Below are positions 1-64,000 of a DNA stretch of 64,000 nt, one piece after another. Numbering within the stretch: position 1 is the stretch's first letter; each line of letters begins with the position of its first letter. Where the stretch lies: the NCBI GenBank assembly GCA_938041955.1, contig CALISD010000088.1, forward strand, positions 1 through 64,000, read 5' to 3'. The translations under genes were made by a program, and so were the position numbers. The notes beneath the pieces were generated by a model. That model ran no database searches. It had not been told where the DNA came from and saw only the letters and a list, made by a program, of their open reading frames with translations. This DNA is from an uncultured Granulosicoccaceae bacterium (GTDB lineage: Bacteria; Pseudomonadota; Gammaproteobacteria; Granulosicoccales; Granulosicoccaceae).

Positions 1-360
1 TGCAGTTTGGCTTATCGGTAGGCTTACTGTGACCCTACCAACAAACATCCGTTATCACCCGCTGTAAGCTCGGGCTCACTAAAGGCGCAATTGTAACAGT
101 ACGATGGCGTACTGATGCGACAATGTATTGCTGTCGACAGACCAAACGATTCTGTTTTAACGTCAAACATCAATTTGATTGGTGAATACGCACGGTATCG
201 AAGTCATCTGCGCTAACCAATGAAATGCGGCTGCGCGCTCCGGAAGCGGCTGAGCTGAGCAGCGAGGGCGGTGTCGCCATTTGTCGCCAAACCCAATGGT
301 TATCCCCGTGCAAGCCGACACCTAAAGCCAGAGCTCATGACAAACTCCTACATGCTCACA
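1..360. other. No supported gene at window start
   Basis: I see no convincing coding region in either strand before the ppk1 stop codon. The only structure noted is a short perfect inverted repeat at 97-114 (CAGTACG, 4-base loop, CGTACTG). It has no T-run and is too weak to call a terminator. Confidence 0.4.
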
Positions 361-2529
361 CTAGTACGATTGAGTTCGATAATTCTTGCGCAGCTCTTCC
401 TGAGCTGAAAACCTGATTTCACCCTCTGCCGACTTCAAGCGCTGGTAGCTGCCATCCGGCTGAAGCTCCCACGCAAAACTATTATCCCTGAAGTAATCAT
501 CAATAGATTCGAGTAACACCCTGGCACGCAGCTTGTCATCTAAAACAGGCACAGCGACCTCTACCCGGTGAAACATGTTCCGGGGCATCCAATCTGCACT
601 TGACAGATACACCTCTTCCTCACCGACAGGGCCGAAAGAATAGACTCTTGCATGCTCAAGAAAGCGCCCCACCACGGAGATCACACGGATGTTTTCGGAT
701 ACATCGGGAACACCGGGCCTAAGCGCACAGATTCCACGCACCAACAAGTCGATCTTAACGCCCGCGTTAGAAGCCACATACAAGGCTTGAATAATCTCAG
801 GTTCATTCAGCGCATTTAGCCGGGCTCTGATTAAAGACGGCTTACCCTGCCTGGCTCTTTCAGTTTGCTTTTGTATCAGCTTCAACACTTTGCGATGCAT
901 ATTAAATGGCGCATGCAAGATCTTCTTCACGTTGGCGACTTTGCCAAGACCGGAAAGCTGATTAAATATCTTTTGAATATCACCGGTAATTGGCTTGTTC
1001 TGAGTTAAAATATTCAAATCGGTGTAGAGCCGTGAAGTGCCTTCATGGTAGTTGCCGGTGGCAATATGCGCATAGCGCATCATCTCACCTTTTTCACGCC
1101 GTACTACCAGCATAATCTTTGCGTGCGACTTAAAACCCACCACACCAAATACCACCTGCACGCCGGCTCTTTGCAGCCTTGAGGCAAGCTTAATATTCGC
1201 CTCTTCATCAAAGCGCGCACGCAATTCAATAATCACTGTTACGTCTTTGCCGTTGTGTGCAGCCTCTATAAGCGCATCAACATAGGCGGAGTCTTCACCG
1301 GTTCGGTACAAGGTCTGCTTGATGGCCAACACCTTGTGATCACGCGCGGCGGTTTGCAGAAACGATATGACCGTATGACTGGATTCATAGGGGTAATGTA
1401 ACAGTACGTCACGCTTCTTCAGCTCTGCAAATAGCTTTCTTCCTGTCGGCACTGATTTTCGAATACCGGGAGTAAAGTGTTCAAAGTTAAGCTCAGGCCT
1501 ATCCAGCATATCAGGCAGGCTTTGCAGTCGGCTAAGGTTTACAGGACCGTTACAAACGTAAAGGTCTTGTTGCTCAAGCTTAAACTCATTCAATAGAAAC
1601 TGAATGACAGACTCCGGGCAATCATCACCTACCTCGAGACGCACTGCGTTACCGTAGTCACGGGCATTCAATTCATCACGTAGTGCCAGACGCAAATCGG
1701 CAACGTCATCATCTGCAAGATATAAGTCACTGTTACGGGTCAGGCGAAACTGGTAAACGCCTTTGGTCTGAAGACCTGGAAACAAGCGCCCCATATTGCG
1801 CTGGATCATGGTAGACAACAATACAAACTGCGACTTACCAGCGCTAAATTCATGCGGCACAGGGATAATACGTGGCAATGAACGCGGCGCCCTTACAACG
1901 GCTCTGGTTGCCTGACGTCCAAAAGCATCCACCCCGCGCAAACTGACAATAAAGTTAAGGCTTTTATTGGTCAGTTGAGGAAACGGATGGGATGGATCCA
2001 AACCCATCGGGCTCAACACCGGAAACAATTCGCTATCAAAAAAGTGACTCGCCCAGGCACGCATCTTTTTTGACCAGTCGCTGACCGGCGGAAATTCAAT
2101 CTGCTGATCGGCAAGCGCCGGCAACAGCTCCTGATTGAGCATTTTGTACTGCTGCTTTACCAGTTGGTGTGCGACAGCGCTAATTTGATCGAGCTGCTCA
2201 GACGGGCCGAGCTGATCAGGACCGGTACCACGGCCATCGCTGTCGCGCTGCTTTTGCAACCCGGCCACGCGAATCTCAAAAAACTCATCGAGGTTGTTGC
2301 TGCAAATACACAGATATCGCAAGCGCTCGAGCAACGGGACTTGCGGGTCACGCGCCATCGCGAGCACCCGACGATTAAACTCAAGCAGGCTGAGCTCTCG
2401 GTTAATGTACAGCGACGGATGCTGTAATTCGGCAGAAAATGCAGAAACAGCAGCCAATTCGGTACTCTGATTTTTCGCAGAGTTATCTGTCAATGGGATT
2501 CTCCGAAGTTTGCTGCTGCTGATACTCAT
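361..2529 (-). CDS. ppk1: Polyphosphate kinase 1
   Basis: Reversible polymerisation of the ATP gamma-phosphate into inorganic polyphosphate, at the membrane/cytoplasm. The 722-residue length is normal for PPK1. The N-terminal domain begins near residue 38 (YINRELSLLEFNRRVL). The catalytic half contains FKSHAKIMLV with His469, equivalent to the autophosphorylated histidine of the E. coli enzyme (established for the family). A second conserved histidine sits in EHARVYSF. The ATG overlaps the end of the upstream acpH gene by 47 bases, so the two are probably cotranscribed. The N-terminal ~35 residues are Ser/Ala-rich and poorly conserved, so a slightly later start is possible. The phoBR-pstS genes at the far end of the window form a separate phosphate locus. 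Confidence 0.96.
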   Translation of the reverse strand: MSISSSKLRRIPLTDNSAKNQSTELAAVSAFSAELQHPSLYINRELSLLEFNRRVLAMARDPQVPLLERLRYLCICSNNLDEFFEIRVAGLQKQRDSDGRGTGPDQLGPSEQLDQISAVAHQLVKQQYKMLNQELLPALADQQIEFPPVSDWSKKMRAWASHFFDSELFPVLSPMGLDPSHPFPQLTNKSLNFIVSLRGVDAFGRQATRAVVRAPRSLPRIIPVPHEFSAGKSQFVLLSTMIQRNMGRLFPGLQTKGVYQFRLTRNSDLYLADDDVADLRLALRDELNARDYGNAVRLEVGDDCPESVIQFLLNEFKLEQQDLYVCNGPVNLSRLQSLPDMLDRPELNFEHFTPGIRKSVPTGRKLFAELKKRDVLLHYPYESSHTVISFLQTAARDHKVLAIKQTLYRTGEDSAYVDALIEAAHNGKDVTVIIELRARFDEEANIKLASRLQRAGVQVVFGVVGFKSHAKIMLVVRREKGEMMRYAHIATGNYHEGTSRLYTDLNILTQNKPITGDIQKIFNQLSGLGKVANVKKILHAPFNMHRKVLKLIQKQTERARQGKPSLIRARLNALNEPEIIQALYVASNAGVKIDLLVRGICALRPGVPDVSENIRVISVVGRFLEHARVYSFGPVGEEEVYLSSADWMPRNMFHRVEVAVPVLDDKLRARVLLESIDDYFRDNSFAWELQPDGSYQRLKSAEGEIRFSAQEELRKNYRTQSY

Positions 2530-3091
2530 AAGTGTAGCTCACCAGCTGCGGAAAAAAATGATCAAACATCTGCTTCAATGCCGCCTCATTGGCCCACAGG
2601 CTGGCGGCGACGCCGGCCAGCGGCGCCAGGCTTTTGCGGCGTTGCGAAATACGCTGCAATGTGAGCTCAATATGATCACGATGCAGATTGCGCTGCAGGG
2701 TATCTTCAGCTTCTAGAAGTGCTGAAAACCTTTGCAGGCCTTCAGGCAGAAGATCGTGCCGGGCAGATAACGCTTCAGACACACCGGCTGTGTAACTGGC
2801 GAGCGCAGCATCGTGGTAGCGCTGCCATTCGTTGGCCAGAAAATGGTCATAAGCCACATCAACCACAATGCCCGCGAATCGCCGATACGGTTTCTCAAAC
2901 AGATTGCGCGCCTGCAGATTAATTGGATGCTTGTCTGTGTATGAATCGACTGCTCGATGACAGCGGATTCCAGCTTGAATCGCGGCCGGAAACGCGTCAA
3001 GGTGGGAACCACGGACAAAATCACCACACAACTGCCCGACGATACGATCGGGATCACCATTGGCAAGAAGGGCATGGGCAAGAAGATTCAC
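2483..3091 (-). CDS. acpH: ACP phosphodiesterase (AcpH family)
   Basis: Predicted to remove the 4'-phosphopantetheine arm from holo-acyl carrier protein. The 202-residue protein starts MNLLAHALLA and shows the family's acidic/histidine motifs CGDFVRG, HRAVDSYTDKHP and VDVAYDHFLANEW, which form a metal-dependent HD-like site. The family is mostly gammaproteobacterial, one of the better taxonomic hints in the window. Its 3' end overlaps ppk1 in another frame. It is divergent from moeB, with 54 bases between the starts. Confidence 0.9.
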   Translation of the reverse strand: MNLLAHALLANGDPDRIVGQLCGDFVRGSHLDAFPAAIQAGIRCHRAVDSYTDKHPINLQARNLFEKPYRRFAGIVVDVAYDHFLANEWQRYHDAALASYTAGVSEALSARHDLLPEGLQRFSALLEAEDTLQRNLHRDHIELTLQRISQRRKSLAPLAGVAASLWANEAALKQMFDHFFPQLVSYTYEYQQQQTSENPIDR

Positions 3092-3145
3092 CCTGACATA
3101 CTACAACATGCTCGGGTCAGGGGCTAAATCTAGCTGCAAAAATTC

Positions 3146-3895
3146 ATGAACAAAGAACAAACAGAACGCTACAGCCGCCATATCAATCTGGCAGACATTG
3201 GAACTGAAGGACAACAGAAACTGCTCGACAGTACCGCGCTGATCGTGGGGCTTGGTGGCCTAGGCAGCCCGGTGGCCATGTATCTTGCTGCAGCCGGTGT
3301 CGGTCATCTAATACTGGCTGACTTTGATGTGGTGGAGCTTTCCAACCTACAGCGCCAGGTAGCTCATAAAACCGCCAGTATCGGTGAACTAAAAACCCAC
3401 TCGGCAAAAGCCACCTGCCTGGCGCTCAACCCGGATTTAAAAATTGATACCGTTGATGAGGTGTTAGATGAAGACTCATTACATGACCTGATCTCCTCGT
3501 GCGACATCGTTGTCGACGGCAGTGACAACTTCCCTACCCGCTTTGCCGTCAACCAGGCCTGTGTCAAACACAAAGTGCCATTGGTATCGGGTGCCGCGAT
3601 CAGATTCGATGGCCAGGTGTCTGTATTCTGCGGTCACGACCCGGACCTACCCTGCTACCGATGCTTATACGGTGGTGATTCTGAAAGCGCTGACACCTGT
3701 GCACAGACAGGCGTGCTATCTCCCATCGTGGGCATTATCGGGACTATTCAGGCCGCAGAGGTGATAAAAGTACTGGCTGGTTTCGGTCGCCCGTTAACCG
3801 GTAGATTGCTATTGCTTGATGGCTTGTCTATGGAGTGGAACAACATCGCTCTGCGCAAAAACCCCAAGTGCACTGTTTGTTCAACGCAAATCTAA
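3146..3895 (+). CDS. moeB: Molybdopterin-synthase adenylyltransferase (HesA/MoeB/ThiF)
   Basis: Activates the C-terminal glycine of the small molybdopterin synthase subunit by adenylation, or does the equivalent for ThiS. The 249 residues carry the nucleotide-binding loop GLGGLGSPVAMYLAAAGVG near residue 35, the following D-F-D and LQRQV motifs, and zinc-type cysteine pairs CYRC (about 170) and CTVC near the C-terminus. It is the standard length for MoeB, without a rhodanese tail. The SoxC-like enzyme at 45 kb needs molybdopterin, although MoeB is a general housekeeping function. ThiF is an alternative, but MoeB fits the gene on its own better. Confidence 0.88.
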   Translation: MNKEQTERYSRHINLADIGTEGQQKLLDSTALIVGLGGLGSPVAMYLAAAGVGHLILADFDVVELSNLQRQVAHKTASIGELKTHSAKATCLALNPDLKIDTVDEVLDEDSLHDLISSCDIVVDGSDNFPTRFAVNQACVKHKVPLVSGAAIRFDGQVSVFCGHDPDLPCYRCLYGGDSESADTCAQTGVLSPIVGIIGTIQAAEVIKVLAGFGRPLTGRLLLLDGLSMEWNNIALRKNPKCTVCSTQI

Positions 3896-3908
3896 CAAGT
3901 GACCAGAG

Positions 3909-4631
3909 ATGACCAGACCCATAACAGAGTATAAAGCACTAACCTTTGATTGCTACGGCACACTGATCGATTGGGAAAGTGGCATCTGGGATGCCATGCA
4001 GCCACTGATAGCTCACAACAAACGAGACGACATCACACGCGCTGTTGGGCTTGAGGCATTTGCGATCATTGAAACAGCACAGGAGCTGGAAACACCGGAC
4101 AAGATCTACTCCGACCTGCTCACCAAAGTACACACCAATTTGGCAAAACACTTTGACTTGAAATCCAACACTGAACTTGACAACACTTTTGGTGAATCAG
4201 TACCACACTGGCCCGCATTCACGGATTCTGCAGATGCACTGCGGATACTTAAAAAACACTTCAAACTAGTGATACTTTCGAATGTCCATCGTCAAGGCTT
4301 TGCCGCTTCAAATAAAAAGCTGGGTGTGGAGTTTGACGCAATTTATACAGCACAGGATGTTGGCAGTTACAAACCCAATCAGAATAACTTTGACTATCTG
4401 CTAAGAAAAATCCATACGGATTTAAGTATCTCAGCCGATGAGATTTTGCATACTGCACAAAGCCTTCATCATGATCATGTACCCGCAACCACAGCCGGAC
4501 TTGCAAGGGCGTGGATTGATCGTCAGGATCTCGCCCACCAGCAAACCTGGGGTGCGACCGCTTTTGTTGAAAAAAGACCGGAAGTTGACTATCGATTTTC
4601 TACACTGATGGATATGGCGACTGCCTTATAG
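3909..4631 (+). CDS. Haloacid dehalogenase type II-like HAD hydrolase
   Basis: The 240-residue HAD-superfamily protein has motif I LTFDCYGTLIDWESG (nucleophilic Asp near residue 14), motif II VILSNVHRQG near residue 120, and a lysine in SYKPNQNNFDY. This arrangement matches the type II 2-haloacid dehalogenase subgroup. The usual motif IV is altered: around residue 180 the sequence reads ILHTAQSLHHDHVPA, where related proteins have a V(A/G)...xxDxxGA pattern. The substrate could therefore differ from a haloacid. It follows moeB by 13 bases on the same strand and may be read through from it. The true substrate is unknown. Confidence 0.78.
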   Translation: MTRPITEYKALTFDCYGTLIDWESGIWDAMQPLIAHNKRDDITRAVGLEAFAIIETAQELETPDKIYSDLLTKVHTNLAKHFDLKSNTELDNTFGESVPHWPAFTDSADALRILKKHFKLVILSNVHRQGFAASNKKLGVEFDAIYTAQDVGSYKPNQNNFDYLLRKIHTDLSISADEILHTAQSLHHDHVPATTAGLARAWIDRQDLAHQQTWGATAFVEKRPEVDYRFSTLMDMATAL

Positions 4632-4714
4632 CTGTTTACGGTTCACCCCAGCGAGAACTTGCCACATTACCCGGGTCCGTACTTCTATTCCACAGTTTCA
4701 GCGCCCGTAGCCGT

Positions 4715-5941
4715 GTGTTACTGTGGCGCCTGGTTAGCACCCAACAGGTAGATCACACCGTGCAGCTGGAAATTGATTGGGATGAGGCAGAAACAACGCC
4801 CGCCAAACCACCTCTAAAACATCACAAAAAGCCTGATACCATAATACCGGGCAACGCCATTGTCGTTGGCGAAGCCATCATCAGTGAAAAGTCATCACCA
4901 CTGGAAATACAGTTCGATAAACTGTGGCATCAGCTGCAAGCGGCACAACGTCGCAATGAAGAGTTTGCAGATCAGTTAGAAGAAGTACACGACTGGTTAA
5001 ACACCGAGCTGGCCGAAACCCGAACGCTCTATCGGCTGGCGATGGTTAAACAAACTGAAAAACTTATCAGCCACCTGCTTAAAAAATCACTTGCTAAGTG
5101 GCAACGCAATGAATTGTGTCTGTGGATCGAGGAAAACTTCTCAGCGCTGGAAACACAGGGTGCACCTGAACTACAGGCACTTGTACGCTCCTACTTTACC
5201 AACAAGGTGAGCCAGGCCGGCAGCCTGGAACGCGAGGTGATAGAAGCAGCTTTTGATACATCTGTCGATGATATTCTGGCTGAACTGGCGGACGAGTTCG
5301 GAGAAAACGAAGATAACTTCGAAGATGATTTAAATGAGCCCGGTTGCGATTCTGCAGATACACATATCAATGGTGACGAGTACGACTACGCCGCAGATTC
5401 CGCTGATCGAACAGCTGGGAACGCAGCCGCCGAACAGGCGGCCAGACAACGTGTAAAATTTGAAAAGTCGATGGTCAGCAAGCTATTCCGACGTACCGCC
5501 AAGGCACTGCACCCTGACCATGAGCAAGACCCGCAACGTCGTGAAGAAAAACAAGCGTTAATGAAAGCGCTATTGCATGCTCGCAAAACCGGCAATATTG
5601 CGACAATCTTTAAGCTGTACAGGCAACACGTAAGCGGCGAAAAAATCAACATTGAAGCGCCGGAATTGCGACCGATGATTGATCTGCTGACCCATCAGGT
5701 GTCAGAACTTGATGCCGAATACGCACACCTATCTATGGAAACACCCATCCATAAATGGGTGAAAAATAACTTCGTCGGAAAATCAGATAAAAAACGCCAG
5801 GCCGCATTTGATGAAATCAAAAATGGTCTAGAGCAGGATATACAAGATATACAAGACTTAGCCCCTTTGCTAAATTCACTGGCAAAACTCAAACCTCTGC
5901 TGGAAGCACGCTATGACAGTCAGCTATACAGCTTCTACTGA
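4715..5941 (+). CDS. Hypothetical protein with a J-domain-like C-terminal region
   Basis: I do not recognise a named family for this 408-residue cytoplasmic protein. The N-terminal part is polar and rich in Gln/Glu/Lys with predicted helices. A strongly acidic stretch (DDILAELADEFGENEDNFED) lies near residues 188-207. Around residue 265 is LFRRTAKALHPDHEQDP, containing the HPD tripeptide of a DnaJ-type J domain flanked by helices, so it may recruit a DnaK partner. The GTG start at 4715 has no clear ribosome site. A second in-frame GTG at 4760, preceded by AGGTAG, would remove 15 residues and give MQLEIDWDEAE. It is followed convergently by the SulP gene. Confidence 0.72.
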   Translation: MLLWRLVSTQQVDHTVQLEIDWDEAETTPAKPPLKHHKKPDTIIPGNAIVVGEAIISEKSSPLEIQFDKLWHQLQAAQRRNEEFADQLEEVHDWLNTELAETRTLYRLAMVKQTEKLISHLLKKSLAKWQRNELCLWIEENFSALETQGAPELQALVRSYFTNKVSQAGSLEREVIEAAFDTSVDDILAELADEFGENEDNFEDDLNEPGCDSADTHINGDEYDYAADSADRTAGNAAAEQAARQRVKFEKSMVSKLFRRTAKALHPDHEQDPQRREEKQALMKALLHARKTGNIATIFKLYRQHVSGEKINIEAPELRPMIDLLTHQVSELDAEYAHLSMETPIHKWVKNNFVGKSDKKRQAAFDEIKNGLEQDIQDIQDLAPLLNSLAKLKPLLEARYDSQLYSFY

Positions 5942-5982
5942 TAAAAGCAGTCAGATCAGCGCCTCAATCAACACACAACGAA

Positions 5983-7698
5983 TCAGGTAGCCTCTCTATC
6001 AAGGTACAACATTGCCTCGTGCTGACTAAAAAACACCCGGCCAGACAGCAACTCAAGGAAATGTGATCGCTTCAGGCGATCCATCACCGGCCCCTTAACC
6101 TCGGATAAGTGCAGTGTCACGTTCGACTCCGCCAAATGTTCGTTGATTGCCTCAAGACTTTCCAAAGCGCTGCCATCAATCTCATTGATCGCCGAACACA
6201 CCAACACCACGTGTTCAACGCGTTTGTCATTTGCTACCAGTTCATACACCGAATCTTCCAGAAAGCGGGCATTGGCAAAATATAGGCTCTCATCTATTCG
6301 AATAGATAACGTGGCTTCGTTCGTCTCAACTGTGTGGCGATGAATGTTTCGAAAATGTTCGGTTCCCGGCACTCGTCCGATGACCGCGATATGGGGCCTG
6401 CTGGTTCTCCAAAGATGCAACAGCAGTGATGCCAGCACCCCGGTGATAACACCAGTCTCCACACCCACCCCAAGGGTAACCAGAATGGTTAATAGCATCG
6501 CAATGAAGTCACTTTTTGAATAATCCCAGGTGCGACGAATGGCCCCAAGATCAACCAGCGTCAGAACCGCAACAATAATTGTTGCTGCGAGAGTTGCTAT
6601 CGGTAAGTATTTAAACAGCGGGGTTAAAAATAACGTGGCAACGGCAATACCGACCGCGGTAAACGCGCCGGCCAACGGAGTCTGCGCACCTGCATCATAG
6701 TTAACCACTGATCGCGAAAAGCCACCGGTCACAGGAAAGCCACCAGAGAAAGCAGATGCAAGGTTTGCTGAACCCAAGCCGATGAGCTCCTGATCCGGGT
6801 CAATGCGCTGCCGGCGCTTGGCCGCCAATGTCTGACCGACGGACACTGACTCAACAAAACCGATAACACTGATCAACAGCGCTGCAGGGAGTAGTTTTTT
6901 CCATAGCTCGGCATCGAACACCGGTAACGTGAGACCAGGCAGACCTTTGGGTATTTCACCCACAACATTCACGCCTTTTGCGTCAAGTCCCATCAGTGCT
7001 ACGACCAGTGTCGATAGTATCACCGCGATCGCCGGACCCACTTTTGTTATGGCATTTATCATTGAGCCGGGCAAGCCCCACCTCATCAACAGCGGTTGCA
7101 AGGCACTTCGAGTGTAGAGCAGAAATCCAATCACACTGAGACCCAACGCCAACGTAACACCATGAAATTGACCAATGTGCTGCGCTATAGAACCAAGCAA
7201 CTCAGGGAGTGAATGACCGTGCGCTTCTATACCCAATAGATGTTTTAGCTGACTGATCGCAATCAAAATGCCGGACGCGGTAATAAACCCCGAAATCACC
7301 GGATGGCTCAATAAGTTAGCCAAAAAGCCCAACCGTAAAAAACCAGATATAAAAAGAAATACACCTGATAACAAAGCCAGCAACATCGCAGCACTTGCGT
7401 ACTCCGGGCTACCGGGAGTTGCGATCTGACTTACCGTTGCTGCGGTCATCAGGGACACCACCGCCACAGGCCCCACTGATAGCGTGCGACTACTGCCGAA
7501 CAGCGCGTACGCTAGCAACGGTCCGATACTCGCATAAAGCCCGATCACCGGCGGCAAGCCTGCAAGCATGGCATAGGCCAGTGACTGTGGTATCAACATC
7601 ACCGTCACGATCAGCGACGCAGTGACATCGTTTCCAAACGCACTTGCATTGTAGGTGCGTGCCCAGTTGAGAAACGGGAAATAGCGCGATAAGTTCAT
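5983..7698 (-). CDS. SulP-family anion permease with STAS domain
   Basis: Inner-membrane anion transporter of 571 residues. It has many hydrophobic segments from residue 25 to about 420 (including QSLAYAMLAGLPPVIGLYAS, typical of SulP) and a C-terminal cytoplasmic STAS domain at roughly 445-560. It is the last gene of the minus-strand BigR operon, 61 bases downstream of the persulfide dioxygenase gene. That dioxygenase makes sulfite, so this permease may handle sulfite, sulfate or bicarbonate, and either import or export is possible. The family is broad and substrate cannot be set from sequence. Confidence 0.9.
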   Translation of the reverse strand: MNLSRYFPFLNWARTYNASAFGNDVTASLIVTVMLIPQSLAYAMLAGLPPVIGLYASIGPLLAYALFGSSRTLSVGPVAVVSLMTAATVSQIATPGSPEYASAAMLLALLSGVFLFISGFLRLGFLANLLSHPVISGFITASGILIAISQLKHLLGIEAHGHSLPELLGSIAQHIGQFHGVTLALGLSVIGFLLYTRSALQPLLMRWGLPGSMINAITKVGPAIAVILSTLVVALMGLDAKGVNVVGEIPKGLPGLTLPVFDAELWKKLLPAALLISVIGFVESVSVGQTLAAKRRQRIDPDQELIGLGSANLASAFSGGFPVTGGFSRSVVNYDAGAQTPLAGAFTAVGIAVATLFLTPLFKYLPIATLAATIIVAVLTLVDLGAIRRTWDYSKSDFIAMLLTILVTLGVGVETGVITGVLASLLLHLWRTSRPHIAVIGRVPGTEHFRNIHRHTVETNEATLSIRIDESLYFANARFLEDSVYELVANDKRVEHVVLVCSAINEIDGSALESLEAINEHLAESNVTLHLSEVKGPVMDRLKRSHFLELLSGRVFFSQHEAMLYLDREAT

Positions 7699-7759
7699 TG
7701 CTGCATCAGTTCAGCAAAGTGAATATAAAAAAACGTGCATAGTAATTAGAATTACTCAC

Positions 7760-8626
7760 CTAAAGGGCATTCAATGGTACCTTCAAATAACGCTTACCGT
7801 TACTCTCAGGTTCAGGCAGATTACCCGCGCGCATATTTACCTGCACCGATGGAATAATCAGCTGCGGCATGCTTAACGTAGCATCACGTGCGACCCTCAT
7901 CTTGACAAACTCTGCTTCTGTAACTGCTTCGGATGCATGTATATTTTTTCGCTTCTGCTCGGCAACACTACTTTCCCAGGCATATTGATCACGCCCCGGG
8001 GCTTTGTAGTCATGGCAGGTGAACAGACGCGTGATATCTGGTAGTGCATATATTTTATGAATAGATCGATATAACTCACTGGCATCACCACCGGGAAAGT
8101 CGCAGCGGGCAGTGCCGAAATCCGGCATGAACAAGGTGTCGCCAACAAAAGCCGCATCACCAATCAGGTGAACCATACAAGCAGGGGTATGCCCGGGCGT
8201 GTGAATGGCACGAGATTCAATACCACCCAGCATGTATTCCTCACCATCGGCAAACAGATGATCAAACTGACTGCCGTTGGTGTGAAAGCTCTGCCCTTCG
8301 TTAAAAACTTCACTGAAGGCCTTTTGCACCTCTACGATATGCTCGCCAATTGCGGTGCGCCCACCCAGCTGTGCTTTTACATAAGGCGCTGCGGTTAAAT
8401 GATCTGCATGAACATGGGTATCAATTATCCATTCCACTTTGAATCCGGCTTTTTTAACAAAGGCGATCAGACCATCAACTGACGTCGTATCTGTTCTGCC
8501 GGAGGCAATGTCAAAATCTAATAGAGAGTCAACAACGGCACAGCTGTTCGTCACTGGATCAGCGACAACATAACTGACCGTTTTTGTAGCATCATCAAAA
8601 AAAGCAGTGACCGCAGGTGTTGTCAT
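7760..8626 (-). CDS. Persulfide dioxygenase-like metallo-beta-lactamase hydrolase
   Basis: Expected to oxidise glutathione persulfide to sulfite with one iron (ETHE1/Blh group). The metal motif THVHADHLTA and the later HTPGHTPACMVH and CHDYKAPG match that group. I start it at the ATG at 8626 (MTTPAVTAFFDDATKTVSYVV), giving 288 residues. The open frame extends upstream to 8776, but those extra 50 codons lie inside the preceding gene and read as cysteine-rich noise. The chosen ATG overlaps the upstream stop as ATGA, a classic coupled junction. The neighbours (BigR-type repressor, two YeeE/YedE halves) make sulfide/persulfide detoxification the likely role. Confidence 0.88.
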   Translation of the reverse strand: MTTPAVTAFFDDATKTVSYVVADPVTNSCAVVDSLLDFDIASGRTDTTSVDGLIAFVKKAGFKVEWIIDTHVHADHLTAAPYVKAQLGGRTAIGEHIVEVQKAFSEVFNEGQSFHTNGSQFDHLFADGEEYMLGGIESRAIHTPGHTPACMVHLIGDAAFVGDTLFMPDFGTARCDFPGGDASELYRSIHKIYALPDITRLFTCHDYKAPGRDQYAWESSVAEQKRKNIHASEAVTEAEFVKMRVARDATLSMPQLIIPSVQVNMRAGNLPEPESNGKRYLKVPLNAL

Positions 8627-9075
8627 GACTTGGGTTTCCCGGCACCTGCTGCACCACGTAAAAGCGTTGAGCTTCCCCACGGTGTACGCGCTACCGCCAT
8701 GCCGAGCAACATGGCAACAAATGCCACCGCAGCATTCGGTGATGAAGTCAGCGCTGCAAATGCCGGCCCCGGGCATAACCCGACCAGGCCCCAGCCGATA
8801 CCGAACAACGCGGGACCCACTATTAGTTGAACGTCTATATCTGTTCGCGATGGCAGCGAAAATGTTGTTGCAAATAGCGGTTTAGACTGTTGCAACACCA
8901 GACGGTAGCCAATGGTCGTGACGAGCACCGCGCCAGCCATGACAAAAGCTAATGATGCGTCCCAGGCGCCAAAAATATCAAGAAAGCCAATGACTTTTTC
9001 AGGATTAATCATTCCCGAAACAATCAGCCCAAAGCTAAATAGCAAACCACATAAAAACACACTTAATAGTTTCAT
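8623..9075 (-). CDS. YeeE/YedE-like membrane protein (DUF6691 type), second half
   Basis: A 150-residue hydrophobic protein with about four membrane segments, beginning MKLLSVFLCGLLFSFGLIVSG and containing GIGWGLVGLCPGPAF. The GLCPGPA motif with its cysteine is typical of the C-terminal half of YeeE/YedE sulfur-compound permeases. With the neighbouring 139-residue protein it probably forms a split permease like the PmpA/PmpB pairs found in BigR operons. It starts 3 bases after the upstream partner's stop, and its own stop overlaps the dioxygenase start. The transported species (thiosulfate, sulfite or another small sulfur anion) is inferred from context only. Confidence 0.85.
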   Translation of the reverse strand: MKLLSVFLCGLLFSFGLIVSGMINPEKVIGFLDIFGAWDASLAFVMAGAVLVTTIGYRLVLQQSKPLFATTFSLPSRTDIDVQLIVGPALFGIGWGLVGLCPGPAFAALTSSPNAAVAFVAMLLGMAVARTPWGSSTLLRGAAGAGKPKS

Positions 9076-9078
9076 ACA

Positions 9079-9498
9079 TCAAGCTCCAATGACGTGTCGA
9101 GTGATAAACACAGTGGCAAACGCTGACAACATAAACACCCCGGTTGCAATGATCGAGCGTACAGAAAACCTTGATAAACCACAGACCCCGTGACCGGAAG
9201 TACAGCCGTTACCAAAGACCGTTCCAAAGCCCATTACAAAGCCACCGACAATAAGTAACGGGAGACTATTGCTGATCTGCACCATCGGTTTCGTGCCGCT
9301 AACCTGTAACATCAGTACAGGTGCCAATACCACCCCTGCAAGAAACGCTAAGCGCCATTTCCAATCTTCAGCCACAGGCGGTAAAAGCCTACTGGCGATA
9401 CCACTTATTCCCATGATACTGCCGTTAGTCGCCATTAACAGGACGGCCGCGAGCCCGATCATTGCTCCGCCCAACAGGGCTAAAATAAAATCATGCAT
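9079..9498 (-). CDS. YeeE/YedE-like membrane protein, first half
   Basis: A 139-residue membrane protein with about four hydrophobic segments and the signature FGNGCTSGHGVCGLSR near residue 98. This cysteine/glycine motif is conserved in YeeE (TsuA)-type thiosulfate/sulfur transporters. It lies between the BigR-type regulator (15 bases upstream) and the second permease half. Two short genes side by side, rather than one ~350-residue YeeE, is the arrangement known from bigR/pmpAB operons. Confidence 0.86.
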   Translation of the reverse strand: MHDFILALLGGAMIGLAAVLLMATNGSIMGISGIASRLLPPVAEDWKWRLAFLAGVVLAPVLMLQVSGTKPMVQISNSLPLLIVGGFVMGFGTVFGNGCTSGHGVCGLSRFSVRSIIATGVFMLSAFATVFITRHVIGA

Positions 9499-9513
9499 GC
9501 GTTAGTTTGCCTC

Positions 9514-9810
9514 TCACTCTGGGTTTTGACAGTAGTTGTCGTATAGAAAAGCCATCAGCTTTTTTATTTTTTCATCTGCGATTGAATAGAATATTGTTTG
9601 ACCGTCACGCCTGGCGGCGATCAATCCTTCGCTTTTTAGCCGTGATAATTGTTGCGACATTGAGGGAGGCTTCATTCCCACAAGTTCACACAATTCACCA
9701 ACACTCAGTTCGGCTTCCGCCAGATAACAAAGGATGAGTAGCCGGTTTGGTGCGGATAACACCTTGAGTAGCTCACTGACCTTTTCAGCACTGTTTTTAA
9801 GATCTTTCAT
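9514..9810 (-). CDS. bigR: BigR/SqrR-type ArsR-family persulfide sensor
   Basis: A 98-residue winged-helix repressor. The recognition helix is in PPSMSQQLSRLKSEGLI (residues 48-64) and the wing in ARRDGQTIFYSI. Cys41 (GELCELV) and Cys94 (YDNYC) fall where BigR/SqrR carry the thiol pair that forms a disulfide or tetrasulfide on exposure to persulfide (established for those proteins). An extra Cys28 is also present. It is first in an operon with permease halves and a persulfide dioxygenase, and a palindrome lies 3 bases upstream of its start, so autoregulation is likely. Confidence 0.88.
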   Translation of the reverse strand: MKDLKNSAEKVSELLKVLSAPNRLLILCYLAEAELSVGELCELVGMKPPSMSQQLSRLKSEGLIAARRDGQTIFYSIADEKIKKLMAFLYDNYCQNPE

Positions 9811-9813
9811 ATG

Positions 9814-9827
9814 TATATTTCAATATA
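9814..9827. promoter_or_regulatory. Putative BigR operator
   Basis: The inverted repeat TATATT-TC-AATATA is a perfect 6-base dyad with a 2-base spacer inside a very AT-rich stretch, ending 3 bases before the regulator's ATG on the minus strand. AT-rich dyads at this position are typical ArsR/BigR operators. Binding is inferred, not shown. Confidence 0.55.
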
Positions 9828-10027
9828 TATGCAAATAATGACATACCTTGAGGATCAATTGCAAGAAAAGTGACCTGGAGTCGAGAAAAGGCAAGTGAGA
9901 GAGTCATGCACATCGGCATATCGAATAGCCGGGCCGACGACCGAGGTATCAACCGCCAACTCTTGTATCATAAAAAAGAAAATGAGCAGACGTAGCCTCA
10001 GCACAAGCCGGCTTTTCAACGGAATAC

Positions 10028-11482
10028 GTGTCTCTAATCCAGGGGCTGTCCGGTACAAGGGAATTTATGACCACTCAATCTCATAGGGCAACCTATGTAA
10101 AAGGCCCGGTATTCGGACACGTTAGCCATCTTGCTATTACGTCTGCTATTGGCATATTCGCCATCATGATTGTTGATCTGGTAGATATGTATTTCATATC
10201 GATCCTGGGGCAACCATCACTGGCAGCCGCCGTTGGCTTTGCGGGCCTTGGACTGTTTCTCGGTGCATCAGCCTGTATCGGAATATCAATCGCCGTATCA
10301 ACATTGGTGGCGCAAGCACTGGGGGAAGAAAACGAACCTCGTGCACAACGCTACGCCACCCACGGATTGCTCTACTCACTGGTTTGGACAGTACCCCTCA
10401 CCGTGATCACGCTGGTATATGCAGAAGAGTTATTGTCATTGATTGGCGCAACTGATGAGACCTTATCGCTCGCGGTAAACTACTTCCGGATCGTCGGCGC
10501 ATCGTTACCCATTCTGGGGTTGGCGTTCGCTGCCAATTCGTTGCTGCGTGCAGTGGGTGCTGCGAAACTATCGATGTGGTCAACCATCGTCGGAGGCATA
10601 GTCAACGCAGTGATTGACCCGATACTTATTTTCGGTGCCGGCATGGGTCTCACCGGCGCCGCGATTGCTTCTGTTATTTCACGGATCTCAGTCGCTGTCA
10701 TTGCGCTGTACAGCATTGGAAAATCGCATGGCCTAATCGTTCGACCGGTGTGGCCGGAATTAGTATCAGACTTTACATCCTTAAGCGCACTGGCACTGCC
10801 TTCCATGCTGACAAACCTTTCAGCGCCTGTTAGCGCTGCATTCGCCACCTCACAAATGGCACGTTTTGGAACGGATGCAGTCGCAGCATCATCTGTAATC
10901 GGACGACTAACGCCTGTCGCGTTTTCCGGCCTTTATGGTCTCTCAAGTGCTGTCGGGCCGGTAGCGTCACAGAATATGGGAGCCGGCAACTATCATCGTG
11001 TCCACGAAACTCTGATGGCGGCGGGAAAGTTTGTTTTACTCTATGTCATTCCGGTCAGCATCTTGATGTATCTGGCCCAGGATACGTTAATCACTGTATT
11101 TAGCCTGCACGGCGAAGCAGCAGAGCTACTTAACTTCTACGCCACCTTTGTCGTCGGCTCTTATGTACTTTTTGGGTTACAACTCAGTGCGAACCCGATT
11201 TTTACCGCACTACGTCACCCGGGTTTCTCAACGATGAGCAACCTGGTTCGCGATCTGGTACTTGCTGTGCCACTCATATTTTTATTATCGACAGAATTCG
11301 GTTCACGTGGTGTATTGGCGGGTCAGGCACTGGCAAATGCTCTGGCCGGTGTGCTTGCATTCGCGACCGCAATATGGATGAGCGGCAAAGTAGAGCGAGG
11401 AGAATCAATCGGACCAGATTGGTCCCGCATCAGAATGCATCGACATCAACACGTGGTGCCCGGTGTGCAACATCGTGGTTAA
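10028..11482 (+). CDS. MATE-family multidrug/Na+ efflux transporter
   Basis: Inner-membrane antiporter of the MatE (DinF/NorM) family with about 12 hydrophobic segments across 484 residues. Features include PSLAAAVGFAGLG near residue 59, the internally repeated MatE halves, and GLYGLSSAVGPVASQNMGAG at the start of the second half. The GTG at 10028 has no ribosome site. An in-frame ATG at 10067 (MTTQSHRATYVKGPVFGHV) follows AAGGGAA by only 4 bases and would give 471 residues, and I regard that as equally likely. The substrate is unknown. It is separated from the BigR operon by about 220 bases of divergent promoter region. Confidence 0.88.
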   Translation: MSLIQGLSGTREFMTTQSHRATYVKGPVFGHVSHLAITSAIGIFAIMIVDLVDMYFISILGQPSLAAAVGFAGLGLFLGASACIGISIAVSTLVAQALGEENEPRAQRYATHGLLYSLVWTVPLTVITLVYAEELLSLIGATDETLSLAVNYFRIVGASLPILGLAFAANSLLRAVGAAKLSMWSTIVGGIVNAVIDPILIFGAGMGLTGAAIASVISRISVAVIALYSIGKSHGLIVRPVWPELVSDFTSLSALALPSMLTNLSAPVSAAFATSQMARFGTDAVAASSVIGRLTPVAFSGLYGLSSAVGPVASQNMGAGNYHRVHETLMAAGKFVLLYVIPVSILMYLAQDTLITVFSLHGEAAELLNFYATFVVGSYVLFGLQLSANPIFTALRHPGFSTMSNLVRDLVLAVPLIFLLSTEFGSRGVLAGQALANALAGVLAFATAIWMSGKVERGESIGPDWSRIRMHRHQHVVPGVQHRG

Positions 11483-11800
11483 TGTCAGTAATTATTCAGG
11501 GCACACCTGTCGCACTCATGGGCGTTGTCGTTCGTACTCAAATCACAGGTAATGTTGCTCGCGAACTCCTCCCATGAATTCGACAGGCCCACCCAGAACA
11601 GCTACTAAAGACAACAAAACAGTCAAACATTTGAATTTAGCTCGTTTGCTGCTGAATATTTACATTTGTCCAAGTGTGCATTGCGATCTAACAGCAGCCG
11701 AAAACGCAAAAACTGGTCGTTGTGGTTAAATTCGAAATGAAGCCTGGTGAATAAAAAACTGTCAGTATTGATTCAATCTCTTTGACTTCAGAACAAAGCC
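11483..11800. other. Intergenic, nothing recognised
   Basis: I found no coding region or strong hairpin in this 318-base stretch between the MATE gene and the DmdA-type gene. The DmdA-type promoter presumably lies in its right half, which is A/T-rich. Confidence 0.4.
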
Positions 11801-12952
11801 ATGACAAAAACTACCGCCAGTGATTTTGGCTTTGGAACACAAATTCGCAAGTCCCCCTACTTTGATGCCACTGTACGCTGGGGGGCGACGGGCTTTTCAG
11901 TTTACAACCACATGTACATCCCACGCGACTTTGGCGACCCGGTCCAGAACTTCTGGAATCTGGTAAGCAAGGCGATTCTTTGCGATGTCGCCGTGGAGCG
12001 ACAAGTCGAAATCACCGGCCCCGATGCCGCAAGGTTTACTCAACTGTTAACACCACGTGATCTAAGCCAATGTGCCGTCGGTCAATGCAAATACGTATTG
12101 ATCACCAATGCCGAAGGCGGAATACTTAACGACCCCGTGTTACTGCGTTTGGCAGAAAATCATTTCTGGCTATCTTTGGCAGACAGCGATGTGTTGTTGT
12201 GGGCTCAGGGGGTGGCAGTACATTCCGGTATGGATGTAACCATCACCGAGCCTGATGTATCACCGCTTCAGCTACAAGGCCCGAACTCGGGTGAGATCAT
12301 GAAAGCGCTGTTCGGTGATCGTATAAATGATTTGCGTTACTACTGGCTGGAAGAAATGGATTTAGACGGCATTCCCCTGGTGGTATCGCGCACCGGCTGG
12401 TCAAGCGAACTTGGCTATGAACTGTACTTACGTGATGACTCACGTGGCGATGAGTTATGGGAAAAAATTATGGCAGCGGGCGAACCGCATGGAATAGCTG
12501 CAGGCCATACCTCTTCTATCCGGCGTATCGAAGGCGGCATGTTGTCCTACCACGCCGATATGGATATTCACACTAACCCATATGAGCTGGGCCTTGATCG
12601 ACTGGTTAACCTTGATGCCAACAGCGACTTTATCGGCAGGCAGGCATTGCAGAATATTCGTGATACCGGTGTCACACGTAAACAGGTCGGGCTTGAAATT
12701 TCGGCTGAACCACTACGCGGTGCAAACACCACTTTCTGGCCGGTATTAAATAGTTCAGAAACCGTTGGTAAAGTGACGTCAGCAGTCTATTCACCCCGAT
12801 TGGAAAGTAATATTGCTCTGGCCATGCTAGATATAGAATCTGCACAAACAGGTACGCGGCTACAAGTACAGCTGCCCACCGGATCGGCCACAGCAACCGT
12901 TGTAGAGAAGCCTTTTTATGACCCAAAGAAGAAAATCACTACCAAAAGTTAG
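11801..12952 (+). CDS. dmdA: DmdA-type demethylase of the GcvT/aminomethyltransferase family
   Basis: A tetrahydrofolate-dependent methyl-transfer enzyme, 383 residues. The layout closely follows dimethylsulfoniopropionate (DMSP) demethylase. It has GFSVYNHMYIPRDF near residue 31, ERQVEITGPDAARFTQLLTPRDL, a GGILNDPVLLRLAENHFWLSLADSDVLLWAQG-type block near 108-140 and EPDVSPLQLQGPNS. DmdA moves a methyl group from DMSP to tetrahydrofolate, giving 5-methyl-THF and methylmercaptopropionate. DmdA shares this fold with GcvT and with DmdA-like paralogues of unknown substrate, so the DMSP assignment is probable rather than certain. The MsrA-like gene follows 27 bases downstream. Methyl-THF production fits the C1/sulfur theme of the window. 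Confidence 0.68.
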   Translation: MTKTTASDFGFGTQIRKSPYFDATVRWGATGFSVYNHMYIPRDFGDPVQNFWNLVSKAILCDVAVERQVEITGPDAARFTQLLTPRDLSQCAVGQCKYVLITNAEGGILNDPVLLRLAENHFWLSLADSDVLLWAQGVAVHSGMDVTITEPDVSPLQLQGPNSGEIMKALFGDRINDLRYYWLEEMDLDGIPLVVSRTGWSSELGYELYLRDDSRGDELWEKIMAAGEPHGIAAGHTSSIRRIEGGMLSYHADMDIHTNPYELGLDRLVNLDANSDFIGRQALQNIRDTGVTRKQVGLEISAEPLRGANTTFWPVLNSSETVGKVTSAVYSPRLESNIALAMLDIESAQTGTRLQVQLPTGSATATVVEKPFYDPKKKITTKS

Positions 12953-12979
12953 AAATCGCGCTGCAAAGCATAAACCGAA

Positions 12980-13471
12980 ATGAGCCACGCTCTGGAGAAA
13001 ATAGGGGTTGGCGGCGGATGCCACTGGTGCACAGAAGCTGTATTTGAGTCTTTGCGTGGCGTCGCTCAAGTACAACAAGGATTTATTCAATCACTACCAC
13101 CCAACGAGAGCTTCTCCGAAGCCGTAGTACTTCACTACAACAGCGAACAAATAACATTAAAAATATTGATCGAAGCACATTTACGCACCCATGCAAGTAC
13201 TTCAGAACATTCCATGCGAAGTAAATATCGAAGTGCCATCTATGCTTTTGATCAGCATCAGATTGACAGCAGCACAGACATACTGAATGCATTACAAGAA
13301 GAGTTCGATAAACCGCTAATAACCCGGGTATTGCAGTTTGTTGAATTCAAAGCGTCAGATGAACGTTTTCGTAACTATTACGCGACTGATCCTTCACGTC
13401 CTTTTTGCACCACGTACATAGACCCCAAACTTGCTTTACTGAGAAAGCGCTTTAGCGGCTACAGTAACTGA
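12980..13471 (+). CDS. Divergent MsrA-like peptide methionine sulfoxide reductase
   Basis: A 163-residue protein with the MsrA active-site region changed to GGGCHWCTEAVF near residue 11, where most MsrA have GCFW. The downstream block RSKYRSAIYAF (about 75) corresponds to the family's QYRSAIY, and SFSEAVVLHYN to its HAEAV segment. Several otherwise conserved MsrA residues differ: F to H after the catalytic cysteine, HDPT replaced by HAST, and the usual TGH missing. It could therefore act on a free methionine sulfoxide or another sulfoxide. It lies 27 bases after the DmdA-type gene on the same strand, so cotranscription is likely. Confidence 0.7.
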   Translation: MSHALEKIGVGGGCHWCTEAVFESLRGVAQVQQGFIQSLPPNESFSEAVVLHYNSEQITLKILIEAHLRTHASTSEHSMRSKYRSAIYAFDQHQIDSSTDILNALQEEFDKPLITRVLQFVEFKASDERFRNYYATDPSRPFCTTYIDPKLALLRKRFSGYSN

Positions 13472-13495
13472 CTAGCATTGCCTGAAATAATGCAC

Positions 13496-13517
13496 CGCCG
13501 CTGTAACCACAGCGGCG
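13496..13517. terminator. Hairpin after the MsrA-like gene
   Basis: CGCCGCTGT, a 4-base loop and ACAGCGGCG form a perfect 9-base stem 24 bases after the MsrA-like stop. There is no T-run on the plus side, so termination efficiency is doubtful. The VWA gene converges from the other side. Confidence 0.45.
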
Positions 13518-13607
13518 ACACCGGGCAGAGAAGAAAACCTAGTGGGCAACGCAGCTATGGCGGCTGTGGCTATGAAAGGTTTGTTACCGAACTTCCCGCA
13601 CAGCCTG

Positions 13608-15350
13608 CTAGCGAGTGCGCGACGCTATAGGAGAAAGACCTGAGGTTAATTCAACTAATGATAACAATTCACTCCGATACCCATGCGGATCATCGCCACG
13701 AGCATCTCGCATCGCTTTCAATACGTCGTCATAACCAAAGTCCTCTGTATACTTTCCACCACCGAGCATCTGACCATATGCCGCTACTGCACTGGCAAAA
13801 CGGAAATCAGTGCTTGCTGCGTCATAGGTTGCAACAAGGGATTCAGTCAGCACGGGCTCCGCCATCTCTGTACTTGCTTTTTCACCCGGTAGTTTGTAAC
13901 GCAGTTTAACGAATGCCAATTCTTCTGCGTTGAGCGATTGGATATTCAGTTGAACTTCACTTCCGTATCTTAATTCTTCAAGCCTTTTGCTATCAGAATC
14001 GGCCAGCGTCAGCTCATAAAGCGCCGTTACTGTATGCCCGGCTCCAATATCACCGGCATCTACCTTATCGTTAGTGAAGTCTTCACGATTCAGGGCGCGA
14101 TTTTCATAACCAATCAATCGATATTCCGCGACCACAGCAGGATTAAACTCAACTTGTATTTTCACATCACTGGCGATGGTCAACAGCGTTGACTGCGCTT
14201 CTTTTACCAGCACCTTATGTGCTTCCTTAAGATTATCTATATAACTGGCGTTGCCATTACCTACATCCGCCAGTTGCTCCATCAATGAATAGTTGTAGTT
14301 GCCCGTTCCAAACCCCAGTGTGGTCAATGCAACACCGGACTTTCGTTTTTCTTCGATCAGATCTTTCAGTGCATCAATACTCACCGTGCCGACATTCATA
14401 TCACCGTCACTGGCAATTAATACGCGGTTGATGCCGTCCTCAACTAAATGCTGCTCTGCTACCTGATAGGCAAGCTGGATACCTGCACTACCGTGTGTGC
14501 TGCCACCAGCTTCGAGCTGATCTATAGCTGCGTTTATTTTGGCTTTTTCATTGGCAGGTGTTGACTCCAGCGCAACCCCTGCAGCGCCGGCGTAGACTAC
14601 CAATGCTATTCGATCATTCTCATCCAGATTCTTTACCAACATTTTTAGTGATTTTTTCACAAGCGGTAGTTTATTGGTACTTTGCATACTGCCCGATACA
14701 TCAACCAGGAACACCAGATTGGCAGCTTTGCGCTCTGACGCTTGTGGTTCATAGCCCTTTAAACCAATTTGCAATAACTTACGCTCAGCGTTCCACGGCG
14801 CAGGCGCGAGTTCGGTGGTGACAGAAAAAGGCTGCTTTGTGCTGTCCGGCACTTCATAGCCGTAGGAAAAGTAGTTGATCATCTCCTCAACACGAACAGC
14901 GTCGTGCGGTGGCAGACGCCCCTCACTCACCAGCATACGTCGCACATTGGAGTAACTCGCAGTATCAACGTCAATACTGAAGGTCGATACAGGATCTGCC
15001 GCAACTTGCTTGACCGGTTTCTGCTCATTCGGCAGATAGTTTTCTCTATCGACCGCAGGCAACGCCTGGGGAGGAATTATCGATCGCTGAACCATTTCGG
15101 CAGTCGCTGAGATACCGATAGTTTTCTGTTGTCGCGGCGTAGACGGACCGGGAGGCATAACCAGATCACCGGCTGCTGCGTGCTCACGCTCTGCGCTGGA
15201 AGAATCTTCATCACTTAATTCCGGCATCAACACCACGTTAGCGTTTTTATCAGGCTCGGAGTCGCGTTGATTGTCGGCTTGACGCTGTGTGCAGGCACTA
15301 ATTGAGGCGGTCAGCAAAGTACAGATAAAAAAAGTGTGAATGGGTCTCAT
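13608..15350 (-). CDS. VWA-domain lipoprotein (YfbK-like)
   Basis: I start it at the ATG at 15350 (MRPIHTFFICTLLTASISAC), which gives a lipoprotein signal peptide with the lipobox cysteine at residue 20 and a 580-residue protein. The open frame runs 76 codons further upstream, but that extension has no secretion logic. The mature region has a von Willebrand factor A domain with the MIDAS motif DVSGSMQST (mid-protein) and a C-terminal region typical of YfbK-like proteins, ending in DDPHGYRSELLSLVELTSGLS. The likely place is the periplasmic face of a membrane, binding a protein partner through a divalent metal. Function is otherwise unknown. It is monocistronic. Confidence 0.85.
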   Translation of the reverse strand: MRPIHTFFICTLLTASISACTQRQADNQRDSEPDKNANVVLMPELSDEDSSSAEREHAAAGDLVMPPGPSTPRQQKTIGISATAEMVQRSIIPPQALPAVDRENYLPNEQKPVKQVAADPVSTFSIDVDTASYSNVRRMLVSEGRLPPHDAVRVEEMINYFSYGYEVPDSTKQPFSVTTELAPAPWNAERKLLQIGLKGYEPQASERKAANLVFLVDVSGSMQSTNKLPLVKKSLKMLVKNLDENDRIALVVYAGAAGVALESTPANEKAKINAAIDQLEAGGSTHGSAGIQLAYQVAEQHLVEDGINRVLIASDGDMNVGTVSIDALKDLIEEKRKSGVALTTLGFGTGNYNYSLMEQLADVGNGNASYIDNLKEAHKVLVKEAQSTLLTIASDVKIQVEFNPAVVAEYRLIGYENRALNREDFTNDKVDAGDIGAGHTVTALYELTLADSDSKRLEELRYGSEVQLNIQSLNAEELAFVKLRYKLPGEKASTEMAEPVLTESLVATYDAASTDFRFASAVAAYGQMLGGGKYTEDFGYDDVLKAMRDARGDDPHGYRSELLSLVELTSGLSPIASRTR

Positions 15351-15822
15351 CTTCGAATTGCTCGCTGTGTGGTTGATGTCTATTGGCTTAATCGCAGCGC
15401 AGACAATAAAGGGGTTAATGGTGGATAATAATTTTTGAAAAAGTCGCCACAGACACAAAAAAAAACGATACCACAGAGAGGTCTGCTGCACAGAACACAC
15501 GCCGGATATACTGCGTATACAACACCTGTCTTGGTGAACCGAAGCTGAATTTCTCCACCCGACTGGAACAGACAACAATTGGCGAGGTGCGGCTATGAGT
15601 GATGAGGAATACGGAGCCCGGAGCCTATGGGGAGACTACGCGGGACAGCGCATGACGAACTGGGCTTTTCCATTCACTTCGAGCCGAGTTTGCGTATAGC
15701 AGTTTCGACGAGCCGGGCCTGACCGACTCGCTTACGCGTCGGGTTTCTATGCTAGGCGTAGTCCATCTCGTCATCACCTTATAAGCACAAGCAATTCAAT
15801 AGGCATCAATTTCCAGCTACCT
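15351..15822. other. Intergenic; one doubtful 34-codon frame
   Basis: No recognisable gene lies here. A plus-strand frame at 15595-15699 starts MSDEEYGARSLWG after GAGGTG but ends after 34 codons and resembles nothing known to me, so I do not call it. The rest shows no strong terminator or repeat. Confidence 0.35.
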
Positions 15823-17439
15823 CTATTCTTCGGAAACAGCCAGTATAAAATCTGCACATCGATCGGCAATCATCATAGTAGGTGCATTGGTATTTCCGGA
15901 TACCAATGCAGGCATAACCGAGCAATCTGCAACACGTAGATTATCTACTCCCCTTACCCGCAATTCAGGATCGACCACAGAAGTTTCAGCCCCTCCCATC
16001 GCACAGGTACCGGCGGGATGAAAAATCGTTCTTGCCTGCTTGCGAATAGCGTCATCCAAAGTATTTGAACCTTTGACAGTACTAACATTTGACCCCGGCC
16101 ATATTTCATCCCCTACCAAATCTGATAGCGGCGGCTGGTTAAAAATGTCTTGTGCAAGGCGCACACCACGGCGCAAGGTATCGAAATCGGCTTCACTGTC
16201 GAGAGCATGAGATTCAAACAACGGCGCATCAGACGGATTACCCGATCTAAGCCCTAGTCTGCTGCGAGATTCGGGGCGCATGGTCATTGGATGCACCTGC
16301 ACTGCATGACACTCCATCGGAGGCCGACCCGGTGCACCGGGTGCGAAAGGCGCAAAGTTAAATTGAACGTCTGCCCGACCACACGCAGAAGTATCAACAC
16401 AGGCACCAGCATCAAGTAGATTTGAATTGAGTAAGCCGCTACCAGTAGCAAAGTAACTGATGCCATGCTTTAACGCCTGCATACCTCTGTCAGCACCATA
16501 AAGACCTTTCACGCCTTTAAGCTCTCTTGTCACCGGCGTGCCGACATGATCTTGATAATTACTACCCACCAATGGCGATTCATGCACAGGTGCTATGCCA
16601 TGTTTTATCAATTGCTCACGTGGGCCAATGCCGGAAAGTAGCAATAGCTTCGGACTTTGAAAACTACCTGCAGTGAGAATAATTTCTGATCTTGCGTGAA
16701 TGAGAAGATCAGATCCATCGCCACTTTTAGCTTCCAGCGCTACGGCACGCTTGTTTTTAAATTGAATCCGTTGAGCTTGCACATTGGTTTGTAGCGTCAA
16801 ATTATCTCGGTAGAGCTCTGGCTTAAGAAAGCAATGTGCAGATGATTGTCGCTGACCATCCAAAGCCGTCACCTGGTACCAACCCGCACCTTGTTGTACC
16901 GCCCCGTTAAAATCATCAGTCCCAGGAATACCACTATTTATAGCCGCCTCAATGACCGCTTTGGAAACAGGATGGGGAGGCACCGGATCAGCCACGCAAA
17001 GCTTGCCGCCGTTGCCATGGAACGGGCTGCTCAATCGTTGGTTATTTTCCTGCCTGATGAAAACCGGCAATACATCTTTGTATGCCCAGCCATCACATCC
17101 TTGCACAGTTGCCCAGTCATTGTAGTCCTGCTGCTGACCGCGCATGTAAATCATACCATTCACGGAAGAACCACCACCCAACACCCGCCCTTGAGGTACA
17201 GGGTAAATAGCACCATCCAGTGATGGATCTTCTTCAGAGAGGATTGCCTCAGCATCCTGGCTTTGCAACGCTTTAAAGAAGGTCGCCGGAACATGTATCC
17301 AACGATTGGTATCTGCACGCCCCCGCTCTATAAGCACCACACTCTTGCCACCATCTGCTGCCAGTCGTGCAGCCAGTACACAACCTGCGGCACCGCCTCC
17401 TACTACAATATAATCAAAGGTTGATTCAATCATCGGCAT
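15823..17439 (-). CDS. GMC-family FAD oxidoreductase (choline dehydrogenase-like)
   Basis: A 538-residue flavoenzyme that oxidises an alcohol to an aldehyde. It has the FAD loop DYIVVGGGAAGCVLAARLA (residues 9-27), the GMC signature GRVLGGGSSVNGMIYMRG near residue 83, and the C-terminal catalytic block HPAGTCAMGG with GNTNAPTMMIADR. It overlaps the sulfotransferase gene by 14 bases and ends the TetR-led operon. It may oxidise the alcohol released by the neighbouring sulfatase (inference). Choline dehydrogenase itself is possible, but no betaine aldehyde dehydrogenase is present. Confidence 0.88.
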   Translation of the reverse strand: MPMIESTFDYIVVGGGAAGCVLAARLAADGGKSVVLIERGRADTNRWIHVPATFFKALQSQDAEAILSEEDPSLDGAIYPVPQGRVLGGGSSVNGMIYMRGQQQDYNDWATVQGCDGWAYKDVLPVFIRQENNQRLSSPFHGNGGKLCVADPVPPHPVSKAVIEAAINSGIPGTDDFNGAVQQGAGWYQVTALDGQRQSSAHCFLKPELYRDNLTLQTNVQAQRIQFKNKRAVALEAKSGDGSDLLIHARSEIILTAGSFQSPKLLLLSGIGPREQLIKHGIAPVHESPLVGSNYQDHVGTPVTRELKGVKGLYGADRGMQALKHGISYFATGSGLLNSNLLDAGACVDTSACGRADVQFNFAPFAPGAPGRPPMECHAVQVHPMTMRPESRSRLGLRSGNPSDAPLFESHALDSEADFDTLRRGVRLAQDIFNQPPLSDLVGDEIWPGSNVSTVKGSNTLDDAIRKQARTIFHPAGTCAMGGAETSVVDPELRVRGVDNLRVADCSVMPALVSGNTNAPTMMIADRCADFILAVSEE

Positions 17440-18481
17440 TCATCGAATAGTGCTTTGCAAAAGGGAAATCAGAGCCATTTGCCTTTAGTCCCCCTTCCAT
17501 ATCTACATTAAACCGCTGCAGTTGCTCTTTGTTAAAAAAAGTTGCGCCGTCACCGCTCTTGCCTTTGCGAATAATCGACCCGTTGCTACTGGTCCACATT
17601 GATTGAACAGCAGGAAAGAAGCGATGGTTGATCGCTTTCATTTCACTAAATGATGTTTTTTTTGCCACTTTGGCAATGGCCGCTTCTGAAAGTTGAATTT
17701 CCAGAAAGTCCGCTATTGTTCTCACGGTATCGATCGGGTTCTGCTTAATAGATTCAAACTGTAAGAATAAAACATTGGGCTTGTCACGCAGTGCATACCA
17801 TGATGCAGTAAAAACATCCCATCGTCCGAATGGCGCTTCATCAGAGGCCATATGCTCAAGCCATATTGACGCCGGAGGTGTAGTGGGACCAAAAATCGCT
17901 GATCGAAAAAAATAGTAACCTGACGCCGCACAGTCTTTTGGGTCGCGAGTGACTGCAATGTATTTAGCCTTTTCGTTAACCGGCACTTTAGTTGCCGGCA
18001 GGTGCGTTTTAATCACACGCCGCCCGGTACGGGATTGATAAGCCGACTGATCAAACAGGTTCATCCAGAACTTTGGCTGCGCCGCATCCGGCCACGGCAT
18101 GACATCTTGAATATGATCGAACTCACCTTCACCAAGCTCACTAATCTGGTAACACATGTGCATGATCCAGTTGGTTCCCGCCTTAAAGTAAGCCGCCGTG
18201 ATGATATCATTGGCACAGGGCGCATAACCATCAAACGCCGTATCTGCATGCTGATTCATTCTTGCAGCCACCCGCTGTAAGCGTTGTTTATACACCGGGC
18301 GCTTAAGTGCATGGTGGCTAAACTTCAGAACCCACTCAACCGGTAGCCGTCCCAGCGGCGCGAGCCAACGCCGCTTTGCAGCCATTTGATCACTCACCTG
18401 CCGACGCAGTGCCTGTGCGCTCTGAACACTCCATGCGGCAGATTGTGGTTGTTCGTTATGCGTTGTCTGTGAATCACTCAT
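17426..18481 (-). CDS. PAPS-dependent sulfotransferase
   Basis: Transfers sulfate from 3'-phosphoadenylyl sulfate to an acceptor hydroxyl or amine. The 351 residues contain the phosphosulfate loop AYFKAGTNWIMHM (residues 97-109, family form YPKSGTTW) and the 3'-phosphate motif AVTRDPKDCAAS with Arg179 and Ser187. There is no signal peptide, so it is cytoplasmic. It lies between the formylglycine-generating enzyme (3 bases upstream) and the GMC oxidoreductase (14-base overlap). A sulfotransferase in the same operon as a sulfatase is chemically opposed, which is noted as a finding. Confidence 0.88.
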   Translation of the reverse strand: MSDSQTTHNEQPQSAAWSVQSAQALRRQVSDQMAAKRRWLAPLGRLPVEWVLKFSHHALKRPVYKQRLQRVAARMNQHADTAFDGYAPCANDIITAAYFKAGTNWIMHMCYQISELGEGEFDHIQDVMPWPDAAQPKFWMNLFDQSAYQSRTGRRVIKTHLPATKVPVNEKAKYIAVTRDPKDCAASGYYFFRSAIFGPTTPPASIWLEHMASDEAPFGRWDVFTASWYALRDKPNVLFLQFESIKQNPIDTVRTIADFLEIQLSEAAIAKVAKKTSFSEMKAINHRFFPAVQSMWTSSNGSIIRKGKSGDGATFFNKEQLQRFNVDMEGGLKANGSDFPFAKHYSMNADD

Positions 18482-18484
18482 TTG

Positions 18485-19441
18485 TTAGCTCACACTCACC
18501 GCAACTCTAAAACCCAAATTCCCGGTAGATACACTGGCCTGCAAAGCTTGCCTTGAAGAGGTTCGATAACGCAGGCAATAAGACTCATGGCATAGGTAAG
18601 AACCACCTTTCGCAACAAACTGGTTTCCATTCAGCGGCCCTTTGGGATTTTTTGTCTCTCTTGGTGAGTGCATATGAGTGAACTTATCAGCCACCCATTC
18701 CCACACGTTACCGGTCATGTTAAATAAACCGTAGGCGTTAGAGGCATATTCATTTACTGGCGCTGTACCCAGATATCCGTCGCTCAGTGCATTTGAATTA
18801 GGAAAATTCCCCTGCCAACTATTGCACCGATGCCTGCCATCCGGGACAAGCTCATCACCCCACGGGTAAGGTTGCGATATTAGTCCACCTCTTGCTGCAA
18901 ATTCCCATTCCGCTTCCGTCGCTAACCGCGCGCCAGACCATCGACAATACTGCAAGGCATCGTCACGCGTAATGTGCACCACCGGGTGATCCCATCGATC
19001 ATCAAGTGAACTGCCTGGTCCTTCCGGTGATTTCCAGCATGCACTAATCACCTCACGCCACCACGGGGCAAGCGCAGATGCGGTGGTTGCACGAGGATCT
19101 TCCAGCAATAAGTGAAAAACAAACGAAGATCCGACACGTTCAGCAACGGTTTTATAGTGGGTAGCATCTACAAAGCGTTGAAACTCCCGATTGCTAACAG
19201 CTGTTGTCGCCAGTGCAAATTTATCAATCCATACCGACCGAACCGGACCTTCTCCATCTTGCGGATGAGGCGATTCAGCACACCCCATTTCAAACCAACT
19301 GCCACCAAGACAAACCGTCTCTATCGCCTTGCGATCTAACGAATCAGAAGCTGACACACTAAGCTGCTTACCGGCAGCCGATGGCAAGCGGTTGTGTCGA
19401 TCAGGAATACAGCACGCTTTAGAGGAATCGCTTTTGATCAC
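18485..19441 (-). CDS. Formylglycine-generating enzyme family protein
   Basis: Converts the active-site cysteine of type I sulfatases to formylglycine. The 318-residue protein has the family entry region GGSWFEMGCAESPHPQDGEGP near residue 46, the ARLATEAEWEFAARGG block (about 171-186), NMTGNVWEWVAD, and GGSYLCHESYCLRYR with Cys284 and Cys289. The C-X4-C spacing matches the two catalytic cysteines of true FGE (Cys336/Cys341 in the human enzyme), unlike cysteine-less relatives such as EgtB or NirV. The start is a GTG without an obvious ribosome site, 24 bases after the sulfatase, so translational coupling is likely. Confidence 0.88.
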   Translation of the reverse strand: MIKSDSSKACCIPDRHNRLPSAAGKQLSVSASDSLDRKAIETVCLGGSWFEMGCAESPHPQDGEGPVRSVWIDKFALATTAVSNREFQRFVDATHYKTVAERVGSSFVFHLLLEDPRATTASALAPWWREVISACWKSPEGPGSSLDDRWDHPVVHITRDDALQYCRWSGARLATEAEWEFAARGGLISQPYPWGDELVPDGRHRCNSWQGNFPNSNALSDGYLGTAPVNEYASNAYGLFNMTGNVWEWVADKFTHMHSPRETKNPKGPLNGNQFVAKGGSYLCHESYCLRYRTSSRQALQASVSTGNLGFRVAVSVS

Positions 19442-19465
19442 AATGGTGGAAGCGTGTGCGCCTTG

Positions 19466-20950
19466 TTATTCATACTCATATACCGGCGCCCACTGATCAC
19501 CCCACGCATCTCTCCAAAACGACTGTCGCATAGAGTTTTGAATAGGTGCTCCACCCGTCCATAAATCGGCCTCTGCTCGAACATGCTGGCGGAAGAATTC
19601 AGTCAACATGGAATTAAGCTCTGCTTCTACGCCTGCGTGATCCTCGCTACCCGACAAATTGCTGGTTTCTTGCGGATCATTTTCCACATCGTACAGTTCA
19701 TCGCCAATGCCCTGATTTGTCGGACCGTCAAAGCGTTTAAAAAATGCCCACTTCGGCGTTCTGACAACGCGAGTTTCCTCCTGCTCAGAGTAAACCGCAT
19801 CATCACCCCAATCCACTGGCGTATCACCCTTTAATACTGGCATCAAATTCCGACTGGGCACAACGTGTGTACTTTCAGGAACTGCGACTCCTGTGTGATC
19901 AAGAATCGTGGAGTACAAATCCATGTTCGATACCATCAGATTCGATTCGCTGCCCGCTGGCACCAAACCTTTTTGCCTGGCAATCAATGGAATTGAGTGC
20001 GCTGCATGATGAAGATTGGATGGAAAGCTTGAACCTCCATGCCCCCAGAAACCATGTTGCCCGACAGATAAACCATGATCAGTGGTAAATATAAGTAGGG
20101 TATTTTCTTCTATACCAAGCGATTCAAGAGACTTCATGATCTCACCCACACCATCATCCACCATGGAAACCTGCGAGTAATAATTGCGCAGTGTTGCAAG
20201 ATCATTCGGTGCACGCATCAACATGGAAAAATCCAGATCGGTAGTGGAGCCGGCCTGATTCATTAAAAAACCGTCGACCGCTTTTTTACTCAGAGCCTGG
20301 CGCGGAACAGAATCCATAGGGCAGTCTGCATAACGTTTGGTGTGGCGATTTTCATCAGTCTCTTTGGTCGCGGGCCAGTGGCCATAGGGTGCCGGGTACG
20401 GTAGGAACAGAAAAAACGGATTATCTGCTGCCACCTGATCAACCATAAATTCCTTTGCTTTATCGGTAAAAAAATCAACTGAATGACCCGGCTGTTCATA
20501 TACCTTGCCATTGTCGAAAATCTTATTGCGATAAAAGCTACGCACGTGACCATCTTCAAGCGTTACCCAGTGATCAAACCCTTCAGCAGGGGATGTCGGT
20601 TCCCCAAGGTGGTACTTACCCACCAATGCAGTTTTATAACCGTCGCTCTGCAATAGACCAGGCAGGGTTTGCATTCCGTTTAATGCGTGCCATCCCGATG
20701 GCCATTCATGCATATTTCTGTCATCAATCCATGAGTGCACGCCGTGTTGCGAGGGCAGCTTACCTGTTAGCACTGATGCTCTGCACGGTGAACAGAATGC
20801 ATTGGGGCAATAGGAGTTGTTAAACTTTACCCCCTGACTCGCAAGGCGATCGAGATTGGGAGTATAGACCTCTGTATTACCATAACAGGCAAGAGTTGAA
20901 GCCTGTTGATTGTCAGTAAAGATCAGTACTACATTGGGTTTGTTTTTCAC
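19466..20950 (-). CDS. Type I (formylglycine) sulfatase, cytoplasmic
   Basis: Hydrolyses a sulfate ester. The 494-residue alkaline-phosphatase-fold protein starts MKNKPNVVLIFTDNQ with metal ligand Asp13. It has the modification motif AFCSPCRASVLTG with Cys53 as the residue to be converted, and a second metal block IFTTDHGLSVGQHGFWGHGG near residue 288. The motif is C-X-P-C-R, with cysteine where most sulfatases have Ser or Ala. No signal peptide is present, as in choline sulfatase, so the ester must be imported first. The TRAP transporter encoded divergently is the obvious candidate. The substrate is not evident from sequence. Confidence 0.92.
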   Translation of the reverse strand: MKNKPNVVLIFTDNQQASTLACYGNTEVYTPNLDRLASQGVKFNNSYCPNAFCSPCRASVLTGKLPSQHGVHSWIDDRNMHEWPSGWHALNGMQTLPGLLQSDGYKTALVGKYHLGEPTSPAEGFDHWVTLEDGHVRSFYRNKIFDNGKVYEQPGHSVDFFTDKAKEFMVDQVAADNPFFLFLPYPAPYGHWPATKETDENRHTKRYADCPMDSVPRQALSKKAVDGFLMNQAGSTTDLDFSMLMRAPNDLATLRNYYSQVSMVDDGVGEIMKSLESLGIEENTLLIFTTDHGLSVGQHGFWGHGGSSFPSNLHHAAHSIPLIARQKGLVPAGSESNLMVSNMDLYSTILDHTGVAVPESTHVVPSRNLMPVLKGDTPVDWGDDAVYSEQEETRVVRTPKWAFFKRFDGPTNQGIGDELYDVENDPQETSNLSGSEDHAGVEAELNSMLTEFFRQHVRAEADLWTGGAPIQNSMRQSFWRDAWGDQWAPVYEYE

Positions 20951-20963
20951 TATGTTGTCCGTA

Positions 20964-21641
20964 TTAATCCTTCAACCCCATATAGGCACATACCGCTTCC
21001 TTTAAACCACGGCGTAGCGAAGAATCTTTGGTGGTAAAAACATGATAGTCATTTACAAGGTCATTCTGCAACGCACCTACAATAAGCTGAAAGCAAAAGC
21101 GGCAGCGGATATCAGTGTCGGTACGTTCAGAAGATGTATCTGCAAGACCCTCTTGTAAGATCGATACAATCTTTAAAGCAGAACCACGCATTGGAGCCCA
21201 AGGGTCATCTGGTTCGAGTATAAGCACCAACGATTCCCGCAGCACACCACGAAATCGACTGGTAAAAATATCGACCATCAGGTCTACCAGCAGATGCAAA
21301 ATTTCCTTCGAGCCGACACCTTGTAGTGAATCAACACTAAAACGGACCAATGCTTCTTGCTCCAAAGACTCAATAGTAAACCCTCGAACTGCCCTGAAGT
21401 AGGCGTCTTTATCTTGAAAGCGAGTGTAGAAAGCACCGACTGAGTTGCCACTTCTCTGGCAAAGTGCAGCGACAGTCAGGTCTTTAAGGCGTATTTCATT
21501 CAGCGCTTCAACACCGACATTAATAAAACTGTCTCTGATGCGCACACTACGCTTTTGCCGGGCCTCAAACACACCGGGAATATCACCACTTAAGGTGACA
21601 ACCGCTGAGTGCTCAGTTTTTAAGGCAACCATTTTCGGCAT
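20964..21641 (-). CDS. TetR/AcrR-family regulator of the sulfatase/TRAP locus
   Basis: A 225-residue regulator with an N-terminal helix-turn-helix: LKDLTVAALCQRSGNSVGAFYTRFQDKDAYF near residues 52-82. The C-terminal two thirds are helical and variable, as in ligand-binding TetR domains. It leads the sulfatase operon (13 bases to the sulfatase ATG) and is divergent from the TRAP genes with 162 bases between. Two ATTC/GAAT dyads in that gap are likely operators. It probably represses both directions until the substrate or its product binds (inference). Confidence 0.87.
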   Translation of the reverse strand: MPKMVALKTEHSAVVTLSGDIPGVFEARQKRSVRIRDSFINVGVEALNEIRLKDLTVAALCQRSGNSVGAFYTRFQDKDAYFRAVRGFTIESLEQEALVRFSVDSLQGVGSKEILHLLVDLMVDIFTSRFRGVLRESLVLILEPDDPWAPMRGSALKIVSILQEGLADTSSERTDTDIRCRFCFQLIVGALQNDLVNDYHVFTTKDSSLRRGLKEAVCAYMGLKD

Positions 21642-21677
21642 ACGCCAGAGATCCCGCTAATGTGTTCAGATTCAAAT

Positions 21678-21693
21678 AAGAATACAGATTCTT
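21678..21693. promoter_or_regulatory. Putative TetR operator 1
   Basis: AAGAAT, a 4-base spacer and ATTCTT form a perfect dyad between the divergent TetR and TRAP genes, just upstream of the TRAP -35 box. It shares the ATTC/GAAT element with the second dyad at 21723-21734. Confidence 0.5.
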
Positions 21694-21698
21694 TTTTA

Positions 21699-21728
21699 TT
21701 GACACAAATGCAACTCAAAACGTATTCT
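21699..21728 (+). promoter_or_regulatory. Sigma-70-type promoter of the TRAP operon
   Basis: A perfect -35 TTGACA (21699-21704) is followed after 18 bases by TATTCT (21723-21728), about 75 bases upstream of the dctP-like ATG. The -10 hexamer overlaps the second dyad, so a bound repressor would block the polymerase directly. Confidence 0.6.
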
Positions 21729-21734
21729 CGAATA
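21723..21734. promoter_or_regulatory. Putative TetR operator 2
   Basis: TATTC-TC-GAATA is a perfect 5-base dyad with a 2-base spacer, coinciding with the -10 box of the TRAP promoter. Confidence 0.45.
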
Positions 21735-21803
21735 TCGACGATTTATTGAAAAGTTACTTCAGTACATGCAGCCGTCGGCAAGGCGGCACAACGGAGGCTA
21801 ATC

Positions 21804-22823
21804 ATGAAAAGACGTATTCTTCTTTCGACAGCGATTTCCGCTTTGGTTCTAGGCGCTACCATATCCGGTCAAGCGCTCGCTGATACCACTAAATTACGCG
21901 TGGCAAATTGGCTCCCCCCTGTTCATCACATGACTTCCACGCTAAGGGCATGGGCTGATGAACTTGAAAAAGCATCAGGCGGTGACCTGGAAGTCGAAAT
22001 CATGACGGCACCTCTTGCCAAACCCAACGGCCAATACGATCTTGCAAAAAACGGCATTGTAGATATCGCTTATTCGGTAGCTGCCTATCACCCGAAACGT
22101 TTCTGGAAGCTGATGGCAGTAGAAACTCCGTTCGCAGCACCCACTGCAGAAAAGGCCGGGGTAGCTGCCTGGCAGTGGTATGAGAAGCATGGCTTTATGG
22201 CTGAAGATACCAGTGACACAAAACTGCTGGCACTGTTCGCACATGCACCGCACTTGTATCACAGCACGAAACCGTTAACTTCATTGGCAGATTTTAAAGA
22301 CAAGAAAATTCGTGTCGGTGGCAATGGCGTTAAGATCGCCGAAATGGTGGGTGCTGTTCCGGTTAGCATGCCTCCCGGTCAAACCAATGAAGCAATGTCT
22401 AAAGGCACTATTGATGTATCGCAGTTTCCGTGGGAGTCAGTAAAAGGATTCAGACTGGCAGATGTCTCATCACACCACCTGGTAATTCCCGGCGGCACTT
22501 ATGCCGGTATCTTCTATATGACCATGAGCCCTAAAACATGGAAGAGGCTTTCAGACAATCAAAAAGCCGCTGTTACCAAGGTATCCGGTGAATGGGGCTC
22601 TCGTTTTATTTCTCAAAAGTGGGATGCCGTTGAACAGTCTGGTATTGATGCCGCTACTGCGGCCGGCAACACGATAACTACGCTGTCTGATGCAGACGTT
22701 GCCAAGCTCAAGGAGTTGATCCAGCCAATCACAGACGAATGGGTTGCCAAAGCCGATAAAGCAGGTCTTGACGGCCAATCACTACTGGAAGATTACTACT
22801 CTACTGTTTCTGGTGTTAAATAG
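21804..22823 (+). CDS. TRAP transporter solute-binding protein (DctP family)
   Basis: Periplasmic ligand-binding component, 339 residues, with a signal peptide (MKRRILLSTAISALVLGATI, cleavage near QALA-D). The central DKKIRVGGNGVKIAEMVGAVPVSM carries the conserved arginine that usually pairs with the ligand's carboxylate. A strong AGGC/GGAG-type ribosome site precedes the ATG. It is first in a three-gene operon with the small and large permease. Being divergent from the sulfatase operon suggests an acidic, possibly sulfated ligand. Confidence 0.9.
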   Translation: MKRRILLSTAISALVLGATISGQALADTTKLRVANWLPPVHHMTSTLRAWADELEKASGGDLEVEIMTAPLAKPNGQYDLAKNGIVDIAYSVAAYHPKRFWKLMAVETPFAAPTAEKAGVAAWQWYEKHGFMAEDTSDTKLLALFAHAPHLYHSTKPLTSLADFKDKKIRVGGNGVKIAEMVGAVPVSMPPGQTNEAMSKGTIDVSQFPWESVKGFRLADVSSHHLVIPGGTYAGIFYMTMSPKTWKRLSDNQKAAVTKVSGEWGSRFISQKWDAVEQSGIDAATAAGNTITTLSDADVAKLKELIQPITDEWVAKADKAGLDGQSLLEDYYSTVSGVK

Positions 22824-22826
22824 CGG

Positions 22827-23375
22827 TTGTCGGTGAAGACACACGAAAACTTAACTACTGTGCGGCAATTGATCACCGCAGTTACCCACCGGGCCGCCAG
22901 CGTACTCGGCTGGGTGGCTTCGGCCACGCTAATCGCCATCATGGCAACCACCTTTGTTGATGTTATCGGCCGAACGTTTTTCGGCCGTGCGCTTATCGGT
23001 ACAGTTGAAAGTATTGAGTTACTGATGGGCATTCTGGTATTCAGCGGACTGGCGCTGACAGAAGTACATCGCAAGCATATTGTTGTAGAAACTTTTCAAT
23101 CACTGTTTCCGCGGCCTATCAAACGACTGTCAGTGATTATCAACCTGCTATTGGCTGTGTTAGTAACTGCACTGCTTGCGCGGCAATTGATATTCAAAAC
23201 GATAGAAATTCTGCAAGAACAGGAACACACTCAAATACTCGAAATTCCCTATTGGCCAACAGCCATTGTTATGTCTGTGGGCATTGTGCTTTTCCTGTTG
23301 GTATTAGCACTGCGACTAATCGAAGCCATTATTAACCCGCGCTCGGAAGAGGATACAACGAGCAGCACCTCCTGA
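22827..23375 (+). CDS. TRAP transporter small permease (DctQ family)
   Basis: A 182-residue membrane protein with four hydrophobic segments, containing the DctQ hallmark FVDVIGRTFFGRALIGTVE-type block near residue 47. Its frame opens at a TTG 3 bases after the dctP-like stop. A GTG two codons later is an alternative start and there is no ATG nearby. Its TGA overlaps the next gene's ATG by one base, so translation is tightly coupled. Confidence 0.88.
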   Translation: MSVKTHENLTTVRQLITAVTHRAASVLGWVASATLIAIMATTFVDVIGRTFFGRALIGTVESIELLMGILVFSGLALTEVHRKHIVVETFQSLFPRPIKRLSVIINLLLAVLVTALLARQLIFKTIEILQEQEHTQILEIPYWPTAIVMSVGIVLFLLVLALRLIEAIINPRSEEDTTSSTS

Positions 23376-24679
23376 TGGCGATCGAACTACTTGTTCCACT
23401 GGTATTCGGCCTGCTGTTTTTTCTACTGATACTGGGTGCACATCTCGGGCTCGCTATGTCAGCTGTCGCCATCTTCGGTACCACCATGATCATCGGCATG
23501 GACGGCGCACTGTCACTGGCCGGCTTGTCAGTATACGAGTCTGCACAAAGTTTTGATTTAAGTGTTATCCCGCTGTTCGTACTGATGGGCACGTTTGCAT
23601 CAAAGTCGGGAATATCATCAGATCTGTTTGCTGCCTTTAATACCTGGTTGCATCGTCGCAAGGGCGGTTTAGCGCATGCAAGTATCGCTGCCTGTGCAGC
23701 ATTTGGGGCTGTGTGCGGGTCATCACTTGCCACTGCCGCCACTATGGGTCAAGTGGCACTACCGGAAATGCGGCGCTTTGGTTATAGCGGAAAGTTAGCC
23801 ACTGGTAGCATCGCCGCCGGCGGCACAATAGGCATTCTGATCCCGCCCAGTGTGATCATGCTTATCTATGGAATACTCACAGAAACCAGTATTGGTGATC
23901 TGTTTCTGGCAGGTATTGTTCCCGGCATCCTGCTGACGGTGTTCTTTATGATCACCGTAGTTATCGTCACGCGCCTTGATCCGAGTTCAGCACCAGTCAT
24001 CACCGACCCCATTAGCAATAAAACCGGAAGCTCTGCAATCTCAAAAGTATGGCCCACATTATTGCTGTTCTTTTTAGTTATCGGTGGAATCTATAGCGGT
24101 GTATTCACGCCCACTGAAGCTGCTGGCTTTGGTGCAGTAGGCGCTCTACTGATAGGCGCACTGATGGGCCGACTCAACTGGCGAAAGGTGGGTGAATCTC
24201 TGATGGACACTGTACAAACCACTTCGATGATATTCCTGATTCTGATTGGCGCTATTTTATTCTCTGCCTTTCTGTCACTGAGTGGCACACCGGCACTCAT
24301 GGGGAGTTGGGTGGTCGGATTGGCATTCTCGCCACTGATGACCATCGCACTGATAGTGCTGATCTACATTCTGCTTGGTGCTTTTCTCGACACCATGGCA
24401 ATGATCATTCTGTCGGTCCCGATATTTTTTCCTATTGTGATGGATATGGGCTTCGATCCAGTATGGTTTGGTGTGCTCGTCGTGCTGGTTGTAGAGCTGG
24501 CACTCATCACCCCACCGATGGGGATTAACGTATTCGTGATAAAAGGGCTATCAAAAGACGTTCCACTATCGCAGGTGTTTATCGGTGTGCTGCCGTTTTG
24601 TATTGCACTGCTGGCAATGATTGTACTGGTGATAGCGGTGCCGGAGCTGGTGACTTTTCTGCCGGAGCTATCGTCTTAG
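23375..24679 (+). CDS. TRAP transporter large permease (DctM family)
   Basis: The ion-coupled membrane subunit, 434 residues with about 12 hydrophobic segments. Family markers include AAFGAVCGSSLATAATMGQVALPEM near residue 109, IAAGGTIGILIPPSVIMLIYGILTETSIGDLFLAGIVPG-type sequence, and LVVELALITPPMGINVFVIKG near the C-terminus. The start overlaps the small permease stop by one base. No gene follows it for about 350 bases. Confidence 0.92.
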   Translation: MAIELLVPLVFGLLFFLLILGAHLGLAMSAVAIFGTTMIIGMDGALSLAGLSVYESAQSFDLSVIPLFVLMGTFASKSGISSDLFAAFNTWLHRRKGGLAHASIAACAAFGAVCGSSLATAATMGQVALPEMRRFGYSGKLATGSIAAGGTIGILIPPSVIMLIYGILTETSIGDLFLAGIVPGILLTVFFMITVVIVTRLDPSSAPVITDPISNKTGSSAISKVWPTLLLFFLVIGGIYSGVFTPTEAAGFGAVGALLIGALMGRLNWRKVGESLMDTVQTTSMIFLILIGAILFSAFLSLSGTPALMGSWVVGLAFSPLMTIALIVLIYILLGAFLDTMAMIILSVPIFFPIVMDMGFDPVWFGVLVVLVVELALITPPMGINVFVIKGLSKDVPLSQVFIGVLPFCIALLAMIVLVIAVPELVTFLPELSS

Positions 24680-25032
24680 CGCTGCGGTTGTAGTACGAAG
24701 TAGTAGAGCTACGAATGGCTGGGAGTGTCTTTTGCGCACTAGCGGGTTTGGTGTGGTGCTCTCTTCGCCCTGGCGTCGGGTTTCCGTGAACGTCTATCCC
24801 GATTCGGTAGTTTCATTTTGGGTATCGTGCAACACATTTTCATCGCTTCTGCAGCAATAGAATTAGGTGATAGTCCTCTATATTTACCTTCAACATAAGA
24901 ATGCCTTCTTCATGACTTCACCGCGACGGTACGTGGTCTATAAATGTTGTTGAAGTGCTAGTCTGGCAATGAAGTCGCAGTATCAGTCTCGTTTTTCGCT
25001 CTCAATAAACATCGTTTCGTAGGAGAAAACGC
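24680..25032. other. Intergenic, no gene seen
   Basis: A 353-base gap with no recognisable coding frame. The promoter of the following symporter should lie here, and an AGGAG ribosome site is present just before its ATG. I saw no strong terminator for the TRAP operon. Confidence 0.4.
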
Positions 25033-26361
25033 ATGTCAGAAGCTAAGAAAATGAGCTTGACCGTCAAGGTCTTGCTAGGTCTTGTGCTAGGCCTGATAAC
25101 AGGTGTTCTGATCAACACCTTCCTCGCAGGAAATGCGTTCGTCGATACCTGGCTGACCAATGGCGTGTTCCATATGGTCGGCAAAATGTTTGTCAACGCA
25201 CTAAAGATGCTGGTTGTACCGCTTGTCACCTTCTCGCTAATCTGCGGTGTCTGTGGCATTGGTGATATCAAAGCGCTTGGCCGCATCGGTACAAAATCAT
25301 TTGGCCTGTATGTACTCACCACAGCGATAGCCATTAGTACTGCGATCTTACTGGCTACAATAATCGGCCCCGGTAAGGGCTTCAAGATGGACACCGTTGA
25401 GACGAAAGATGTTGTTGCAAAAGAAGCACCTCCCGTCACTCAAGTGTTTATCGATATTATCCCGAGCAATCCGATCAAGGCGTTTGCCGAAGGTGAGATG
25501 CTAAGCATCATCTTCTACGCGATCATGTTCGGTGTCAGCATTTTGCTTGTTGGCGCAAGGGCCAGACCGATAGTAGATGCAGCAGAGATGCTCAATGAGG
25601 TGGCCATGAAAATGGTCACGTTGGTGATGAGCATTGCGCATATCGGGGTGTTCTGCCTGATTGCAAAAACTTTTGCGCAACAAGGCATAGGCTTATTACT
25701 TCCGATGGCCAGTTACTTCTTTACGGTCGTCGGCGCACTCGCCATACATTTGTTTGTCACACTACTCGCCTTGTTATTTGTCTTCACAAGACTGAGCCCG
25801 ATGACCTTCATGAAGAAAATGCGTAACGCACAAGCGTTCGCTTTCTCTACTGCAAGCTCAAGTGCAACCCTACCCATCACTCTGCGATCAGTATCAGAGC
25901 GTCTTGGTGTCAACAACTCTGTGGCATCTTTCACAGTACCGCTGGGTGCAACCATTAATATGGATGGAACTGCAATCATGCAAGGTGTTGCGACCGTGTT
26001 TATCGCCAACGTGTACGGCATAGAACTTGGCCTGGGCGGTTATCTTACGGTTATCGGCATGTCGGTACTCGCCTCTATCGGCACCGCTGGTGTACCAGGT
26101 GTCGGTTTAATTATGCTCGCTATGGTGCTAAACCAGGTTGGGCTGCCACTGGAAGGCATCGGTATCATCATGGGCGTGGACCGCTTGCTCGACATGTGTC
26201 GAACGGCGGTTAACATCACTGGTGATGCAATGGTTTCTACGGTAGTTGCGAAGGGCGAAAACAAAATAGACTACGACGTATACCGTGATCCCGAAGCAGG
26301 CGTGCTTGACGCTGATGACATTCATATTACGGACGCCGAAAAACTGGCTCACGCAAGTTAA
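25033..26361 (+). CDS. Dicarboxylate/amino acid:cation symporter (DAACS family)
   Basis: Na+- or H+-coupled uptake of glutamate/aspartate or C4-dicarboxylates; 442 residues of the GltP/DctA fold. The first re-entrant loop motif AFSTASSSATLPITLRS (about 275-291), NMDGTAIMQGVATVFIAN (TM7, around 315) and the TM8 segment CRTAVNITGDAMVSTVVAKGE are all present. The TM8 motif with NITGDA fits either substrate class, so I leave it generic. A good AGGAG ribosome site precedes the ATG. It is a single-gene unit followed by a hairpin. Confidence 0.92.
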   Translation: MSEAKKMSLTVKVLLGLVLGLITGVLINTFLAGNAFVDTWLTNGVFHMVGKMFVNALKMLVVPLVTFSLICGVCGIGDIKALGRIGTKSFGLYVLTTAIAISTAILLATIIGPGKGFKMDTVETKDVVAKEAPPVTQVFIDIIPSNPIKAFAEGEMLSIIFYAIMFGVSILLVGARARPIVDAAEMLNEVAMKMVTLVMSIAHIGVFCLIAKTFAQQGIGLLLPMASYFFTVVGALAIHLFVTLLALLFVFTRLSPMTFMKKMRNAQAFAFSTASSSATLPITLRSVSERLGVNNSVASFTVPLGATINMDGTAIMQGVATVFIANVYGIELGLGGYLTVIGMSVLASIGTAGVPGVGLIMLAMVLNQVGLPLEGIGIIMGVDRLLDMCRTAVNITGDAMVSTVVAKGENKIDYDVYRDPEAGVLDADDIHITDAEKLAHAS

Positions 26362-26390
26362 CTACTAAGTTCACTTGCAATAGCTCAAAT

Positions 26391-26413
26391 AGGGACAGAA
26401 TATGTCTGTCCCT
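26391..26413. terminator. Terminator-like hairpin after the DAACS symporter
   Basis: AGGGACAG, a 7-base loop and CTGTCCCT form a perfect 8-base stem, followed by TATTC and preceded by AAT, 30 bases after the symporter stop. It is a plausible intrinsic terminator, though the T-run is short. Confidence 0.6.
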
Positions 26414-26572
26414 TATTCATCAACCTAATATGAGCACCGCCTGAATCGGTTTTTAACAACTGGCACGCCTTATTGCGTACAGGCATTAAAACCAGTAACG
26501 AATTTACATAAATCTGGCTGCCATCGGAGGGCCGCATTATGTGTTTGCTCTTCCAATCTAATTGCTAGCTCC

Positions 26573-28297
26573 GTGAACCTGTTTACACGGCTGACCTTCC
26601 TTGCGGTGTTTGCTGCCGTTACTGGCGCTCTCGCCTCCTTAGCCGCTATCGGTTTTATCTCTCTGGTTGGCTACCTCAACAACCTACTACTGATCTCTTC
26701 GCGTAGCCGTCTGATGTTCGGTGATGGCATACTTCTTAGCGTTGTCACAGTAGCTGTCCCTGCTCTCGGCGGGCTTTTTGTTGGACTACTGTGGACACAG
26801 GTAAAAGAGCAACGCCCGCTTGGTCCTGCGGATGCCATTCTCTCAGCACAGACCATGAGCGGTAAATTACCTGTTAAAAGCACTTTGCTTGCATCAATAG
26901 GTAGCGTAGTTTCACTTGGTTGCGGTGCTTCTGTCGGCCAATATGGTCCACTGGTGCTAATGGGCTCTGCGATTGGCTCGCTGCTTGGCAGCCATAAAAC
27001 AGGCGCGAAGAACATGGGCGTTGTTGGTATAGGCTGTGGCGCCGCCGCTGCTATTGCCACGGCGTTTAACGCACCCATTGCAGGGCTTGTCTTTGCACAT
27101 GAGGTGATACTGCGACACTACTCCATCAGAGCATTCGCACCCGTCACAGTAGCGGCAACAGTCGGCTATGTAATGGCGAACTTTGTGTTCCATCAACAGC
27201 CCTTGTTTCATATCAACCCTGTGGCATTGCAACACCCACTCGAATATCTTGGCTTTGTTGTCATTGGAGTCACCGGCGCACTAATAGCAATTGCATTTAT
27301 GAACGCCGTTCTATTTTCCGCAAAAACCGCAACAAAGCTTCCAATTCCAGCGTATTGCCGCCCCATGCTTGCCGGCGCTATTCTAGGCCTGGTAGCACTT
27401 TGGCAACCGGAAATCTTAGGCATTGGTAGTGAGCTATTGCGTTTTTCAACAATTGAGGGAGCATTCGTATCATATGAACTGACGATTTTAATCACACTGA
27501 AAATTCTACTGACAGCGCTCTGCATAGGCTTCGGATTTGCTGGCGGTGTATTCAGCCCGGCACTGTTGATCGGTGCGATGTTTGGCGCTTTTTTTGGCGG
27601 CGTACTGGATTTGTTTTTAGATGCCAGCCGCTCCGCAATAAGCCTGTACGCCGTATGTGGCATGGTGGCCGTCACCAGCCCAGTCATCGGCGCTCCTTTG
27701 ACCACTATATTAATAGTGTTTGAGCTGACCAGAAATTATGATCTGGCACTGGCCTGCATGGTCAGCGTTGTATTTGCAAACCTTGTGGGCTACCGATTGT
27801 TTGGCCGTTCCCTGTTTGATGTACAACTCGCAGCGCGTGGAACAGACTTAAGTATGGGACGCGACAAGGCAATACTCGATCACATCTCGCTAACACAATA
27901 TGTATCGCAAACGTACAGCCGGCTCAATGCTAAGGATACCGTGCAAGCCGTCATGAATGAACTCGTCGCAAGCGACCGCACCGAGGCGTATATCGTCGGA
28001 GAGAATGGCGAGTACATTGGCACTATTACCAGCATAGATATCATCAAGCTAACACACCTTGGTTCGCTACAGAATCTACCGGCCTCTGACGTCGCACGAC
28101 ACGAAGCACTGGTGATGGACACCAACACCTCCATCTGGCAGGCGATGCATCAGCTGGAAGGATTTTCCGGTGAAAGTATTCCAGTTATTGACCGTGCTAA
28201 CTATAAGCTAGCCGGCGTAGTCTACGAGGCAGCACTTGTTAAAGCCTACCTTGATGCAGAGCAGTCCGTCAGGGAGGAAGAACATGCGACGAGCTAG
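26573..28297 (+). CDS. ClC-family chloride channel/transporter with CBS domains, atypical gate
   Basis: A 574-residue ClC-fold membrane protein with a C-terminal CBS pair (about residues 440-560). The pore region reads GCGASVGQYGPLVLMG: position 124 is Tyr where E. coli ClcA has the gating Glu148 (GREGP). In FNAPIAGLVFAHEVIL, Glu177 aligns with ClcA Glu202, but the proton-pathway residue Glu203 is Val178. Loss of both glutamates suggests an uncoupled channel or a different anion transporter. The start is a GTG without a clear ribosome site. The next gene overlaps its end by 14 bases. Confidence 0.85.
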   Translation: MNLFTRLTFLAVFAAVTGALASLAAIGFISLVGYLNNLLLISSRSRLMFGDGILLSVVTVAVPALGGLFVGLLWTQVKEQRPLGPADAILSAQTMSGKLPVKSTLLASIGSVVSLGCGASVGQYGPLVLMGSAIGSLLGSHKTGAKNMGVVGIGCGAAAAIATAFNAPIAGLVFAHEVILRHYSIRAFAPVTVAATVGYVMANFVFHQQPLFHINPVALQHPLEYLGFVVIGVTGALIAIAFMNAVLFSAKTATKLPIPAYCRPMLAGAILGLVALWQPEILGIGSELLRFSTIEGAFVSYELTILITLKILLTALCIGFGFAGGVFSPALLIGAMFGAFFGGVLDLFLDASRSAISLYAVCGMVAVTSPVIGAPLTTILIVFELTRNYDLALACMVSVVFANLVGYRLFGRSLFDVQLAARGTDLSMGRDKAILDHISLTQYVSQTYSRLNAKDTVQAVMNELVASDRTEAYIVGENGEYIGTITSIDIIKLTHLGSLQNLPASDVARHEALVMDTNTSIWQAMHQLEGFSGESIPVIDRANYKLAGVVYEAALVKAYLDAEQSVREEEHATS

Positions 28298-29369
28298 TCA
28301 AACAACCTACGCACTGCTTGCATACCTTGTGTTGATACCACCAGCCGACGCAACAACGTTGACGATAGTGTCATGGGGTGGCGCATATGAGGCAAGTCAA
28401 AACGAAGCGTACTTCAAACCCTTTACCAGCAAAACAGGAACATCTATAAAAACACTGACATACAACGGCGGCATTGACCAACTACGCAAACAAGTTGAAT
28501 CAAATAATGTTGAATGGGATCTAATTGATCTTGTCGTTGCTGACAATATCGAAGCTTGCGAGTCTGGCCTGCTGCAGGCCATCGATCATACGTTATTACC
28601 CCCATCACCAGACGGCATTCCCGCATCAGAAGATTTTCTACCAGATACACTGACACCCTGCGGCGTCGGGCAAGTCGTCTCTGCTACTGTTTTGGCTTTT
28701 AACGATGCCGCGTTCCCGGGCACTAAACCATCGTCAATTCGAGATCTGTTTAACACTCAACAATTCCCGGGGAAACGCGGACTGCAAAAGAAACCGATTG
28801 CTGTTTTGGAATGGGCGTTGTTATCTTATGGTGTTCCCATCAAAGACATCTACGCCCTACTCAGTACAGAGAGAGGATTGCGATTGGCCTTTGCAAAACT
28901 GGATCAGATAAAACCGCACATTATCTGGTGGGAAAACGGTGATGAACCCGCTCAACTATTGGCTGACAAAAAAGTGGTCATGAGCTCTGGTTACAATGGC
29001 AGGTTCTTTAGCACAGCAATTAACCAGCAGCTACCGATCGAGATTATCTGGCAAGGCCAGTTATTAAACTACAGCACCTGGGGCATTCCGGTCGGAGCAC
29101 CCAACCCGCTTAAAGCAAAAGAATTCATACACTTTGCAACAGATACCCAACGGCTGGCGGACCAGGCAAGTCACATAGCCTACGGGCCCGTGCGACGCTC
29201 TTCTGCAAGGCAAGTGCGCAAGCACTTAGCCAGCGGTACCGATATACGACCGCACCTGCCAACTTATGAGCCGCACCTTAAATATGCCATCAAGAAAGAT
29301 CATCAATGGTATGCACGCACTCAGAGTCGGATAAACAATCGCTTCACTCAGTGGTTGGCCGAACCATAG
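28284..29369 (+). CDS. ABC-type polyamine-like solute-binding protein (PotD family)
   Basis: Periplasmic binding protein of the spermidine/putrescine group. I start it at the ATG at 28284, preceded by GGAGGAAG, giving 361 residues with a signal peptide (TTYALLAYLVLIPPADA) and a mature start TTLTIVSWGGAYEASQ. The open frame extends 16 codons upstream within the ClC gene. Later blocks such as SSGYNGRFFSTAI and YSTWGIPVGAPNP are typical. No permease or ATPase genes accompany it. It is therefore an orphan binding protein, which may serve a transporter elsewhere or a sensing role. Confidence 0.86.
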   Translation: MRRASQTTYALLAYLVLIPPADATTLTIVSWGGAYEASQNEAYFKPFTSKTGTSIKTLTYNGGIDQLRKQVESNNVEWDLIDLVVADNIEACESGLLQAIDHTLLPPSPDGIPASEDFLPDTLTPCGVGQVVSATVLAFNDAAFPGTKPSSIRDLFNTQQFPGKRGLQKKPIAVLEWALLSYGVPIKDIYALLSTERGLRLAFAKLDQIKPHIIWWENGDEPAQLLADKKVVMSSGYNGRFFSTAINQQLPIEIIWQGQLLNYSTWGIPVGAPNPLKAKEFIHFATDTQRLADQASHIAYGPVRRSSARQVRKHLASGTDIRPHLPTYEPHLKYAIKKDHQWYARTQSRINNRFTQWLAEP

Positions 29370-29468
29370 GAAAAGCTTCCAAAGCTAGACTTTATTACAG
29401 CGTAGCACCATCAGATCAATCGCTGCGCTAGCAACATTCAATGGATGCTAGCGACACGATAACATCAC

Positions 29469-29630
29469 TTATGGTTTTTTCGGCGTCTCATAAGGCACTT
29501 CTTTTTGGAACTCTTTCCAAATGGTTTCATACCCGACAAAGCCTTTCTCATTAGCCTGCATCTGACGGGTTTTGACATACTTGGTCTGACCATCCGGAAC
29601 TACGGGTCGTTCTTTTTTTGGCTCGCTCAT
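29469..29630 (-). CDS. Small conserved-looking cytoplasmic protein, unknown function
   Basis: A 53-codon gene. ATG at 29630 is preceded by AGAGGA about 7 bases away. The product begins MSEPKKERPVVPDGQTKY, continues through GFVGYETIWKEFQKEVPYE and ends PKKP. It is polar and charged with no membrane segment or signal peptide. The codon pattern and ribosome site look genuine. It lies downstream of the TPR gene at the end of the apr-side gene run and could be its last member. I do not recognise a family. Confidence 0.55.
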   Translation of the reverse strand: MSEPKKERPVVPDGQTKYVKTRQMQANEKGFVGYETIWKEFQKEVPYETPKKP

Positions 29631-29688
29631 GGAAATATCCTCTTTTGTCTATACAGCTTATTATAAATGAATTTTCAAACTTCGTTGC

Positions 29689-30810
29689 TCACACCTGCAA
29701 GGAAGCTACTAGTCCCTTAGCCTCTTGCATGCGTTCTTGCGATTTTGCGTGGTAGACCGGGTAGTCAGTGCCTTCGAACAGATGGCAAAGCTTATCAAAT
29801 TCGACGACTGATGCCTCTGCCATATCCAGAAAATCAGACTCACGAGCCAGCGCCACCATGGCCGATGCGCGGTTGGCCGAAACCATGGCGTGAACCAGTG
29901 GCAGCGCGTCACTACTGAGCTCTTTCAAGGCCTCGTCATACACCGGGATGGATGCCTCCAGGGAACTGATATCCTCTTCGTGTTCACCAAGGCCCTGCAT
30001 CGCCGCCGCCAGATTGTTCTGGGCAATGACCCATGCCATCGGACTTTTATCACGACGACGTTCACCCATCGCATTGCGGAATGCCACAACCGATTGCTCC
30101 AGCGTTCGGGCACCACGACGCTGAGTACCCAAAAGATAAAGCACGATACCGGAACTGCAGAGACCATCTGACCAGTCTTGCGGTAGCGAATCACGCGGCA
30201 GTAAATTCACCGATTGTTTAAATGTTTCCAACGCCTGCTTCAGGAGACTCTTGTCCTCTTCAAGCTGGCCGATTGTCTGCAGCACCAGTGCCAGGTTGTA
30301 GGTGGTCTGTGCCCACTCCACCGGCATGCTGTCCTGGGTTCGCAACTCCAGCGCCTGCTCGTAGGACATAGAGGCCTGTTCAAGAAAATGGATGCTGCCG
30401 CTGCGTTGACCTATAAAACCCATCACATCACCAATGTTGTGATGAATGGCTGATAGCCCAACTGGATCTTCTTCTCTGGTGGTCATCATCTGCATGCCTT
30501 GAAACAGCTCAATTGACTGTTGAAAAACATGCGCCCCCCCCAGTCGCAGCTCCCTTACGTCTGCTGCGTCCTGGAGATCGTGCTGTGAATTGGCCCACTC
30601 AATCAAATTCGGCTTGTTCAGCGATAGCTCAAATACTGTGTTATCAAATCGATCAACAGCCTGACCCAGCGCGCCGTATACGGGTGACTCTCGATCAAGC
30701 ACCGCCAACAGACCACGGCCATTATCCTGATACCTCCACAGAAAAGCGCCCCCAAGCCCCGGAGTTAACAGCGTTTCTGCGTACAGGTGTGGCAAATTTA
30801 TCTCCGCCAA
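29689..30810 (-). CDS. TPR-repeat protein
   Basis: A 373-residue soluble protein with several tetratricopeptide-type repeats between about residues 110 and 340, for example PVEWAQTTYNLALVLQTIG, then DWSDGLCSSGIVLYLLG, then AWVIAQNNLAAAMQGLG. The repeat period is about 45-50 residues, longer than the 34 of classical TPRs. It likely acts as a protein-binding scaffold. It follows the FKBP-type isomerase gene by 18 bases on the same strand, so it belongs to the apr-side transcription unit. The partner is unknown. Confidence 0.78.
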   Translation of the reverse strand: MAEINLPHLYAETLLTPGLGGAFLWRYQDNGRGLLAVLDRESPVYGALGQAVDRFDNTVFELSLNKPNLIEWANSQHDLQDAADVRELRLGGAHVFQQSIELFQGMQMMTTREEDPVGLSAIHHNIGDVMGFIGQRSGSIHFLEQASMSYEQALELRTQDSMPVEWAQTTYNLALVLQTIGQLEEDKSLLKQALETFKQSVNLLPRDSLPQDWSDGLCSSGIVLYLLGTQRRGARTLEQSVVAFRNAMGERRRDKSPMAWVIAQNNLAAAMQGLGEHEEDISSLEASIPVYDEALKELSSDALPLVHAMVSANRASAMVALARESDFLDMAEASVVEFDKLCHLFEGTDYPVYHAKSQERMQEAKGLVASLQV

Positions 30811-30828
30811 TTAAATCGAAAAATAAAA

Positions 30829-31374
30829 CTAGTGGGAAATCGGTTTCACTTTCTGATCCGCACCGACAATGTCGGCTATGTCCGGCTCAGTGCCTAGCGG
30901 CCCGCCATGGGCTAACTCTTCTTCAGTCGCATCACGCACAGTCAGTATCTGCAGCTTAAAAACCACTTCACGACCGCACAGCGGGTTGTTGCCATCAATC
31001 GTGACGGAAGTTTCATCAACACGTGTGACGAGAAACGATTTAGTGTTGCCCTGTTCGCTTTCCATCAGCACAGAGGTACCAACGACTCTATATTCTTCCG
31101 GTACGTTTTCTATCTTGTCGGTGAAAACCAATGATTCATCACGAGGACCAAATACTTTTCTGCAGTCGATCGGAACTTCAATAACATCCCCCGGTAGCTT
31201 GCCTTCTAATTCAGCAGTAACTTCAGGTGCAAGAATCTCGGTGAAGCCATGAACATAGCCAATCGGGAATTCAACCTCTGTCAGAACACTTTTGGTCTTC
31301 GTATCGATAACCTGATAAGTCAGCTCTACCAGTTTTCCGTCACCGATCGGATCTTCCATTTCTGTGTCATTCAT
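30829..31374 (-). CDS. SlyD-like FKBP-type peptidyl-prolyl isomerase
   Basis: A 181-residue cytoplasmic folding helper. Residues 13-75 hold the split FKBP domain (LVELTYQVIDTKTKSVL, FPIGYVHGFTEILAPEVTAELEGKLPGD). The insert-in-flap region follows, and the C-terminal block VRDATEEELAHGG is nearly identical to that of E. coli SlyD. The histidine/cysteine-rich metal tail of SlyD is absent, so nickel delivery is unlikely. It lies between an uncharacterised gene and the TPR gene, downstream of aprA, and could assist maturation of the locus's iron-sulfur or flavin enzymes (inference). Confidence 0.85.
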   Translation of the reverse strand: MNDTEMEDPIGDGKLVELTYQVIDTKTKSVLTEVEFPIGYVHGFTEILAPEVTAELEGKLPGDVIEVPIDCRKVFGPRDESLVFTDKIENVPEEYRVVGTSVLMESEQGNTKSFLVTRVDETSVTIDGNNPLCGREVVFKLQILTVRDATEEELAHGGPLGTEPDIADIVGADQKVKPISH

Positions 31375-31430
31375 TTGGGATGTCTCTTAATTCGCTACGT
31401 CACCCAGGCTAAAGGCTGGTCAAAGCAATA

Positions 31431-31793
31431 CTAAAATATTGAAGCACCGAAAACTTTGACCACACCTTCAGTGTCGTCTTTTTCGTAACCAAGAACCATT
31501 CGTCCCAGCCACTCACCTTCCGTTTTAGTACTGCGCATACGGTATAAAACAGTGACATGCTGATTGCGACGAATCAGACCAAGAAAATCGTAGTTGGTAT
31601 CAAGGTTCCGGGTCAGTTCACTTTTCGCAAACTGCTTTCCGATTTCAATTTCATTAAGACCAAACAAAAGCTCATAAGAAAAATTTCGAATAAACTTCCC
31701 GTACTCCCCTTCATTAGAGAAGCGAATCAGGTCGTCCCACATGGGGTGGGCGACAGCAAGGATTTCTTCGTCAGTCTTGTCGAGTATATTCAT
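31431..31793 (-). CDS. Uncharacterised protein downstream of aprA
   Basis: A 120-residue soluble protein with no family I can name. It begins MNILDKTDEEILAVAHPMWDDL, has a helical first half and a strand-rich second half (HVTVLYRMRST, WLGRMVLGYEKDD, VVKVFGASIF). That helix-then-sheet layout could suit an NTF2/SnoaL-like fold, but this is a guess. It lies 152 bases after aprA and 57 bases before the FKBP gene, in the same direction. Confidence 0.65.
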   Translation of the reverse strand: MNILDKTDEEILAVAHPMWDDLIRFSNEGEYGKFIRNFSYELLFGLNEIEIGKQFAKSELTRNLDTNYDFLGLIRRNQHVTVLYRMRSTKTEGEWLGRMVLGYEKDDTEGVVKVFGASIF

Positions 31794-31908
31794 AGGTTAC
31801 TCTGTACCGAGAAAAACGAAAGTTTCCCAGGTGCCGTTAAGATGAGGGTAAGTGCCAACGACGCAATCTTTTTGCCGTTCAAATGCGAGGAAATAAATAA
31901 CTTAAGGC

Positions 31909-31929
31909 GCTGCCGATTATCTCGGCAGC
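31909..31929 (-). terminator. Hairpin just after aprA
   Basis: GCTGCCGA, a 5-base loop and TCGGCAGC form a perfect 8-base stem 16 bases beyond the aprA stop. On the minus strand it is followed by a T-rich stretch (TTAAGTTATTTATTT). It may terminate or attenuate transcription, giving higher aprMBA than downstream expression. Confidence 0.5.
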
Positions 31930-31945
31930 TCAAATGCGCAACCTA

Positions 31946-33829
31946 TCAGGCTACAGCTTCTTTCTCTTTATCGACATCAACCAAGTGATAGCAAGGTGCT
32001 TTCTCCATAGTGTATTCACCAGTTTCCGGATCGCGTCGGGAAACGGTAAGTACATGCCAGTTTTCATCATCAAGCTTTAAGTGATCACCACGGTAGTAGT
32101 AACCGGGCCAGCGAGTTTCTTTTCGGAACAACGTGTGCTGAAGTACCGATTCAGATGTCAATTGACGATGCTTGATTTCCCATGCACGCAGAAGTTCGTG
32201 AATATTTTCTGCGGCAAGTTTCTCGAGATCTTCCTCAAGCATTTCCATTTTTTGCAGACCGATGTTCAACAACTTTTCATTGGTCATGTAGCTGACCGTC
32301 ACGCCACCTGCGTACTCGTCCATCAGCTTCTGCAATCGATCAAGCGCCTGACGCGGGTTGATGTAGTTCGGGTTAACAGAACCTGCAGTGATCTCGTTGC
32401 GATAAATCCGATAGGTTTCCATCGGCTTGAAGATCTCTGTTTTGCGACGTTCAATCTGGTCTTCTGAAACGACAATACCTTCTGCCTTGCCATCATCGAT
32501 ATAACGGCATGCGGCTTTCGCAGCCAAACGCCCTTCAGTAAAAGAACCGGAAGAGAAGGCGTGTGGCGTACCACCGACAGCATCACCAGCACCAAACAGA
32601 CCCTCTACTGTGGTCATACGGTTGTAGCCCCAATAATACTCAGGCGGTGAAAGATCTGACGGGCCGGAACACCAGGCGCCACAACCGGTGGCATGTGAAC
32701 CCATTACATAGGGCTCAGAAGTGGTGAGTTCCGGATTTTCGTATTTCGGATCGACGTCGGTAGCAGCCCAAAGCACTGCCTGACCTACTGTCATACCTAA
32801 AAAGTTGTGCCAACCGATTTCCTCAAGGTGAGGATCCTGGAAGGCCTCCATGGTCACCATGTGGATAGGACCACGACCTGCATTCACCTCTGAGATGAAT
32901 GCGTGGTTTCGCAGACAAGTCGGGATCGGTCGATGGGTCGCATGCGAGACTTCCGGGTCCAGATATTCTTTACCGACAATCTCTTGCAGTGATGGCCACC
33001 ACTTTGATTCATATTCTTCACCCATACCGTTTTGGGTATAAGTTTTCAGGTGCAAAAAGTACGCACCGACCGGACCGTAACCGTCCTTAAAACGTGCCAG
33101 CACGATACGGTTTTCCATCTGTGTCATCTTTGCACCAGCACCGATCAACAGACCGTAGGCTGAACCCGACGACCAGGGTGCATACCAGACGCGCCCTGCA
33201 CCTTCACCCACTGAGCGCGGCTTGAAGATATTAGATGCACCACCGGCAGCGACAATCACCGCTTTAGATTTAAAGACATGGTAGTTACCGGTACGCACAT
33301 TAAAGCCAACGGCACCTGCCACGCGGTTTTCTTTAGCATCATCCATTAACAGGTGGGTAACGCAAATACGGTTGAACACCTGATCAGCAGATTTCTTTGC
33401 GGCTTCCGCCACAATTGGCTTATATGACTCACCATGAATCATGATCTGCCAGCGACCTTCACGCAGATAGTTACCGGACTCGGGATCGCGCATCAAAGGC
33501 AGACCCCAGTCTTCAAACTGGTGTACGGTCGAATCAACGTGACGCGCCATATCAAAAAGCAAATCTTCACGCACCATACCCATGAGATCAATACGTGCAT
33601 AACGCACGTGATCTTCAGGGTTATTTTCACCGAAACGCGTACCCATGTAGCAGTTGATCGCGTACAAGCCCTGCGCTACTGCACCGGAACGGTCAATATT
33701 CGCTTTTTCGGCAATGATAATTTTTTTATCCTGCCCCCAGTACCTGGCCTCAAAAGCCGCACCGGTACCACCGAGGCCACCACCGCAAACCAGGATGTCG
33801 ATGTCGTCCTCTATGACTGTTTTGGTCAT
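31946..33829 (-). CDS. aprA: Adenylylsulfate (APS) reductase, alpha subunit
   Basis: The FAD-containing catalytic subunit, 627 residues, of normal AprA length. It interconverts sulfite plus AMP and APS in the cytoplasm. The FAD loop is DIDILVCGGGLGGTGAAFEARYW near residue 8. Typical AprA blocks follow, such as GESYKPIVAEAAKK, RVWYAPWSSGSAYGLLIGAGAKMTQMENR-type sequence and GAWCSGPSDLSPPEYYWGYNRMTTVEGLFGAGD. The start ATG shares one base with the aprB stop. No sat, dsrAB or qmo genes are seen nearby. With an oxygenase that releases sulfite close by, the oxidative direction is the likely one here (inference). Confidence 0.95.
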   Translation of the reverse strand: MTKTVIEDDIDILVCGGGLGGTGAAFEARYWGQDKKIIIAEKANIDRSGAVAQGLYAINCYMGTRFGENNPEDHVRYARIDLMGMVREDLLFDMARHVDSTVHQFEDWGLPLMRDPESGNYLREGRWQIMIHGESYKPIVAEAAKKSADQVFNRICVTHLLMDDAKENRVAGAVGFNVRTGNYHVFKSKAVIVAAGGASNIFKPRSVGEGAGRVWYAPWSSGSAYGLLIGAGAKMTQMENRIVLARFKDGYGPVGAYFLHLKTYTQNGMGEEYESKWWPSLQEIVGKEYLDPEVSHATHRPIPTCLRNHAFISEVNAGRGPIHMVTMEAFQDPHLEEIGWHNFLGMTVGQAVLWAATDVDPKYENPELTTSEPYVMGSHATGCGAWCSGPSDLSPPEYYWGYNRMTTVEGLFGAGDAVGGTPHAFSSGSFTEGRLAAKAACRYIDDGKAEGIVVSEDQIERRKTEIFKPMETYRIYRNEITAGSVNPNYINPRQALDRLQKLMDEYAGGVTVSYMTNEKLLNIGLQKMEMLEEDLEKLAAENIHELLRAWEIKHRQLTSESVLQHTLFRKETRWPGYYYRGDHLKLDDENWHVLTVSRRDPETGEYTMEKAPCYHLVDVDKEKEAVA

Positions 33830-34311
33830 TAGTAACTCACCCCTTGCTTCATGACGAGACCATTGGTCTTGAGCGTGTGAATATCCCCTTCATCAAAGCG
33901 AATATACTTTGGCTCGTTGAACAATAACTCACTGTCGCGTTGTTCCTGCGTAGGTGGCTCCACGTCACGTAGCTGCGGTGTACCCGAACCCCACGGCTTA
34001 GTGGTGATGGGTGCCAGCAGGTCAATATCTTTCTCACCGTTGCGGGACTTGATACGCCAGGCAATTGTGCCTTTTTCTTCATCGCGCTTGACACGAACTG
34101 AGTGCCCGAGCGGCGCGAAATCAGCGTAGCCGCGAACGTCAATGGCTTGATGAGGGCATGCTTTTACGCAGGAGTAGCACTCCCAGCACATGTTGGGTTC
34201 AATGTTGTACGCGCGGCGAGTGACTGTATCGATGTGCATGATATCTGATGGGCAAATATCGACGCAGTGACCACACCCGTCACAACGAGTCATATATACA
34301 AAAGTTGGCAT
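33829..34311 (-). CDS. aprB: Adenylylsulfate reductase, beta subunit
   Basis: A 160-residue electron-transfer subunit with two [4Fe-4S] cysteine sets: Cys10/13/16/20 (CDGCGHCVDIC) and Cys42/45/48/52 (CWECYSCVKAC). The C-terminal ~100 residues form the tail that wraps AprA in known structures (GSGTPQLRDVEPPTQEQRDS region). It sits between aprM (34 bases upstream) and aprA (1-base overlap), the order aprM-aprB-aprA. Confidence 0.95.
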   Translation of the reverse strand: MPTFVYMTRCDGCGHCVDICPSDIMHIDTVTRRAYNIEPNMCWECYSCVKACPHQAIDVRGYADFAPLGHSVRVKRDEEKGTIAWRIKSRNGEKDIDLLAPITTKPWGSGTPQLRDVEPPTQEQRDSELLFNEPKYIRFDEGDIHTLKTNGLVMKQGVSY

Positions 34312-34345
34312 TGCAAATTCTCCAGACTATGTTGAAGTCATTTAA

Positions 34346-35194
34346 TTAGAAGTGACGAGGGGCTTCGCGCTTGATGCCGAGACCCATGTTGGGAGGATTG
34401 GTACCCATGTACTCAGGGATATCCGGAAACCGTGCCTGCACTGCAGGATCTGAAAGATCGAAATCATCGGGCAAATTCTCTCTTGAACCATCTGCATGGG
34501 CAACCTTCTTCTGAAATGCCGCCGCTGGCTTGAAGAACATATGTGCGAACTTGGACCAGTAGACGCTACCGAACAAGACGGTAGAGCTCAGGATGAACAG
34601 TGCAAAGAAGAACATTGAAACTGCTCCGCCAACCAGTTGCGAAAACGACCACAACAGGCCAAACGTGGCCATGCTGAGCAGACCAAGAATGAACAGATCA
34701 CCACGACCGTTGAACTGGTTCCATTTAACTCCTGCCGATGCCACATCAACACGGATAGAAAACCAAAACCAGTAACCACCAATACAAAGCAGGATAGCGC
34801 CGAGGTGCCACAGCAGGTTAAGCAGTACCGGGGCATCCGTACCGCCTGTATAAGAAAAGATCAGGATCGCAGAGGTGACCACGAACAAAATAAACCCGTA
34901 CATGGTGCAAAGGTGCGAGAGTCGACGGCGGCTATTGCAGAATTCAGATGAAGTGAGTACCTCACCTGCCACTGTCTTCACTACCAGACCTGCCTTCTTG
35001 GCACTCCCGACTTTACGGCTAGCGCCTTCCTGAGCCTTTTTGGAATTCGCAAAAAAATATTTGGCGCTTTGCTTGTGAACCATATCAAGCACAGTTCCGC
35101 CGATGACCAGCAGTATCATCAGGACGACGTAGGCCTTCATCACGCCCGGCGATATGGACATCGCCAGCTCGGCAAATGGGTTGTTTATTAACAT
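34346..35194 (-). CDS. aprM: AprM-type membrane anchor for APS reductase
   Basis: A 282-residue integral membrane protein with about six hydrophobic segments, starting MLINNPFAELAMSISPGVMK after an AGGA site. The SRRRLSHLCTMYGFILFVVTSAILIF block near residue 89 resembles heme-binding, narG-gamma/HdrE-like membrane subunits. It is directly upstream of aprB. In sulfur-oxidising bacteria that lack qmoABC, AprM is the proposed route for AprBA electrons into the quinone pool (established proposal). The middle (residues 45-75) is lysine-rich and cytoplasmic. Confidence 0.85.
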   Translation of the reverse strand: MLINNPFAELAMSISPGVMKAYVVLMILLVIGGTVLDMVHKQSAKYFFANSKKAQEGASRKVGSAKKAGLVVKTVAGEVLTSSEFCNSRRRLSHLCTMYGFILFVVTSAILIFSYTGGTDAPVLLNLLWHLGAILLCIGGYWFWFSIRVDVASAGVKWNQFNGRGDLFILGLLSMATFGLLWSFSQLVGGAVSMFFFALFILSSTVLFGSVYWSKFAHMFFKPAAAFQKKVAHADGSRENLPDDFDLSDPAVQARFPDIPEYMGTNPPNMGLGIKREAPRHF

Positions 35195-35902
35195 AATGCA
35201 GAATCCTACAAAGTTGCTGATTGCGTTCGGTCGAGCCTCTGGATACCCGACATTAGAATCTGGACCAGAAGATCAGGGTTTCAGTCGGCTGTCGGTGATT
35301 TCATAGCGGCAGGTACGAACCTACCCGGGCTATATTGCTTCGAAAAGCAAAAGCGCCATAAATCATGCACTTGCGCGTTGCAAACCCGGTTGACATTCCA
35401 GATGGTAGACACAGATAAGTATAGCTTGATTCGGCTATTTAGCTCAGTACCAGAATACCAGCATGACAGTGGGCCAGTGAACTGATTGCTCGCCGCTATC
35501 GGACAAGCTTCATCGCTTTGCCAGTCAGACTGGATATTCGGACTGACACGGCATGCATCGGACTGAATCATATACTTTTTTGAGCCCTGTTAAAATTTCG
35601 ATTTGGTCTTCCACAGCGCCACCTGCGGCGGAAACAATCTGACATGGCACTGCAATACTTCCACTGTGAGATGTCTTACATAAAAACGAAATGCAAGCCG
35701 CAGCACAGATCCACTCACTCAAAATGCCTCGCCGGTGTCCTTTCCGGATGAATAACCAGCATAATGCAGCAAACATGATTTGTATAACTCGCTGTACCAA
35801 TCTCATCATCCGCAGGATCTATCGCCCTATCGCAGAGGCAGGGCACTACCGTGAAGCAATGGAGCGATCTGGCAGCGTGTGACGAATCGACAAGCGCTTG
35901 CT
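35195..35902. other. 708-base gap without a supported gene
   Basis: Between aprM and the OsmC-like gene I see no gene I would defend. Two overlapping minus-strand frames (35281-35571 and 35525-35809) are open, but they are rich in Cys/Trp/Ser, lack ribosome sites and look like chance or decayed sequence. The apr promoter should lie near 35200-35300. Confidence 0.4.
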
Positions 35903-36421
35903 TCAGTGCGTAGCAGCCGATTTAATGCGCTCAATTTTCAGATCAACGCTGACAGGCCTGCGGATGTCATCAAGCACCGGGCAGTGCCGGTTAACAGCCT
36001 GCCTCAGACGCTCTATTTCATCATCTGACGCATCGCTCTCAATGGCAATGGTTCCAAATATTTCGCTAAATCCGGCCGGCGTATTTTCATCAAGAGAAAA
36101 AAAGCCCTTGGCATCTGATACACCCGTTACCGAGACCGCAACGCTATCAAGAGCAATATCCATCGCATCGGCGTAAAGCCGGTAAGTCACCTCATGGCAA
36201 GCCGCCAGCGCTGCCAACACATACTCACTGGGTCGGGGCCCCTGATCGGTGCTTTCCATGTTGGCGGGTTGATCAACAATCACTTCGAAATCTCTTACCT
36301 TCACATGGCTGCGAAAAGCCTCTACCAGCTTGCTTTGGGCAGTTACCTGGACACGGGTTTTATCAGGCCTGTTGCGTAGTATTGACTGCTTGTGCTCGAA
36401 CACTTTTTTGAAATTTGTCAT
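35903..36421 (-). CDS. OsmC/Ohr-family peroxiredoxin-like protein
   Basis: A 172-residue cytoplasmic protein of the OsmC fold. It carries RPSEYVLAALAACHEVTYRLYA near residue 63 with the first conserved cysteine, and NRHCPVLDDIRRP near 142 with the second. These two cysteines reduce organic hydroperoxides in characterised members. Some OsmC-like proteins act instead on thiol or sulfur intermediates. Its place between the sulfonate importer and aprMBA is suggestive, but a general stress role is equally possible. Confidence 0.87.
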   Translation of the reverse strand: MTNFKKVFEHKQSILRNRPDKTRVQVTAQSKLVEAFRSHVKVRDFEVIVDQPANMESTDQGPRPSEYVLAALAACHEVTYRLYADAMDIALDSVAVSVTGVSDAKGFFSLDENTPAGFSEIFGTIAIESDASDDEIERLRQAVNRHCPVLDDIRRPVSVDLKIERIKSAATH

Positions 36422-36467
36422 AACACTCCCTTTAATTCCACATCAAGCGACCTTGTCTGGACAAACA

Positions 36468-36671
36468 TCACCTTCCAACTCCAAAAATCCCTATACAAAT
36501 AAACAGAACCATACTGGCCCCCATAAATGCATAGGCTGTCTTGTTGAGCGAGGCAATACTTTCCTCCGACAACAAACGACGAGAGTGACACCAAGAGGCA
36601 AGGATAGAGATGGCACCACCACAAACCGCAAGCGCTATAACCAGCGGACGACCAAATAACCACTCAACCAT
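36468..36671 (-). CDS. Small membrane protein, unknown
   Basis: A 67-residue protein starting at the ATG at 36671 (MVEWLFGRPLVIALAVCGG), with two hydrophobic helices separated by a charged loop (CHSRRLLSEESIASLNK) and a short C-terminus. The frame also opens two codons earlier at a TTG. No family is recognised. It lies between the second importer ATPase and the OsmC-like gene on the same strand, 47 bases from each, so it may be part of the transporter operon. Confidence 0.5.
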   Translation of the reverse strand: MVEWLFGRPLVIALAVCGGAISILASWCHSRRLLSEESIASLNKTAYAFMGASMVLFICIGIFGVGR

Positions 36672-36717
36672 AACCAAACATTACCGTGACCGTTTTCTCT
36701 ACCATAACTCTGTTTGT

Positions 36718-37605
36718 CTAACCCGCTCGTTTGGAATACGCATCCAGAAAATCAGCTGCCGCCTTACTTCCGCCAGAAAAGGATTTCATTGCTTCTTCAT
36801 GCAACAGCGTCATCACCTCCTTTTTTATCTCATTGGCGCGCGGGTTGTGCACGAGGTCTTCGATCTTGCGTGGTCGTGGTATATCAATATCAATCACCGT
36901 CCGCGTACTGGTGGGCAGGTTGGTCATAATAAGCAGGCGGTCAGCCAGAAATATCGCTTCATCGATATCAGTGGTAACAAAGAAATTGGTGTTGCGATCC
37001 TCCTCGTAAAGTGTGGCGTAGTATTCCCACATCAATTCTTTTGACATGTTGTCGAGACCACGAAACGGCTCATCTAATATCATGACTTCGGGTTTGTTGA
37101 TCATGGCTCGAGCCAGTTCAGCCCGACGTTGCATGCCGCCTGACAGCTGGGTGGGATACTTATCTCTGAAAGCTTCCAGACCAACCTTTGCGAGTAGAAA
37201 TTCTGCCTGCTCCGCGGCTTCTTTTAACCCTTCACCGCGTGCCCTTGGTCCGTACATGATATTGTCATAGGTTGTCATCCACGGAAACAAGGCCGATTCC
37301 TGAAACAACACCAGGCGATCTTTACCTGGCCCGACGATCGGCTCACCATTCATAGTGAGTTGTCCGCTATCAGCACTCTCGAAACCCGCTATCAATTGTA
37401 TGAGTGTGCTTTTTCCACAACCCGAAGGCCCGATCATGACCGTCAGCTTGTTGCTTTCTATGGTGAACGAACAATCTTTAATGACCGTCTTCGCAAACGG
37501 TCCTGCGCCATAGGTTTTATTAAGGTTACTTGCCACAATTTCACTGGCTTCCTGAACTCTGGCTCCCGCGCCTGGCACCACTGTGTCTGGAGAATATGTA
37601 TTCAT
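36718..37605 (-). CDS. ABC importer ATPase 2 (nitrate/sulfonate/taurine type), H-loop altered
   Basis: A 295-residue nucleotide-binding subunit. It has Walker A GPSGCGKST (59-67), Q-loop Gln102, canonical signature LSGGMQ (154-159) and Walker B VMILDE with Glu179. The switch histidine is missing: residues 209-214 read FVTTDI, with Thr212 where the family has His. Its partner ATPase 1 has the histidine but a degenerate signature, so the two look complementary and probably pair as a heterodimer. It is the last transporter gene, 8 bases after permease 2. Confidence 0.92.
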   Translation of the reverse strand: MNTYSPDTVVPGAGARVQEASEIVASNLNKTYGAGPFAKTVIKDCSFTIESNKLTVMIGPSGCGKSTLIQLIAGFESADSGQLTMNGEPIVGPGKDRLVLFQESALFPWMTTYDNIMYGPRARGEGLKEAAEQAEFLLAKVGLEAFRDKYPTQLSGGMQRRAELARAMINKPEVMILDEPFRGLDNMSKELMWEYYATLYEEDRNTNFFVTTDIDEAIFLADRLLIMTNLPTSTRTVIDIDIPRPRKIEDLVHNPRANEIKKEVMTLLHEEAMKSFSGGSKAAADFLDAYSKRAG

Positions 37606-37612
37606 AATATTG

Positions 37613-38437
37613 TTATCTTGTTTTTAGCCAAGGGGTAAAAAAACCACCGAGTTGCCGCAATAGTTCGCTACTGAAGTACCCGGCAATGCCGATGCTGATC
37701 ATGCCGACAATAATCTGCTCGTATGACCCACCCACATATGAACTCCATATAAAGAAGCCAAGGCCACCACCTGCCCCACCCCCTGAGCTACCACCGCCGG
37801 AAATCATTTCTGCTGCCACCACCACCTCCCAGGTAATGCCCATGCCAACTGCAGATCCGACCACAATCGAAGGCAGAGTGGCAGGTAAAACAATCCTTCG
37901 AAAGATATCCCACTGCGATGCCCCCATCGATTGTGCAGCTTGTAAGTACTGTTTATTAATGGACCTTGCACCGCCGAGAACATTAATAACGATCGTATAA
38001 AAAGCGCCAAGAAACGTAACAAATGCAATCGATAATTCCTGGGTTGGCCAGAATATGATTGACGCAGGTACCCACGCTAATGGCGGAATCGGACGCATGA
38101 TTTCAAAAGTCGGGAAGTAAATACCGTAGAAGGTTTTGTTGACCGCCATAAACAAACCCAACGGAATGCCAATCGCCATGGCGGCCAAAAATCCGCCAAA
38201 CACACGCAGAAAACTCATGTACCAGCTTTGCCAGTAGCTCGGATCGCCAATCAGCCCTGCCCAGCTTGCCGCCACATCAGTGGGCGGTGGTATCAGCCCA
38301 AGATACGGCATGCGAAACCCTAACCATTGTTCGGAACGCGCACCTACCTCCCAGATAAGAATGAATACAGCAATCGCAAATAGTCCACGCAGCGTTGCCC
38401 GGCTAAATAGTTTGCCTATAAACCTGCCTTGTTTCAT
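37613..38437 (-). CDS. ABC importer permease 2 (nitrate/sulfonate/taurine type)
   Basis: I start it at the ATG at 38437 (MKQGRFIGKLFSRATLRG), 8 bases after the ATPase 1 stop and behind a purine-rich site, giving 274 residues. Upstream in-frame starts would lie inside ATPase 1. About six membrane helices are present, with the ATPase-contact EAA loop YLQAAQSMGASQWDIFRRIVLPATLP. A glycine-rich insertion, SGGGSSGGGAGGGLGFF, follows near residue 220 and is absent from permease 1. That asymmetry fits a heteromeric channel. Confidence 0.88.
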   Translation of the reverse strand: MKQGRFIGKLFSRATLRGLFAIAVFILIWEVGARSEQWLGFRMPYLGLIPPPTDVAASWAGLIGDPSYWQSWYMSFLRVFGGFLAAMAIGIPLGLFMAVNKTFYGIYFPTFEIMRPIPPLAWVPASIIFWPTQELSIAFVTFLGAFYTIVINVLGGARSINKQYLQAAQSMGASQWDIFRRIVLPATLPSIVVGSAVGMGITWEVVVAAEMISGGGSSGGGAGGGLGFFIWSSYVGGSYEQIIVGMISIGIAGYFSSELLRQLGGFFTPWLKTR

Positions 38438-38444
38438 TTTCCGC

Positions 38445-39350
38445 TTACCCCTCTTTTTCACCGGCGTCGAAAGCCTTCTGCGCCTCTTCATGAACAACGC
38501 CTTTTGCCTCAAGCATGATTTCGCGAAATCTGCTTGAGGTCAGCACGCTGTAATCTCGCGGATGAGGTATATCAACGTCGACGATCTTCTTTGGCTTGCA
38601 GGGACGAGACGACATAATGATCAGCCGGTGGCCAAGAAAGATGGCCTCTTCCAGGTCATGCGTTATAAAGAAAATAGTCACTTTATTGCGGTAGTAAATT
38701 TCCAACAAGGCCTCATGCATTACCGATTTGGTCAGTGAATCAAGCGCCCGGTATGGCTCATCAAACAGTAGGACTTTTGGATCGTTCATCAACGCACGAA
38801 CAATTTCCACGCGACGACGTAATCCTGAAGACACCTCACCCGGGTAATTGTTTTCAGTGCCACTTAATCCGGCATCCGCCATCATGCTGCGGGCTTTATC
38901 GTAGATTTCACTTTTGCTCAGCTTGCCTGCCATCAACGGGCCAAAAGCAATATTTTCAAGGTTCGTTTTCCACGGAAACAAAGCACCGTTCTGGAACACC
39001 ACTATTCGATCAGAGCCGGGTGTGGCCTCAGGTTTTCCCGGGCCACACAGAAGTTCGCCATCAAGATGTATAGAGCCCGACGTGATGTCATGAAAGCCGG
39101 CTATCGCATTCAGCAGCGTTGTCTTACCGCAACCTGACGGGCCGACAATCATGCAGATTTCACCTGCAGGTATATCAATCGAGCAATGATCGACAGCCAT
39201 TACTGCTGCGCCGTCGGGATCATAGATCTTGACAACATCATCTATACAGATTGCGCCCTTTGTTACTTCAGGAGCAGCTCTGCCCGCCACGTCTGAATCT
39301 ACCTTTGCAGAGTCATCAGCAACAACCTTTCGATCTAACACCTCGCTCAT
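38445..39350 (-). CDS. ABC importer ATPase 1, degenerate signature motif
   Basis: A 301-residue nucleotide-binding subunit with a 30-residue polar N-terminal extension. Walker A GPSGCGKTT (70-78), Q-loop Gln120, Walker B VLLFDE (193-198) and switch His231 (ITHD) are intact. The signature that should read LSGGMQ is VSSGLR (173-178). Only its own Walker side should therefore be fully functional, and only when opposed by the normal LSGGMQ of ATPase 2. It lies 3 bases after permease 1. Confidence 0.92.
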   Translation of the reverse strand: MSEVLDRKVVADDSAKVDSDVAGRAAPEVTKGAICIDDVVKIYDPDGAAVMAVDHCSIDIPAGEICMIVGPSGCGKTTLLNAIAGFHDITSGSIHLDGELLCGPGKPEATPGSDRIVVFQNGALFPWKTNLENIAFGPLMAGKLSKSEIYDKARSMMADAGLSGTENNYPGEVSSGLRRRVEIVRALMNDPKVLLFDEPYRALDSLTKSVMHEALLEIYYRNKVTIFFITHDLEEAIFLGHRLIIMSSRPCKPKKIVDVDIPHPRDYSVLTSSRFREIMLEAKGVVHEEAQKAFDAGEKEG

Positions 39351-39353
39351 GCG

Positions 39354-40241
39354 TTAATCTCCTAAGGCGAGTTCACGCACTCGCCATTGCATTAAATAAT
39401 CACCTAAGACACGTACCATGGCACTGCTTGCAAAACCGACAATTCCAAGTGTGATCATGCCGATAATGATTTTCGGGTACTCAACCATCATGTACGAGGT
39501 ATTGATTAGATACCCCAGACCAAATTGACCCGACACCATTTCACCAGCCACCAGTGAAAACCACGCAACGCCTATAGATATCTGCAGCCCGGTAAAAATG
39601 TAGGGCATAGCACCCGGTATCACGACATGTCTAAATACCTGCCACCGACTTGCCCCCAGGCAACTGGCGGCACGACTGTACGATTCATCAATCGATTCAA
39701 CGCCAAGCATGGTGTTAAGTGTTGTGGCAAAAAACGAAGCCAGAAAAGTCAGGAAAACCACCGGAGATTCCGAACCTGCAAAAATAATAATGGCAAGCGG
39801 CACCCAGGCAAGGATTGGAATCGGGCGCAACACTTCAAACAGTGGAAAGATAAATTCGCGAAAAGTCTTCGACCAGCCCAGAAACAAACCCAACGGCACA
39901 CCCAATCCGGTAGCAAGAAGAAACGCATAAGCAATGCGTCGCAAACTGATTCCGATATGCGTGTAGTACTCCGGCGTGTAAACAGACAATCCGTAAATAG
40001 GATCTTTGTTAAACCACTCACCAAACACCTCTGTCAGACCGGGCATATCCTCAAAGCGCGGTAACTTCCATACTTCAACCGCCAGATACCAAAAGCCAAG
40101 CACAATAGCAAACCCGATGAACATCAAGTAGGGTCGCGGGCTCTTCAACCAGGTCGACAGGCGATACATGGTCAAACCCATGGTAGTCACTTCCGGACCT
40201 TGTGACGTAGCCGCATCAGTATTTAGCACAGTGTCATGCAT
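39354..40241 (-). CDS. ABC importer permease 1 (nitrate/sulfonate/taurine type)
   Basis: A 295-residue inner-membrane subunit with about six helices and the EAA loop YSRAASCLGASRWQVFRHVVIPGAMP near residue 190. A 35-residue soluble N-terminus precedes the first helix (YLMFIGFAIVLGFWYLAV). It is separated from the binding-protein gene upstream by 183 bases holding a strong hairpin, and from ATPase 1 by 3 bases. Confidence 0.9.
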   Translation of the reverse strand: MHDTVLNTDAATSQGPEVTTMGLTMYRLSTWLKSPRPYLMFIGFAIVLGFWYLAVEVWKLPRFEDMPGLTEVFGEWFNKDPIYGLSVYTPEYYTHIGISLRRIAYAFLLATGLGVPLGLFLGWSKTFREFIFPLFEVLRPIPILAWVPLAIIIFAGSESPVVFLTFLASFFATTLNTMLGVESIDESYSRAASCLGASRWQVFRHVVIPGAMPYIFTGLQISIGVAWFSLVAGEMVSGQFGLGYLINTSYMMVEYPKIIIGMITLGIVGFASSAMVRVLGDYLMQWRVRELALGD

Positions 40242-40357
40242 ACCTTATTTTTCCTCAGTGCCGGCTTCAGCAAAAACGGCGTTATACAGTGCAAATGCAG
40301 AGCTATTGCCGTGGAACTTAATTCTCTAAAATATTTTCTTATGTCTGGCAATGCCTA

Positions 40358-40385
40358 CCCTCCATCCACTTATTCGGATGGAGGG
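40358..40385 (-). terminator. Intercistronic stem-loop between binding protein and permease genes
   Basis: CCCTCCATCC, an 8-base loop and GGATGGAGGG form a perfect 10-base GC-rich stem in the 183-base gap. No T-run follows on the minus strand. It more likely stabilises the upstream message or partly terminates, so that the binding protein is made in excess, as in malE-malF type operons. Confidence 0.6.
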
Positions 40386-40424
40386 ATAGACAAACGTTTC
40401 TACCAGGTTCTATTTTTTTTCTAT

Positions 40425-41570
40425 TTATTCGGGGTAAGCCGAGTCCGGCTGAGCCATCATTTTTCCCACTGGCGCTGTCAATCCGCGCTCCTTTAAAATT
40501 GCTTCGGTAAATCCCTTCTCTATCGCGTTGTCACGCAGGGTGTCCACCTTAATCGTTTTAATTGAGTGCAGAAATACAGTAGCTTTGTCGATCAATTCTT
40601 GAGCAGTGGGAGTGATCGCAAAAGCCAGCTCATTACGAACAGGCGTACCACCCTGTGATTCCGGCGTACTTCCGACCATCGCCTTCCAAAGCACCTTCTT
40701 GTCAAAGCCGGTAGTTTGCTCTTCGGCCATGGCCACTACCGCCATCGTATTGGCCGGGTCTGCCATAAACAGTTGCGCGTCAAGTTCTGCCTTCAGCCAG
40801 GCCTCAACCACATCCGGCCGCTGGTCAATCAGGTCACCTCGCATATCGATGAAACCACCATCGTTTTCATCAACCGACGCTCCCGATGCCACCTTGCGCG
40901 CCAGACCTTCCTCTACCAAACGAGATGCAGTTGGCTCCCAAATCGCTGCAGCGTCTAGCTTGCCGGCGCGAAACCCACTGGTAATAACCTCAATGTTCTG
41001 ATTGAGATAGCTCTTTGGCTGAATGCCTTTTTTCTGAAACACTGCCAGTGCAAAACGATCCGTGCAAGCGCCTTTAGGAACTGCAACAATCTTACCGTCC
41101 ATCCACTGAATAGCTTCGTCAGCGTCAGCAAACTCTGGCGCATCATTTCTAACCAGCATATTGTTGCACTGGTCGAAGCCTAAACCAGCGGTTGCGACAA
41201 TTCGAATGTCTGCTACCCGATCTTTTGTGGTTGCAACGATAGCTGGCATATCGCCCATGTAGCCAATGTGTTGCTTTCCTGCGAGCATCGCATTAACGAT
41301 AATGCCGCCCTGCAAACCAATCTGAAATTCTACTGTTGAGCCCTCAGGTAAATACTTTTCGTAGAGCTTCAGGCCCTTCATAATGACACCGGACCATGCC
41401 TCGGTATAATACGGCTGATAGCCGACAACGAGGTTAACCGGATCACCAATCTCACCATAATCAAGTTCTGCGGCTGACGCCGATGAAGTGTAACCTGCTG
41501 TTGCGATACTAACAGTGGCAACCATTGCCAACGCTATACGTTGTTTAACTTTCTGTATTTTCTTTAACAT
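40425..41570 (-). CDS. Sulfonate-type ABC solute-binding protein
   Basis: Periplasmic binding protein, 381 residues, with a signal peptide ending near SASA-AELDYG. The mature start GEIGDPVNLVVGYQPYYTEAW and the block GKQHIGYMGDMPAIVATTKD are typical of SsuA/TauA/NrtA-like proteins. It heads the importer operon and probably serves the msm oxygenase. MsmE of methanesulfonate users is of this class (established). A decayed copy of its N-terminal half lies directly upstream. Confidence 0.92.
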   Translation of the reverse strand: MLKKIQKVKQRIALAMVATVSIATAGYTSSASAAELDYGEIGDPVNLVVGYQPYYTEAWSGVIMKGLKLYEKYLPEGSTVEFQIGLQGGIIVNAMLAGKQHIGYMGDMPAIVATTKDRVADIRIVATAGLGFDQCNNMLVRNDAPEFADADEAIQWMDGKIVAVPKGACTDRFALAVFQKKGIQPKSYLNQNIEVITSGFRAGKLDAAAIWEPTASRLVEEGLARKVASGASVDENDGGFIDMRGDLIDQRPDVVEAWLKAELDAQLFMADPANTMAVVAMAEEQTTGFDKKVLWKAMVGSTPESQGGTPVRNELAFAITPTAQELIDKATVFLHSIKTIKVDTLRDNAIEKGFTEAILKERGLTAPVGKMMAQPDSAYPE

Positions 41571-41641
41571 ATGTAGCTCCTCTGATACTTCATCGGTTGG
41601 TTATCTAAACTAACGATACTCGTACTCTTTGATAACTGTCT

Positions 41642-42091
41642 TTACGACCAGATCGACACCGTTAAACGGTTAGCATCTGGTACATCGTTGTGAAAAAGGA
41701 AAATGTTAGAATGTTGTATTGACGTGCCGAGAGCTCCTACAATTTTCATGTCGGTACCACGTCGTTGTTTGAAAATTCGACTGATGGCAGTATTGGCGGG
41801 CATGTCACCCCTGTAACCGGAGTGATATTTTTCTATAACCATCGTTCCTGCATCAGCAGTACAACGAAGTCCTGCCCGAATCACTAGTGTGAAGTTTTCA
41901 AGCGGACATACTCTAGACGTTGGAAGGTTATCGTTGACTGCTACAGGCCATGCTTGTGTGTCGCACGGAAAGTAAGCAACCGCTTTATTTGCTGGCCGCC
42001 CTGCTTCTCCGATATCAACCCCTGCACGCGCTGGCGCAACGATGGTTGTCGCCAGGAGTGCCGCACCTACGATAACTGATCGTACTTGCAT
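41642..42091 (-). pseudogene. Decayed N-terminal copy of the sulfonate-binding protein
   Basis: A 149-codon frame with a signal peptide (MQVRSVIVGAALLATTIVAPARA). It still follows the neighbouring binding protein: GEAGRPANKAVAYFPCDTQAW against GEIGDPVNLVVGYQPYYTEAW, then a GYRGDMPAN block against GYMGDMPAI, and FHNDVPDAN against VRNDAPEFA. Many core residues are changed and it stops near position 149 of about 380, so the C-terminal lobe is missing. I read it as the remnant of a tandem duplication. A small expressed fragment is possible but would not bind ligand. Confidence 0.75.
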
Positions 42092-42279
42092 AGCGTCTAT
42101 CCCCCAGTTTGTAGCAAGCTCTCAATCATCCGGCTGATAGGAACAACCCCTCGGTGGTTCAAACCGGACAACTAACTACACGGTGATGCTGACTAGCGAA
42201 TTACACCGCTTGTAAACGACTATGATGCGTGGCTTCTGGATTGTACAATCATTCGATTCAATCACGTGATATAGCAAAT

Positions 42280-42302
42280 CTATCAAAAATCGATTTTGAT
42301 AG
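42280..42302. promoter_or_regulatory. LysR-type operator upstream of the transporter region
   Basis: CTATCAAAA, a 5-base spacer and TTTTGATAG form a perfect 9-base dyad. Its outer halves have the form CTATC-N13-GATAG, the same halves and spacing as a site in the LysR/msm intergenic region (49804-49826). It lies 189 bases before the start of the binding-protein remnant, in the right orientation to serve the importer operon. Confidence 0.6.
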
Positions 42303-42698
42303 GCGAGCTAAAACCAAAGGGTGCTAATCATCTGATGACAACCGACATATTGACCTGGACTACTACCTTGTGTGGATAGAATTAGCCATAAGCAGATCAC
42401 GAAACCAGCTATTGCAAATGCTTTCACTATTTACAGGCAGCGAATATTTTGCAATCGATTATTCTTGTGAAAACTTTATAAAATCGTACAAGCACTTAAT
42501 CAGAAGAGGGAATGGCGTTGACAATGAGAATAACACTGAGTTATGAAATCAGGTTCTCCTACCAATGAAGCAATCTATTCCCAAAGAAAACTCGGCGCGT
42601 AAACGATTGGATCAGGTCCAGCACGCAGGGTCGTAAATTAAATTCATGATTAAATGGCTTACTTGGTGATCTTCATTTTGGGGCCAAGTGACAAGCGA

Positions 42699-42925
42699 CT
42701 AAGCAAACAACCAAACAAGCAACACACCAATTACTATTAAAATCATTACCCGTACAAATCTCAGCACGCCACCGGGCTCGCAAGCATTCGGGCTGGAATT
42801 ATGATTGGCCTGATATTGATTTATTCTTTTTTTAATGTATCAATCCTGCTACTGGTGCCGATAAACAAATCGGCTACGAAATTTTTCACACCGCTGACTA
42901 AGAGTTTGGCATCAACAGTAATCAC
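42699..42925 (-). pseudogene. Possible small membrane-protein gene broken at a homopolymer
   Basis: From a GTG at 42925 a frame of 34 codons ends just after a run of seven A (plus-strand T7 at 42827-42833). One extra A would join it to a second frame. That frame continues as NQYQANHNSSPNACEPG and then a helix-like tail VMILIVIGVLLVWLFA ending at 42699, 75 residues in all. The tail looks like a real C-terminal anchor. There is no clear ribosome site, so this is tentative. Confidence 0.3.
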
Positions 42926-43013
42926 CAATCATCGATTGAAATCGGTGATAGCTTGAGATAGAGCAGCCCGCCACCATCGATGATGGCAGGTTAATTGGTA
43001 AAACACTCAACTG

Positions 43014-43595
43014 CTAATCATAGTTAAATACATCTGGCCTCGGATCAGAAATAAATCCATCCTGATTCGGCATCTCAACCTCCGGTAACGACTTAGCATC
43101 AAGCGTTGCAGTTTTATCAATGATATTCGCCTCACCCAACAAATAGGCGACCACCGAGTATATTTCATCATCACTCAAAGAGCCTGGTGCGTTAAACGGC
43201 ATAGCGCGTTTTACATAGTCAAAAACCGTCGACGCATAGGGCCAATAACTTTCAACAGTTTTCTTCGGTTTTCCGCTATCCAAAGAGCCACGACCGCCAA
43301 GCAACGCCGCACCTCCTGTGCCCGCGACACCCGCGAAATCAGCTCCATGACACGCCATACATTTGGCCGCATAAACTTCTTTTCCGGCAGCATGACCACC
43401 ACTACCAGACGGAAGGCCACGTCCGTCAGGCATCACATCAATATCAATAGCGGCAATCTCTTCAGCCGTTGGGGTAGAGCCAAAATCATAGGGACCCGCA
43501 ATAGCCATTGGCACAACGGTAACTGATATGGCCATAGCTACTGCTCCGCACAGCCAGTTTGTTGAAACCGATTTCAACTTAATATTGATGTACAT
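43014..43595 (-). CDS. Periplasmic monoheme cytochrome c partner of the SoxC-like enzyme
   Basis: I start it at the ATG at 43595 (MYINIKLKSVSTNW), preceded by a strong GGAGGT. It gives 193 residues with a signal peptide ending near MAIA-GPYDFG. One heme site CMACH (79-83) and a distal Met in RAMPFNAPG are seen. The start overlaps the SoxC-like stop by 17 bases, showing tight coupling. It resembles the first half of SoxD, which is normally diheme and about twice as long. It should accept electrons from the molybdenum centre and pass them to the respiratory chain. Confidence 0.87.
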   Translation of the reverse strand: MYINIKLKSVSTNWLCGAVAMAISVTVVPMAIAGPYDFGSTPTAEEIAAIDIDVMPDGRGLPSGSGGHAAGKEVYAAKCMACHGADFAGVAGTGGAALLGGRGSLDSGKPKKTVESYWPYASTVFDYVKRAMPFNAPGSLSDDEIYSVVAYLLGEANIIDKTATLDAKSLPEVEMPNQDGFISDPRPDVFNYD

Positions 43596-45006
43596 TGCTG
43601 ACCTCCCCGTTTGCCGCAACCGCCCAGCTTTGGATACCATTAAGATGATAGATAGAGCCGTATTTCCCACCATCTAACCCACGGGCTTGCACTAACTCTT
43701 TGATCGTTGGCTGCACATATCCGGTCTCATCCTGACACCGGCTTTGCAACACAGCCGGCTTACCATCCCACTGCCACGGAAAACGAAATCGCGTGTGGCA
43801 CACGGGCATCACCGGGTTCTGCAATTCAGCTAGCTGCCAGGTGTTACCTCCATCAGCAGACACTTCAACCCGTTTGACTCTGCCACGGCCCGACCAGGCC
43901 AGCCCGCTCACCTCATAGAAACCTGAACCAGGTAATTTCATTTCACCAGAAGGAAAGGTGATTACCGACTTGGCCTCCATGGTAAAAGAGAACTGTCGGG
44001 CTTTGCCTCCCTGCAAAAGATCGGTGTACTTAGAGGTTTCTTCACGCGTCATAAAAGGCTTGTCACTTATCTCTAAACGCCGCAGCCACTTGATGTGAGT
44101 ATTGCCTTCAAAACCCGGTAGCAGCAATCGCAGTGGATACCCCTGCTCTGGTCGAAGCGCCTCACCGTTTTGCGCATAGACCACCATCGCGTCGTCCCAT
44201 GCCTTGTCAAGCGGAACACTTCGGGTCATTACCGCCGCATCTGCACCCTCCGCCAGAATCCATGCGGCGCCGTCCTGTACGCCGACTTCACGTAACAAAG
44301 TCGACAGTGGAACACCCGTCCATTCTGAAGTACTGGTTAATCCATGTGTACCTTGCACTGTTTTTAACGTCGGTTGCCGCCACTCTGTTAGTCCGTTACC
44401 AGAACACTCTATAAAGTGGAATCGAGAGACCGAAGGAAATCGTTTGAGATCTTCCATACTGTACTTCTTTGCACCATTTACCATCCCATGCAAAATTAGT
44501 GAGTGTGTGGCCGGATTTATATTCGGTATACCGCCGTGATGGCGTTCGAAGTGCAGCCCCGAAGGGGTAATAATACCGCTGCTATCATCCAGCGGCGTCA
44601 TGGTCCAGGATGACTCTCTGGTCGCGGTAGGGAATCTGGTTCGGATGGCATCTTCAAACTGGGAGCGGGAGCCATACCCGTCATCATCACTGGTCAAACG
44701 GCCCTGCACCTTAGTTGGATCGTCCTGTACCGGATAATCTATCGAACCGGCAGGCACCGCTGCCCTTGCCGCAGAGGATGTCATTGCTGAAGCACCTACC
44801 GCTGCAGCACCCGCAAGAAATTTCCTGCGAGTAGTCAGGTCAGTTTCATCTGAGCGACTCGAAGGGAACATGCCATCCTTACACTCACAAGCCTCAGCCT
44901 CTTCGCTTTGCCTTCGTCGTTTGCGCAAGGCCTTCTGCTCAGCATCAATCATCCCCTGAATGGTAGATTGCATTTTCTGTTCGTACTCTTTGTCAGTACT
45001 ACTCAT
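43579..45006 (-). CDS. soxC: SoxC-like molybdopterin sulfite dehydrogenase, Tat-exported
   Basis: A 475-residue sulfite-oxidase-fold enzyme. TTRRKFLAGAAAVGA (twin arginines 60-61) is a Tat signal, preceded by an unusually long ~55-residue cytoplasmic extension. The start at 45006 has a good AAGGGG site, while Met46 is a possible alternative start. FHFIECSGNGLTEW with Cys201 provides the Mo ligand, and ITPSGLHFERHHGGIPNI is the SoxC hallmark. In true Sox systems SoxCD oxidises sulfane sulfur on SoxY. No soxYZ, soxAX or soxB is present, so periplasmic sulfite oxidation is the more likely role (inference). Confidence 0.87.
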   Translation of the reverse strand: MSSTDKEYEQKMQSTIQGMIDAEQKALRKRRRQSEEAEACECKDGMFPSSRSDETDLTTRRKFLAGAAAVGASAMTSSAARAAVPAGSIDYPVQDDPTKVQGRLTSDDDGYGSRSQFEDAIRTRFPTATRESSWTMTPLDDSSGIITPSGLHFERHHGGIPNINPATHSLILHGMVNGAKKYSMEDLKRFPSVSRFHFIECSGNGLTEWRQPTLKTVQGTHGLTSTSEWTGVPLSTLLREVGVQDGAAWILAEGADAAVMTRSVPLDKAWDDAMVVYAQNGEALRPEQGYPLRLLLPGFEGNTHIKWLRRLEISDKPFMTREETSKYTDLLQGGKARQFSFTMEAKSVITFPSGEMKLPGSGFYEVSGLAWSGRGRVKRVEVSADGGNTWQLAELQNPVMPVCHTRFRFPWQWDGKPAVLQSRCQDETGYVQPTIKELVQARGLDGGKYGSIYHLNGIQSWAVAANGEVSNVHQY

Positions 45007-45268
45007 CGAAAGCCCCTTGAGTGTTTATGAATAAGTTAAAGTGTTGGTGTGTTGTCCTCACTACTGCGGTGGGTGTAGAACGCAAGCGAATTAGTATCAG
45101 CTGCGTTAATCAGACTAAGCTCAAATCATGGAGTTTGTACAATTGATACTGCTAACCACCCGATTGCCGGCATCTATCGAAGTGACGGTCGACCAACAAC
45201 TAAGGATAAAGTATCGGGGATTACCTTATCTAAAGCAGGTAACTATCAATAGCCCGTTCGAACAGAGA

Positions 45269-46330
45269 TCACGCAAATTTGTCGTAGCGAATCTGTTCTG
45301 CTGAAAATCCCTTGCTGCCAACAAGCTCCCGTATCGATGCATCTACCATCGGCGGAGGACCTGCAATAAAAGCCATTGTGTCGGTATCTGCGCGCACAGA
45401 GTTAATCTGCTCGTGCACAAAGCCCCGGGCAATTTTCAGTTTATCCAGTGGTTCTGCTGAGTCACTCGCTATGTCATTACTGCCAACGGCGTCCGCGACG
45501 TCTGACAATGCGATGGTTATTTTCAGAGTGTCCGGGTAAGTCGCAGCAAGCTTTTTAAGCTCGGTCACATAGAACATATCCTGACTTGATCGAACACCAA
45601 AGATCAGATCAACGCTGTGCTTTTCCAGATAACCGATTTGATCTGCCTGCTGTAGCATCGCCATCATACCTGCAATGCCTGACCCTCCCGCCAGTAACAG
45701 TAGATTACGCTGCAACTGTGGTTCAAACACCGCATGTCCGAGCGGCCCAAACAGGGTAACAGCAGCACTGGACAAAGATTTTTCAAACAACCACTCTGAC
45801 ACTTTACCGCCTTTGTACTGCTTTATAACAAACTCAAGTCGGTCAGTGTGAGGCGCATAATTTACCATCGAATAAGCACGTGCACCGTCAACACCCGGCA
45901 ACTGAAGCAATGCAAATTGTCCCGCCTGAAAACTCACTTCATTCTCTAGCGTGATGCAGAAAGACATTACATCGTCGGTCAATTTATTAAAGTCGGTAAT
46001 CGTGCCTGCCAAATGATCAGGTGTTGCCAAATCAGAATCACTTACTGACACCGCAGAAGGAATTCGAATTTCACAATCCGATAGTGCGGAACACTGGCAC
46101 ATCAGAAATTCGCCACGATCAACCTTAAGCGCCTTAAGACCCGGTGCATCGCGCCAACCATAATTCAAAGCACCCGATACCAGCTTAGCCCGACAACTGC
46201 CACAAGTGCCGGTGGCGCATTCATAAGGAACTGTCAGCCGGTTCTGCAACGCCGCGTATAGAATTTTTTCATGCGGGCGACACTGAAAGGTCAGAGGCTC
46301 TCCCGCTTTACGCGATATCGTGATATTCAC
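45269..46330 (-). CDS. msmD: Methanesulfonate monooxygenase reductase component
   Basis: Passes electrons from NAD(P)H to the Rieske ferredoxin. The 353 residues hold an N-terminal plant-type [2Fe-2S] domain with Cys38, 43, 46 and 78 (CATGTCGSC, then MCQC), an FAD domain with ARAYSMVNY near residue 135, and a nucleotide domain with LLLAGGSGIAGMMAML. It is the last of the four oxygenase genes, 33 bases after the ferredoxin gene. Order and sizes match msmABCD of Methylosulfonomonas. Confidence 0.88.
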   Translation of the reverse strand: MNITISRKAGEPLTFQCRPHEKILYAALQNRLTVPYECATGTCGSCRAKLVSGALNYGWRDAPGLKALKVDRGEFLMCQCSALSDCEIRIPSAVSVSDSDLATPDHLAGTITDFNKLTDDVMSFCITLENEVSFQAGQFALLQLPGVDGARAYSMVNYAPHTDRLEFVIKQYKGGKVSEWLFEKSLSSAAVTLFGPLGHAVFEPQLQRNLLLLAGGSGIAGMMAMLQQADQIGYLEKHSVDLIFGVRSSQDMFYVTELKKLAATYPDTLKITIALSDVADAVGSNDIASDSAEPLDKLKIARGFVHEQINSVRADTDTMAFIAGPPPMVDASIRELVGSKGFSAEQIRYDKFA

Positions 46331-46363
46331 ATTGAGTATGAAACGGTATTTATCAGCGGCAAC

Positions 46364-46720
46364 TCAATAGTCGTCATCGTCATCATCTTCGTCGAAATCG
46401 TATTCAAGTTCTTTTTCAAGATTCACCATCACCTGATCACCATCGAGACGAACGTCGTACATTAATATCGGCCGCTCTGCGGGTCCTTTCGCCTCTCCGG
46501 TACGCATATCCCATTGCCATAGATGTTTTGTGCAGGTAAGCACTCCATCAGCACAGATCCCTGACTCATCTAGCGGCTCTTCCATATGCGGACAAACTGG
46601 CGGGTAGGCGCGAAAGCCATCACCCACATTGGCAACAAGCAATGCAATGCCATCCACTTTACACAGCTTTAGTGTTTGTTCTGATACATCCTGAGTAGAG
46701 CAAACCGGTTTCCAGGTCAT
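46364..46720 (-). CDS. msmC: Methanesulfonate monooxygenase Rieske ferredoxin
   Basis: A 118-residue [2Fe-2S] Rieske ferredoxin with Cys43, His45, Cys63 and His66 (CPH, 17 residues, CTKH), the normal spacing. The C-terminus is extremely acidic, ending EYDFDEDDDDDDY, which may dock with a basic patch on a partner. It lies between the small oxygenase subunit and the reductase, as in known msm operons. Confidence 0.88.
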   Translation of the reverse strand: MTWKPVCSTQDVSEQTLKLCKVDGIALLVANVGDGFRAYPPVCPHMEEPLDESGICADGVLTCTKHLWQWDMRTGEAKGPAERPILMYDVRLDGDQVMVNLEKELEYDFDEDDDDDDY

Positions 46721-46821
46721 TGAGTATAACTCTCGTTAGTTCCCGGGCTAATGCCCGGTTATTGATTGAATTGGGTAGCAACCGCCGCAAAAGCAGCCGT
46801 TGTATAAATACGCTTCCAAGT

Positions 46822-47325
46822 CTATATCGGGTAGTGAGACCCCTTGTCCAGTCTTCTGGTATCCAGCTGAACTTCGCGCTCTATAAACTTCACATCATCT
46901 TCATTAACGCGGAACTTATCGCAGTAGCGCCCAACCAGAAACACTTTCGATTCACCGGAATCAACATGGCAATTCACACCATCAAGCATGGTTTGATACA
47001 CCAGCACCGAGGATACAGCGGTGGCAGTTTTATTTTCTTCATCCACCTCAACCTCATACACCGAACAGTGCCTCTTCAACGGCGAATGATCACTATTGTG
47101 TTTAGGTAGCATCTCCATCATGGTGCGCATATCTTCACGATTGCCACTGAGGTACGTCATATTGCGCTGTATTTCCGGGCTATACGCGGTGATAGCATAA
47201 GAGAAATCGTCATCACACAGATTCAGCCATTTCTCCCAGTTCATGTCATCTTTATACATACAAGATTTGTAAACAGCCTCTCGCACAGCGGTTGCCGCAC
47301 TGGCTCTGTCTTTAATTTCAGCCAT
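46822..47325 (-). CDS. msmB: Methanesulfonate monooxygenase small (beta) subunit
   Basis: A 167-residue protein of the ring-hydroxylating-dioxygenase beta-subunit fold (SnoaL-like cone), with a structural rather than catalytic role. Helical N-terminus AATAVREAVYKSCMYKDDMNWEKWLNLCDDDFSYAI, then strands TATAVSSVLVYQTML and KVFLVGRYCDKFRV. It lies 150 bases after msmA with a hairpin in the gap. Confidence 0.85.
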   Translation of the reverse strand: MAEIKDRASAATAVREAVYKSCMYKDDMNWEKWLNLCDDDFSYAITAYSPEIQRNMTYLSGNREDMRTMMEMLPKHNSDHSPLKRHCSVYEVEVDEENKTATAVSSVLVYQTMLDGVNCHVDSGESKVFLVGRYCDKFRVNEDDVKFIEREVQLDTRRLDKGSHYPI

Positions 47326-47430
47326 TGTTTATCTTCCCCCAATAATATGAAACTACTCAAGCAGCCCAACCATATGTTGTGCTCCGCTTGTGCCTTGAAC
47401 TCATACAGCGAACATACAAAGCCGAAGATA

Positions 47431-47466
47431 CTGGAACATCGCACAACAATATTCACGATGCTCCAG
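47431..47466 (-). terminator. Stem-loop between msmA and msmB
   Basis: CTGGAACATCG and CGATGCTCCAG pair over 11 positions with one A/C mismatch around a 14-base loop, starting 10 bases after the msmA stop. No T-run follows, so an intercistronic RNA-stability or processing role is more likely than full termination. Confidence 0.45.
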
Positions 47467-47475
47467 TCCTCAGCC

Positions 47476-48750
47476 CTACGCTAAAGCTTCCTCTTTGGAT
47501 TTACTTTCCGCTTTACTCGGCTCCGAAAAGGGCTTAGTCGGGTCACTCGGAGATCTATTCATCCAACGGCCCCATTCCTCGTAAAAATGGCGCATGCCAT
47601 TTTCATCATGAATGGTTTCGTTTTCATGTCGACCATGGAGTATTTTCCTTGGCTCCGCCTGCGCATCCATACTGACCCCCTGCCCGGTAACGGCAAGCAG
47701 ATCTTCATGCAGGTTGCGTCCAAATGGACCCCATATACTATTGTGGTGTTCAATCCGATGGCGTCGTGTGGCTTCATCATCACTCTTAAGTCCAAGGCCG
47801 CGAAACTCAATCATGACCTTGTCCGGCCCCAGTGGCGTCATCAGATCGCATCGAAGCGATGAACCACGCAAATTGAAATTCACCCCCGGAAACATATCGA
47901 TCATGTACCAGTGATTGGGAGGCAAATGAGGAAACGAAATTGCCGCACGCGAATCGAAGCCTTCGTAGTTATCGTACTGAACTTCAAAACTACCGACGTT
48001 AATATGGCCATTGTCAAAGCCCATATTCTTACGTGCGAAATACCCATCGTTAAACCCGGTAATGCGATTATGATAGTGAAGATAGTCGTGGTAAAACTCG
48101 CAATTAGTATCGTGCCAAAGCTTGTAATTGCAAGGGATAATCGCCTTGTGATAGTGAAAGATCTCAAGCGGCTCCTCGTCAAGTGATGGTTGCAGACATT
48201 CAAGTGCACCGGCAGACCATTCTTTTACATCCATACCAATATCATCATCCAGGCAGACCCAGATAAAACCGCCGAAATAGACCTCGCACTTAAGCTCCCG
48301 CAATCCAACCTGCGACTTCTTCAATCGATCCTGATAACCCTCCTCCTGACGCGATATGTATACGCAACGACCTTTCATATCAAATTGCCATGCGTGAAAC
48401 ATACAGGTCATATGACGAGGGTTTCCGGAGGGCGAGCCATCTAGAAAAGTGCCTGACGGGCGTCGCTCTATCATGTTGCCTCGATGCGGACAAACATTTA
48501 AAAACGCACGTACCTGCATATCTTTACCACGAACCAGAATAACCGGTTCACGAGCAATAGTTACCGTTCTAAAGTCATAGGCTTTAGCAAGCTCCGACTC
48601 ATGACAGACCGGTATCCAGGCTTTTTTAAAGATCTTTTCGAGCTCTTCCTCAAAAATGCCTTCATCGGAATAAATCCGACTATCAACATACTCATCCGCC
48701 TTAAACGGAGGCGGGGCGTTCCACTCTGCGTGATTTCTGCTTTTTGCCAT
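47476..48750 (-). CDS. msmA: Methanesulfonate monooxygenase large (alpha) subunit
   Basis: Catalytic hydroxylase subunit, 424 residues. It cleaves methanesulfonate with O2 and NADH to formaldehyde and sulfite in characterised homologues. The Rieske ligands are Cys87, His89, Cys116 and His119: exactly 26 residues separate His89 and Cys116. Most Rieske oxygenases have 15-17 there, and X26 is the reported hallmark of MsmA. The mononuclear-iron region is WHDTNCEFYHDYLHYHNR (residues 212-229), with Glu218, His221 and His225/227. The start has a good AGGAGA site and lies 50 bases inside the PanB-like gene. A related short-chain sulfonate remains possible as substrate. Confidence 0.9.
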   Translation of the reverse strand: MAKSRNHAEWNAPPPFKADEYVDSRIYSDEGIFEEELEKIFKKAWIPVCHESELAKAYDFRTVTIAREPVILVRGKDMQVRAFLNVCPHRGNMIERRPSGTFLDGSPSGNPRHMTCMFHAWQFDMKGRCVYISRQEEGYQDRLKKSQVGLRELKCEVYFGGFIWVCLDDDIGMDVKEWSAGALECLQPSLDEEPLEIFHYHKAIIPCNYKLWHDTNCEFYHDYLHYHNRITGFNDGYFARKNMGFDNGHINVGSFEVQYDNYEGFDSRAAISFPHLPPNHWYMIDMFPGVNFNLRGSSLRCDLMTPLGPDKVMIEFRGLGLKSDDEATRRHRIEHHNSIWGPFGRNLHEDLLAVTGQGVSMDAQAEPRKILHGRHENETIHDENGMRHFYEEWGRWMNRSPSDPTKPFSEPSKAESKSKEEALA

Positions 48751-49654
48751 CTTTTTTATCTCCTGTTGCGGATTGCTTAAGACGTGAAGCCCATTTCATC
48801 ATTTTGGCGAATTTTTCAAGCTCTTCATCAGCCATATACACCGTATGTTCAGGCCCCGGATAAGTCTGATCTTTTACGTCAGCCATATACCGCTTATAAA
48901 CATCTTCAATGATAGGGATTAGATCGGTATAGACTTTAGAGTGCCGCGGTAAGTGCTCCTCATATAAGTGAAACAAATCCGAACCGATGATATGAACACC
49001 ATGTGCCTTGTTACCTGCACCCAAACTGATCACCGGGACCGGCAGTGTTTCCGTCAGGTATTCGCATACCTCCTCACTGGTGACTTCACACATTATTGAG
49101 AAGCAGCCGGCATCAACCATTGCATGTGCATCGTCTATGAGTTCTTTCGCTCGATCAGCTGTTTTACCCTGAGCAAAGAAACCACCCAACTGAGGCATAC
49201 GCATGGGTGTAATACCGATATGACCCTGCACTGGAATACCCGCTTTGACAATCGCCTCAATCGCTTTAGCATGATGCTGATTGCCTTCGCACTTCATCAC
49301 TTCGGCATTTGCACGGGCGACAAAAGCGCCCGCATTTTCGACTGCCTGCTCAGGTGAAACATGGAAGCTCCAATACGGCATATCGACCATACGCAAACCG
49401 TATTGGCTACCACGGTCAATGGCCATCGCCATCATCATCACTTCTTCAAACGTTACCGAGACCGTACTCTTGTGACCGAACAACACCATACCGCCGGTAT
49501 CTGAAACACATAGAATGTCCACACCCAGACGATCGGCGATCACCGCATTGCGATAATCGTAGACAGCCAACTGAACTATCTGTTCTTTGTCGCGCATTTT
49601 GCGCTGCAATTCGCGAATCGTAATTTTCTTACGCTTTGTCGTTTTCTCTGCCAC
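48701..49654 (-). CDS. PanB-like ketopantoate hydroxymethyltransferase in the msm operon
   Basis: A 317-residue homologue of PanB, which adds a hydroxymethyl group from 5,10-methylene-THF to 2-ketoisovalerate. Mg2+ ligands are kept (VSDTGGMVLFGH and MVDMPYWSF match E. coli Asp45 and Asp84), as are the catalytic Glu (IMCEVTSEEV, E. coli Glu181) and GHIGITP. A ~35-residue lysine-rich C-terminal tail is extra. The GTG start follows GGGGGAG. First gene of the msm operon, overlapping msmA by 50 bases. No panC/panD is nearby, so it may capture the C1 unit released from the sulfonate (inference). Confidence 0.85.
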   Translation of the reverse strand: MAEKTTKRKKITIRELQRKMRDKEQIVQLAVYDYRNAVIADRLGVDILCVSDTGGMVLFGHKSTVSVTFEEVMMMAMAIDRGSQYGLRMVDMPYWSFHVSPEQAVENAGAFVARANAEVMKCEGNQHHAKAIEAIVKAGIPVQGHIGITPMRMPQLGGFFAQGKTADRAKELIDDAHAMVDAGCFSIMCEVTSEEVCEYLTETLPVPVISLGAGNKAHGVHIIGSDLFHLYEEHLPRHSKVYTDLIPIIEDVYKRYMADVKDQTYPGPEHTVYMADEELEKFAKMMKWASRLKQSATGDKKDGKKQKSRRVERPASV

Positions 49655-49791
49655 TGAACGCTCCCCCTGCCTGCCAGTTTTGATGGGATTGCTGTTCTCT
49701 TACGTGCTTTACGGTGTAAGAGATAAGCAACCTGAGCGTCAGAAGTTACGGTCGCGCCGATACACGGTCAAAATGATTGTGATTATCGCAA

Positions 49792-49846
49792 GATAGACGG
49801 AATCTATCGCAGAGCGAGTTTGATAGGTCTATTCAATAGATTCCGT
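49792..49846. promoter_or_regulatory. LysR-type operator cluster in the lysR/msm intergenic region
   Basis: Nested dyads lie between the divergent starts at 49654 and 50058. GATAGA-N5-TCTATC (49792-49808) contains a T-N11-A LysR box. CTATC-N13-GATAG spans 49804-49826. CTATT-C-AATAG spans 49829-49839. ACGGAATCTAT (49797-49807) is repeated inverted as ATAGATTCCGT (49836-49846). The density of dyads is typical of a LysR activation/repression site. Confidence 0.7.
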
Positions 49847-50057
49847 GTCATAACTGATAACAGATTCTCTGGATTTCAGATGCTCAGGCAACTTTTTGTC
49901 ATACCTGCATTTTCACTTTACTAACTTCAAATCCCGTGTAATGTGTCACTACAAAGGCGGCAATAAAATTTTTATAGCGAGCGCAGCGAACGCAGTAATG
50001 CTTTGTGTGTACGGTATAACTGTAGGGATTGCAGCCCAACGAGAGGAGGAAGACAGG

Positions 50058-50978
50058 ATGTTTCTGCGACAGTTTCACTATGTCGTGGCGCTTGAGCATG
50101 AGTGCCACTTTGGTCGCGCAGCTAAGCGTTGCAACGTATCGCAACCCACGTTGTCGAGTGGCATCAAACAACTGGAAGAAGAGCTCGGCATCCCCATCAT
50201 ACTGCGCCACCAGAAATTCCAGGGCTTTACCGCCGAAGGAATTCGCGTCGTCGAATGGTCAAAACGTTTACTTGCCGACCGCGCCGCCATGGTCGAAGAA
50301 GTTGCGATTATGCGCGACACCATGCATGGCCGACTTCGAATCGGCGCCATGCCGATGAGCTCACCCATGCTGCCGATGGTCAGCAGCTTGTTTTTTTCAC
50401 GCCACCCGCTGGTTCAACTGGATGTGCAGTTTCTGGGATTTGACCAGATGATTCAGGGGTTAAAAAATTTCGAGCTCGATGTCGGAATAACCTACCTGGA
50501 TGATCAGCAACCGCTCGACGGCTACGAAACCATGCCGCTATATGAAAAGAGCTTAAGCCTGTTATTGCCAGATAACGATTGGCTTCCCAATATGACGACC
50601 GCTACCTGGAAGGACGCTGCACAATTACCCCTGTGCCTGCTTTCTCCCTCAATGCATGAACGCCAAATTATGGATGAAGCATTTAGCCAGGCAGGTTACA
50701 CACCGCGGCCGCAACTGGAATCAAACTCAATTCTGCAGTTAGCGTTTCATGTAATGAGTGGCAATATTGCCACTGTTGTACCACAACACTTGAGCCGCAC
50801 AAACAATGTGGTATTTCACGGCACACGTGAAATCTTGTTAAAGGACCCTGTGGTCAGTCAGCAAATCGGCCTCGTATGGGCCAAGGGAACACCCATACAA
50901 CCCATGGCCAAAGCCACTGTATTGTTAATGGAAGAAGCCGCAAGCTCTGGCCTGTTGAAAGAGAACTTCAGTCACTGA
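50058..50978 (+). CDS. LysR-family regulator of the msm locus
   Basis: I start it at the ATG at 50058 (MFLRQFHYVVALEHECHFG), preceded by AGGAGG, giving 306 residues. The open frame upstream adds 54 codons of non-family sequence. The helix-turn-helix is HFGRAAKRCNVSQPTLSSGIKQLEEELG (residues 17-44), followed by a periplasmic-binding-protein-like effector domain. Divergent from the PanB-like/msm operon with clear LysR-type dyads in between. The same half-sites occur upstream of the sulfonate importer region, so it probably controls both. Confidence 0.9.
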   Translation: MFLRQFHYVVALEHECHFGRAAKRCNVSQPTLSSGIKQLEEELGIPIILRHQKFQGFTAEGIRVVEWSKRLLADRAAMVEEVAIMRDTMHGRLRIGAMPMSSPMLPMVSSLFFSRHPLVQLDVQFLGFDQMIQGLKNFELDVGITYLDDQQPLDGYETMPLYEKSLSLLLPDNDWLPNMTTATWKDAAQLPLCLLSPSMHERQIMDEAFSQAGYTPRPQLESNSILQLAFHVMSGNIATVVPQHLSRTNNVVFHGTREILLKDPVVSQQIGLVWAKGTPIQPMAKATVLLMEEAASSGLLKENFSH

Positions 50979-51195
50979 TACTAATTAAAAATAGCTTAGC
51001 TTCTCTCAAGGCTGTGGTTGTGGGCTTTGATTACTTTTATAAGTAAAGCGGCTTAAAGTGACCCGCTGATACCAGACAACCACCACCATGCCTTCAAGCC
51101 AGATCCGTGACACTCGCTCGCCGTGACAACGATAGCTGTGGGAGCTATTCACCGATCACATGGGACTCCCCTATAGCTACGCCGCTGAAGTCAAT

Positions 51196-52080
51196 CTAAT
51201 GCACTACGTTCTCATCACCAAGATTTAAATCACCTCGAAATATCGCCTCAACGTCAATGCTGTCAAAAACATTTTTTGAATTGCAGAACTCGCAGGTAAT
51301 TTCTATTTCACCCTGATCCTTTAAAATGGTTATCGCTTCTTCATAGCCGACACCCTCTATCAACGCCGCCGTTCTTGCACGACTACAACCACATTCAAAG
51401 TGCAGCGGCTCGGGATCAAACACACGTACATCGTCTTCAGCAAATACATGCCTCAGTAATTCGACTGAGTTTTTTTCCAACATTTCCTCCTGCCCTATAG
51501 TTTCAGCCAACAGGTTAACTCTATTCCAGTCATCATCTCTTTCATCTGTGTCGGCATCTTCCAAAGGTAACTGCTGTAGCATCATGCCCGCAGCCCTGCC
51601 TTCACTACAAACCAATAACATTTTAGTAGGTAGCTGCTCTGAGTCTTCAAAGTAACTCGCCAACGTATCTTGCAGGAATTCGCCTTCAGCCTGTACCACG
51701 CCCTGATATACCTCACCTTCTTTGCCACTTTCTATTTGAATGGTAAGCGTTGCATCTCCGAAAATTTCGCTAATCGGCGTTAACGGCGGCTCACTCTTCC
51801 AACGCGCCAATCCGCGTTGACCACCGTCAGCATTACCCTGAACGACCAGCAAGTTTACCGGACCCGTACCACGCGCCTGCAATGTGAGTTTTCCGGAAAA
51901 CTTTATTGTCGATGCCATCAACGGCACAGCCACCATCGCATGGCCAAGTACCTGCTGCACGTTGAGTGGATACTCCGCGCGCGATAATACTTCCCGCCAT
52001 GTCTCGTTAAGTCGAACCAATACACCTCTGACGTTCGCCTTCTCTAGTATAAAGCGGTGTCTCTTGTCGTTATTTTGCAT
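51196..52080 (-). CDS. hslO: Hsp33 redox-regulated chaperone
   Basis: A 294-residue cytoplasmic holdase, activated when its zinc cysteines oxidise. The C-terminal zinc motif is present as ECGCS near residue 237 and CEFC near 269. The N-terminal domain has LNETWREVLSRAEYPLNVQQVLGHAMVA. Standard family length. It is a single gene converging on lysR. Confidence 0.93.
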   Translation of the reverse strand: MQNNDKRHRFILEKANVRGVLVRLNETWREVLSRAEYPLNVQQVLGHAMVAVPLMASTIKFSGKLTLQARGTGPVNLLVVQGNADGGQRGLARWKSEPPLTPISEIFGDATLTIQIESGKEGEVYQGVVQAEGEFLQDTLASYFEDSEQLPTKMLLVCSEGRAAGMMLQQLPLEDADTDERDDDWNRVNLLAETIGQEEMLEKNSVELLRHVFAEDDVRVFDPEPLHFECGCSRARTAALIEGVGYEEAITILKDQGEIEITCEFCNSKNVFDSIDVEAIFRGDLNLGDENVVH

Positions 52081-52304
52081 ATTATTTTTTAACTAAGTAT
52101 CTCTGTGTTCCGGTCTGGCAGAATGTACAACTGGTGCACTTGCAGTGATATGTTTACAGATAGGTAAATTTCGTAACGCCTGTATCAGTATAAGCTCAAT
52201 ATCGTCACACAATTACCTCGAAGTGTTAGTCTACGCGATAGTGCCGATTTACGGCTACATTTTACCCAAGGGCTCCGCTCCTGCCTCGCTGTGAGAATCA
52301 AAGT

Positions 52305-53021
52305 TTGAAGACGCTGCACCGCACCCTGACGATACTTTGCTGTTTTGCTGTTGCCCTGCTGATCGCCTGGAAGCTACTCCACACCGCCAACTACGGCTAT
52401 GACTTCTGGTATTCACAGCTTTCTATTAACAGCCACATTTCAACGTTCGCACCACAGAATCGTACCGGCAAGTCAGGCTTTGAGAAAACCACTCGGGAAC
52501 AACGCACAGAGCTGTTCCGTTCGATCGGCCACGCCGTCAACAACAGCGGTGAGGGCTTACGAACACTTACCTATCAAGCACACCCGAAAGCCAAACCACA
52601 ACTTTTGCTTACTGATGCCGAAGCCATCCATTTAGAGGATGTCGCCAATCTGATCAACATTCTCGAACCCATTGGCTGGGCTGCCACTGTTTTGTTAATT
52701 GTATTGGTTGTGCTGGCGCTGGTGGGCAATTTCTCTCTGCCAAAGCTCAGCGCCTCTTTGCTTACTCTACTTGTTATTGCACTGCTGTTGGCGCTGACTA
52801 TTGCCGTGATTGGTCCACAGGAAGTATTCAAAGGCCTGCACGAGGCGGTTTTCCCGGACGACCATCAATGGTTTTTCTACTATCAGGATTCACTAATGAC
52901 CACCCTGATGAAAGCGCCCGACATTTTCTACGCCATTGGGGCGACATGGGCGCTGTTGGCGGCGGTGGTGTACTTGCTAATCAGCATGTTGTTCCGCGCA
53001 TTGGACCCGCAAAAAACGTGA
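52305..53021 (+). CDS. DUF1461-like integral membrane protein
   Basis: A 238-residue protein with an N-terminal hydrophobic segment, two adjacent helices around residues 124-170, and a C-terminal helix. The block AVFPDDHQWFFYYQDSLMTTLMKAPDIFY resembles the conserved FFP...W.F....D.L...FP..F region of DUF1461. Between the first and second helices lies a ~95-residue exported domain. The start is a TTG with no strong ribosome site. No function is known for the family. Confidence 0.7.
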   Translation: MKTLHRTLTILCCFAVALLIAWKLLHTANYGYDFWYSQLSINSHISTFAPQNRTGKSGFEKTTREQRTELFRSIGHAVNNSGEGLRTLTYQAHPKAKPQLLLTDAEAIHLEDVANLINILEPIGWAATVLLIVLVVLALVGNFSLPKLSASLLTLLVIALLLALTIAVIGPQEVFKGLHEAVFPDDHQWFFYYQDSLMTTLMKAPDIFYAIGATWALLAAVVYLLISMLFRALDPQKT

Positions 53022-53179
53022 AGCGACTCACACTGTAACCAGCGCTTATTAATTGTCTATTGAGATGTAAGGCAAATACCCGTTAAAGACCGGCGTCCTG
53101 CCGCGGCAGAATCAACACTAGCCGTCCGCGTGGCGCAATAATTGAACGGTGTCTTGTTCGCGCGCACCGCTGACAAGAA

Positions 53180-54382
53180 ATGACTCGCCTTACCACTCCA
53201 AGCACATCGACTGAAACCGGCAAACTGACCATCGCAGACCTGGCCCCCACTGCTGGCCTGACTGATCAGTATGACGACCTGATTTTGCGACTTTGTGATA
53301 TTGAAACTCACGCTTCCAGTTTGGCGCTATGCGCTGATATCACGGACTCACGTACTCGATTTTGCTATCACCTGCGCCATGCGCTTCAGTCTGACACGGT
53401 GTACCTCTGTGAGCGTGACACGCTGGACATTGTCGCCACCTCATCATCCATGACCACGGAGCAGCCATGCTCCGACACTCTGGCTTTACACAATGCCCTA
53501 ACCTCTATGGTCAGCGATCTTTGGAATTGTGCTGACCCAATCTATCTTCCAGAAATCAGCGTATTTCCCGATTCGAACAAATTCTCATTCAGTATTTTTC
53601 CATTAAACAACAAGTGCGGGCTATTATTGATCGCCGTGGATGCTGAAGTGGAAGACACGCTGGTAGGTCATTATCTCTCAGCGGCCATATCTGGTTTATT
53701 TGACATTTTCAGGAAACAAAAACAACCGGACCGCACGACATGCGAATCACACATCTTTGACTTACTGCAGACAGAATTTCGAAACAGCAGCGCTGTGGTT
53801 GCAGACTTGAGGCTGAGTAGATTTAAACAAAGCCTAAAAGCTACGCCTGTATCGTTTAGCGACCTCACGCCATCAAACGACAATGCTTCACCAGAGGCGC
53901 TGTGTACCGAGCTTCCACAAAATTTATACACAGTGGCCGCTCTTTGGGAGGGTGACTTTATAGCTGCACTTGACTCACATTGCCTCACCGAGTCCAGCTA
54001 CGGATATAAAACCCTGTGTGAAAACCACAATCTGCTGAAATTTGAAACCAGCAGACCTTTGCAAATAAAAGTTCACACTCAGTCCCTCAGCAATTCAATC
54101 TATATTGACACATTAATAAAATTAAAAGAGAAATCAGTCATCCATGAGTCAAGGCTCACATTCGATATTTTATCAGAGACCAACAGAGATCAAAGCACAG
54201 TAGTACAAAGTGATCAGCTCGCAGTATTACGAACCGAACCAGGCCTACCTGTAGTCAGGAATAAAAAACAGCCAGCCTCAGCTCCTGTCACTGTTAATAT
54301 CTCAGAGGAGTTCGATATTATGAGCGCTCATGGGATTGGCCATCACAGTAATACCCGCCTAAACAAAGCCGCCAATGACTGA
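53180..54382 (+). CDS. Soluble protein with GAF-like region and truncated EAL-like C-terminus
   Basis: A 400-residue protein I cannot assign to a named family. Residues ~30-190 alternate helices and strands like a GAF sensor domain. From about 245 (LYTVAALWEGDFIAALDSHCL) to 330 it follows the first strands of an EAL domain, and LQIKVHTQSLSNSIYIDTLIKLKEKS matches the family's INLS...L..F...L segment. The catalytic EAL, DDFG and later metal ligands are absent and the chain ends in a low-complexity tail. It is probably a degenerate, non-enzymatic regulator. Confidence 0.55.
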   Translation: MTRLTTPSTSTETGKLTIADLAPTAGLTDQYDDLILRLCDIETHASSLALCADITDSRTRFCYHLRHALQSDTVYLCERDTLDIVATSSSMTTEQPCSDTLALHNALTSMVSDLWNCADPIYLPEISVFPDSNKFSFSIFPLNNKCGLLLIAVDAEVEDTLVGHYLSAAISGLFDIFRKQKQPDRTTCESHIFDLLQTEFRNSSAVVADLRLSRFKQSLKATPVSFSDLTPSNDNASPEALCTELPQNLYTVAALWEGDFIAALDSHCLTESSYGYKTLCENHNLLKFETSRPLQIKVHTQSLSNSIYIDTLIKLKEKSVIHESRLTFDILSETNRDQSTVVQSDQLAVLRTEPGLPVVRNKKQPASAPVTVNISEEFDIMSAHGIGHHSNTRLNKAAND

Positions 54383-54388
54383 AGAGAA

Positions 54389-55015
54389 CTACCTGCTTAT
54401 TGCCCACGGGAACAATGATCTTAACTCGTTTGCAGTCATGGCTTTAAGCCTTGCAATATTTCTATCAGGGATGGCTAGCGTATCTGCCACCTCAACCGCC
54501 CTTGCAACGGTATCAGCACGGAGCCACTGAACTATCGGGTACGGTGCTCGATTGGTATAATTACCGGCATCTGAAGGTGAAGCACCTGCAAATTGATAGT
54601 GCGGATGAAAGCTCGCAATCTGCAGCCTTGATTGACGATCATTCGTAGCCAGCAAAGCTTCAACCCGCTCTAAAAAATCATTGAAGTCAAGAAAGTCTGG
54701 CAACGTATAAGGCGCTGCCACCAGCGTTGTTTCAACCGCAATATCAACATCTTCATCAAGCGCGATTAGCTCAGCTTCAATCAAGTCAAGAAAGCTTGCT
54801 TCTGAGGCTTTCTGACAAACCGACACCCTCACTCTACCGGCACGATAAGGCACGCTTGCAAACGGGCACAGCGACAGGTCAATTACACATTGTTCTATCC
54901 ACTGCTTAACGCGTCGCTGTGGCTGCTGCTGTACGTCTTTTTTTTCTGAATAGTCGTTGACCAATCGGGTTTCCTGCCTCATCGGAGATATCTCTATTGT
55001 ACCAAGTGATGGCAA
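54389..55015 (-). CDS. DUF1415 family protein
   Basis: A 208-residue soluble protein of a gammaproteobacterial family of unknown function. The family core starts at VKQWIEQCVIDLSLCPFA near residue 36 and includes ASFHPHYQFAGASPSDAGNYTNRAPYPIVQWLR. A second in-frame ATG 11 codons in (MRQETRLVNDYSEKK) may be the real start. It converges on the EAL-remnant gene with 6 bases between stops. Confidence 0.85.
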   Translation of the reverse strand: MPSLGTIEISPMRQETRLVNDYSEKKDVQQQPQRRVKQWIEQCVIDLSLCPFASVPYRAGRVRVSVCQKASEASFLDLIEAELIALDEDVDIAVETTLVAAPYTLPDFLDFNDFLERVEALLATNDRQSRLQIASFHPHYQFAGASPSDAGNYTNRAPYPIVQWLRADTVARAVEVADTLAIPDRNIARLKAMTANELRSLFPWAISR

Positions 55016-55545
55016 CGCGAGTCAGGCTGCGAGTTCAGCACTGTGCGACACTTACCGGTTTCCCGGTTGGAACACACAGGAGCCGCGGACGAACTTGTAC
55101 TGTAAAAATTCTACCTCCGTACAAGCAGGCGAACTTCCACACTGATCCGAACCGTACTTAACGTCAAGCCATCGACTGGCACTTAAAAGAAAGTGACACT
55201 AGAAAACGAACCATCAAAAAATCAGTATACATAACAGAAAAAGTGTCTGTGAAAGCTGTACAAAACAATCATTAGCAGATTACTTTTTCAACCGACAACT
55301 TGAGTCCGCATCTTAAGAAGCTGAGAAAGTACAACAGCAACCGCAGACCATTATACACTTCATCTGCCTATCGAAAAATCGCGTAGAACCATAGACCTAC
55401 CTCTTACTAACCTTAAGTACATGAATAAAGAGAAGAGGAGTTTTTCTTTGATAATTACCTCAAAACCTGCAGCAGAATATAAATCACTTCCTATACTCCA
55501 AACAGCACTCAATGATGAGTGTTTCTAAAAACTTGGAGAGCATGG
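55016..55545. other. 530-base gap, no gene seen
   Basis: No convincing coding frame or strong hairpin here. The right part is AT-rich and should contain the promoter of the secreted protein gene, whose ribosome site GGAG lies at about 55533. Confidence 0.4.
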
Positions 55546-56202
55546 ATGTTTAAAAAAATGATTGTGGCCACAGGCCTTACCGCTGCATTTTGTTTTAGTA
55601 CCGTACAGATGAATATCATCTCATCGGCAATAGCAGCACCCGAAGATTGCGATTACACCGACGCAGACACCAATGGCGGTTGGGGATGGGATTCAGTGGA
55701 TCGCCAATCTTGTGCACCCATAGGCTCTGACATCACACCCGTTTCAAATGTAGGTCCTGCCGGACCCACAGGGCCACAAGGTCCACCGGCGTTAACACAA
55801 GGCGCGAACATTGGTGTAGTGGCTATAACCGCAACGGATATCAATGCCACCAATAGGAGTCAGTCAAGGGTTTCGCCAGGCGCGACGTTTACTGTGAATT
55901 TTGATTATACGATTGTCGCATCACCGAGCTGCCCGGGGTGTATCGATCAGATTCAAGTAGGCGTTGTTTCCCGAGACGGATCAGGCGGCCCACAGGACTG
56001 TGCCTTTAGCGGTGTCGCAGGCACTGCAGGAGTTACTGACGCAGGCTCTGTAACCCTGACTGCACCTACTGCAGAAGGCACCTATTATATTGCCTTTGAT
56101 CGTGCTCAGGCATTCTCTTGTGAACAGGCAAACAGCAGCGGTAATTTCTGGAATGGCACTGTTGGCGTAAACAAGTACATCGGTGCTATCGCGGTTTACT
56201 AG
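55546..56202 (+). CDS. Secreted protein with a short collagen-like stretch
   Basis: Start at the ATG at 55546 (MFKKMIVATGLTAAFCF) after GGAG, 218 residues. An in-frame ATG 9 codons upstream is less likely. The signal peptide ends near IAA-PEDC. The mature part has a collagen-like GPAGPTGPQGPPA at about 75-87, then a beta-rich domain with paired cysteines (CPGC, QDCAF, SCEQ). Extracellular or surface location is expected. The function is unknown. A strong terminator follows it. Confidence 0.72.
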   Translation: MFKKMIVATGLTAAFCFSTVQMNIISSAIAAPEDCDYTDADTNGGWGWDSVDRQSCAPIGSDITPVSNVGPAGPTGPQGPPALTQGANIGVVAITATDINATNRSQSRVSPGATFTVNFDYTIVASPSCPGCIDQIQVGVVSRDGSGGPQDCAFSGVAGTAGVTDAGSVTLTAPTAEGTYYIAFDRAQAFSCEQANSSGNFWNGTVGVNKYIGAIAVY

Positions 56203-56232
56203 TTGTTCACAATTTCTGAATATAACGTACTT

Positions 56233-56268
56233 AACGGACAGATGGACCATCAGGCCCATCTGTCCGTT
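56233..56268 (+). terminator. Intrinsic terminator
   Basis: AACGGACAGATGG and CCATCTGTCCGTT form a perfect 13-base stem around a 10-base loop, ending in TT and followed by TA, 30 bases after the secreted-protein stop. It can act in both directions but the distance fits this gene best. Confidence 0.75.
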
Positions 56269-56358
56269 TATGGATTTGTCGGATCGTTTGACAAAGGCAT
56301 TGTCGGTTTATTTTGATGAAACATCACTATTAACCTACCCAGGTAAACTACCCAAGAC

Positions 56359-57249
56359 CTACATCAATAACTCACTCGTGAGATCTTTTGCAGGCATCCA
56401 TTTCATAACACGCTCTTCAGAATGCTCAGACCGGCTCTTTTGCACTGGCTCTGCATTGCGATCAACCACCAAAGAAGCAAAATCGAACAATTTTCGATCC
56501 GCTAATTGAGACGGCTTAACGTTAGTGACTGCCGTGAATATCGATTCAACACGACCCGGGCTCTCTTTATCCCACTGTTGCAGCATGTGCTTGATATTCT
56601 GGCGCTGCAAATTCGCTTGTGAGCCGCACAAGTCACACGGAATAATCGGAAATTCACGCTGAGCAGAGTAGCGTTCAATATCTTTTTCTTTGCAATATGC
56701 CAATGGCCTAATGACAATATTTCTACCATCGTTGCTTCTAAGCTTTGGAGGCATTGCCTGTAAACTTCCACCATGAAACATGTTCAGGAATAATGTTTCA
56801 ATGATGTCATCACGGTGGTGGCCCAGGGCTATTTTATTGAAGTTATTCTCTTCAGCATAACCGTATAACGTTCCACGCCTTAATCTTGAGCACAATCCAC
56901 ACGTCGTTTTACCTTCAGGAATTACACGCTTTACCACCGAATAGGTGTCCCGCTCGATAACATCGTATTCCACGTCCATTGCTTTCAAGTAAGCCGGCAG
57001 AATGGTCTCTGGGAAATTGGGTTGCTTTTGATCGAGGTTCACCGCTCTTAACGTGAAGCTAATCGGCGCTCGACGCTGCAGACTGAGCAGCATATCCAGC
57101 ATAGTGTAGGAATCTTTGCCGCCGGACAGGCACACCATCACACGATCACCCTCTTCGATCATGTTGTAGTCAACAATCGCCTCAGCGGTATTGCGCCTTA
57201 GACGCTTAGTGAGTTTGTTGAAGTCGTACTGCTGTTTGGGCTTAGGCAT
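56359..57249 (-). CDS. ttcA: tRNA 2-thiocytidine(32) synthetase
   Basis: ATP-dependent thiolation of cytidine 32 in tRNA. The 296 residues have the PP-loop [10 protein letters not shown] (40-49) and the cysteine pairs CGLC and CDLCGSQ that hold the [4Fe-4S] cluster. Starts [20 protein letters not shown]. Length and motifs match the family. Single gene. Confidence 0.94.
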
Positions 57250-57536
57250 GGCAAACCGGCAAAACCGATAGTCTAGTGCAAAGCGCTTAAAATCGGTAGC
57301 TGCAGTGATCCTTAACCCGCATTATTCAGCGGTTGGCGAGCATATCGCGCAGAGAATTGATTTCACAGTGATTTTCTTCTCGCGTGAATACTTATTGAGA
57401 CTTACAAGTGAAAAAAATTTACTGTGGAATCAAGGGTCAAGTGAGATGCCGTCAATCCCGTGAACAATGCGGGTTAAGTGACCAGCGCCACAACGGGCGC
57501 TGCTGCACAATGCCACCTCTGATCGGGCGGCAGGCC

Positions 57537-57818
57537 TTACCCTTTCGGGTTAGCAACCACCCGTTGATCGTCGTTTAAACGAGAGGCCTGCACTCCACAC
57601 GCAAGGAATTCCTGCAGTGTCGTTGACGCATAAGTACGAAAACAGGCGTACAGGTATTTCGCACATTCGGAATTGCCACACCGCACGACACCGTCGTTAT
57701 AGGCCTTGGCGACATCCTGATTGATGCTTGCAGATTGGACAAACGGAGCAAACAAAAGTACTGCTCCCAAAGTTATATTTCTGATGACGGTTATATTTAT
57801 ACTCACACTACTCTCCAT
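57537..57818 (-). CDS. Small secreted cysteine-containing protein, unknown
   Basis: A 93-residue protein with a signal peptide (TVIRNITLGAVLLFAPFVQSA) and a mature ~63-residue part with four cysteines (RCGNSECAKYLYACFRT, LACGVQ). No ribosome site is obvious and no family is recognised. Its 5' end overlaps a plus-strand frame (57784-58020), so only one of the two may be real. I favour this one for its signal peptide and even cysteine spacing. Confidence 0.5.
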   Translation of the reverse strand: MESSVSINITVIRNITLGAVLLFAPFVQSASINQDVAKAYNDGVVRCGNSECAKYLYACFRTYASTTLQEFLACGVQASRLNDDQRVVANPKG

Positions 57819-58020
57819 CGCTTTTTATCAATCCATTGACTCAAACACTTCGACTCCAGACGTATCGACGACCGGAGATTACCAAGAGTGTAGCGTAGAA
57901 GAATTCCCTGACATCGAACACATCACAAATATTGACAAGATGCGCCTCGGGTTAATCCTGTTTTACAATTTGCATCCATTGATGCAGGAATCGTTAAGCC
58001 AGCGATCATGCGCCGATTAA
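57784..58020 (+). CDS. Possible small membrane-anchored protein, unknown
   Basis: A 78-codon frame from the ATG at 57784 (MTVIFILTLLSIAFYQS) with one N-terminal hydrophobic segment and a polar, acidic remainder (CSVEEFPDIEHITNIDKMRLGL). It overlaps the start of the minus-strand gene by 35 bases. There is no ribosome site and no recognised homologue. Low support. Confidence 0.3.
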   Translation: MTVIFILTLLSIAFYQSIDSNTSTPDVSTTGDYQECSVEEFPDIEHITNIDKMRLGLILFYNLHPLMQESLSQRSCAD

Positions 58021-58144
58021 TGCGAGTGCATGCCTGAGCAGTAGCTAGAGAAGTAAACGTGACGAGCATGAAAGCTCATCAATTGCACAGCTGAATGTTA
58101 TCTGATTGTTAAATACCAATGATTCAGTGTGGCGCTGGCGCTAA

Positions 58145-58738
58145 TTAAACCTGGGTGCGGCCGGCAAACGCATGCGACAGTGTTCCACTATCAACGTACT
58201 CAAGCTCACCACCTAACGGCACACCATGGGCAATTCGCATCACAGACAGATTGCGAGCGCGAGCAAGCTCGCCAACATAATGAGCAGTTGCCTCACCTTC
58301 CACTGTTGAGTTGGTCGCCAGGATAACCTCTGTGACTGTGCCGTTCTCAAACCGATCGCACAATGCATCAACACCCAGCATTTCAGGGCTGATGCCATCA
58401 AGCGGAGACAACTTGCCATGCAAAACGAAATACAAACCGCGATAGTTTGTCGCCTTTTCCAGTGCCGCGAGATCCGACGGGGACTCGACTATGCAGAGCT
58501 TTTCCTGCTCACGGGTGCTATCCGAACACGTTCGACAGACAGCGGCTTCGGTGAAGTCGCGACAAATTGTACAGTGACTGATGCGCTCCATAGACAGGCG
58601 TAGTAATTCACCCAGACGAGCACCACCCTCACGATTGCGTTGCAATAGATGAAACGCCATGCGCTGCGCTGACTTGGGGCCAACACCCGGTAAGCAACGC
58701 AATGAATCAACCAATCGATCGAGAAGAGGTTCTGCCAT
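58145..58738 (-). CDS. recR: Recombination mediator RecR
   Basis: Acts with RecF/RecO to load RecA at gaps. The 197 residues have the helix-hairpin-helix RCLPGVGPKSAQRMAFHLL, a four-cysteine zinc site (CTICRDFTEAAVCRTC) and a Toprim domain (LCIVESPSDLAALEK). It follows ybaB and dnaX on the minus strand, the usual arrangement. Confidence 0.95.
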   Translation of the reverse strand: MAEPLLDRLVDSLRCLPGVGPKSAQRMAFHLLQRNREGGARLGELLRLSMERISHCTICRDFTEAAVCRTCSDSTREQEKLCIVESPSDLAALEKATNYRGLYFVLHGKLSPLDGISPEMLGVDALCDRFENGTVTEVILATNSTVEGEATAHYVGELARARNLSVMRIAHGVPLGGELEYVDSGTLSHAFAGRTQV

Positions 58739-58812
58739 AATTTAAGCCTACATTAGTTATGAGGGTTCGCATTCAACAGCGCCAAACAGGCCACTCTACG
58801 ATGCAGGCGCGC

Positions 58813-59136
58813 CTAGAACGGCAGCTTCATACCCGGCGGCAGTTGCATACCTGAAGTAGCACCCTCCATCATTTCTTTGGTTTTACCTTCCAGCCTTTGC
58901 GAAGCATCGTTAACCGCTGCTGCGACCAAATCTTCAAGCATCTCTTTATCGTCGGTCATCAGGCTCGCATCTATGTCAACTTTGCGCAGCTCGTGACGAC
59001 CTGTCATTACCACCTTCACCAGGCCACCGCCGGCTTGACCTTCAATCTCAAGATTGGCAACGTCTTGTTGCGCCTTTTGCATTTTTTCCTGCATCTCTTG
59101 CGCCTGTTTCATCATGGCGCCCAATCCACCTTTCAT
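58813..59136 (-). CDS. ybaB: YbaB/EbfC nucleoid-associated protein
   Basis: A small dimeric DNA-binding protein of 107 residues. It starts [20 protein letters not shown], the methionine/glutamine-rich helix of the family, followed by [21 protein letters not shown]. It lies between dnaX and recR as in most proteobacteria. Confidence 0.94.
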
Positions 59137-59414
59137 AACTTGCCTCTTGTGTTGCTCTGTGCGATTAACAGAGTAAATTAAATGTAAGGTATTAAACGTA
59201 ACATAGTCGTATTTGATCGTAACTATTCAAGTCGGGAGTGAGCTAAGTTCGAACTCTCGACTGCTTTTACAGTCTTTTGTAGCTCTTCAGCGTGCGCCCG
59301 TCGTCCTGGTTAATCAATAACGGGGACAGAAACTCGCGCGCCACAGACCTGCGTATTTGAGCATGAACCACAACACCATTGACACGACAGGTGCGCCTTG
59401 AATAATGACATTGA

Positions 59415-61130
59415 TCAAGACTCTTGCTGATCAACATCATCTACCGGCTTAATACTACCGGTGCTGACTTCAGCATCAAATTTGGCAACGATCTCAGCCA
59501 CCAGAGGATCTTCTGCAATTGAAGTACGCGCCGCTTCCAGTTTGTCCTGCTCTGCTTTCTTTTCAAGCATGGCAGGTGTATTGGCCGGCGTTTCAGTCGC
59601 GATAGAAATTTTAAGATTGACTGCGCCGTTTGCATAAACCGACATTTTCTCACGCAAGCGCTCTTTCCATCGTGGCGCTGCAAGCGTTTCATATTCCGGA
59701 TCAAGATCAAGGTTAACCTCGTCTTTTGCAGCCGAGTGCAGCACACAGTTACGCGCAAGCTGCAGCGGCATACCAGACACCGGTAGCTCTTCAACGATCT
59801 TTAACCAGTCTGATGGTTTCCAATTGACATCAGCTGGCGGGAGTTCCGGTGCAATTTCCTGCTCCGCTGCCGCTGGCTCAGCAGCAGACTGTGCGGCTTG
59901 TACGGGTGCAGCTGGTGGAGCTTTTCTGGCAGCAGGCGCAACGGGAGCTTTTGCCGCTGGCCGCGGCACAGTAACGCTCGCCGCGACAGTCGATGCCGTT
60001 TGTGCACTTTTAGGCTGCGACACCACTGCTGCGCTTGCCTGTGCCGTAAACGGCTTAAACGCAAGCATTCGAATCAAAGTCATTTCAAGTGCCTGGCGCT
60101 GATTCGGTGCATACGGCATATCACGCCGACCGGTTAAGCCGATTTGATACCAGAGCTGCACATCCTGCGGTGAGATCTTTTTCGCAAAACCCTGCAATCG
60201 AGCTTCATCATGCACATCACCCTGATGAGCACTGCCTATGGTTTGTACCGTCGCCACCTGATGCAATAACGCAAGCAGCTCACCTAACACATAGCTGTAG
60301 TCGGGCACATAGGCCGCCAACTCTTCGACTTGCTTAAACACCTGCTCGGCGTTATCCGCAGAAACAGCATCCAGCACATCATACAACCGTGACGGCGAGA
60401 ACCTGCCCAGCATGGCTTCCACTTCCGACGCGGTGATTTTTCCCTGTCCGTAGGCGATGGATTGATCAAGCAGGCTGAGTGCGTCACGGACACTACCGTC
60501 TGCCGCCTGCGCAACATGCGCAATGGCAAGCTCTTCGTAACTTACTTTTTCTTTATCAAGCAGACTCGAAAGATAGGGTCGCAGTGATTGATCAGGCAGC
60601 TCTTTTAAGTTGAACTGCAAACAGCGCGACAATACCGTAATGGGCAGTCGCTGCGGATCGGTGGTGGCGAGTAAAAATTTTACGTGTGGCGGCGGCTCTT
60701 CAAGTGTTTTCAGAAGCGCGTTAAAGCTGCTCTTGGAAAACATGTGCACCTCATCTATTAAGTACACTTTGTAACGACCACTGCTGGGCGCATAGGCGAC
60801 GTTATCAAGCAACTCACGGGTATCATCTACACCGGTTCGAGATGCCGCATCAACCTCAATGAGGTCCAGGAAACGCCCGTCATCCACTTGCGTACAGGCC
60901 GAGCACTCACCACACGGGGTTGAACTGACGCCTTTTTCGCAATTCAGGCTTTTAGCGAAAATTCGCGCAATGGTGGTTTTGCCAACACCACGGGTGCCGG
61001 TAAACAGATAGGCGTGATGCAAGCGGTCTTGATCGAGTGCATTGGTTAAGGCACGCAATACGTGCTCCTGACCCAACATGTCTTCAAAACGCCTTGGACG
61101 CCAGCGTCGTGCCAGAGCTTCGTAGCTCAT
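59415..61130 (-). CDS. dnaX: DNA polymerase III gamma/tau subunit
   Basis: Clamp-loader ATPase, 571 residues. Walker A GTRGVGKTT (45-53), zinc site CEKG...CGECSAC, DEVHM Walker B and the sensor region LEEPPPHVKFLLATTDPQRLP are intact. After about residue 365 comes an Ala/Pro-rich linker and a tau-type C-terminal domain. I did not find an obvious slippery A6G site for gamma, but cannot exclude one. Confidence 0.95.
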   Translation of the reverse strand: MSYEALARRWRPRRFEDMLGQEHVLRALTNALDQDRLHHAYLFTGTRGVGKTTIARIFAKSLNCEKGVSSTPCGECSACTQVDDGRFLDLIEVDAASRTGVDDTRELLDNVAYAPSSGRYKVYLIDEVHMFSKSSFNALLKTLEEPPPHVKFLLATTDPQRLPITVLSRCLQFNLKELPDQSLRPYLSSLLDKEKVSYEELAIAHVAQAADGSVRDALSLLDQSIAYGQGKITASEVEAMLGRFSPSRLYDVLDAVSADNAEQVFKQVEELAAYVPDYSYVLGELLALLHQVATVQTIGSAHQGDVHDEARLQGFAKKISPQDVQLWYQIGLTGRRDMPYAPNQRQALEMTLIRMLAFKPFTAQASAAVVSQPKSAQTASTVAASVTVPRPAAKAPVAPAARKAPPAAPVQAAQSAAEPAAAEQEIAPELPPADVNWKPSDWLKIVEELPVSGMPLQLARNCVLHSAAKDEVNLDLDPEYETLAAPRWKERLREKMSVYANGAVNLKISIATETPANTPAMLEKKAEQDKLEAARTSIAEDPLVAEIVAKFDAEVSTGSIKPVDDVDQQES

Positions 61131-61370
61131 TTAATCCACTCTGTATGCAAAGTCGCCGGGTTTATCAGAGCATTCAATTTATTCACCCTCGTTATTCACC
61201 CTTGGAGAATTCGTTATTCAGGGAACCCGGCCAATTGGCGAGTATGAACAAATAATCCCAATGTAATCAACGACTACGCAGCCGGGTTGATCCACATGCG
61301 GGATGATTACCCGCGGGGACTCTGATTCAGCATATGGACTACCACATACGTCGCGACTTGACGCTAATTG

Positions 61371-61486
61371 GGTGGCACCTTACACCAGCCGCATCCCGGC
61401 ACCCGAATCCACCGTTGCCGCTGCTCCCTTCCGGGCCTGACGGGGTTCACGGCTTCTCGTCGCGAGAGGGCCGATGCAAAGCACCA
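61371..61486 (-). ncRNA. ffs: 4.5S RNA (signal recognition particle RNA)
   Basis: On the minus strand the region contains the SRP-RNA core: GGCCCGGAAGGGAGCAGC at the apical loop, and GTGCCGGGATG followed by GGCTGGTG on the 3' side. The ends UGGUGCUUUGC and GUGUAAGGUGCCA pair to close the long hairpin, giving about 116 nt. It lies upstream of dnaX, the common gammaproteobacterial position. The exact ends are estimated from the pairing. Confidence 0.9.
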
Positions 61487-61496
61487 TAAAGGGAGT

Positions 61497-61525
61497 ATTG
61501 TCAGGGTTTGCAGCACGGCTTTCAA
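61497..61525 (-). promoter_or_regulatory. Putative ffs promoter
   Basis: On the minus strand TTGAAA (61520-61525) and GACAAT (61497-61502) are separated by 17 bases and lie about 10 bases before the 5' end of the SRP RNA. Confidence 0.5.
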
Positions 61526-61651
61526 GAGCAATAACCATAAACAACGTTGTTAACAGTTATCTTTCGTCAGATAGCCATCGACTTTACACAATCTTGGCTA
61601 CTTAGCTTAGAATCCACTCACGTTTGCGTTGGACCCAAAAGGGATATTTCA

Positions 61652-62338
61652 ATGTCCTCACAAATCCTGGTGGTAGAAGACGAATCAGGCATCCGGCAGT
61701 TGATCGAAGATGCGCTTGATGGGCATGGGTACGATATGGTGATGTGCAACAACGCAATGACGGCCAAAACGCACCTTTCCACCAGCACACCTGATTTGGC
61801 CATTGTTGACTGGATGATGCCGCAGATCTCAGGTATTGAGTTGGTCACGTCGATGCGCAAAAGCGAGGCAACCGGTAATTTGCCGATCATTATGCTCACC
61901 GCACGCAGCGCCGAAGACGACACCATTGAAGGTTTGGAGGCCGGCGCCGACGACTACATCACTAAACCGTTTTCACCACGCGAGCTGCTATCGCGAGTAC
62001 AGGCCGCACTTCGACGCTCTGGCGGACATCAAGCTGCCAACACACTGCGCCACGGCGACATTACCATCCACCTCGACGCACTACGGGTAACCGTCGGAGA
62101 CACCACCATGCCGCTTGGGCAAACCGAGTACAAAATGTTGCATCTATTGATGAGCAACCCGGACCGGGTGTTTAGCCGTGAACAGCTACTCAACAACATA
62201 TGGGGCATCAACAACTTTGTTGAAGAACGCACCGTTGATGTACACATTTTGCGCTTGCGTAAGGCACTTCGCGCTCAAGGTGTGCACAAGTTAATAGAAA
62301 CAGTCCGTGGTGCCGGCTACCGACTGGCGGCACTCTAA
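61652..62338 (+). CDS. phoB: Phosphate regulon response regulator
   Basis: An OmpR-class activator. Start at the ATG at 61652 (MSSQILVVEDESGIRQLIEDAL) after AAGGGA, 228 residues. The open frame extends 35 codons upstream without family match. The phospho-acceptor Asp is in LAIVDWMMPQISG, the conserved Lys in YITKPFSPREL, and the winged helix ends in RTVDVHILRLRKAL. It lies 6 bases before phoR and two genes before pstS. Confidence 0.94.
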   Translation: MSSQILVVEDESGIRQLIEDALDGHGYDMVMCNNAMTAKTHLSTSTPDLAIVDWMMPQISGIELVTSMRKSEATGNLPIIMLTARSAEDDTIEGLEAGADDYITKPFSPRELLSRVQAALRRSGGHQAANTLRHGDITIHLDALRVTVGDTTMPLGQTEYKMLHLLMSNPDRVFSREQLLNNIWGINNFVEERTVDVHILRLRKALRAQGVHKLIETVRGAGYRLAAL

Positions 62339-62344
62339 ACACCT

Positions 62345-63691
62345 ATGTCCGAGCATTCACACCTGTCCGTCGAAAAAACACGACTCCTTCTGTTGGGCGT
62401 GTTTGGCTTTGCCATCGGCTGGGTTTCCGGCTCCATCTGGATGGGCCTGGCAATCACCTTCTTTTTTTATAGCTGCTGGCTAATCTATCAGGCAAGGCAA
62501 GTCGATGTCTGGCTGCAAAAAGGCGCTCGACGCAACAACGCACCCGATACCGATGGCGTTATCGGCAACATTGAAAAACTGATCTTCAGACGCAAGCAAA
62601 GCGATAAAGACCGCAAAGCGCGAATGAAAAAGATCGTCGGCTGGTACAACCGTTCAGCCTCTGCATTGCCAGATGCCACAGTCGTGACAAACAACAACTT
62701 CGAAATAGTCTGGGCCAACGACGCTGCACAGACCCATCTGGGTATTCGTGGCACACGTGATGCCGGGCAACGAATTGATAATCTGATTCGTGATCTGGAG
62801 TTTCAGCGTTACGTTAAAGACGATGATCCCGAAGAGGCAGAGATCGAGATCAAATCACCGGTGAACAATCGAGTGACGCTGATTGTCAGAAGGGTAGCTT
62901 ATGCTGAAGACTTATATCTATTCAGCGCCAGAGACGTGAGTCAGCGTGTACTGCTAAGAGAGACCCGTGCTGCGTTTGTCGCCAATGCCTCACATGAGCT
63001 GAAAACACCTCTGACTGTGGTCAACGGTTATCTCGAACTGCTTGGCGACGATAAATCTCTGCCCCAGGGCGCGCAAGACAAAATAGCGATTGCTGAAAAA
63101 AATGCCAAGCGCATGAGTGATATTGTGACTGACCTCCTCACGCTATCAAAACTTGAAAATCAACAGCTCGACGAATCCAAGCTCACACCGGTAGCGGTTG
63201 CAGACATCCTGCAAACTGTGGTCGATGAACTCACGGTAAGTGCGCTCGGGGAAAATCACCAATACGATATTGACGTGGATCATAAACTCACACTGCAGGG
63301 CAGCGAGTCAGAGATCAAAAGTATTTGCTACAACCTCAACTACAATGCAGTCCAGCACACACCGCCCGGTACAAAAATTCGCATCGTGTGGCGATCAACC
63401 ACGGATGGCGGCGCACAGCTGGTGGTCAACGACGATGGCCCGGGCATACCACCACAACACCTGACTCATATCACCGAGCGGTTTTACCGGGTAGACAACG
63501 AACAATCACGCGAGTCCGGTGGCACTGGTCTGGGCCTGTCGATAGTGAAGCACATTGTCAATCGCCACCAGGGACAGCTGGAAATTACCAGTGAGCCCGG
63601 TCAGGGCACCCAGTTCACGATTCGTTTTCCGGCCGAGAAAATACAACAAAAGCCGGGCGACGGCGCGATTGTCGCTAGTGCTTTGCAATAA
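62345..63691 (+). CDS. phoR: Phosphate regulon sensor histidine kinase
   Basis: A 448-residue membrane kinase. Two N-terminal hydrophobic segments (LLLLGVFGFAIGWVSG, MGLAITFFFYSCWLIY) leave almost no periplasmic loop, as in PhoR. Then comes a PAS-like domain (ALPDATVVTNNNFEIVWAN), H-box SHELKTPLTVVNGYLELL, N-box NLNYNAVQHT and G-boxes DDGPGIP and GGTGLGLSIV. It forms an operon with phoB. Confidence 0.95.
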   Translation: MSEHSHLSVEKTRLLLLGVFGFAIGWVSGSIWMGLAITFFFYSCWLIYQARQVDVWLQKGARRNNAPDTDGVIGNIEKLIFRRKQSDKDRKARMKKIVGWYNRSASALPDATVVTNNNFEIVWANDAAQTHLGIRGTRDAGQRIDNLIRDLEFQRYVKDDDPEEAEIEIKSPVNNRVTLIVRRVAYAEDLYLFSARDVSQRVLLRETRAAFVANASHELKTPLTVVNGYLELLGDDKSLPQGAQDKIAIAEKNAKRMSDIVTDLLTLSKLENQQLDESKLTPVAVADILQTVVDELTVSALGENHQYDIDVDHKLTLQGSESEIKSICYNLNYNAVQHTPPGTKIRIVWRSTTDGGAQLVVNDDGPGIPPQHLTHITERFYRVDNEQSRESGGTGLGLSIVKHIVNRHQGQLEITSEPGQGTQFTIRFPAEKIQQKPGDGAIVASALQ

Positions 63692-63777
63692 ATACACGAC
63701 ACACCAACACCCCTGAAGCCCGGTAGAAAGCACGATTTCGGCATTGATCAGCCAGATTTGTGAATTTGACCCGGTGT

Positions 63778-63799
63778 TTGTCATATTCCTGTCATTTTC
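63778..63799 (+). promoter_or_regulatory. Pho box upstream of pstS
   Basis: TTGTCATATTC followed directly by CTGTCATTTTC is two 11-base direct repeats with TGTCAT cores, the standard PhoB binding pattern. It lies about 60 bases before the pstS ATG, at the right distance to act as the -35 substitute. Confidence 0.85.
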
Positions 63800-63856
63800 A
63801 GCACCCATTCTTAGGCAATGACAAAACGTACTCATGGAAAACGAGGAAACAAACAA

Positions 63857-64000
63857 ATGAGCAAGATCGGCCTTACCATTGCTGGCATGCTTCTCTGCAC
63901 TACAGTTGGTGCACAAAGCGCACGCGATCAAATCAGTATTGTTGGATCTTCCACGGTCTATCCTTTTGCGACTGTGGTTGCCGAACGATTCGGTCAAACC
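63857..64000 (+). CDS. pstS: Phosphate ABC transporter binding protein, 5' end only
   Basis: The window ends after 48 codons. The start MSKIGLTIAGMLLCTTVGAQ is a signal peptide and the mature part begins ISIVGSSTVYPFATVVAERF, the phosphate-binding N-terminal loop of PstS (GSSTVYPF). A GAGGAAA site precedes the ATG. Together with the Pho box and phoBR upstream, the identity is firm, but the gene is partial. Confidence 0.9.
   Translation, partial: MSKIGLTIAGMLLCTTVGAQSARDQISIVGSSTVYPFATVVAERFGQT

Follow-up and report, generated by a model that had tools for sequence, protein, structure and literature searches.

Methanesulfonate is a sulfur compound common in the sea and a major oxidation product of dimethylsulfide. 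Little is known of where its carbon goes in bacteria that lack the classical methylotrophic cycles. The window (the whole stretch of DNA analysed here, 64,000 nt) carries the genes msmABCD, and the presumed first gene of their operon encodes a protein of the PanB family. What would a relative of a vitamin-making enzyme contribute to a methanesulfonate operon?

The msmABCD operon and its Rieske motif

The msmABCD operon is real and belongs to a known type. Its four genes lie on the minus strand, in the order and with the sizes originally predicted: the hydroxylase large subunit (msmA, 47476..48750, 424 aa), the hydroxylase small subunit (msmB, 46822..47325, 167 aa; PF00866, 28.9 bits against a cut-off of 27), a Rieske ferredoxin (msmC, 46364..46720, 118 aa; PF00355, 49.9 bits) and a ferredoxin/FAD/NAD reductase (msmD, 45269..46330, 353 aa; PF00111, PF00970 and PF00175). 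This order and these sizes agree with methanesulfonate monooxygenase (sizes from PMC4433239, in part). The Rieske ligands named for MsmA (Cys87, His89, Cys116 and His119) are all present, in a C-X-H-X26-C-X2-H motif with a 26-residue spacer (X26). The same motif occurs at 67 of 68 close homologous msmA loci and is cut off in the remaining one; these 68 are taken from 71, the weak hits L083–L085 having been left out. Homologues of msmB and of msmC are each found at 64 of the 68 loci and those of msmD at 53. The host genome holds seven further PF00848 matches, six of which align with spacers of 16–18; the seventh (L002) gave no alignment.

In a tree of MsmA (78 rows; L008, L074, L081, L082, L084, L085 and second pieces omitted), the main X26 clade gathers 66 of the 68 X26 rows with support of 95/82. 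The MsmA of the window groups inside it with Granulosicoccaceae and other gammaproteobacteria, and the clade also holds MsmA of Filomicrobium insigne, whose genus includes a proven methanesulfonate degrader. Two X26 proteins, L013 and L080, fall outside, L080 joining two X17 proteins at 100/100, and X17 and X26 forms are intermixed at the base of the tree. The long spacer is thus an imperfect clade marker. Together with the gene order, the place in the main X26 clade, and the transporter and sulfite-oxidising genes described below, the motif gives good support to the reading of msmABCD as a predicted methanesulfonate monooxygenase; the original interpretation as a whole is partly supported.

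Linked sulfur, transport and regulatory genes

The genes that follow msmD are also on the minus strand. The predicted linkage to a SoxC-like enzyme and to aprBA was borne out, all three proteins scoring above their cut-offs: the SoxC-type sulfite dehydrogenase (43579..45006, 475 aa; TIGR04555, 573 bits against 420), aprB (33829..34311; TIGR02060, 204.8 bits against 135.65) and aprA (31946..33829; TIGR02061, 1111 bits against 641.75). The SoxC ORF overlaps by 95 nt that of a c-type cytochrome (43014..43673; PF00034 and PF13442), which is likely to be its electron acceptor. An AprM-like membrane protein (34346..35194) is named by its position before aprBA; its QmoC match is weak (35 bits, below cut-off).

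An ABC transporter comes after the SoxC and cytochrome genes, and its gene order fits msmE-F-G-H, the letters being assigned by order and by analogy with Table 1 of PMC4433239 (in part). It comprises an msmE-like substrate-binding protein (40425..41570), named from order and homologues with a TIGR01728 score of 92 bits that is below cut-off, an msmF-like permease (39354..40241; PF00528), an msmG-like ATPase (38445..39350; assigned by sequence and conserved order), an msmH-like permease (37613..38512; assigned by conserved order), the true start of which is perhaps downstream of the listed TTG, and a second ATPase (36718..37605; PF00005 and conserved order). A further ORF (41642..42091) is probably the remnant of a second MsmE-like substrate-binding protein, with 32% identity over MsmE residues 12–146. 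The transporter matches are of a generic sulfonate/taurine/nitrate type. Among the 68 msmA loci, soxC is near msmA at 15 and TauE at 36.

A LysR-type regulator gene (PF00126 and PF03466) is present and divergent from the operon, as predicted. Its orthologues start at or near MFLRQF, which places the ORF at 50058..50978 on the plus strand and revises the start from the upstream TTG at 49896; 'dedicated', as the regulator had been called, describes its position alone.

The locus had also been considered more complete than an msm operon by itself. The linked genes are indeed there, but the arrangement is not new in kind: a 20.3-kb segment of Filomicrobium was described in 2015 with msm genes, SoxC, SoxD, LysR and a PanB-like gene (PMC4433239, Table 1, in part). 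According to the same part of that source, a single region of 'Candidatus Filomicrobium marinum' strain Y resembles the window in combining msmABCD, msmEFGH, the extra ABC ATPase, SoxC, a SoxD-like cytochrome, LysR and a PanB-like gene, and the X26 motif is shared too. In strain Y, the PanB-like gene lies between GcvT and SoxC with TauE nearby, and two msm operons are divergent; in the window it lies upstream of msmA and overlaps it, neither GcvT nor TauE adjoins, and aprMBA comes after the transporter. Methylosulfonomonas methylovora M2, compared by its description (PMC4433239, in part), has four components of similar size, the X26 motif and adjacent transporter genes; the window differs in its gammaproteobacterial host (Granulosicoccaceae-like by its relatives) and in having PanB-like, SoxC and apr genes nearby, M2 being compared only as far as msmEFGH.

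A PanB-like gene at the head of the operon

The gene list originally drawn up for 45269–50978 missed a sixth gene, and it is the least explained part of the locus. This PanB-like gene (48701..49654, minus strand; 317 aa, GTG start; PF02548, 267.6 bits) overlaps the msmA ORF by 50 nt. Its product falls just short of the NCBIfam models for PanB, scoring 207.0 against a cut-off of 207.55 for TIGR00222, half a bit too low, and 245.9 against 272 for NF001452. In a tree, the methanesulfonate-linked PanB-like proteins all fall within a single clade (47 rows, support 100/99). All 47 keep the residues matching D45, D84, E114, K112, H136 and E181 of E. coli PanB, which we take to have catalytic or metal-binding roles in that enzyme. 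The sister pair L135/L136 was rejected as the same enzyme and left out of the clade count because both have Asn at the position of D45 (read by eye).

At 29 positions, the PanB-like rows are set consistently apart from canonical PanB, that is, in at least 90% of methanesulfonate-type rows against at least 75% of canonical rows; among them are T23A, L42C, G44S, S46T, Q142M, G201S, I202L, Q211V, V214I and F229H. Canonical PanB was represented by 40 rows, chosen by locus number and by their place in the tree: L087–L092, L094–L119, L150–L156 and two PDB sequences, with L119 standing for its identical copy L096; L093, L120–L134, L137–L139 and L146 were omitted. A structure model of middling confidence (pLDDT 68) gives PanB in its best 28 Foldseek rows. 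Compared with the canonical E. coli enzyme (PDB entry 1m3u), the protein has the same fold and retains the metal, lysine, histidine and glutamate residues, but it shows only 33% identity in the structural alignment, belongs to its own clade and has a C-terminal extension.

The gene travels with msmA. It is directly upstream of msmA on the same strand at 28 of the 68 loci and elsewhere on the locus at 11 more; of the 29 loci without it, 13 have a flank shorter than 9 kb. In three overlapping genome samples (class, family and phylum, with the host in all three), PanB-like and X26 MsmA occur in the same 3/369, 6/40 and 2/398 genomes (Fisher p 1.2e-7, 2.6e-7 and 1.3e-5, respectively, if genomes are independent), and on these counts a chance neighbour of msmA was rejected. 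The X26 criterion, from the original prediction and PMC4433239 (in part), was applied to these samples after the hits were seen, and the six of the 40-genome sample were called by score band, five sharing coordinates with L015, L016, L017, L019 and L022. Pairwise distances of MsmA and of the PanB-like protein correlate over 38 loci (r 0.81; none of 2000 permutations as high), with mean identities of 73% and 79%, respectively. Counts from the peptide-pattern scans for relatives are 'at least', since the patterns are short and relatives may be missed. The whole-genome tables for PanB and Fae take in 50 of the 68 msmA loci, and 12 of these 50 genomes lack the PanB-like gene, which is therefore not required for methanesulfonate oxidation as such; of the 38 genomes with it, 36 are represented by their protein in the tree and two (G382 and G383) were called by score band alone. 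In the literature, we found mention of a methanesulfonate-linked PanB-like gene in one paper only. The gene of Filomicrobium is labelled just 'C1-moiety transfer' in PMC4433239 (in part).

One-carbon genes and alternative readings

We think it rather probable that the locus is a methanesulfonate catabolic cassette in which the PanB-like protein is a dedicated part, most likely moving the released C1 unit onto an α-keto acid. A different use of the same carbon, in an otherwise ordinary msm cassette, would be to load formaldehyde onto tetrahydrofolate (THF) via a keto-acid carrier, as the THF counterpart of Fae/H4MPT. Such a side activity of PanB has been weighed before (PMC7073904, in part), THF enzymes (GcvT-like, formate–THF ligase) adjoin in some loci, and Fae is rarer where a genome has the PanB-like gene (7/39, counting the host) than where an msmA genome lacks it (10/12; Fisher 7e-5). 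This contrast amounts on the MsmA tree to 3–4 independent pairs, not enough for a test, and the host has both Fae and the PanB-like gene, so strict replacement of Fae/H4MPT was rejected. Moreover, an E. coli panB and ltaE double deletion grew like its parent, so this activity came from neither enzyme in that species (PMC7073904, in part). We regard THF loading as rather unlikely.

The neighbouring C1 genes vary. In 9 of the 10 loci holding both genes, a GcvT-like gene immediately precedes the PanB-like gene, but as an obligate partner it was rejected, there being no GcvT-like match (E 1e-30) in the host or in 22 of the 38 PanB-like genomes. Formate–THF ligase adjoins the PanB-like gene in L054, L060 and G491 (L179); it is on only 5 of the 68 msmA loci, adjacent to the PanB-like gene in two. 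The HpaI-type aldolase and D-2-hydroxyacid dehydrogenase beside the PanB-like gene of G413 (L263) were set aside as a hint of the product, being seen in one genome only. The host carries Fae, Mch, MtdB-like, Ftr-like and class III formaldehyde dehydrogenase genes in one stretch; it is thus equipped for formaldehyde, and its H4MPT-pathway genes give it another formaldehyde sink.

The operon could also be real and the word 'methanesulfonate' wrong, if the monooxygenase had some other small sulfonate or C1 compound as its main substrate. Genome G055 has one X26 and two X17 relatives (50–57% identity), so substrates may differ within the wider family, and the mixed base of the MsmA tree and the generic transporter matches point the same way. 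However, all proven methanesulfonate-growing isolates examined in PMC4433239 (in part) have the long spacer, one actinobacterial user having ssuD instead (PMC5068391, in part), and soxC or TauE accompanies msmA in part of the loci. We judge another main substrate distinctly improbable.

Is the PanB-like protein then simply PanB? In the host assembly, which is 93.5% complete, we found no other PF02548 protein and no match to PanC (PF02569). The protein is therefore probably not for pantothenate synthesis, although missing panBC could be a gap in the assembly. That it is the host's ketopantoate hydroxymethyltransferase for CoA synthesis, beside msmA by chance, would suit its family, its kept catalytic residues, its standing as the sole PanB found and the half bit by which it misses TIGR00222, but is very hard to credit given the undetected PanC, the canonical PanB carried in addition by many PanB-like genomes, its occurrence alongside X26 MsmA in the three genome samples and scores under both NCBIfam cut-offs.

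A proposed route for methanesulfonate carbon

In the favoured reading of a cassette with a dedicated PanB-like protein, the MsmEFGH-type transporter would import methanesulfonate, which MsmABCD (Rieske monooxygenase, ferredoxin and NADH reductase) would convert to sulfite and formaldehyde. Sulfite would be oxidised to sulfate via SoxC and cytochrome c, possibly also by AprBA, and formaldehyde would enter C1 metabolism. The PanB-like protein would transfer a C1 unit, from methylene-tetrahydrofolate or formaldehyde itself, to an α-keto acid other than 3-methyl-2-oxobutanoate. We infer this transfer step, as we do the substrates of the cassette, the direction of its reactions and its regulation. 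More tentatively, and with less than even confidence, the protein might be an undescribed enzyme that uses the C1 unit of methanesulfonate to hydroxymethylate a central α-keto acid (turning pyruvate into 4-hydroxy-2-oxobutanoate, for example), a natural branch of formaldehyde assimilation outside the serine and RuMP cycles, found across many proteobacteria and acquired by a large phage too.

The PanB-like protein, which over the 38 paired loci is better conserved than the monooxygenase, is a concrete candidate for the C1 step that can be put to the test, and its gene offers a second marker for surveys of methanesulfonate use. Sister to a vitamin-making enzyme, the protein has attracted little notice; it accompanies the msm genes and may handle their formaldehyde.

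The msm genes and their neighbourhood

The msmABCD genes (45269–48750, minus strand), presumed to encode a methanesulfonate (MSA) monooxygenase, were confirmed by ORF reading at the positions and sizes of the original prediction, as were the Rieske ligands of the hydroxylase large subunit MsmA (Cys87/His89 and Cys116/His119, separated by a spacer of 26 residues). From the LysR gap (the revised LysR start is 50058), the minus strand carries a PanB-like gene (49654–48701, overlapping msmA by 50 nt), msmA, B, C and D, SoxC and cytochrome c. Beyond cytochrome c lie a second, probably remnant copy of an MsmE-like substrate-binding protein (41642–42091, just upstream of msmE; 32% identity over residues 12–146), an MsmE-F-G-H-like transporter and a second ATPase. 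These are followed by an OsmC-like protein (35903–36421), which is kept beside the msm genes in six other loci (L015–L019 and L022), and then by aprM-like, aprB and aprA genes. SoxC, AprA and AprB exceed their curated cut-offs, and the sequence shows genes for import, for an oxygenase and for sulfite oxidation. Four further loci have aprMBA, whole or partial, near msm genes (L058, L063, L075 and L076), so the linkage between MSA cleavage and AprBA recurs. A family of approximately 275-residue proteins with no Pfam match occurs near msm genes in 11 loci (for example L030:9672–10499); the protein at L179:10158–10985, likewise without a Pfam match, resembles it by eye and is perhaps a member.

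The predicted msm cassette is genuine and rather complete, but it is of a kind already known, and the PanB-like enzyme had been overlooked. Table 1 of PMC4433239 gives a nearly identical gene list for Filomicrobium strain Y, an MSA degrader, from which it follows that the cassette as such is not new; this list includes a ‘3-methyl-2-oxobutanoate hydroxymethyltransferase’ with the function ‘C1-moiety transfer’. Among PMC4433239, PMC5068391, PMC6003095 and PMC7073904, the first alone mentions a PanB-like msm neighbour; the literature covered was mostly open, and an earlier notice elsewhere is possible. It is this enzyme beside msm, and not the cassette itself, that raises the interest of the finding.

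The Rieske spacer and the MsmA tree

Pattern scanning across 84,980 species genomes yielded 71 loci with MsmA relatives, 68 of them close (45% identity or more). The 26-residue spacer (X26) is present in 67 of these 68, the remaining sequence (L074) starting past the first half of the motif. More distant relatives, at 38–57% identity, have a 17-residue spacer (X17; L011, L012, L014, L176 and L177). One genome, G055, encodes three MsmA-like proteins at 50–57% identity to that of the window, one with X26 (L013) and two with X17 (L011 and L014). The assembly containing the window (G000) has seven other PF00848 matches, with spacers of 16–18 residues in the six that could be aligned.

In an IQ-TREE phylogeny of 78 rows, none from a laboratory-purified MsmA, the window protein groups with Granulosicoccaceae and then with other gammaproteobacteria. 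The main X26 clade (support 95/82), to which 66 of the 68 X26 rows belong, includes alphaproteobacterial proteins from Filomicrobium, Hyphomicrobium, Methylobacterium and Methylocella. Two X26 rows fall outside it, L013 and L080 (Achromobacter), and the latter forms a group at 100/100 with L011 and L014, both X17; the long spacer alone is therefore no clade marker. Plasmid-borne MsmA relatives (38–70% identity) were found in six of 72,556 plasmid records (for example NC_011892.1 from Methylobacterium nodulans), five of the six being predicted to be conjugative.

Co-occurrence of the PanB-like gene with MsmA

The msm-linked clade of PanB-like proteins (MSA-type PanB) coincides genome by genome with X26 MsmA in each of three samples. 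Of 369 genomes sampled across the class, G000, G055 and G214 have MSA-type PanB, at identities of at least 77% (the best remaining match reaches 37%); these are exactly the genomes with X26 MsmA, and G107, which has an X17 relative, lacks MSA-type PanB. Among 40 family genomes, MsmA and MSA-type PanB are found in the same six. Sampling 398 genomes across the phylum gave both in the same two (G000 and G491), with three more genomes having X17 relatives and no MSA-type PanB. The Fisher p values (1.2e-7, 2.6e-7 and 1.3e-5) assume independent genomes, which these are not. The rule from PanB-like protein to X26 MsmA is one-sided: when 50 genomes were selected by their MsmA, MSA-type PanB was present in 38 and absent from 12, all 12 with X26 MsmA. 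Alphaproteobacteria of the Methylobacterium, Methylopila and Beijerinckiaceae type account for most of the 12, the others being one gammaproteobacterial MAG and one Achromobacter.

In 28 of the 68 loci the PanB-like gene immediately precedes msmA, and in 11 it is elsewhere on the locus; it was not seen in the other 29, of which 16 extend 9 kb or more both ways. Over 38 loci, MsmA and PanB-like distances are correlated (r = 0.81, with none of 2000 permutations as high), and mean identity is higher for the PanB-like protein (79%) than for MsmA (73%). Judged from sequence, a PanB-family enzyme is tied to the MSA pathway both by gene order and by genome.

The PanB-like protein and viral homologues

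The window protein matches PF02548 at 267.6 bits and falls under both NCBIfam PanB cut-offs, missing one by half a bit. The 28 best PDB matches of its predicted model (pLDDT 68, pTM 0.73) are all PanB structures. A tree built from 109 PF02548 rows places the 47 MSA-linked rows in a single clade (100/99) separate from canonical PanB (ketopantoate hydroxymethyltransferase). All 47 retain the residues aligned with Asp45, Asp84, Glu114, Lys112, His136 and Glu181 of Escherichia coli PanB, which we take to be the Mg2+ ligands, substrate lysine, histidine and catalytic base. Yet 29 positions consistently distinguish them from 40 canonical PanB rows. G000 (93.5% complete) gave no further PF02548 match, none to canonical PanB and none to PanC, the next pantothenate enzyme. 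No PF02548 match was obtained in 21 of the 40 family genomes, some incomplete, which suggests that pantothenate auxotrophy is frequent in the family.

In the viral collection, scanned with a two-peptide pattern, one MSA-type PanB was found (L180:7998–8873, 67% identity), on the 141.7-kb contig IMGVR_UViG_3300010885_039075, of which 16.8 kb was analysed; the contig has matches to endolysin, dCMP deaminase, exonuclease and QueD. All 18 signature residues checked are identical to those of the window protein, but in a 44-row tree it lies at the base of the MSA-type clade, beside a divergent sister pair (92/76). MsmA-like genes are common on viral contigs (at least 598 confirmed by a short-peptide pattern scan). 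The 80 proteins inspected from among these (L181–L260) all lack the Rieske CXH/CXXH motif and retain the catalytic-domain motif, and Rieske-less MsmA-like proteins were noted earlier in phage HMO-2011 and viromes (PMC4433239).

C1 metabolism and a possible role

Nine of the ten loci that have both a GcvT-like gene (PF01571) and a PanB-like gene carry the former immediately upstream of the latter; by genome, a GcvT-like match occurs in 16 of 38 with MSA-type PanB versus none of 12 without, and G000 gave none. Formate–THF ligase is on five of the 68 loci, every one with a PanB-like gene, which it adjoins in two (L054 and L060) and also in the 2.6-Mb genome G491. TauE is on 36 of the 68, 11 of these without a PanB-like gene. 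Of the 39 genomes that have MSA-type PanB (counting G000), seven carry Fae, whereas ten of 12 without MSA-type PanB have Fae (Fisher p = 7e-5); on the tree, however, this comes down to three to four independent contrasts, a number too small for a test. One stretch of G000 carries Fae, Mch, an MtdB-like protein, an Ftr-like protein (below cut-off), a beta-RFAP-synthase-family protein and a class III formaldehyde dehydrogenase. In a single genome (L263:4652–6487), an HpaI-type aldolase and a D-2-hydroxyacid dehydrogenase lie downstream of MSA-type PanB and TauE, possibly a hint at the product of the PanB-like enzyme.

MSA monooxygenase is established to convert methanesulfonate, O2 and NADH to sulfite and formaldehyde (PMC4433239), and MsmABCD would catalyse the same reaction here. 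As its metal and base residues are kept, the PanB-like protein probably still activates an α-keto acid and adds a C1 unit, the donor being either methylene-THF or formaldehyde. Direct condensation of formaldehyde by some PanB variants is described in PMC7073904, where an E. coli panB ltaE double deletion brought no change in that study's test. Two observations, the consistent residue differences and the missing PanC, speak against 3-methyl-2-oxobutanoate as the keto acid substrate. An engineered route via another aldolase joins pyruvate and formaldehyde to 4-hydroxy-2-oxobutanoate (PMC8879981); in the boldest reading, the PanB-like enzyme of these bacteria would be the natural counterpart of this reaction.
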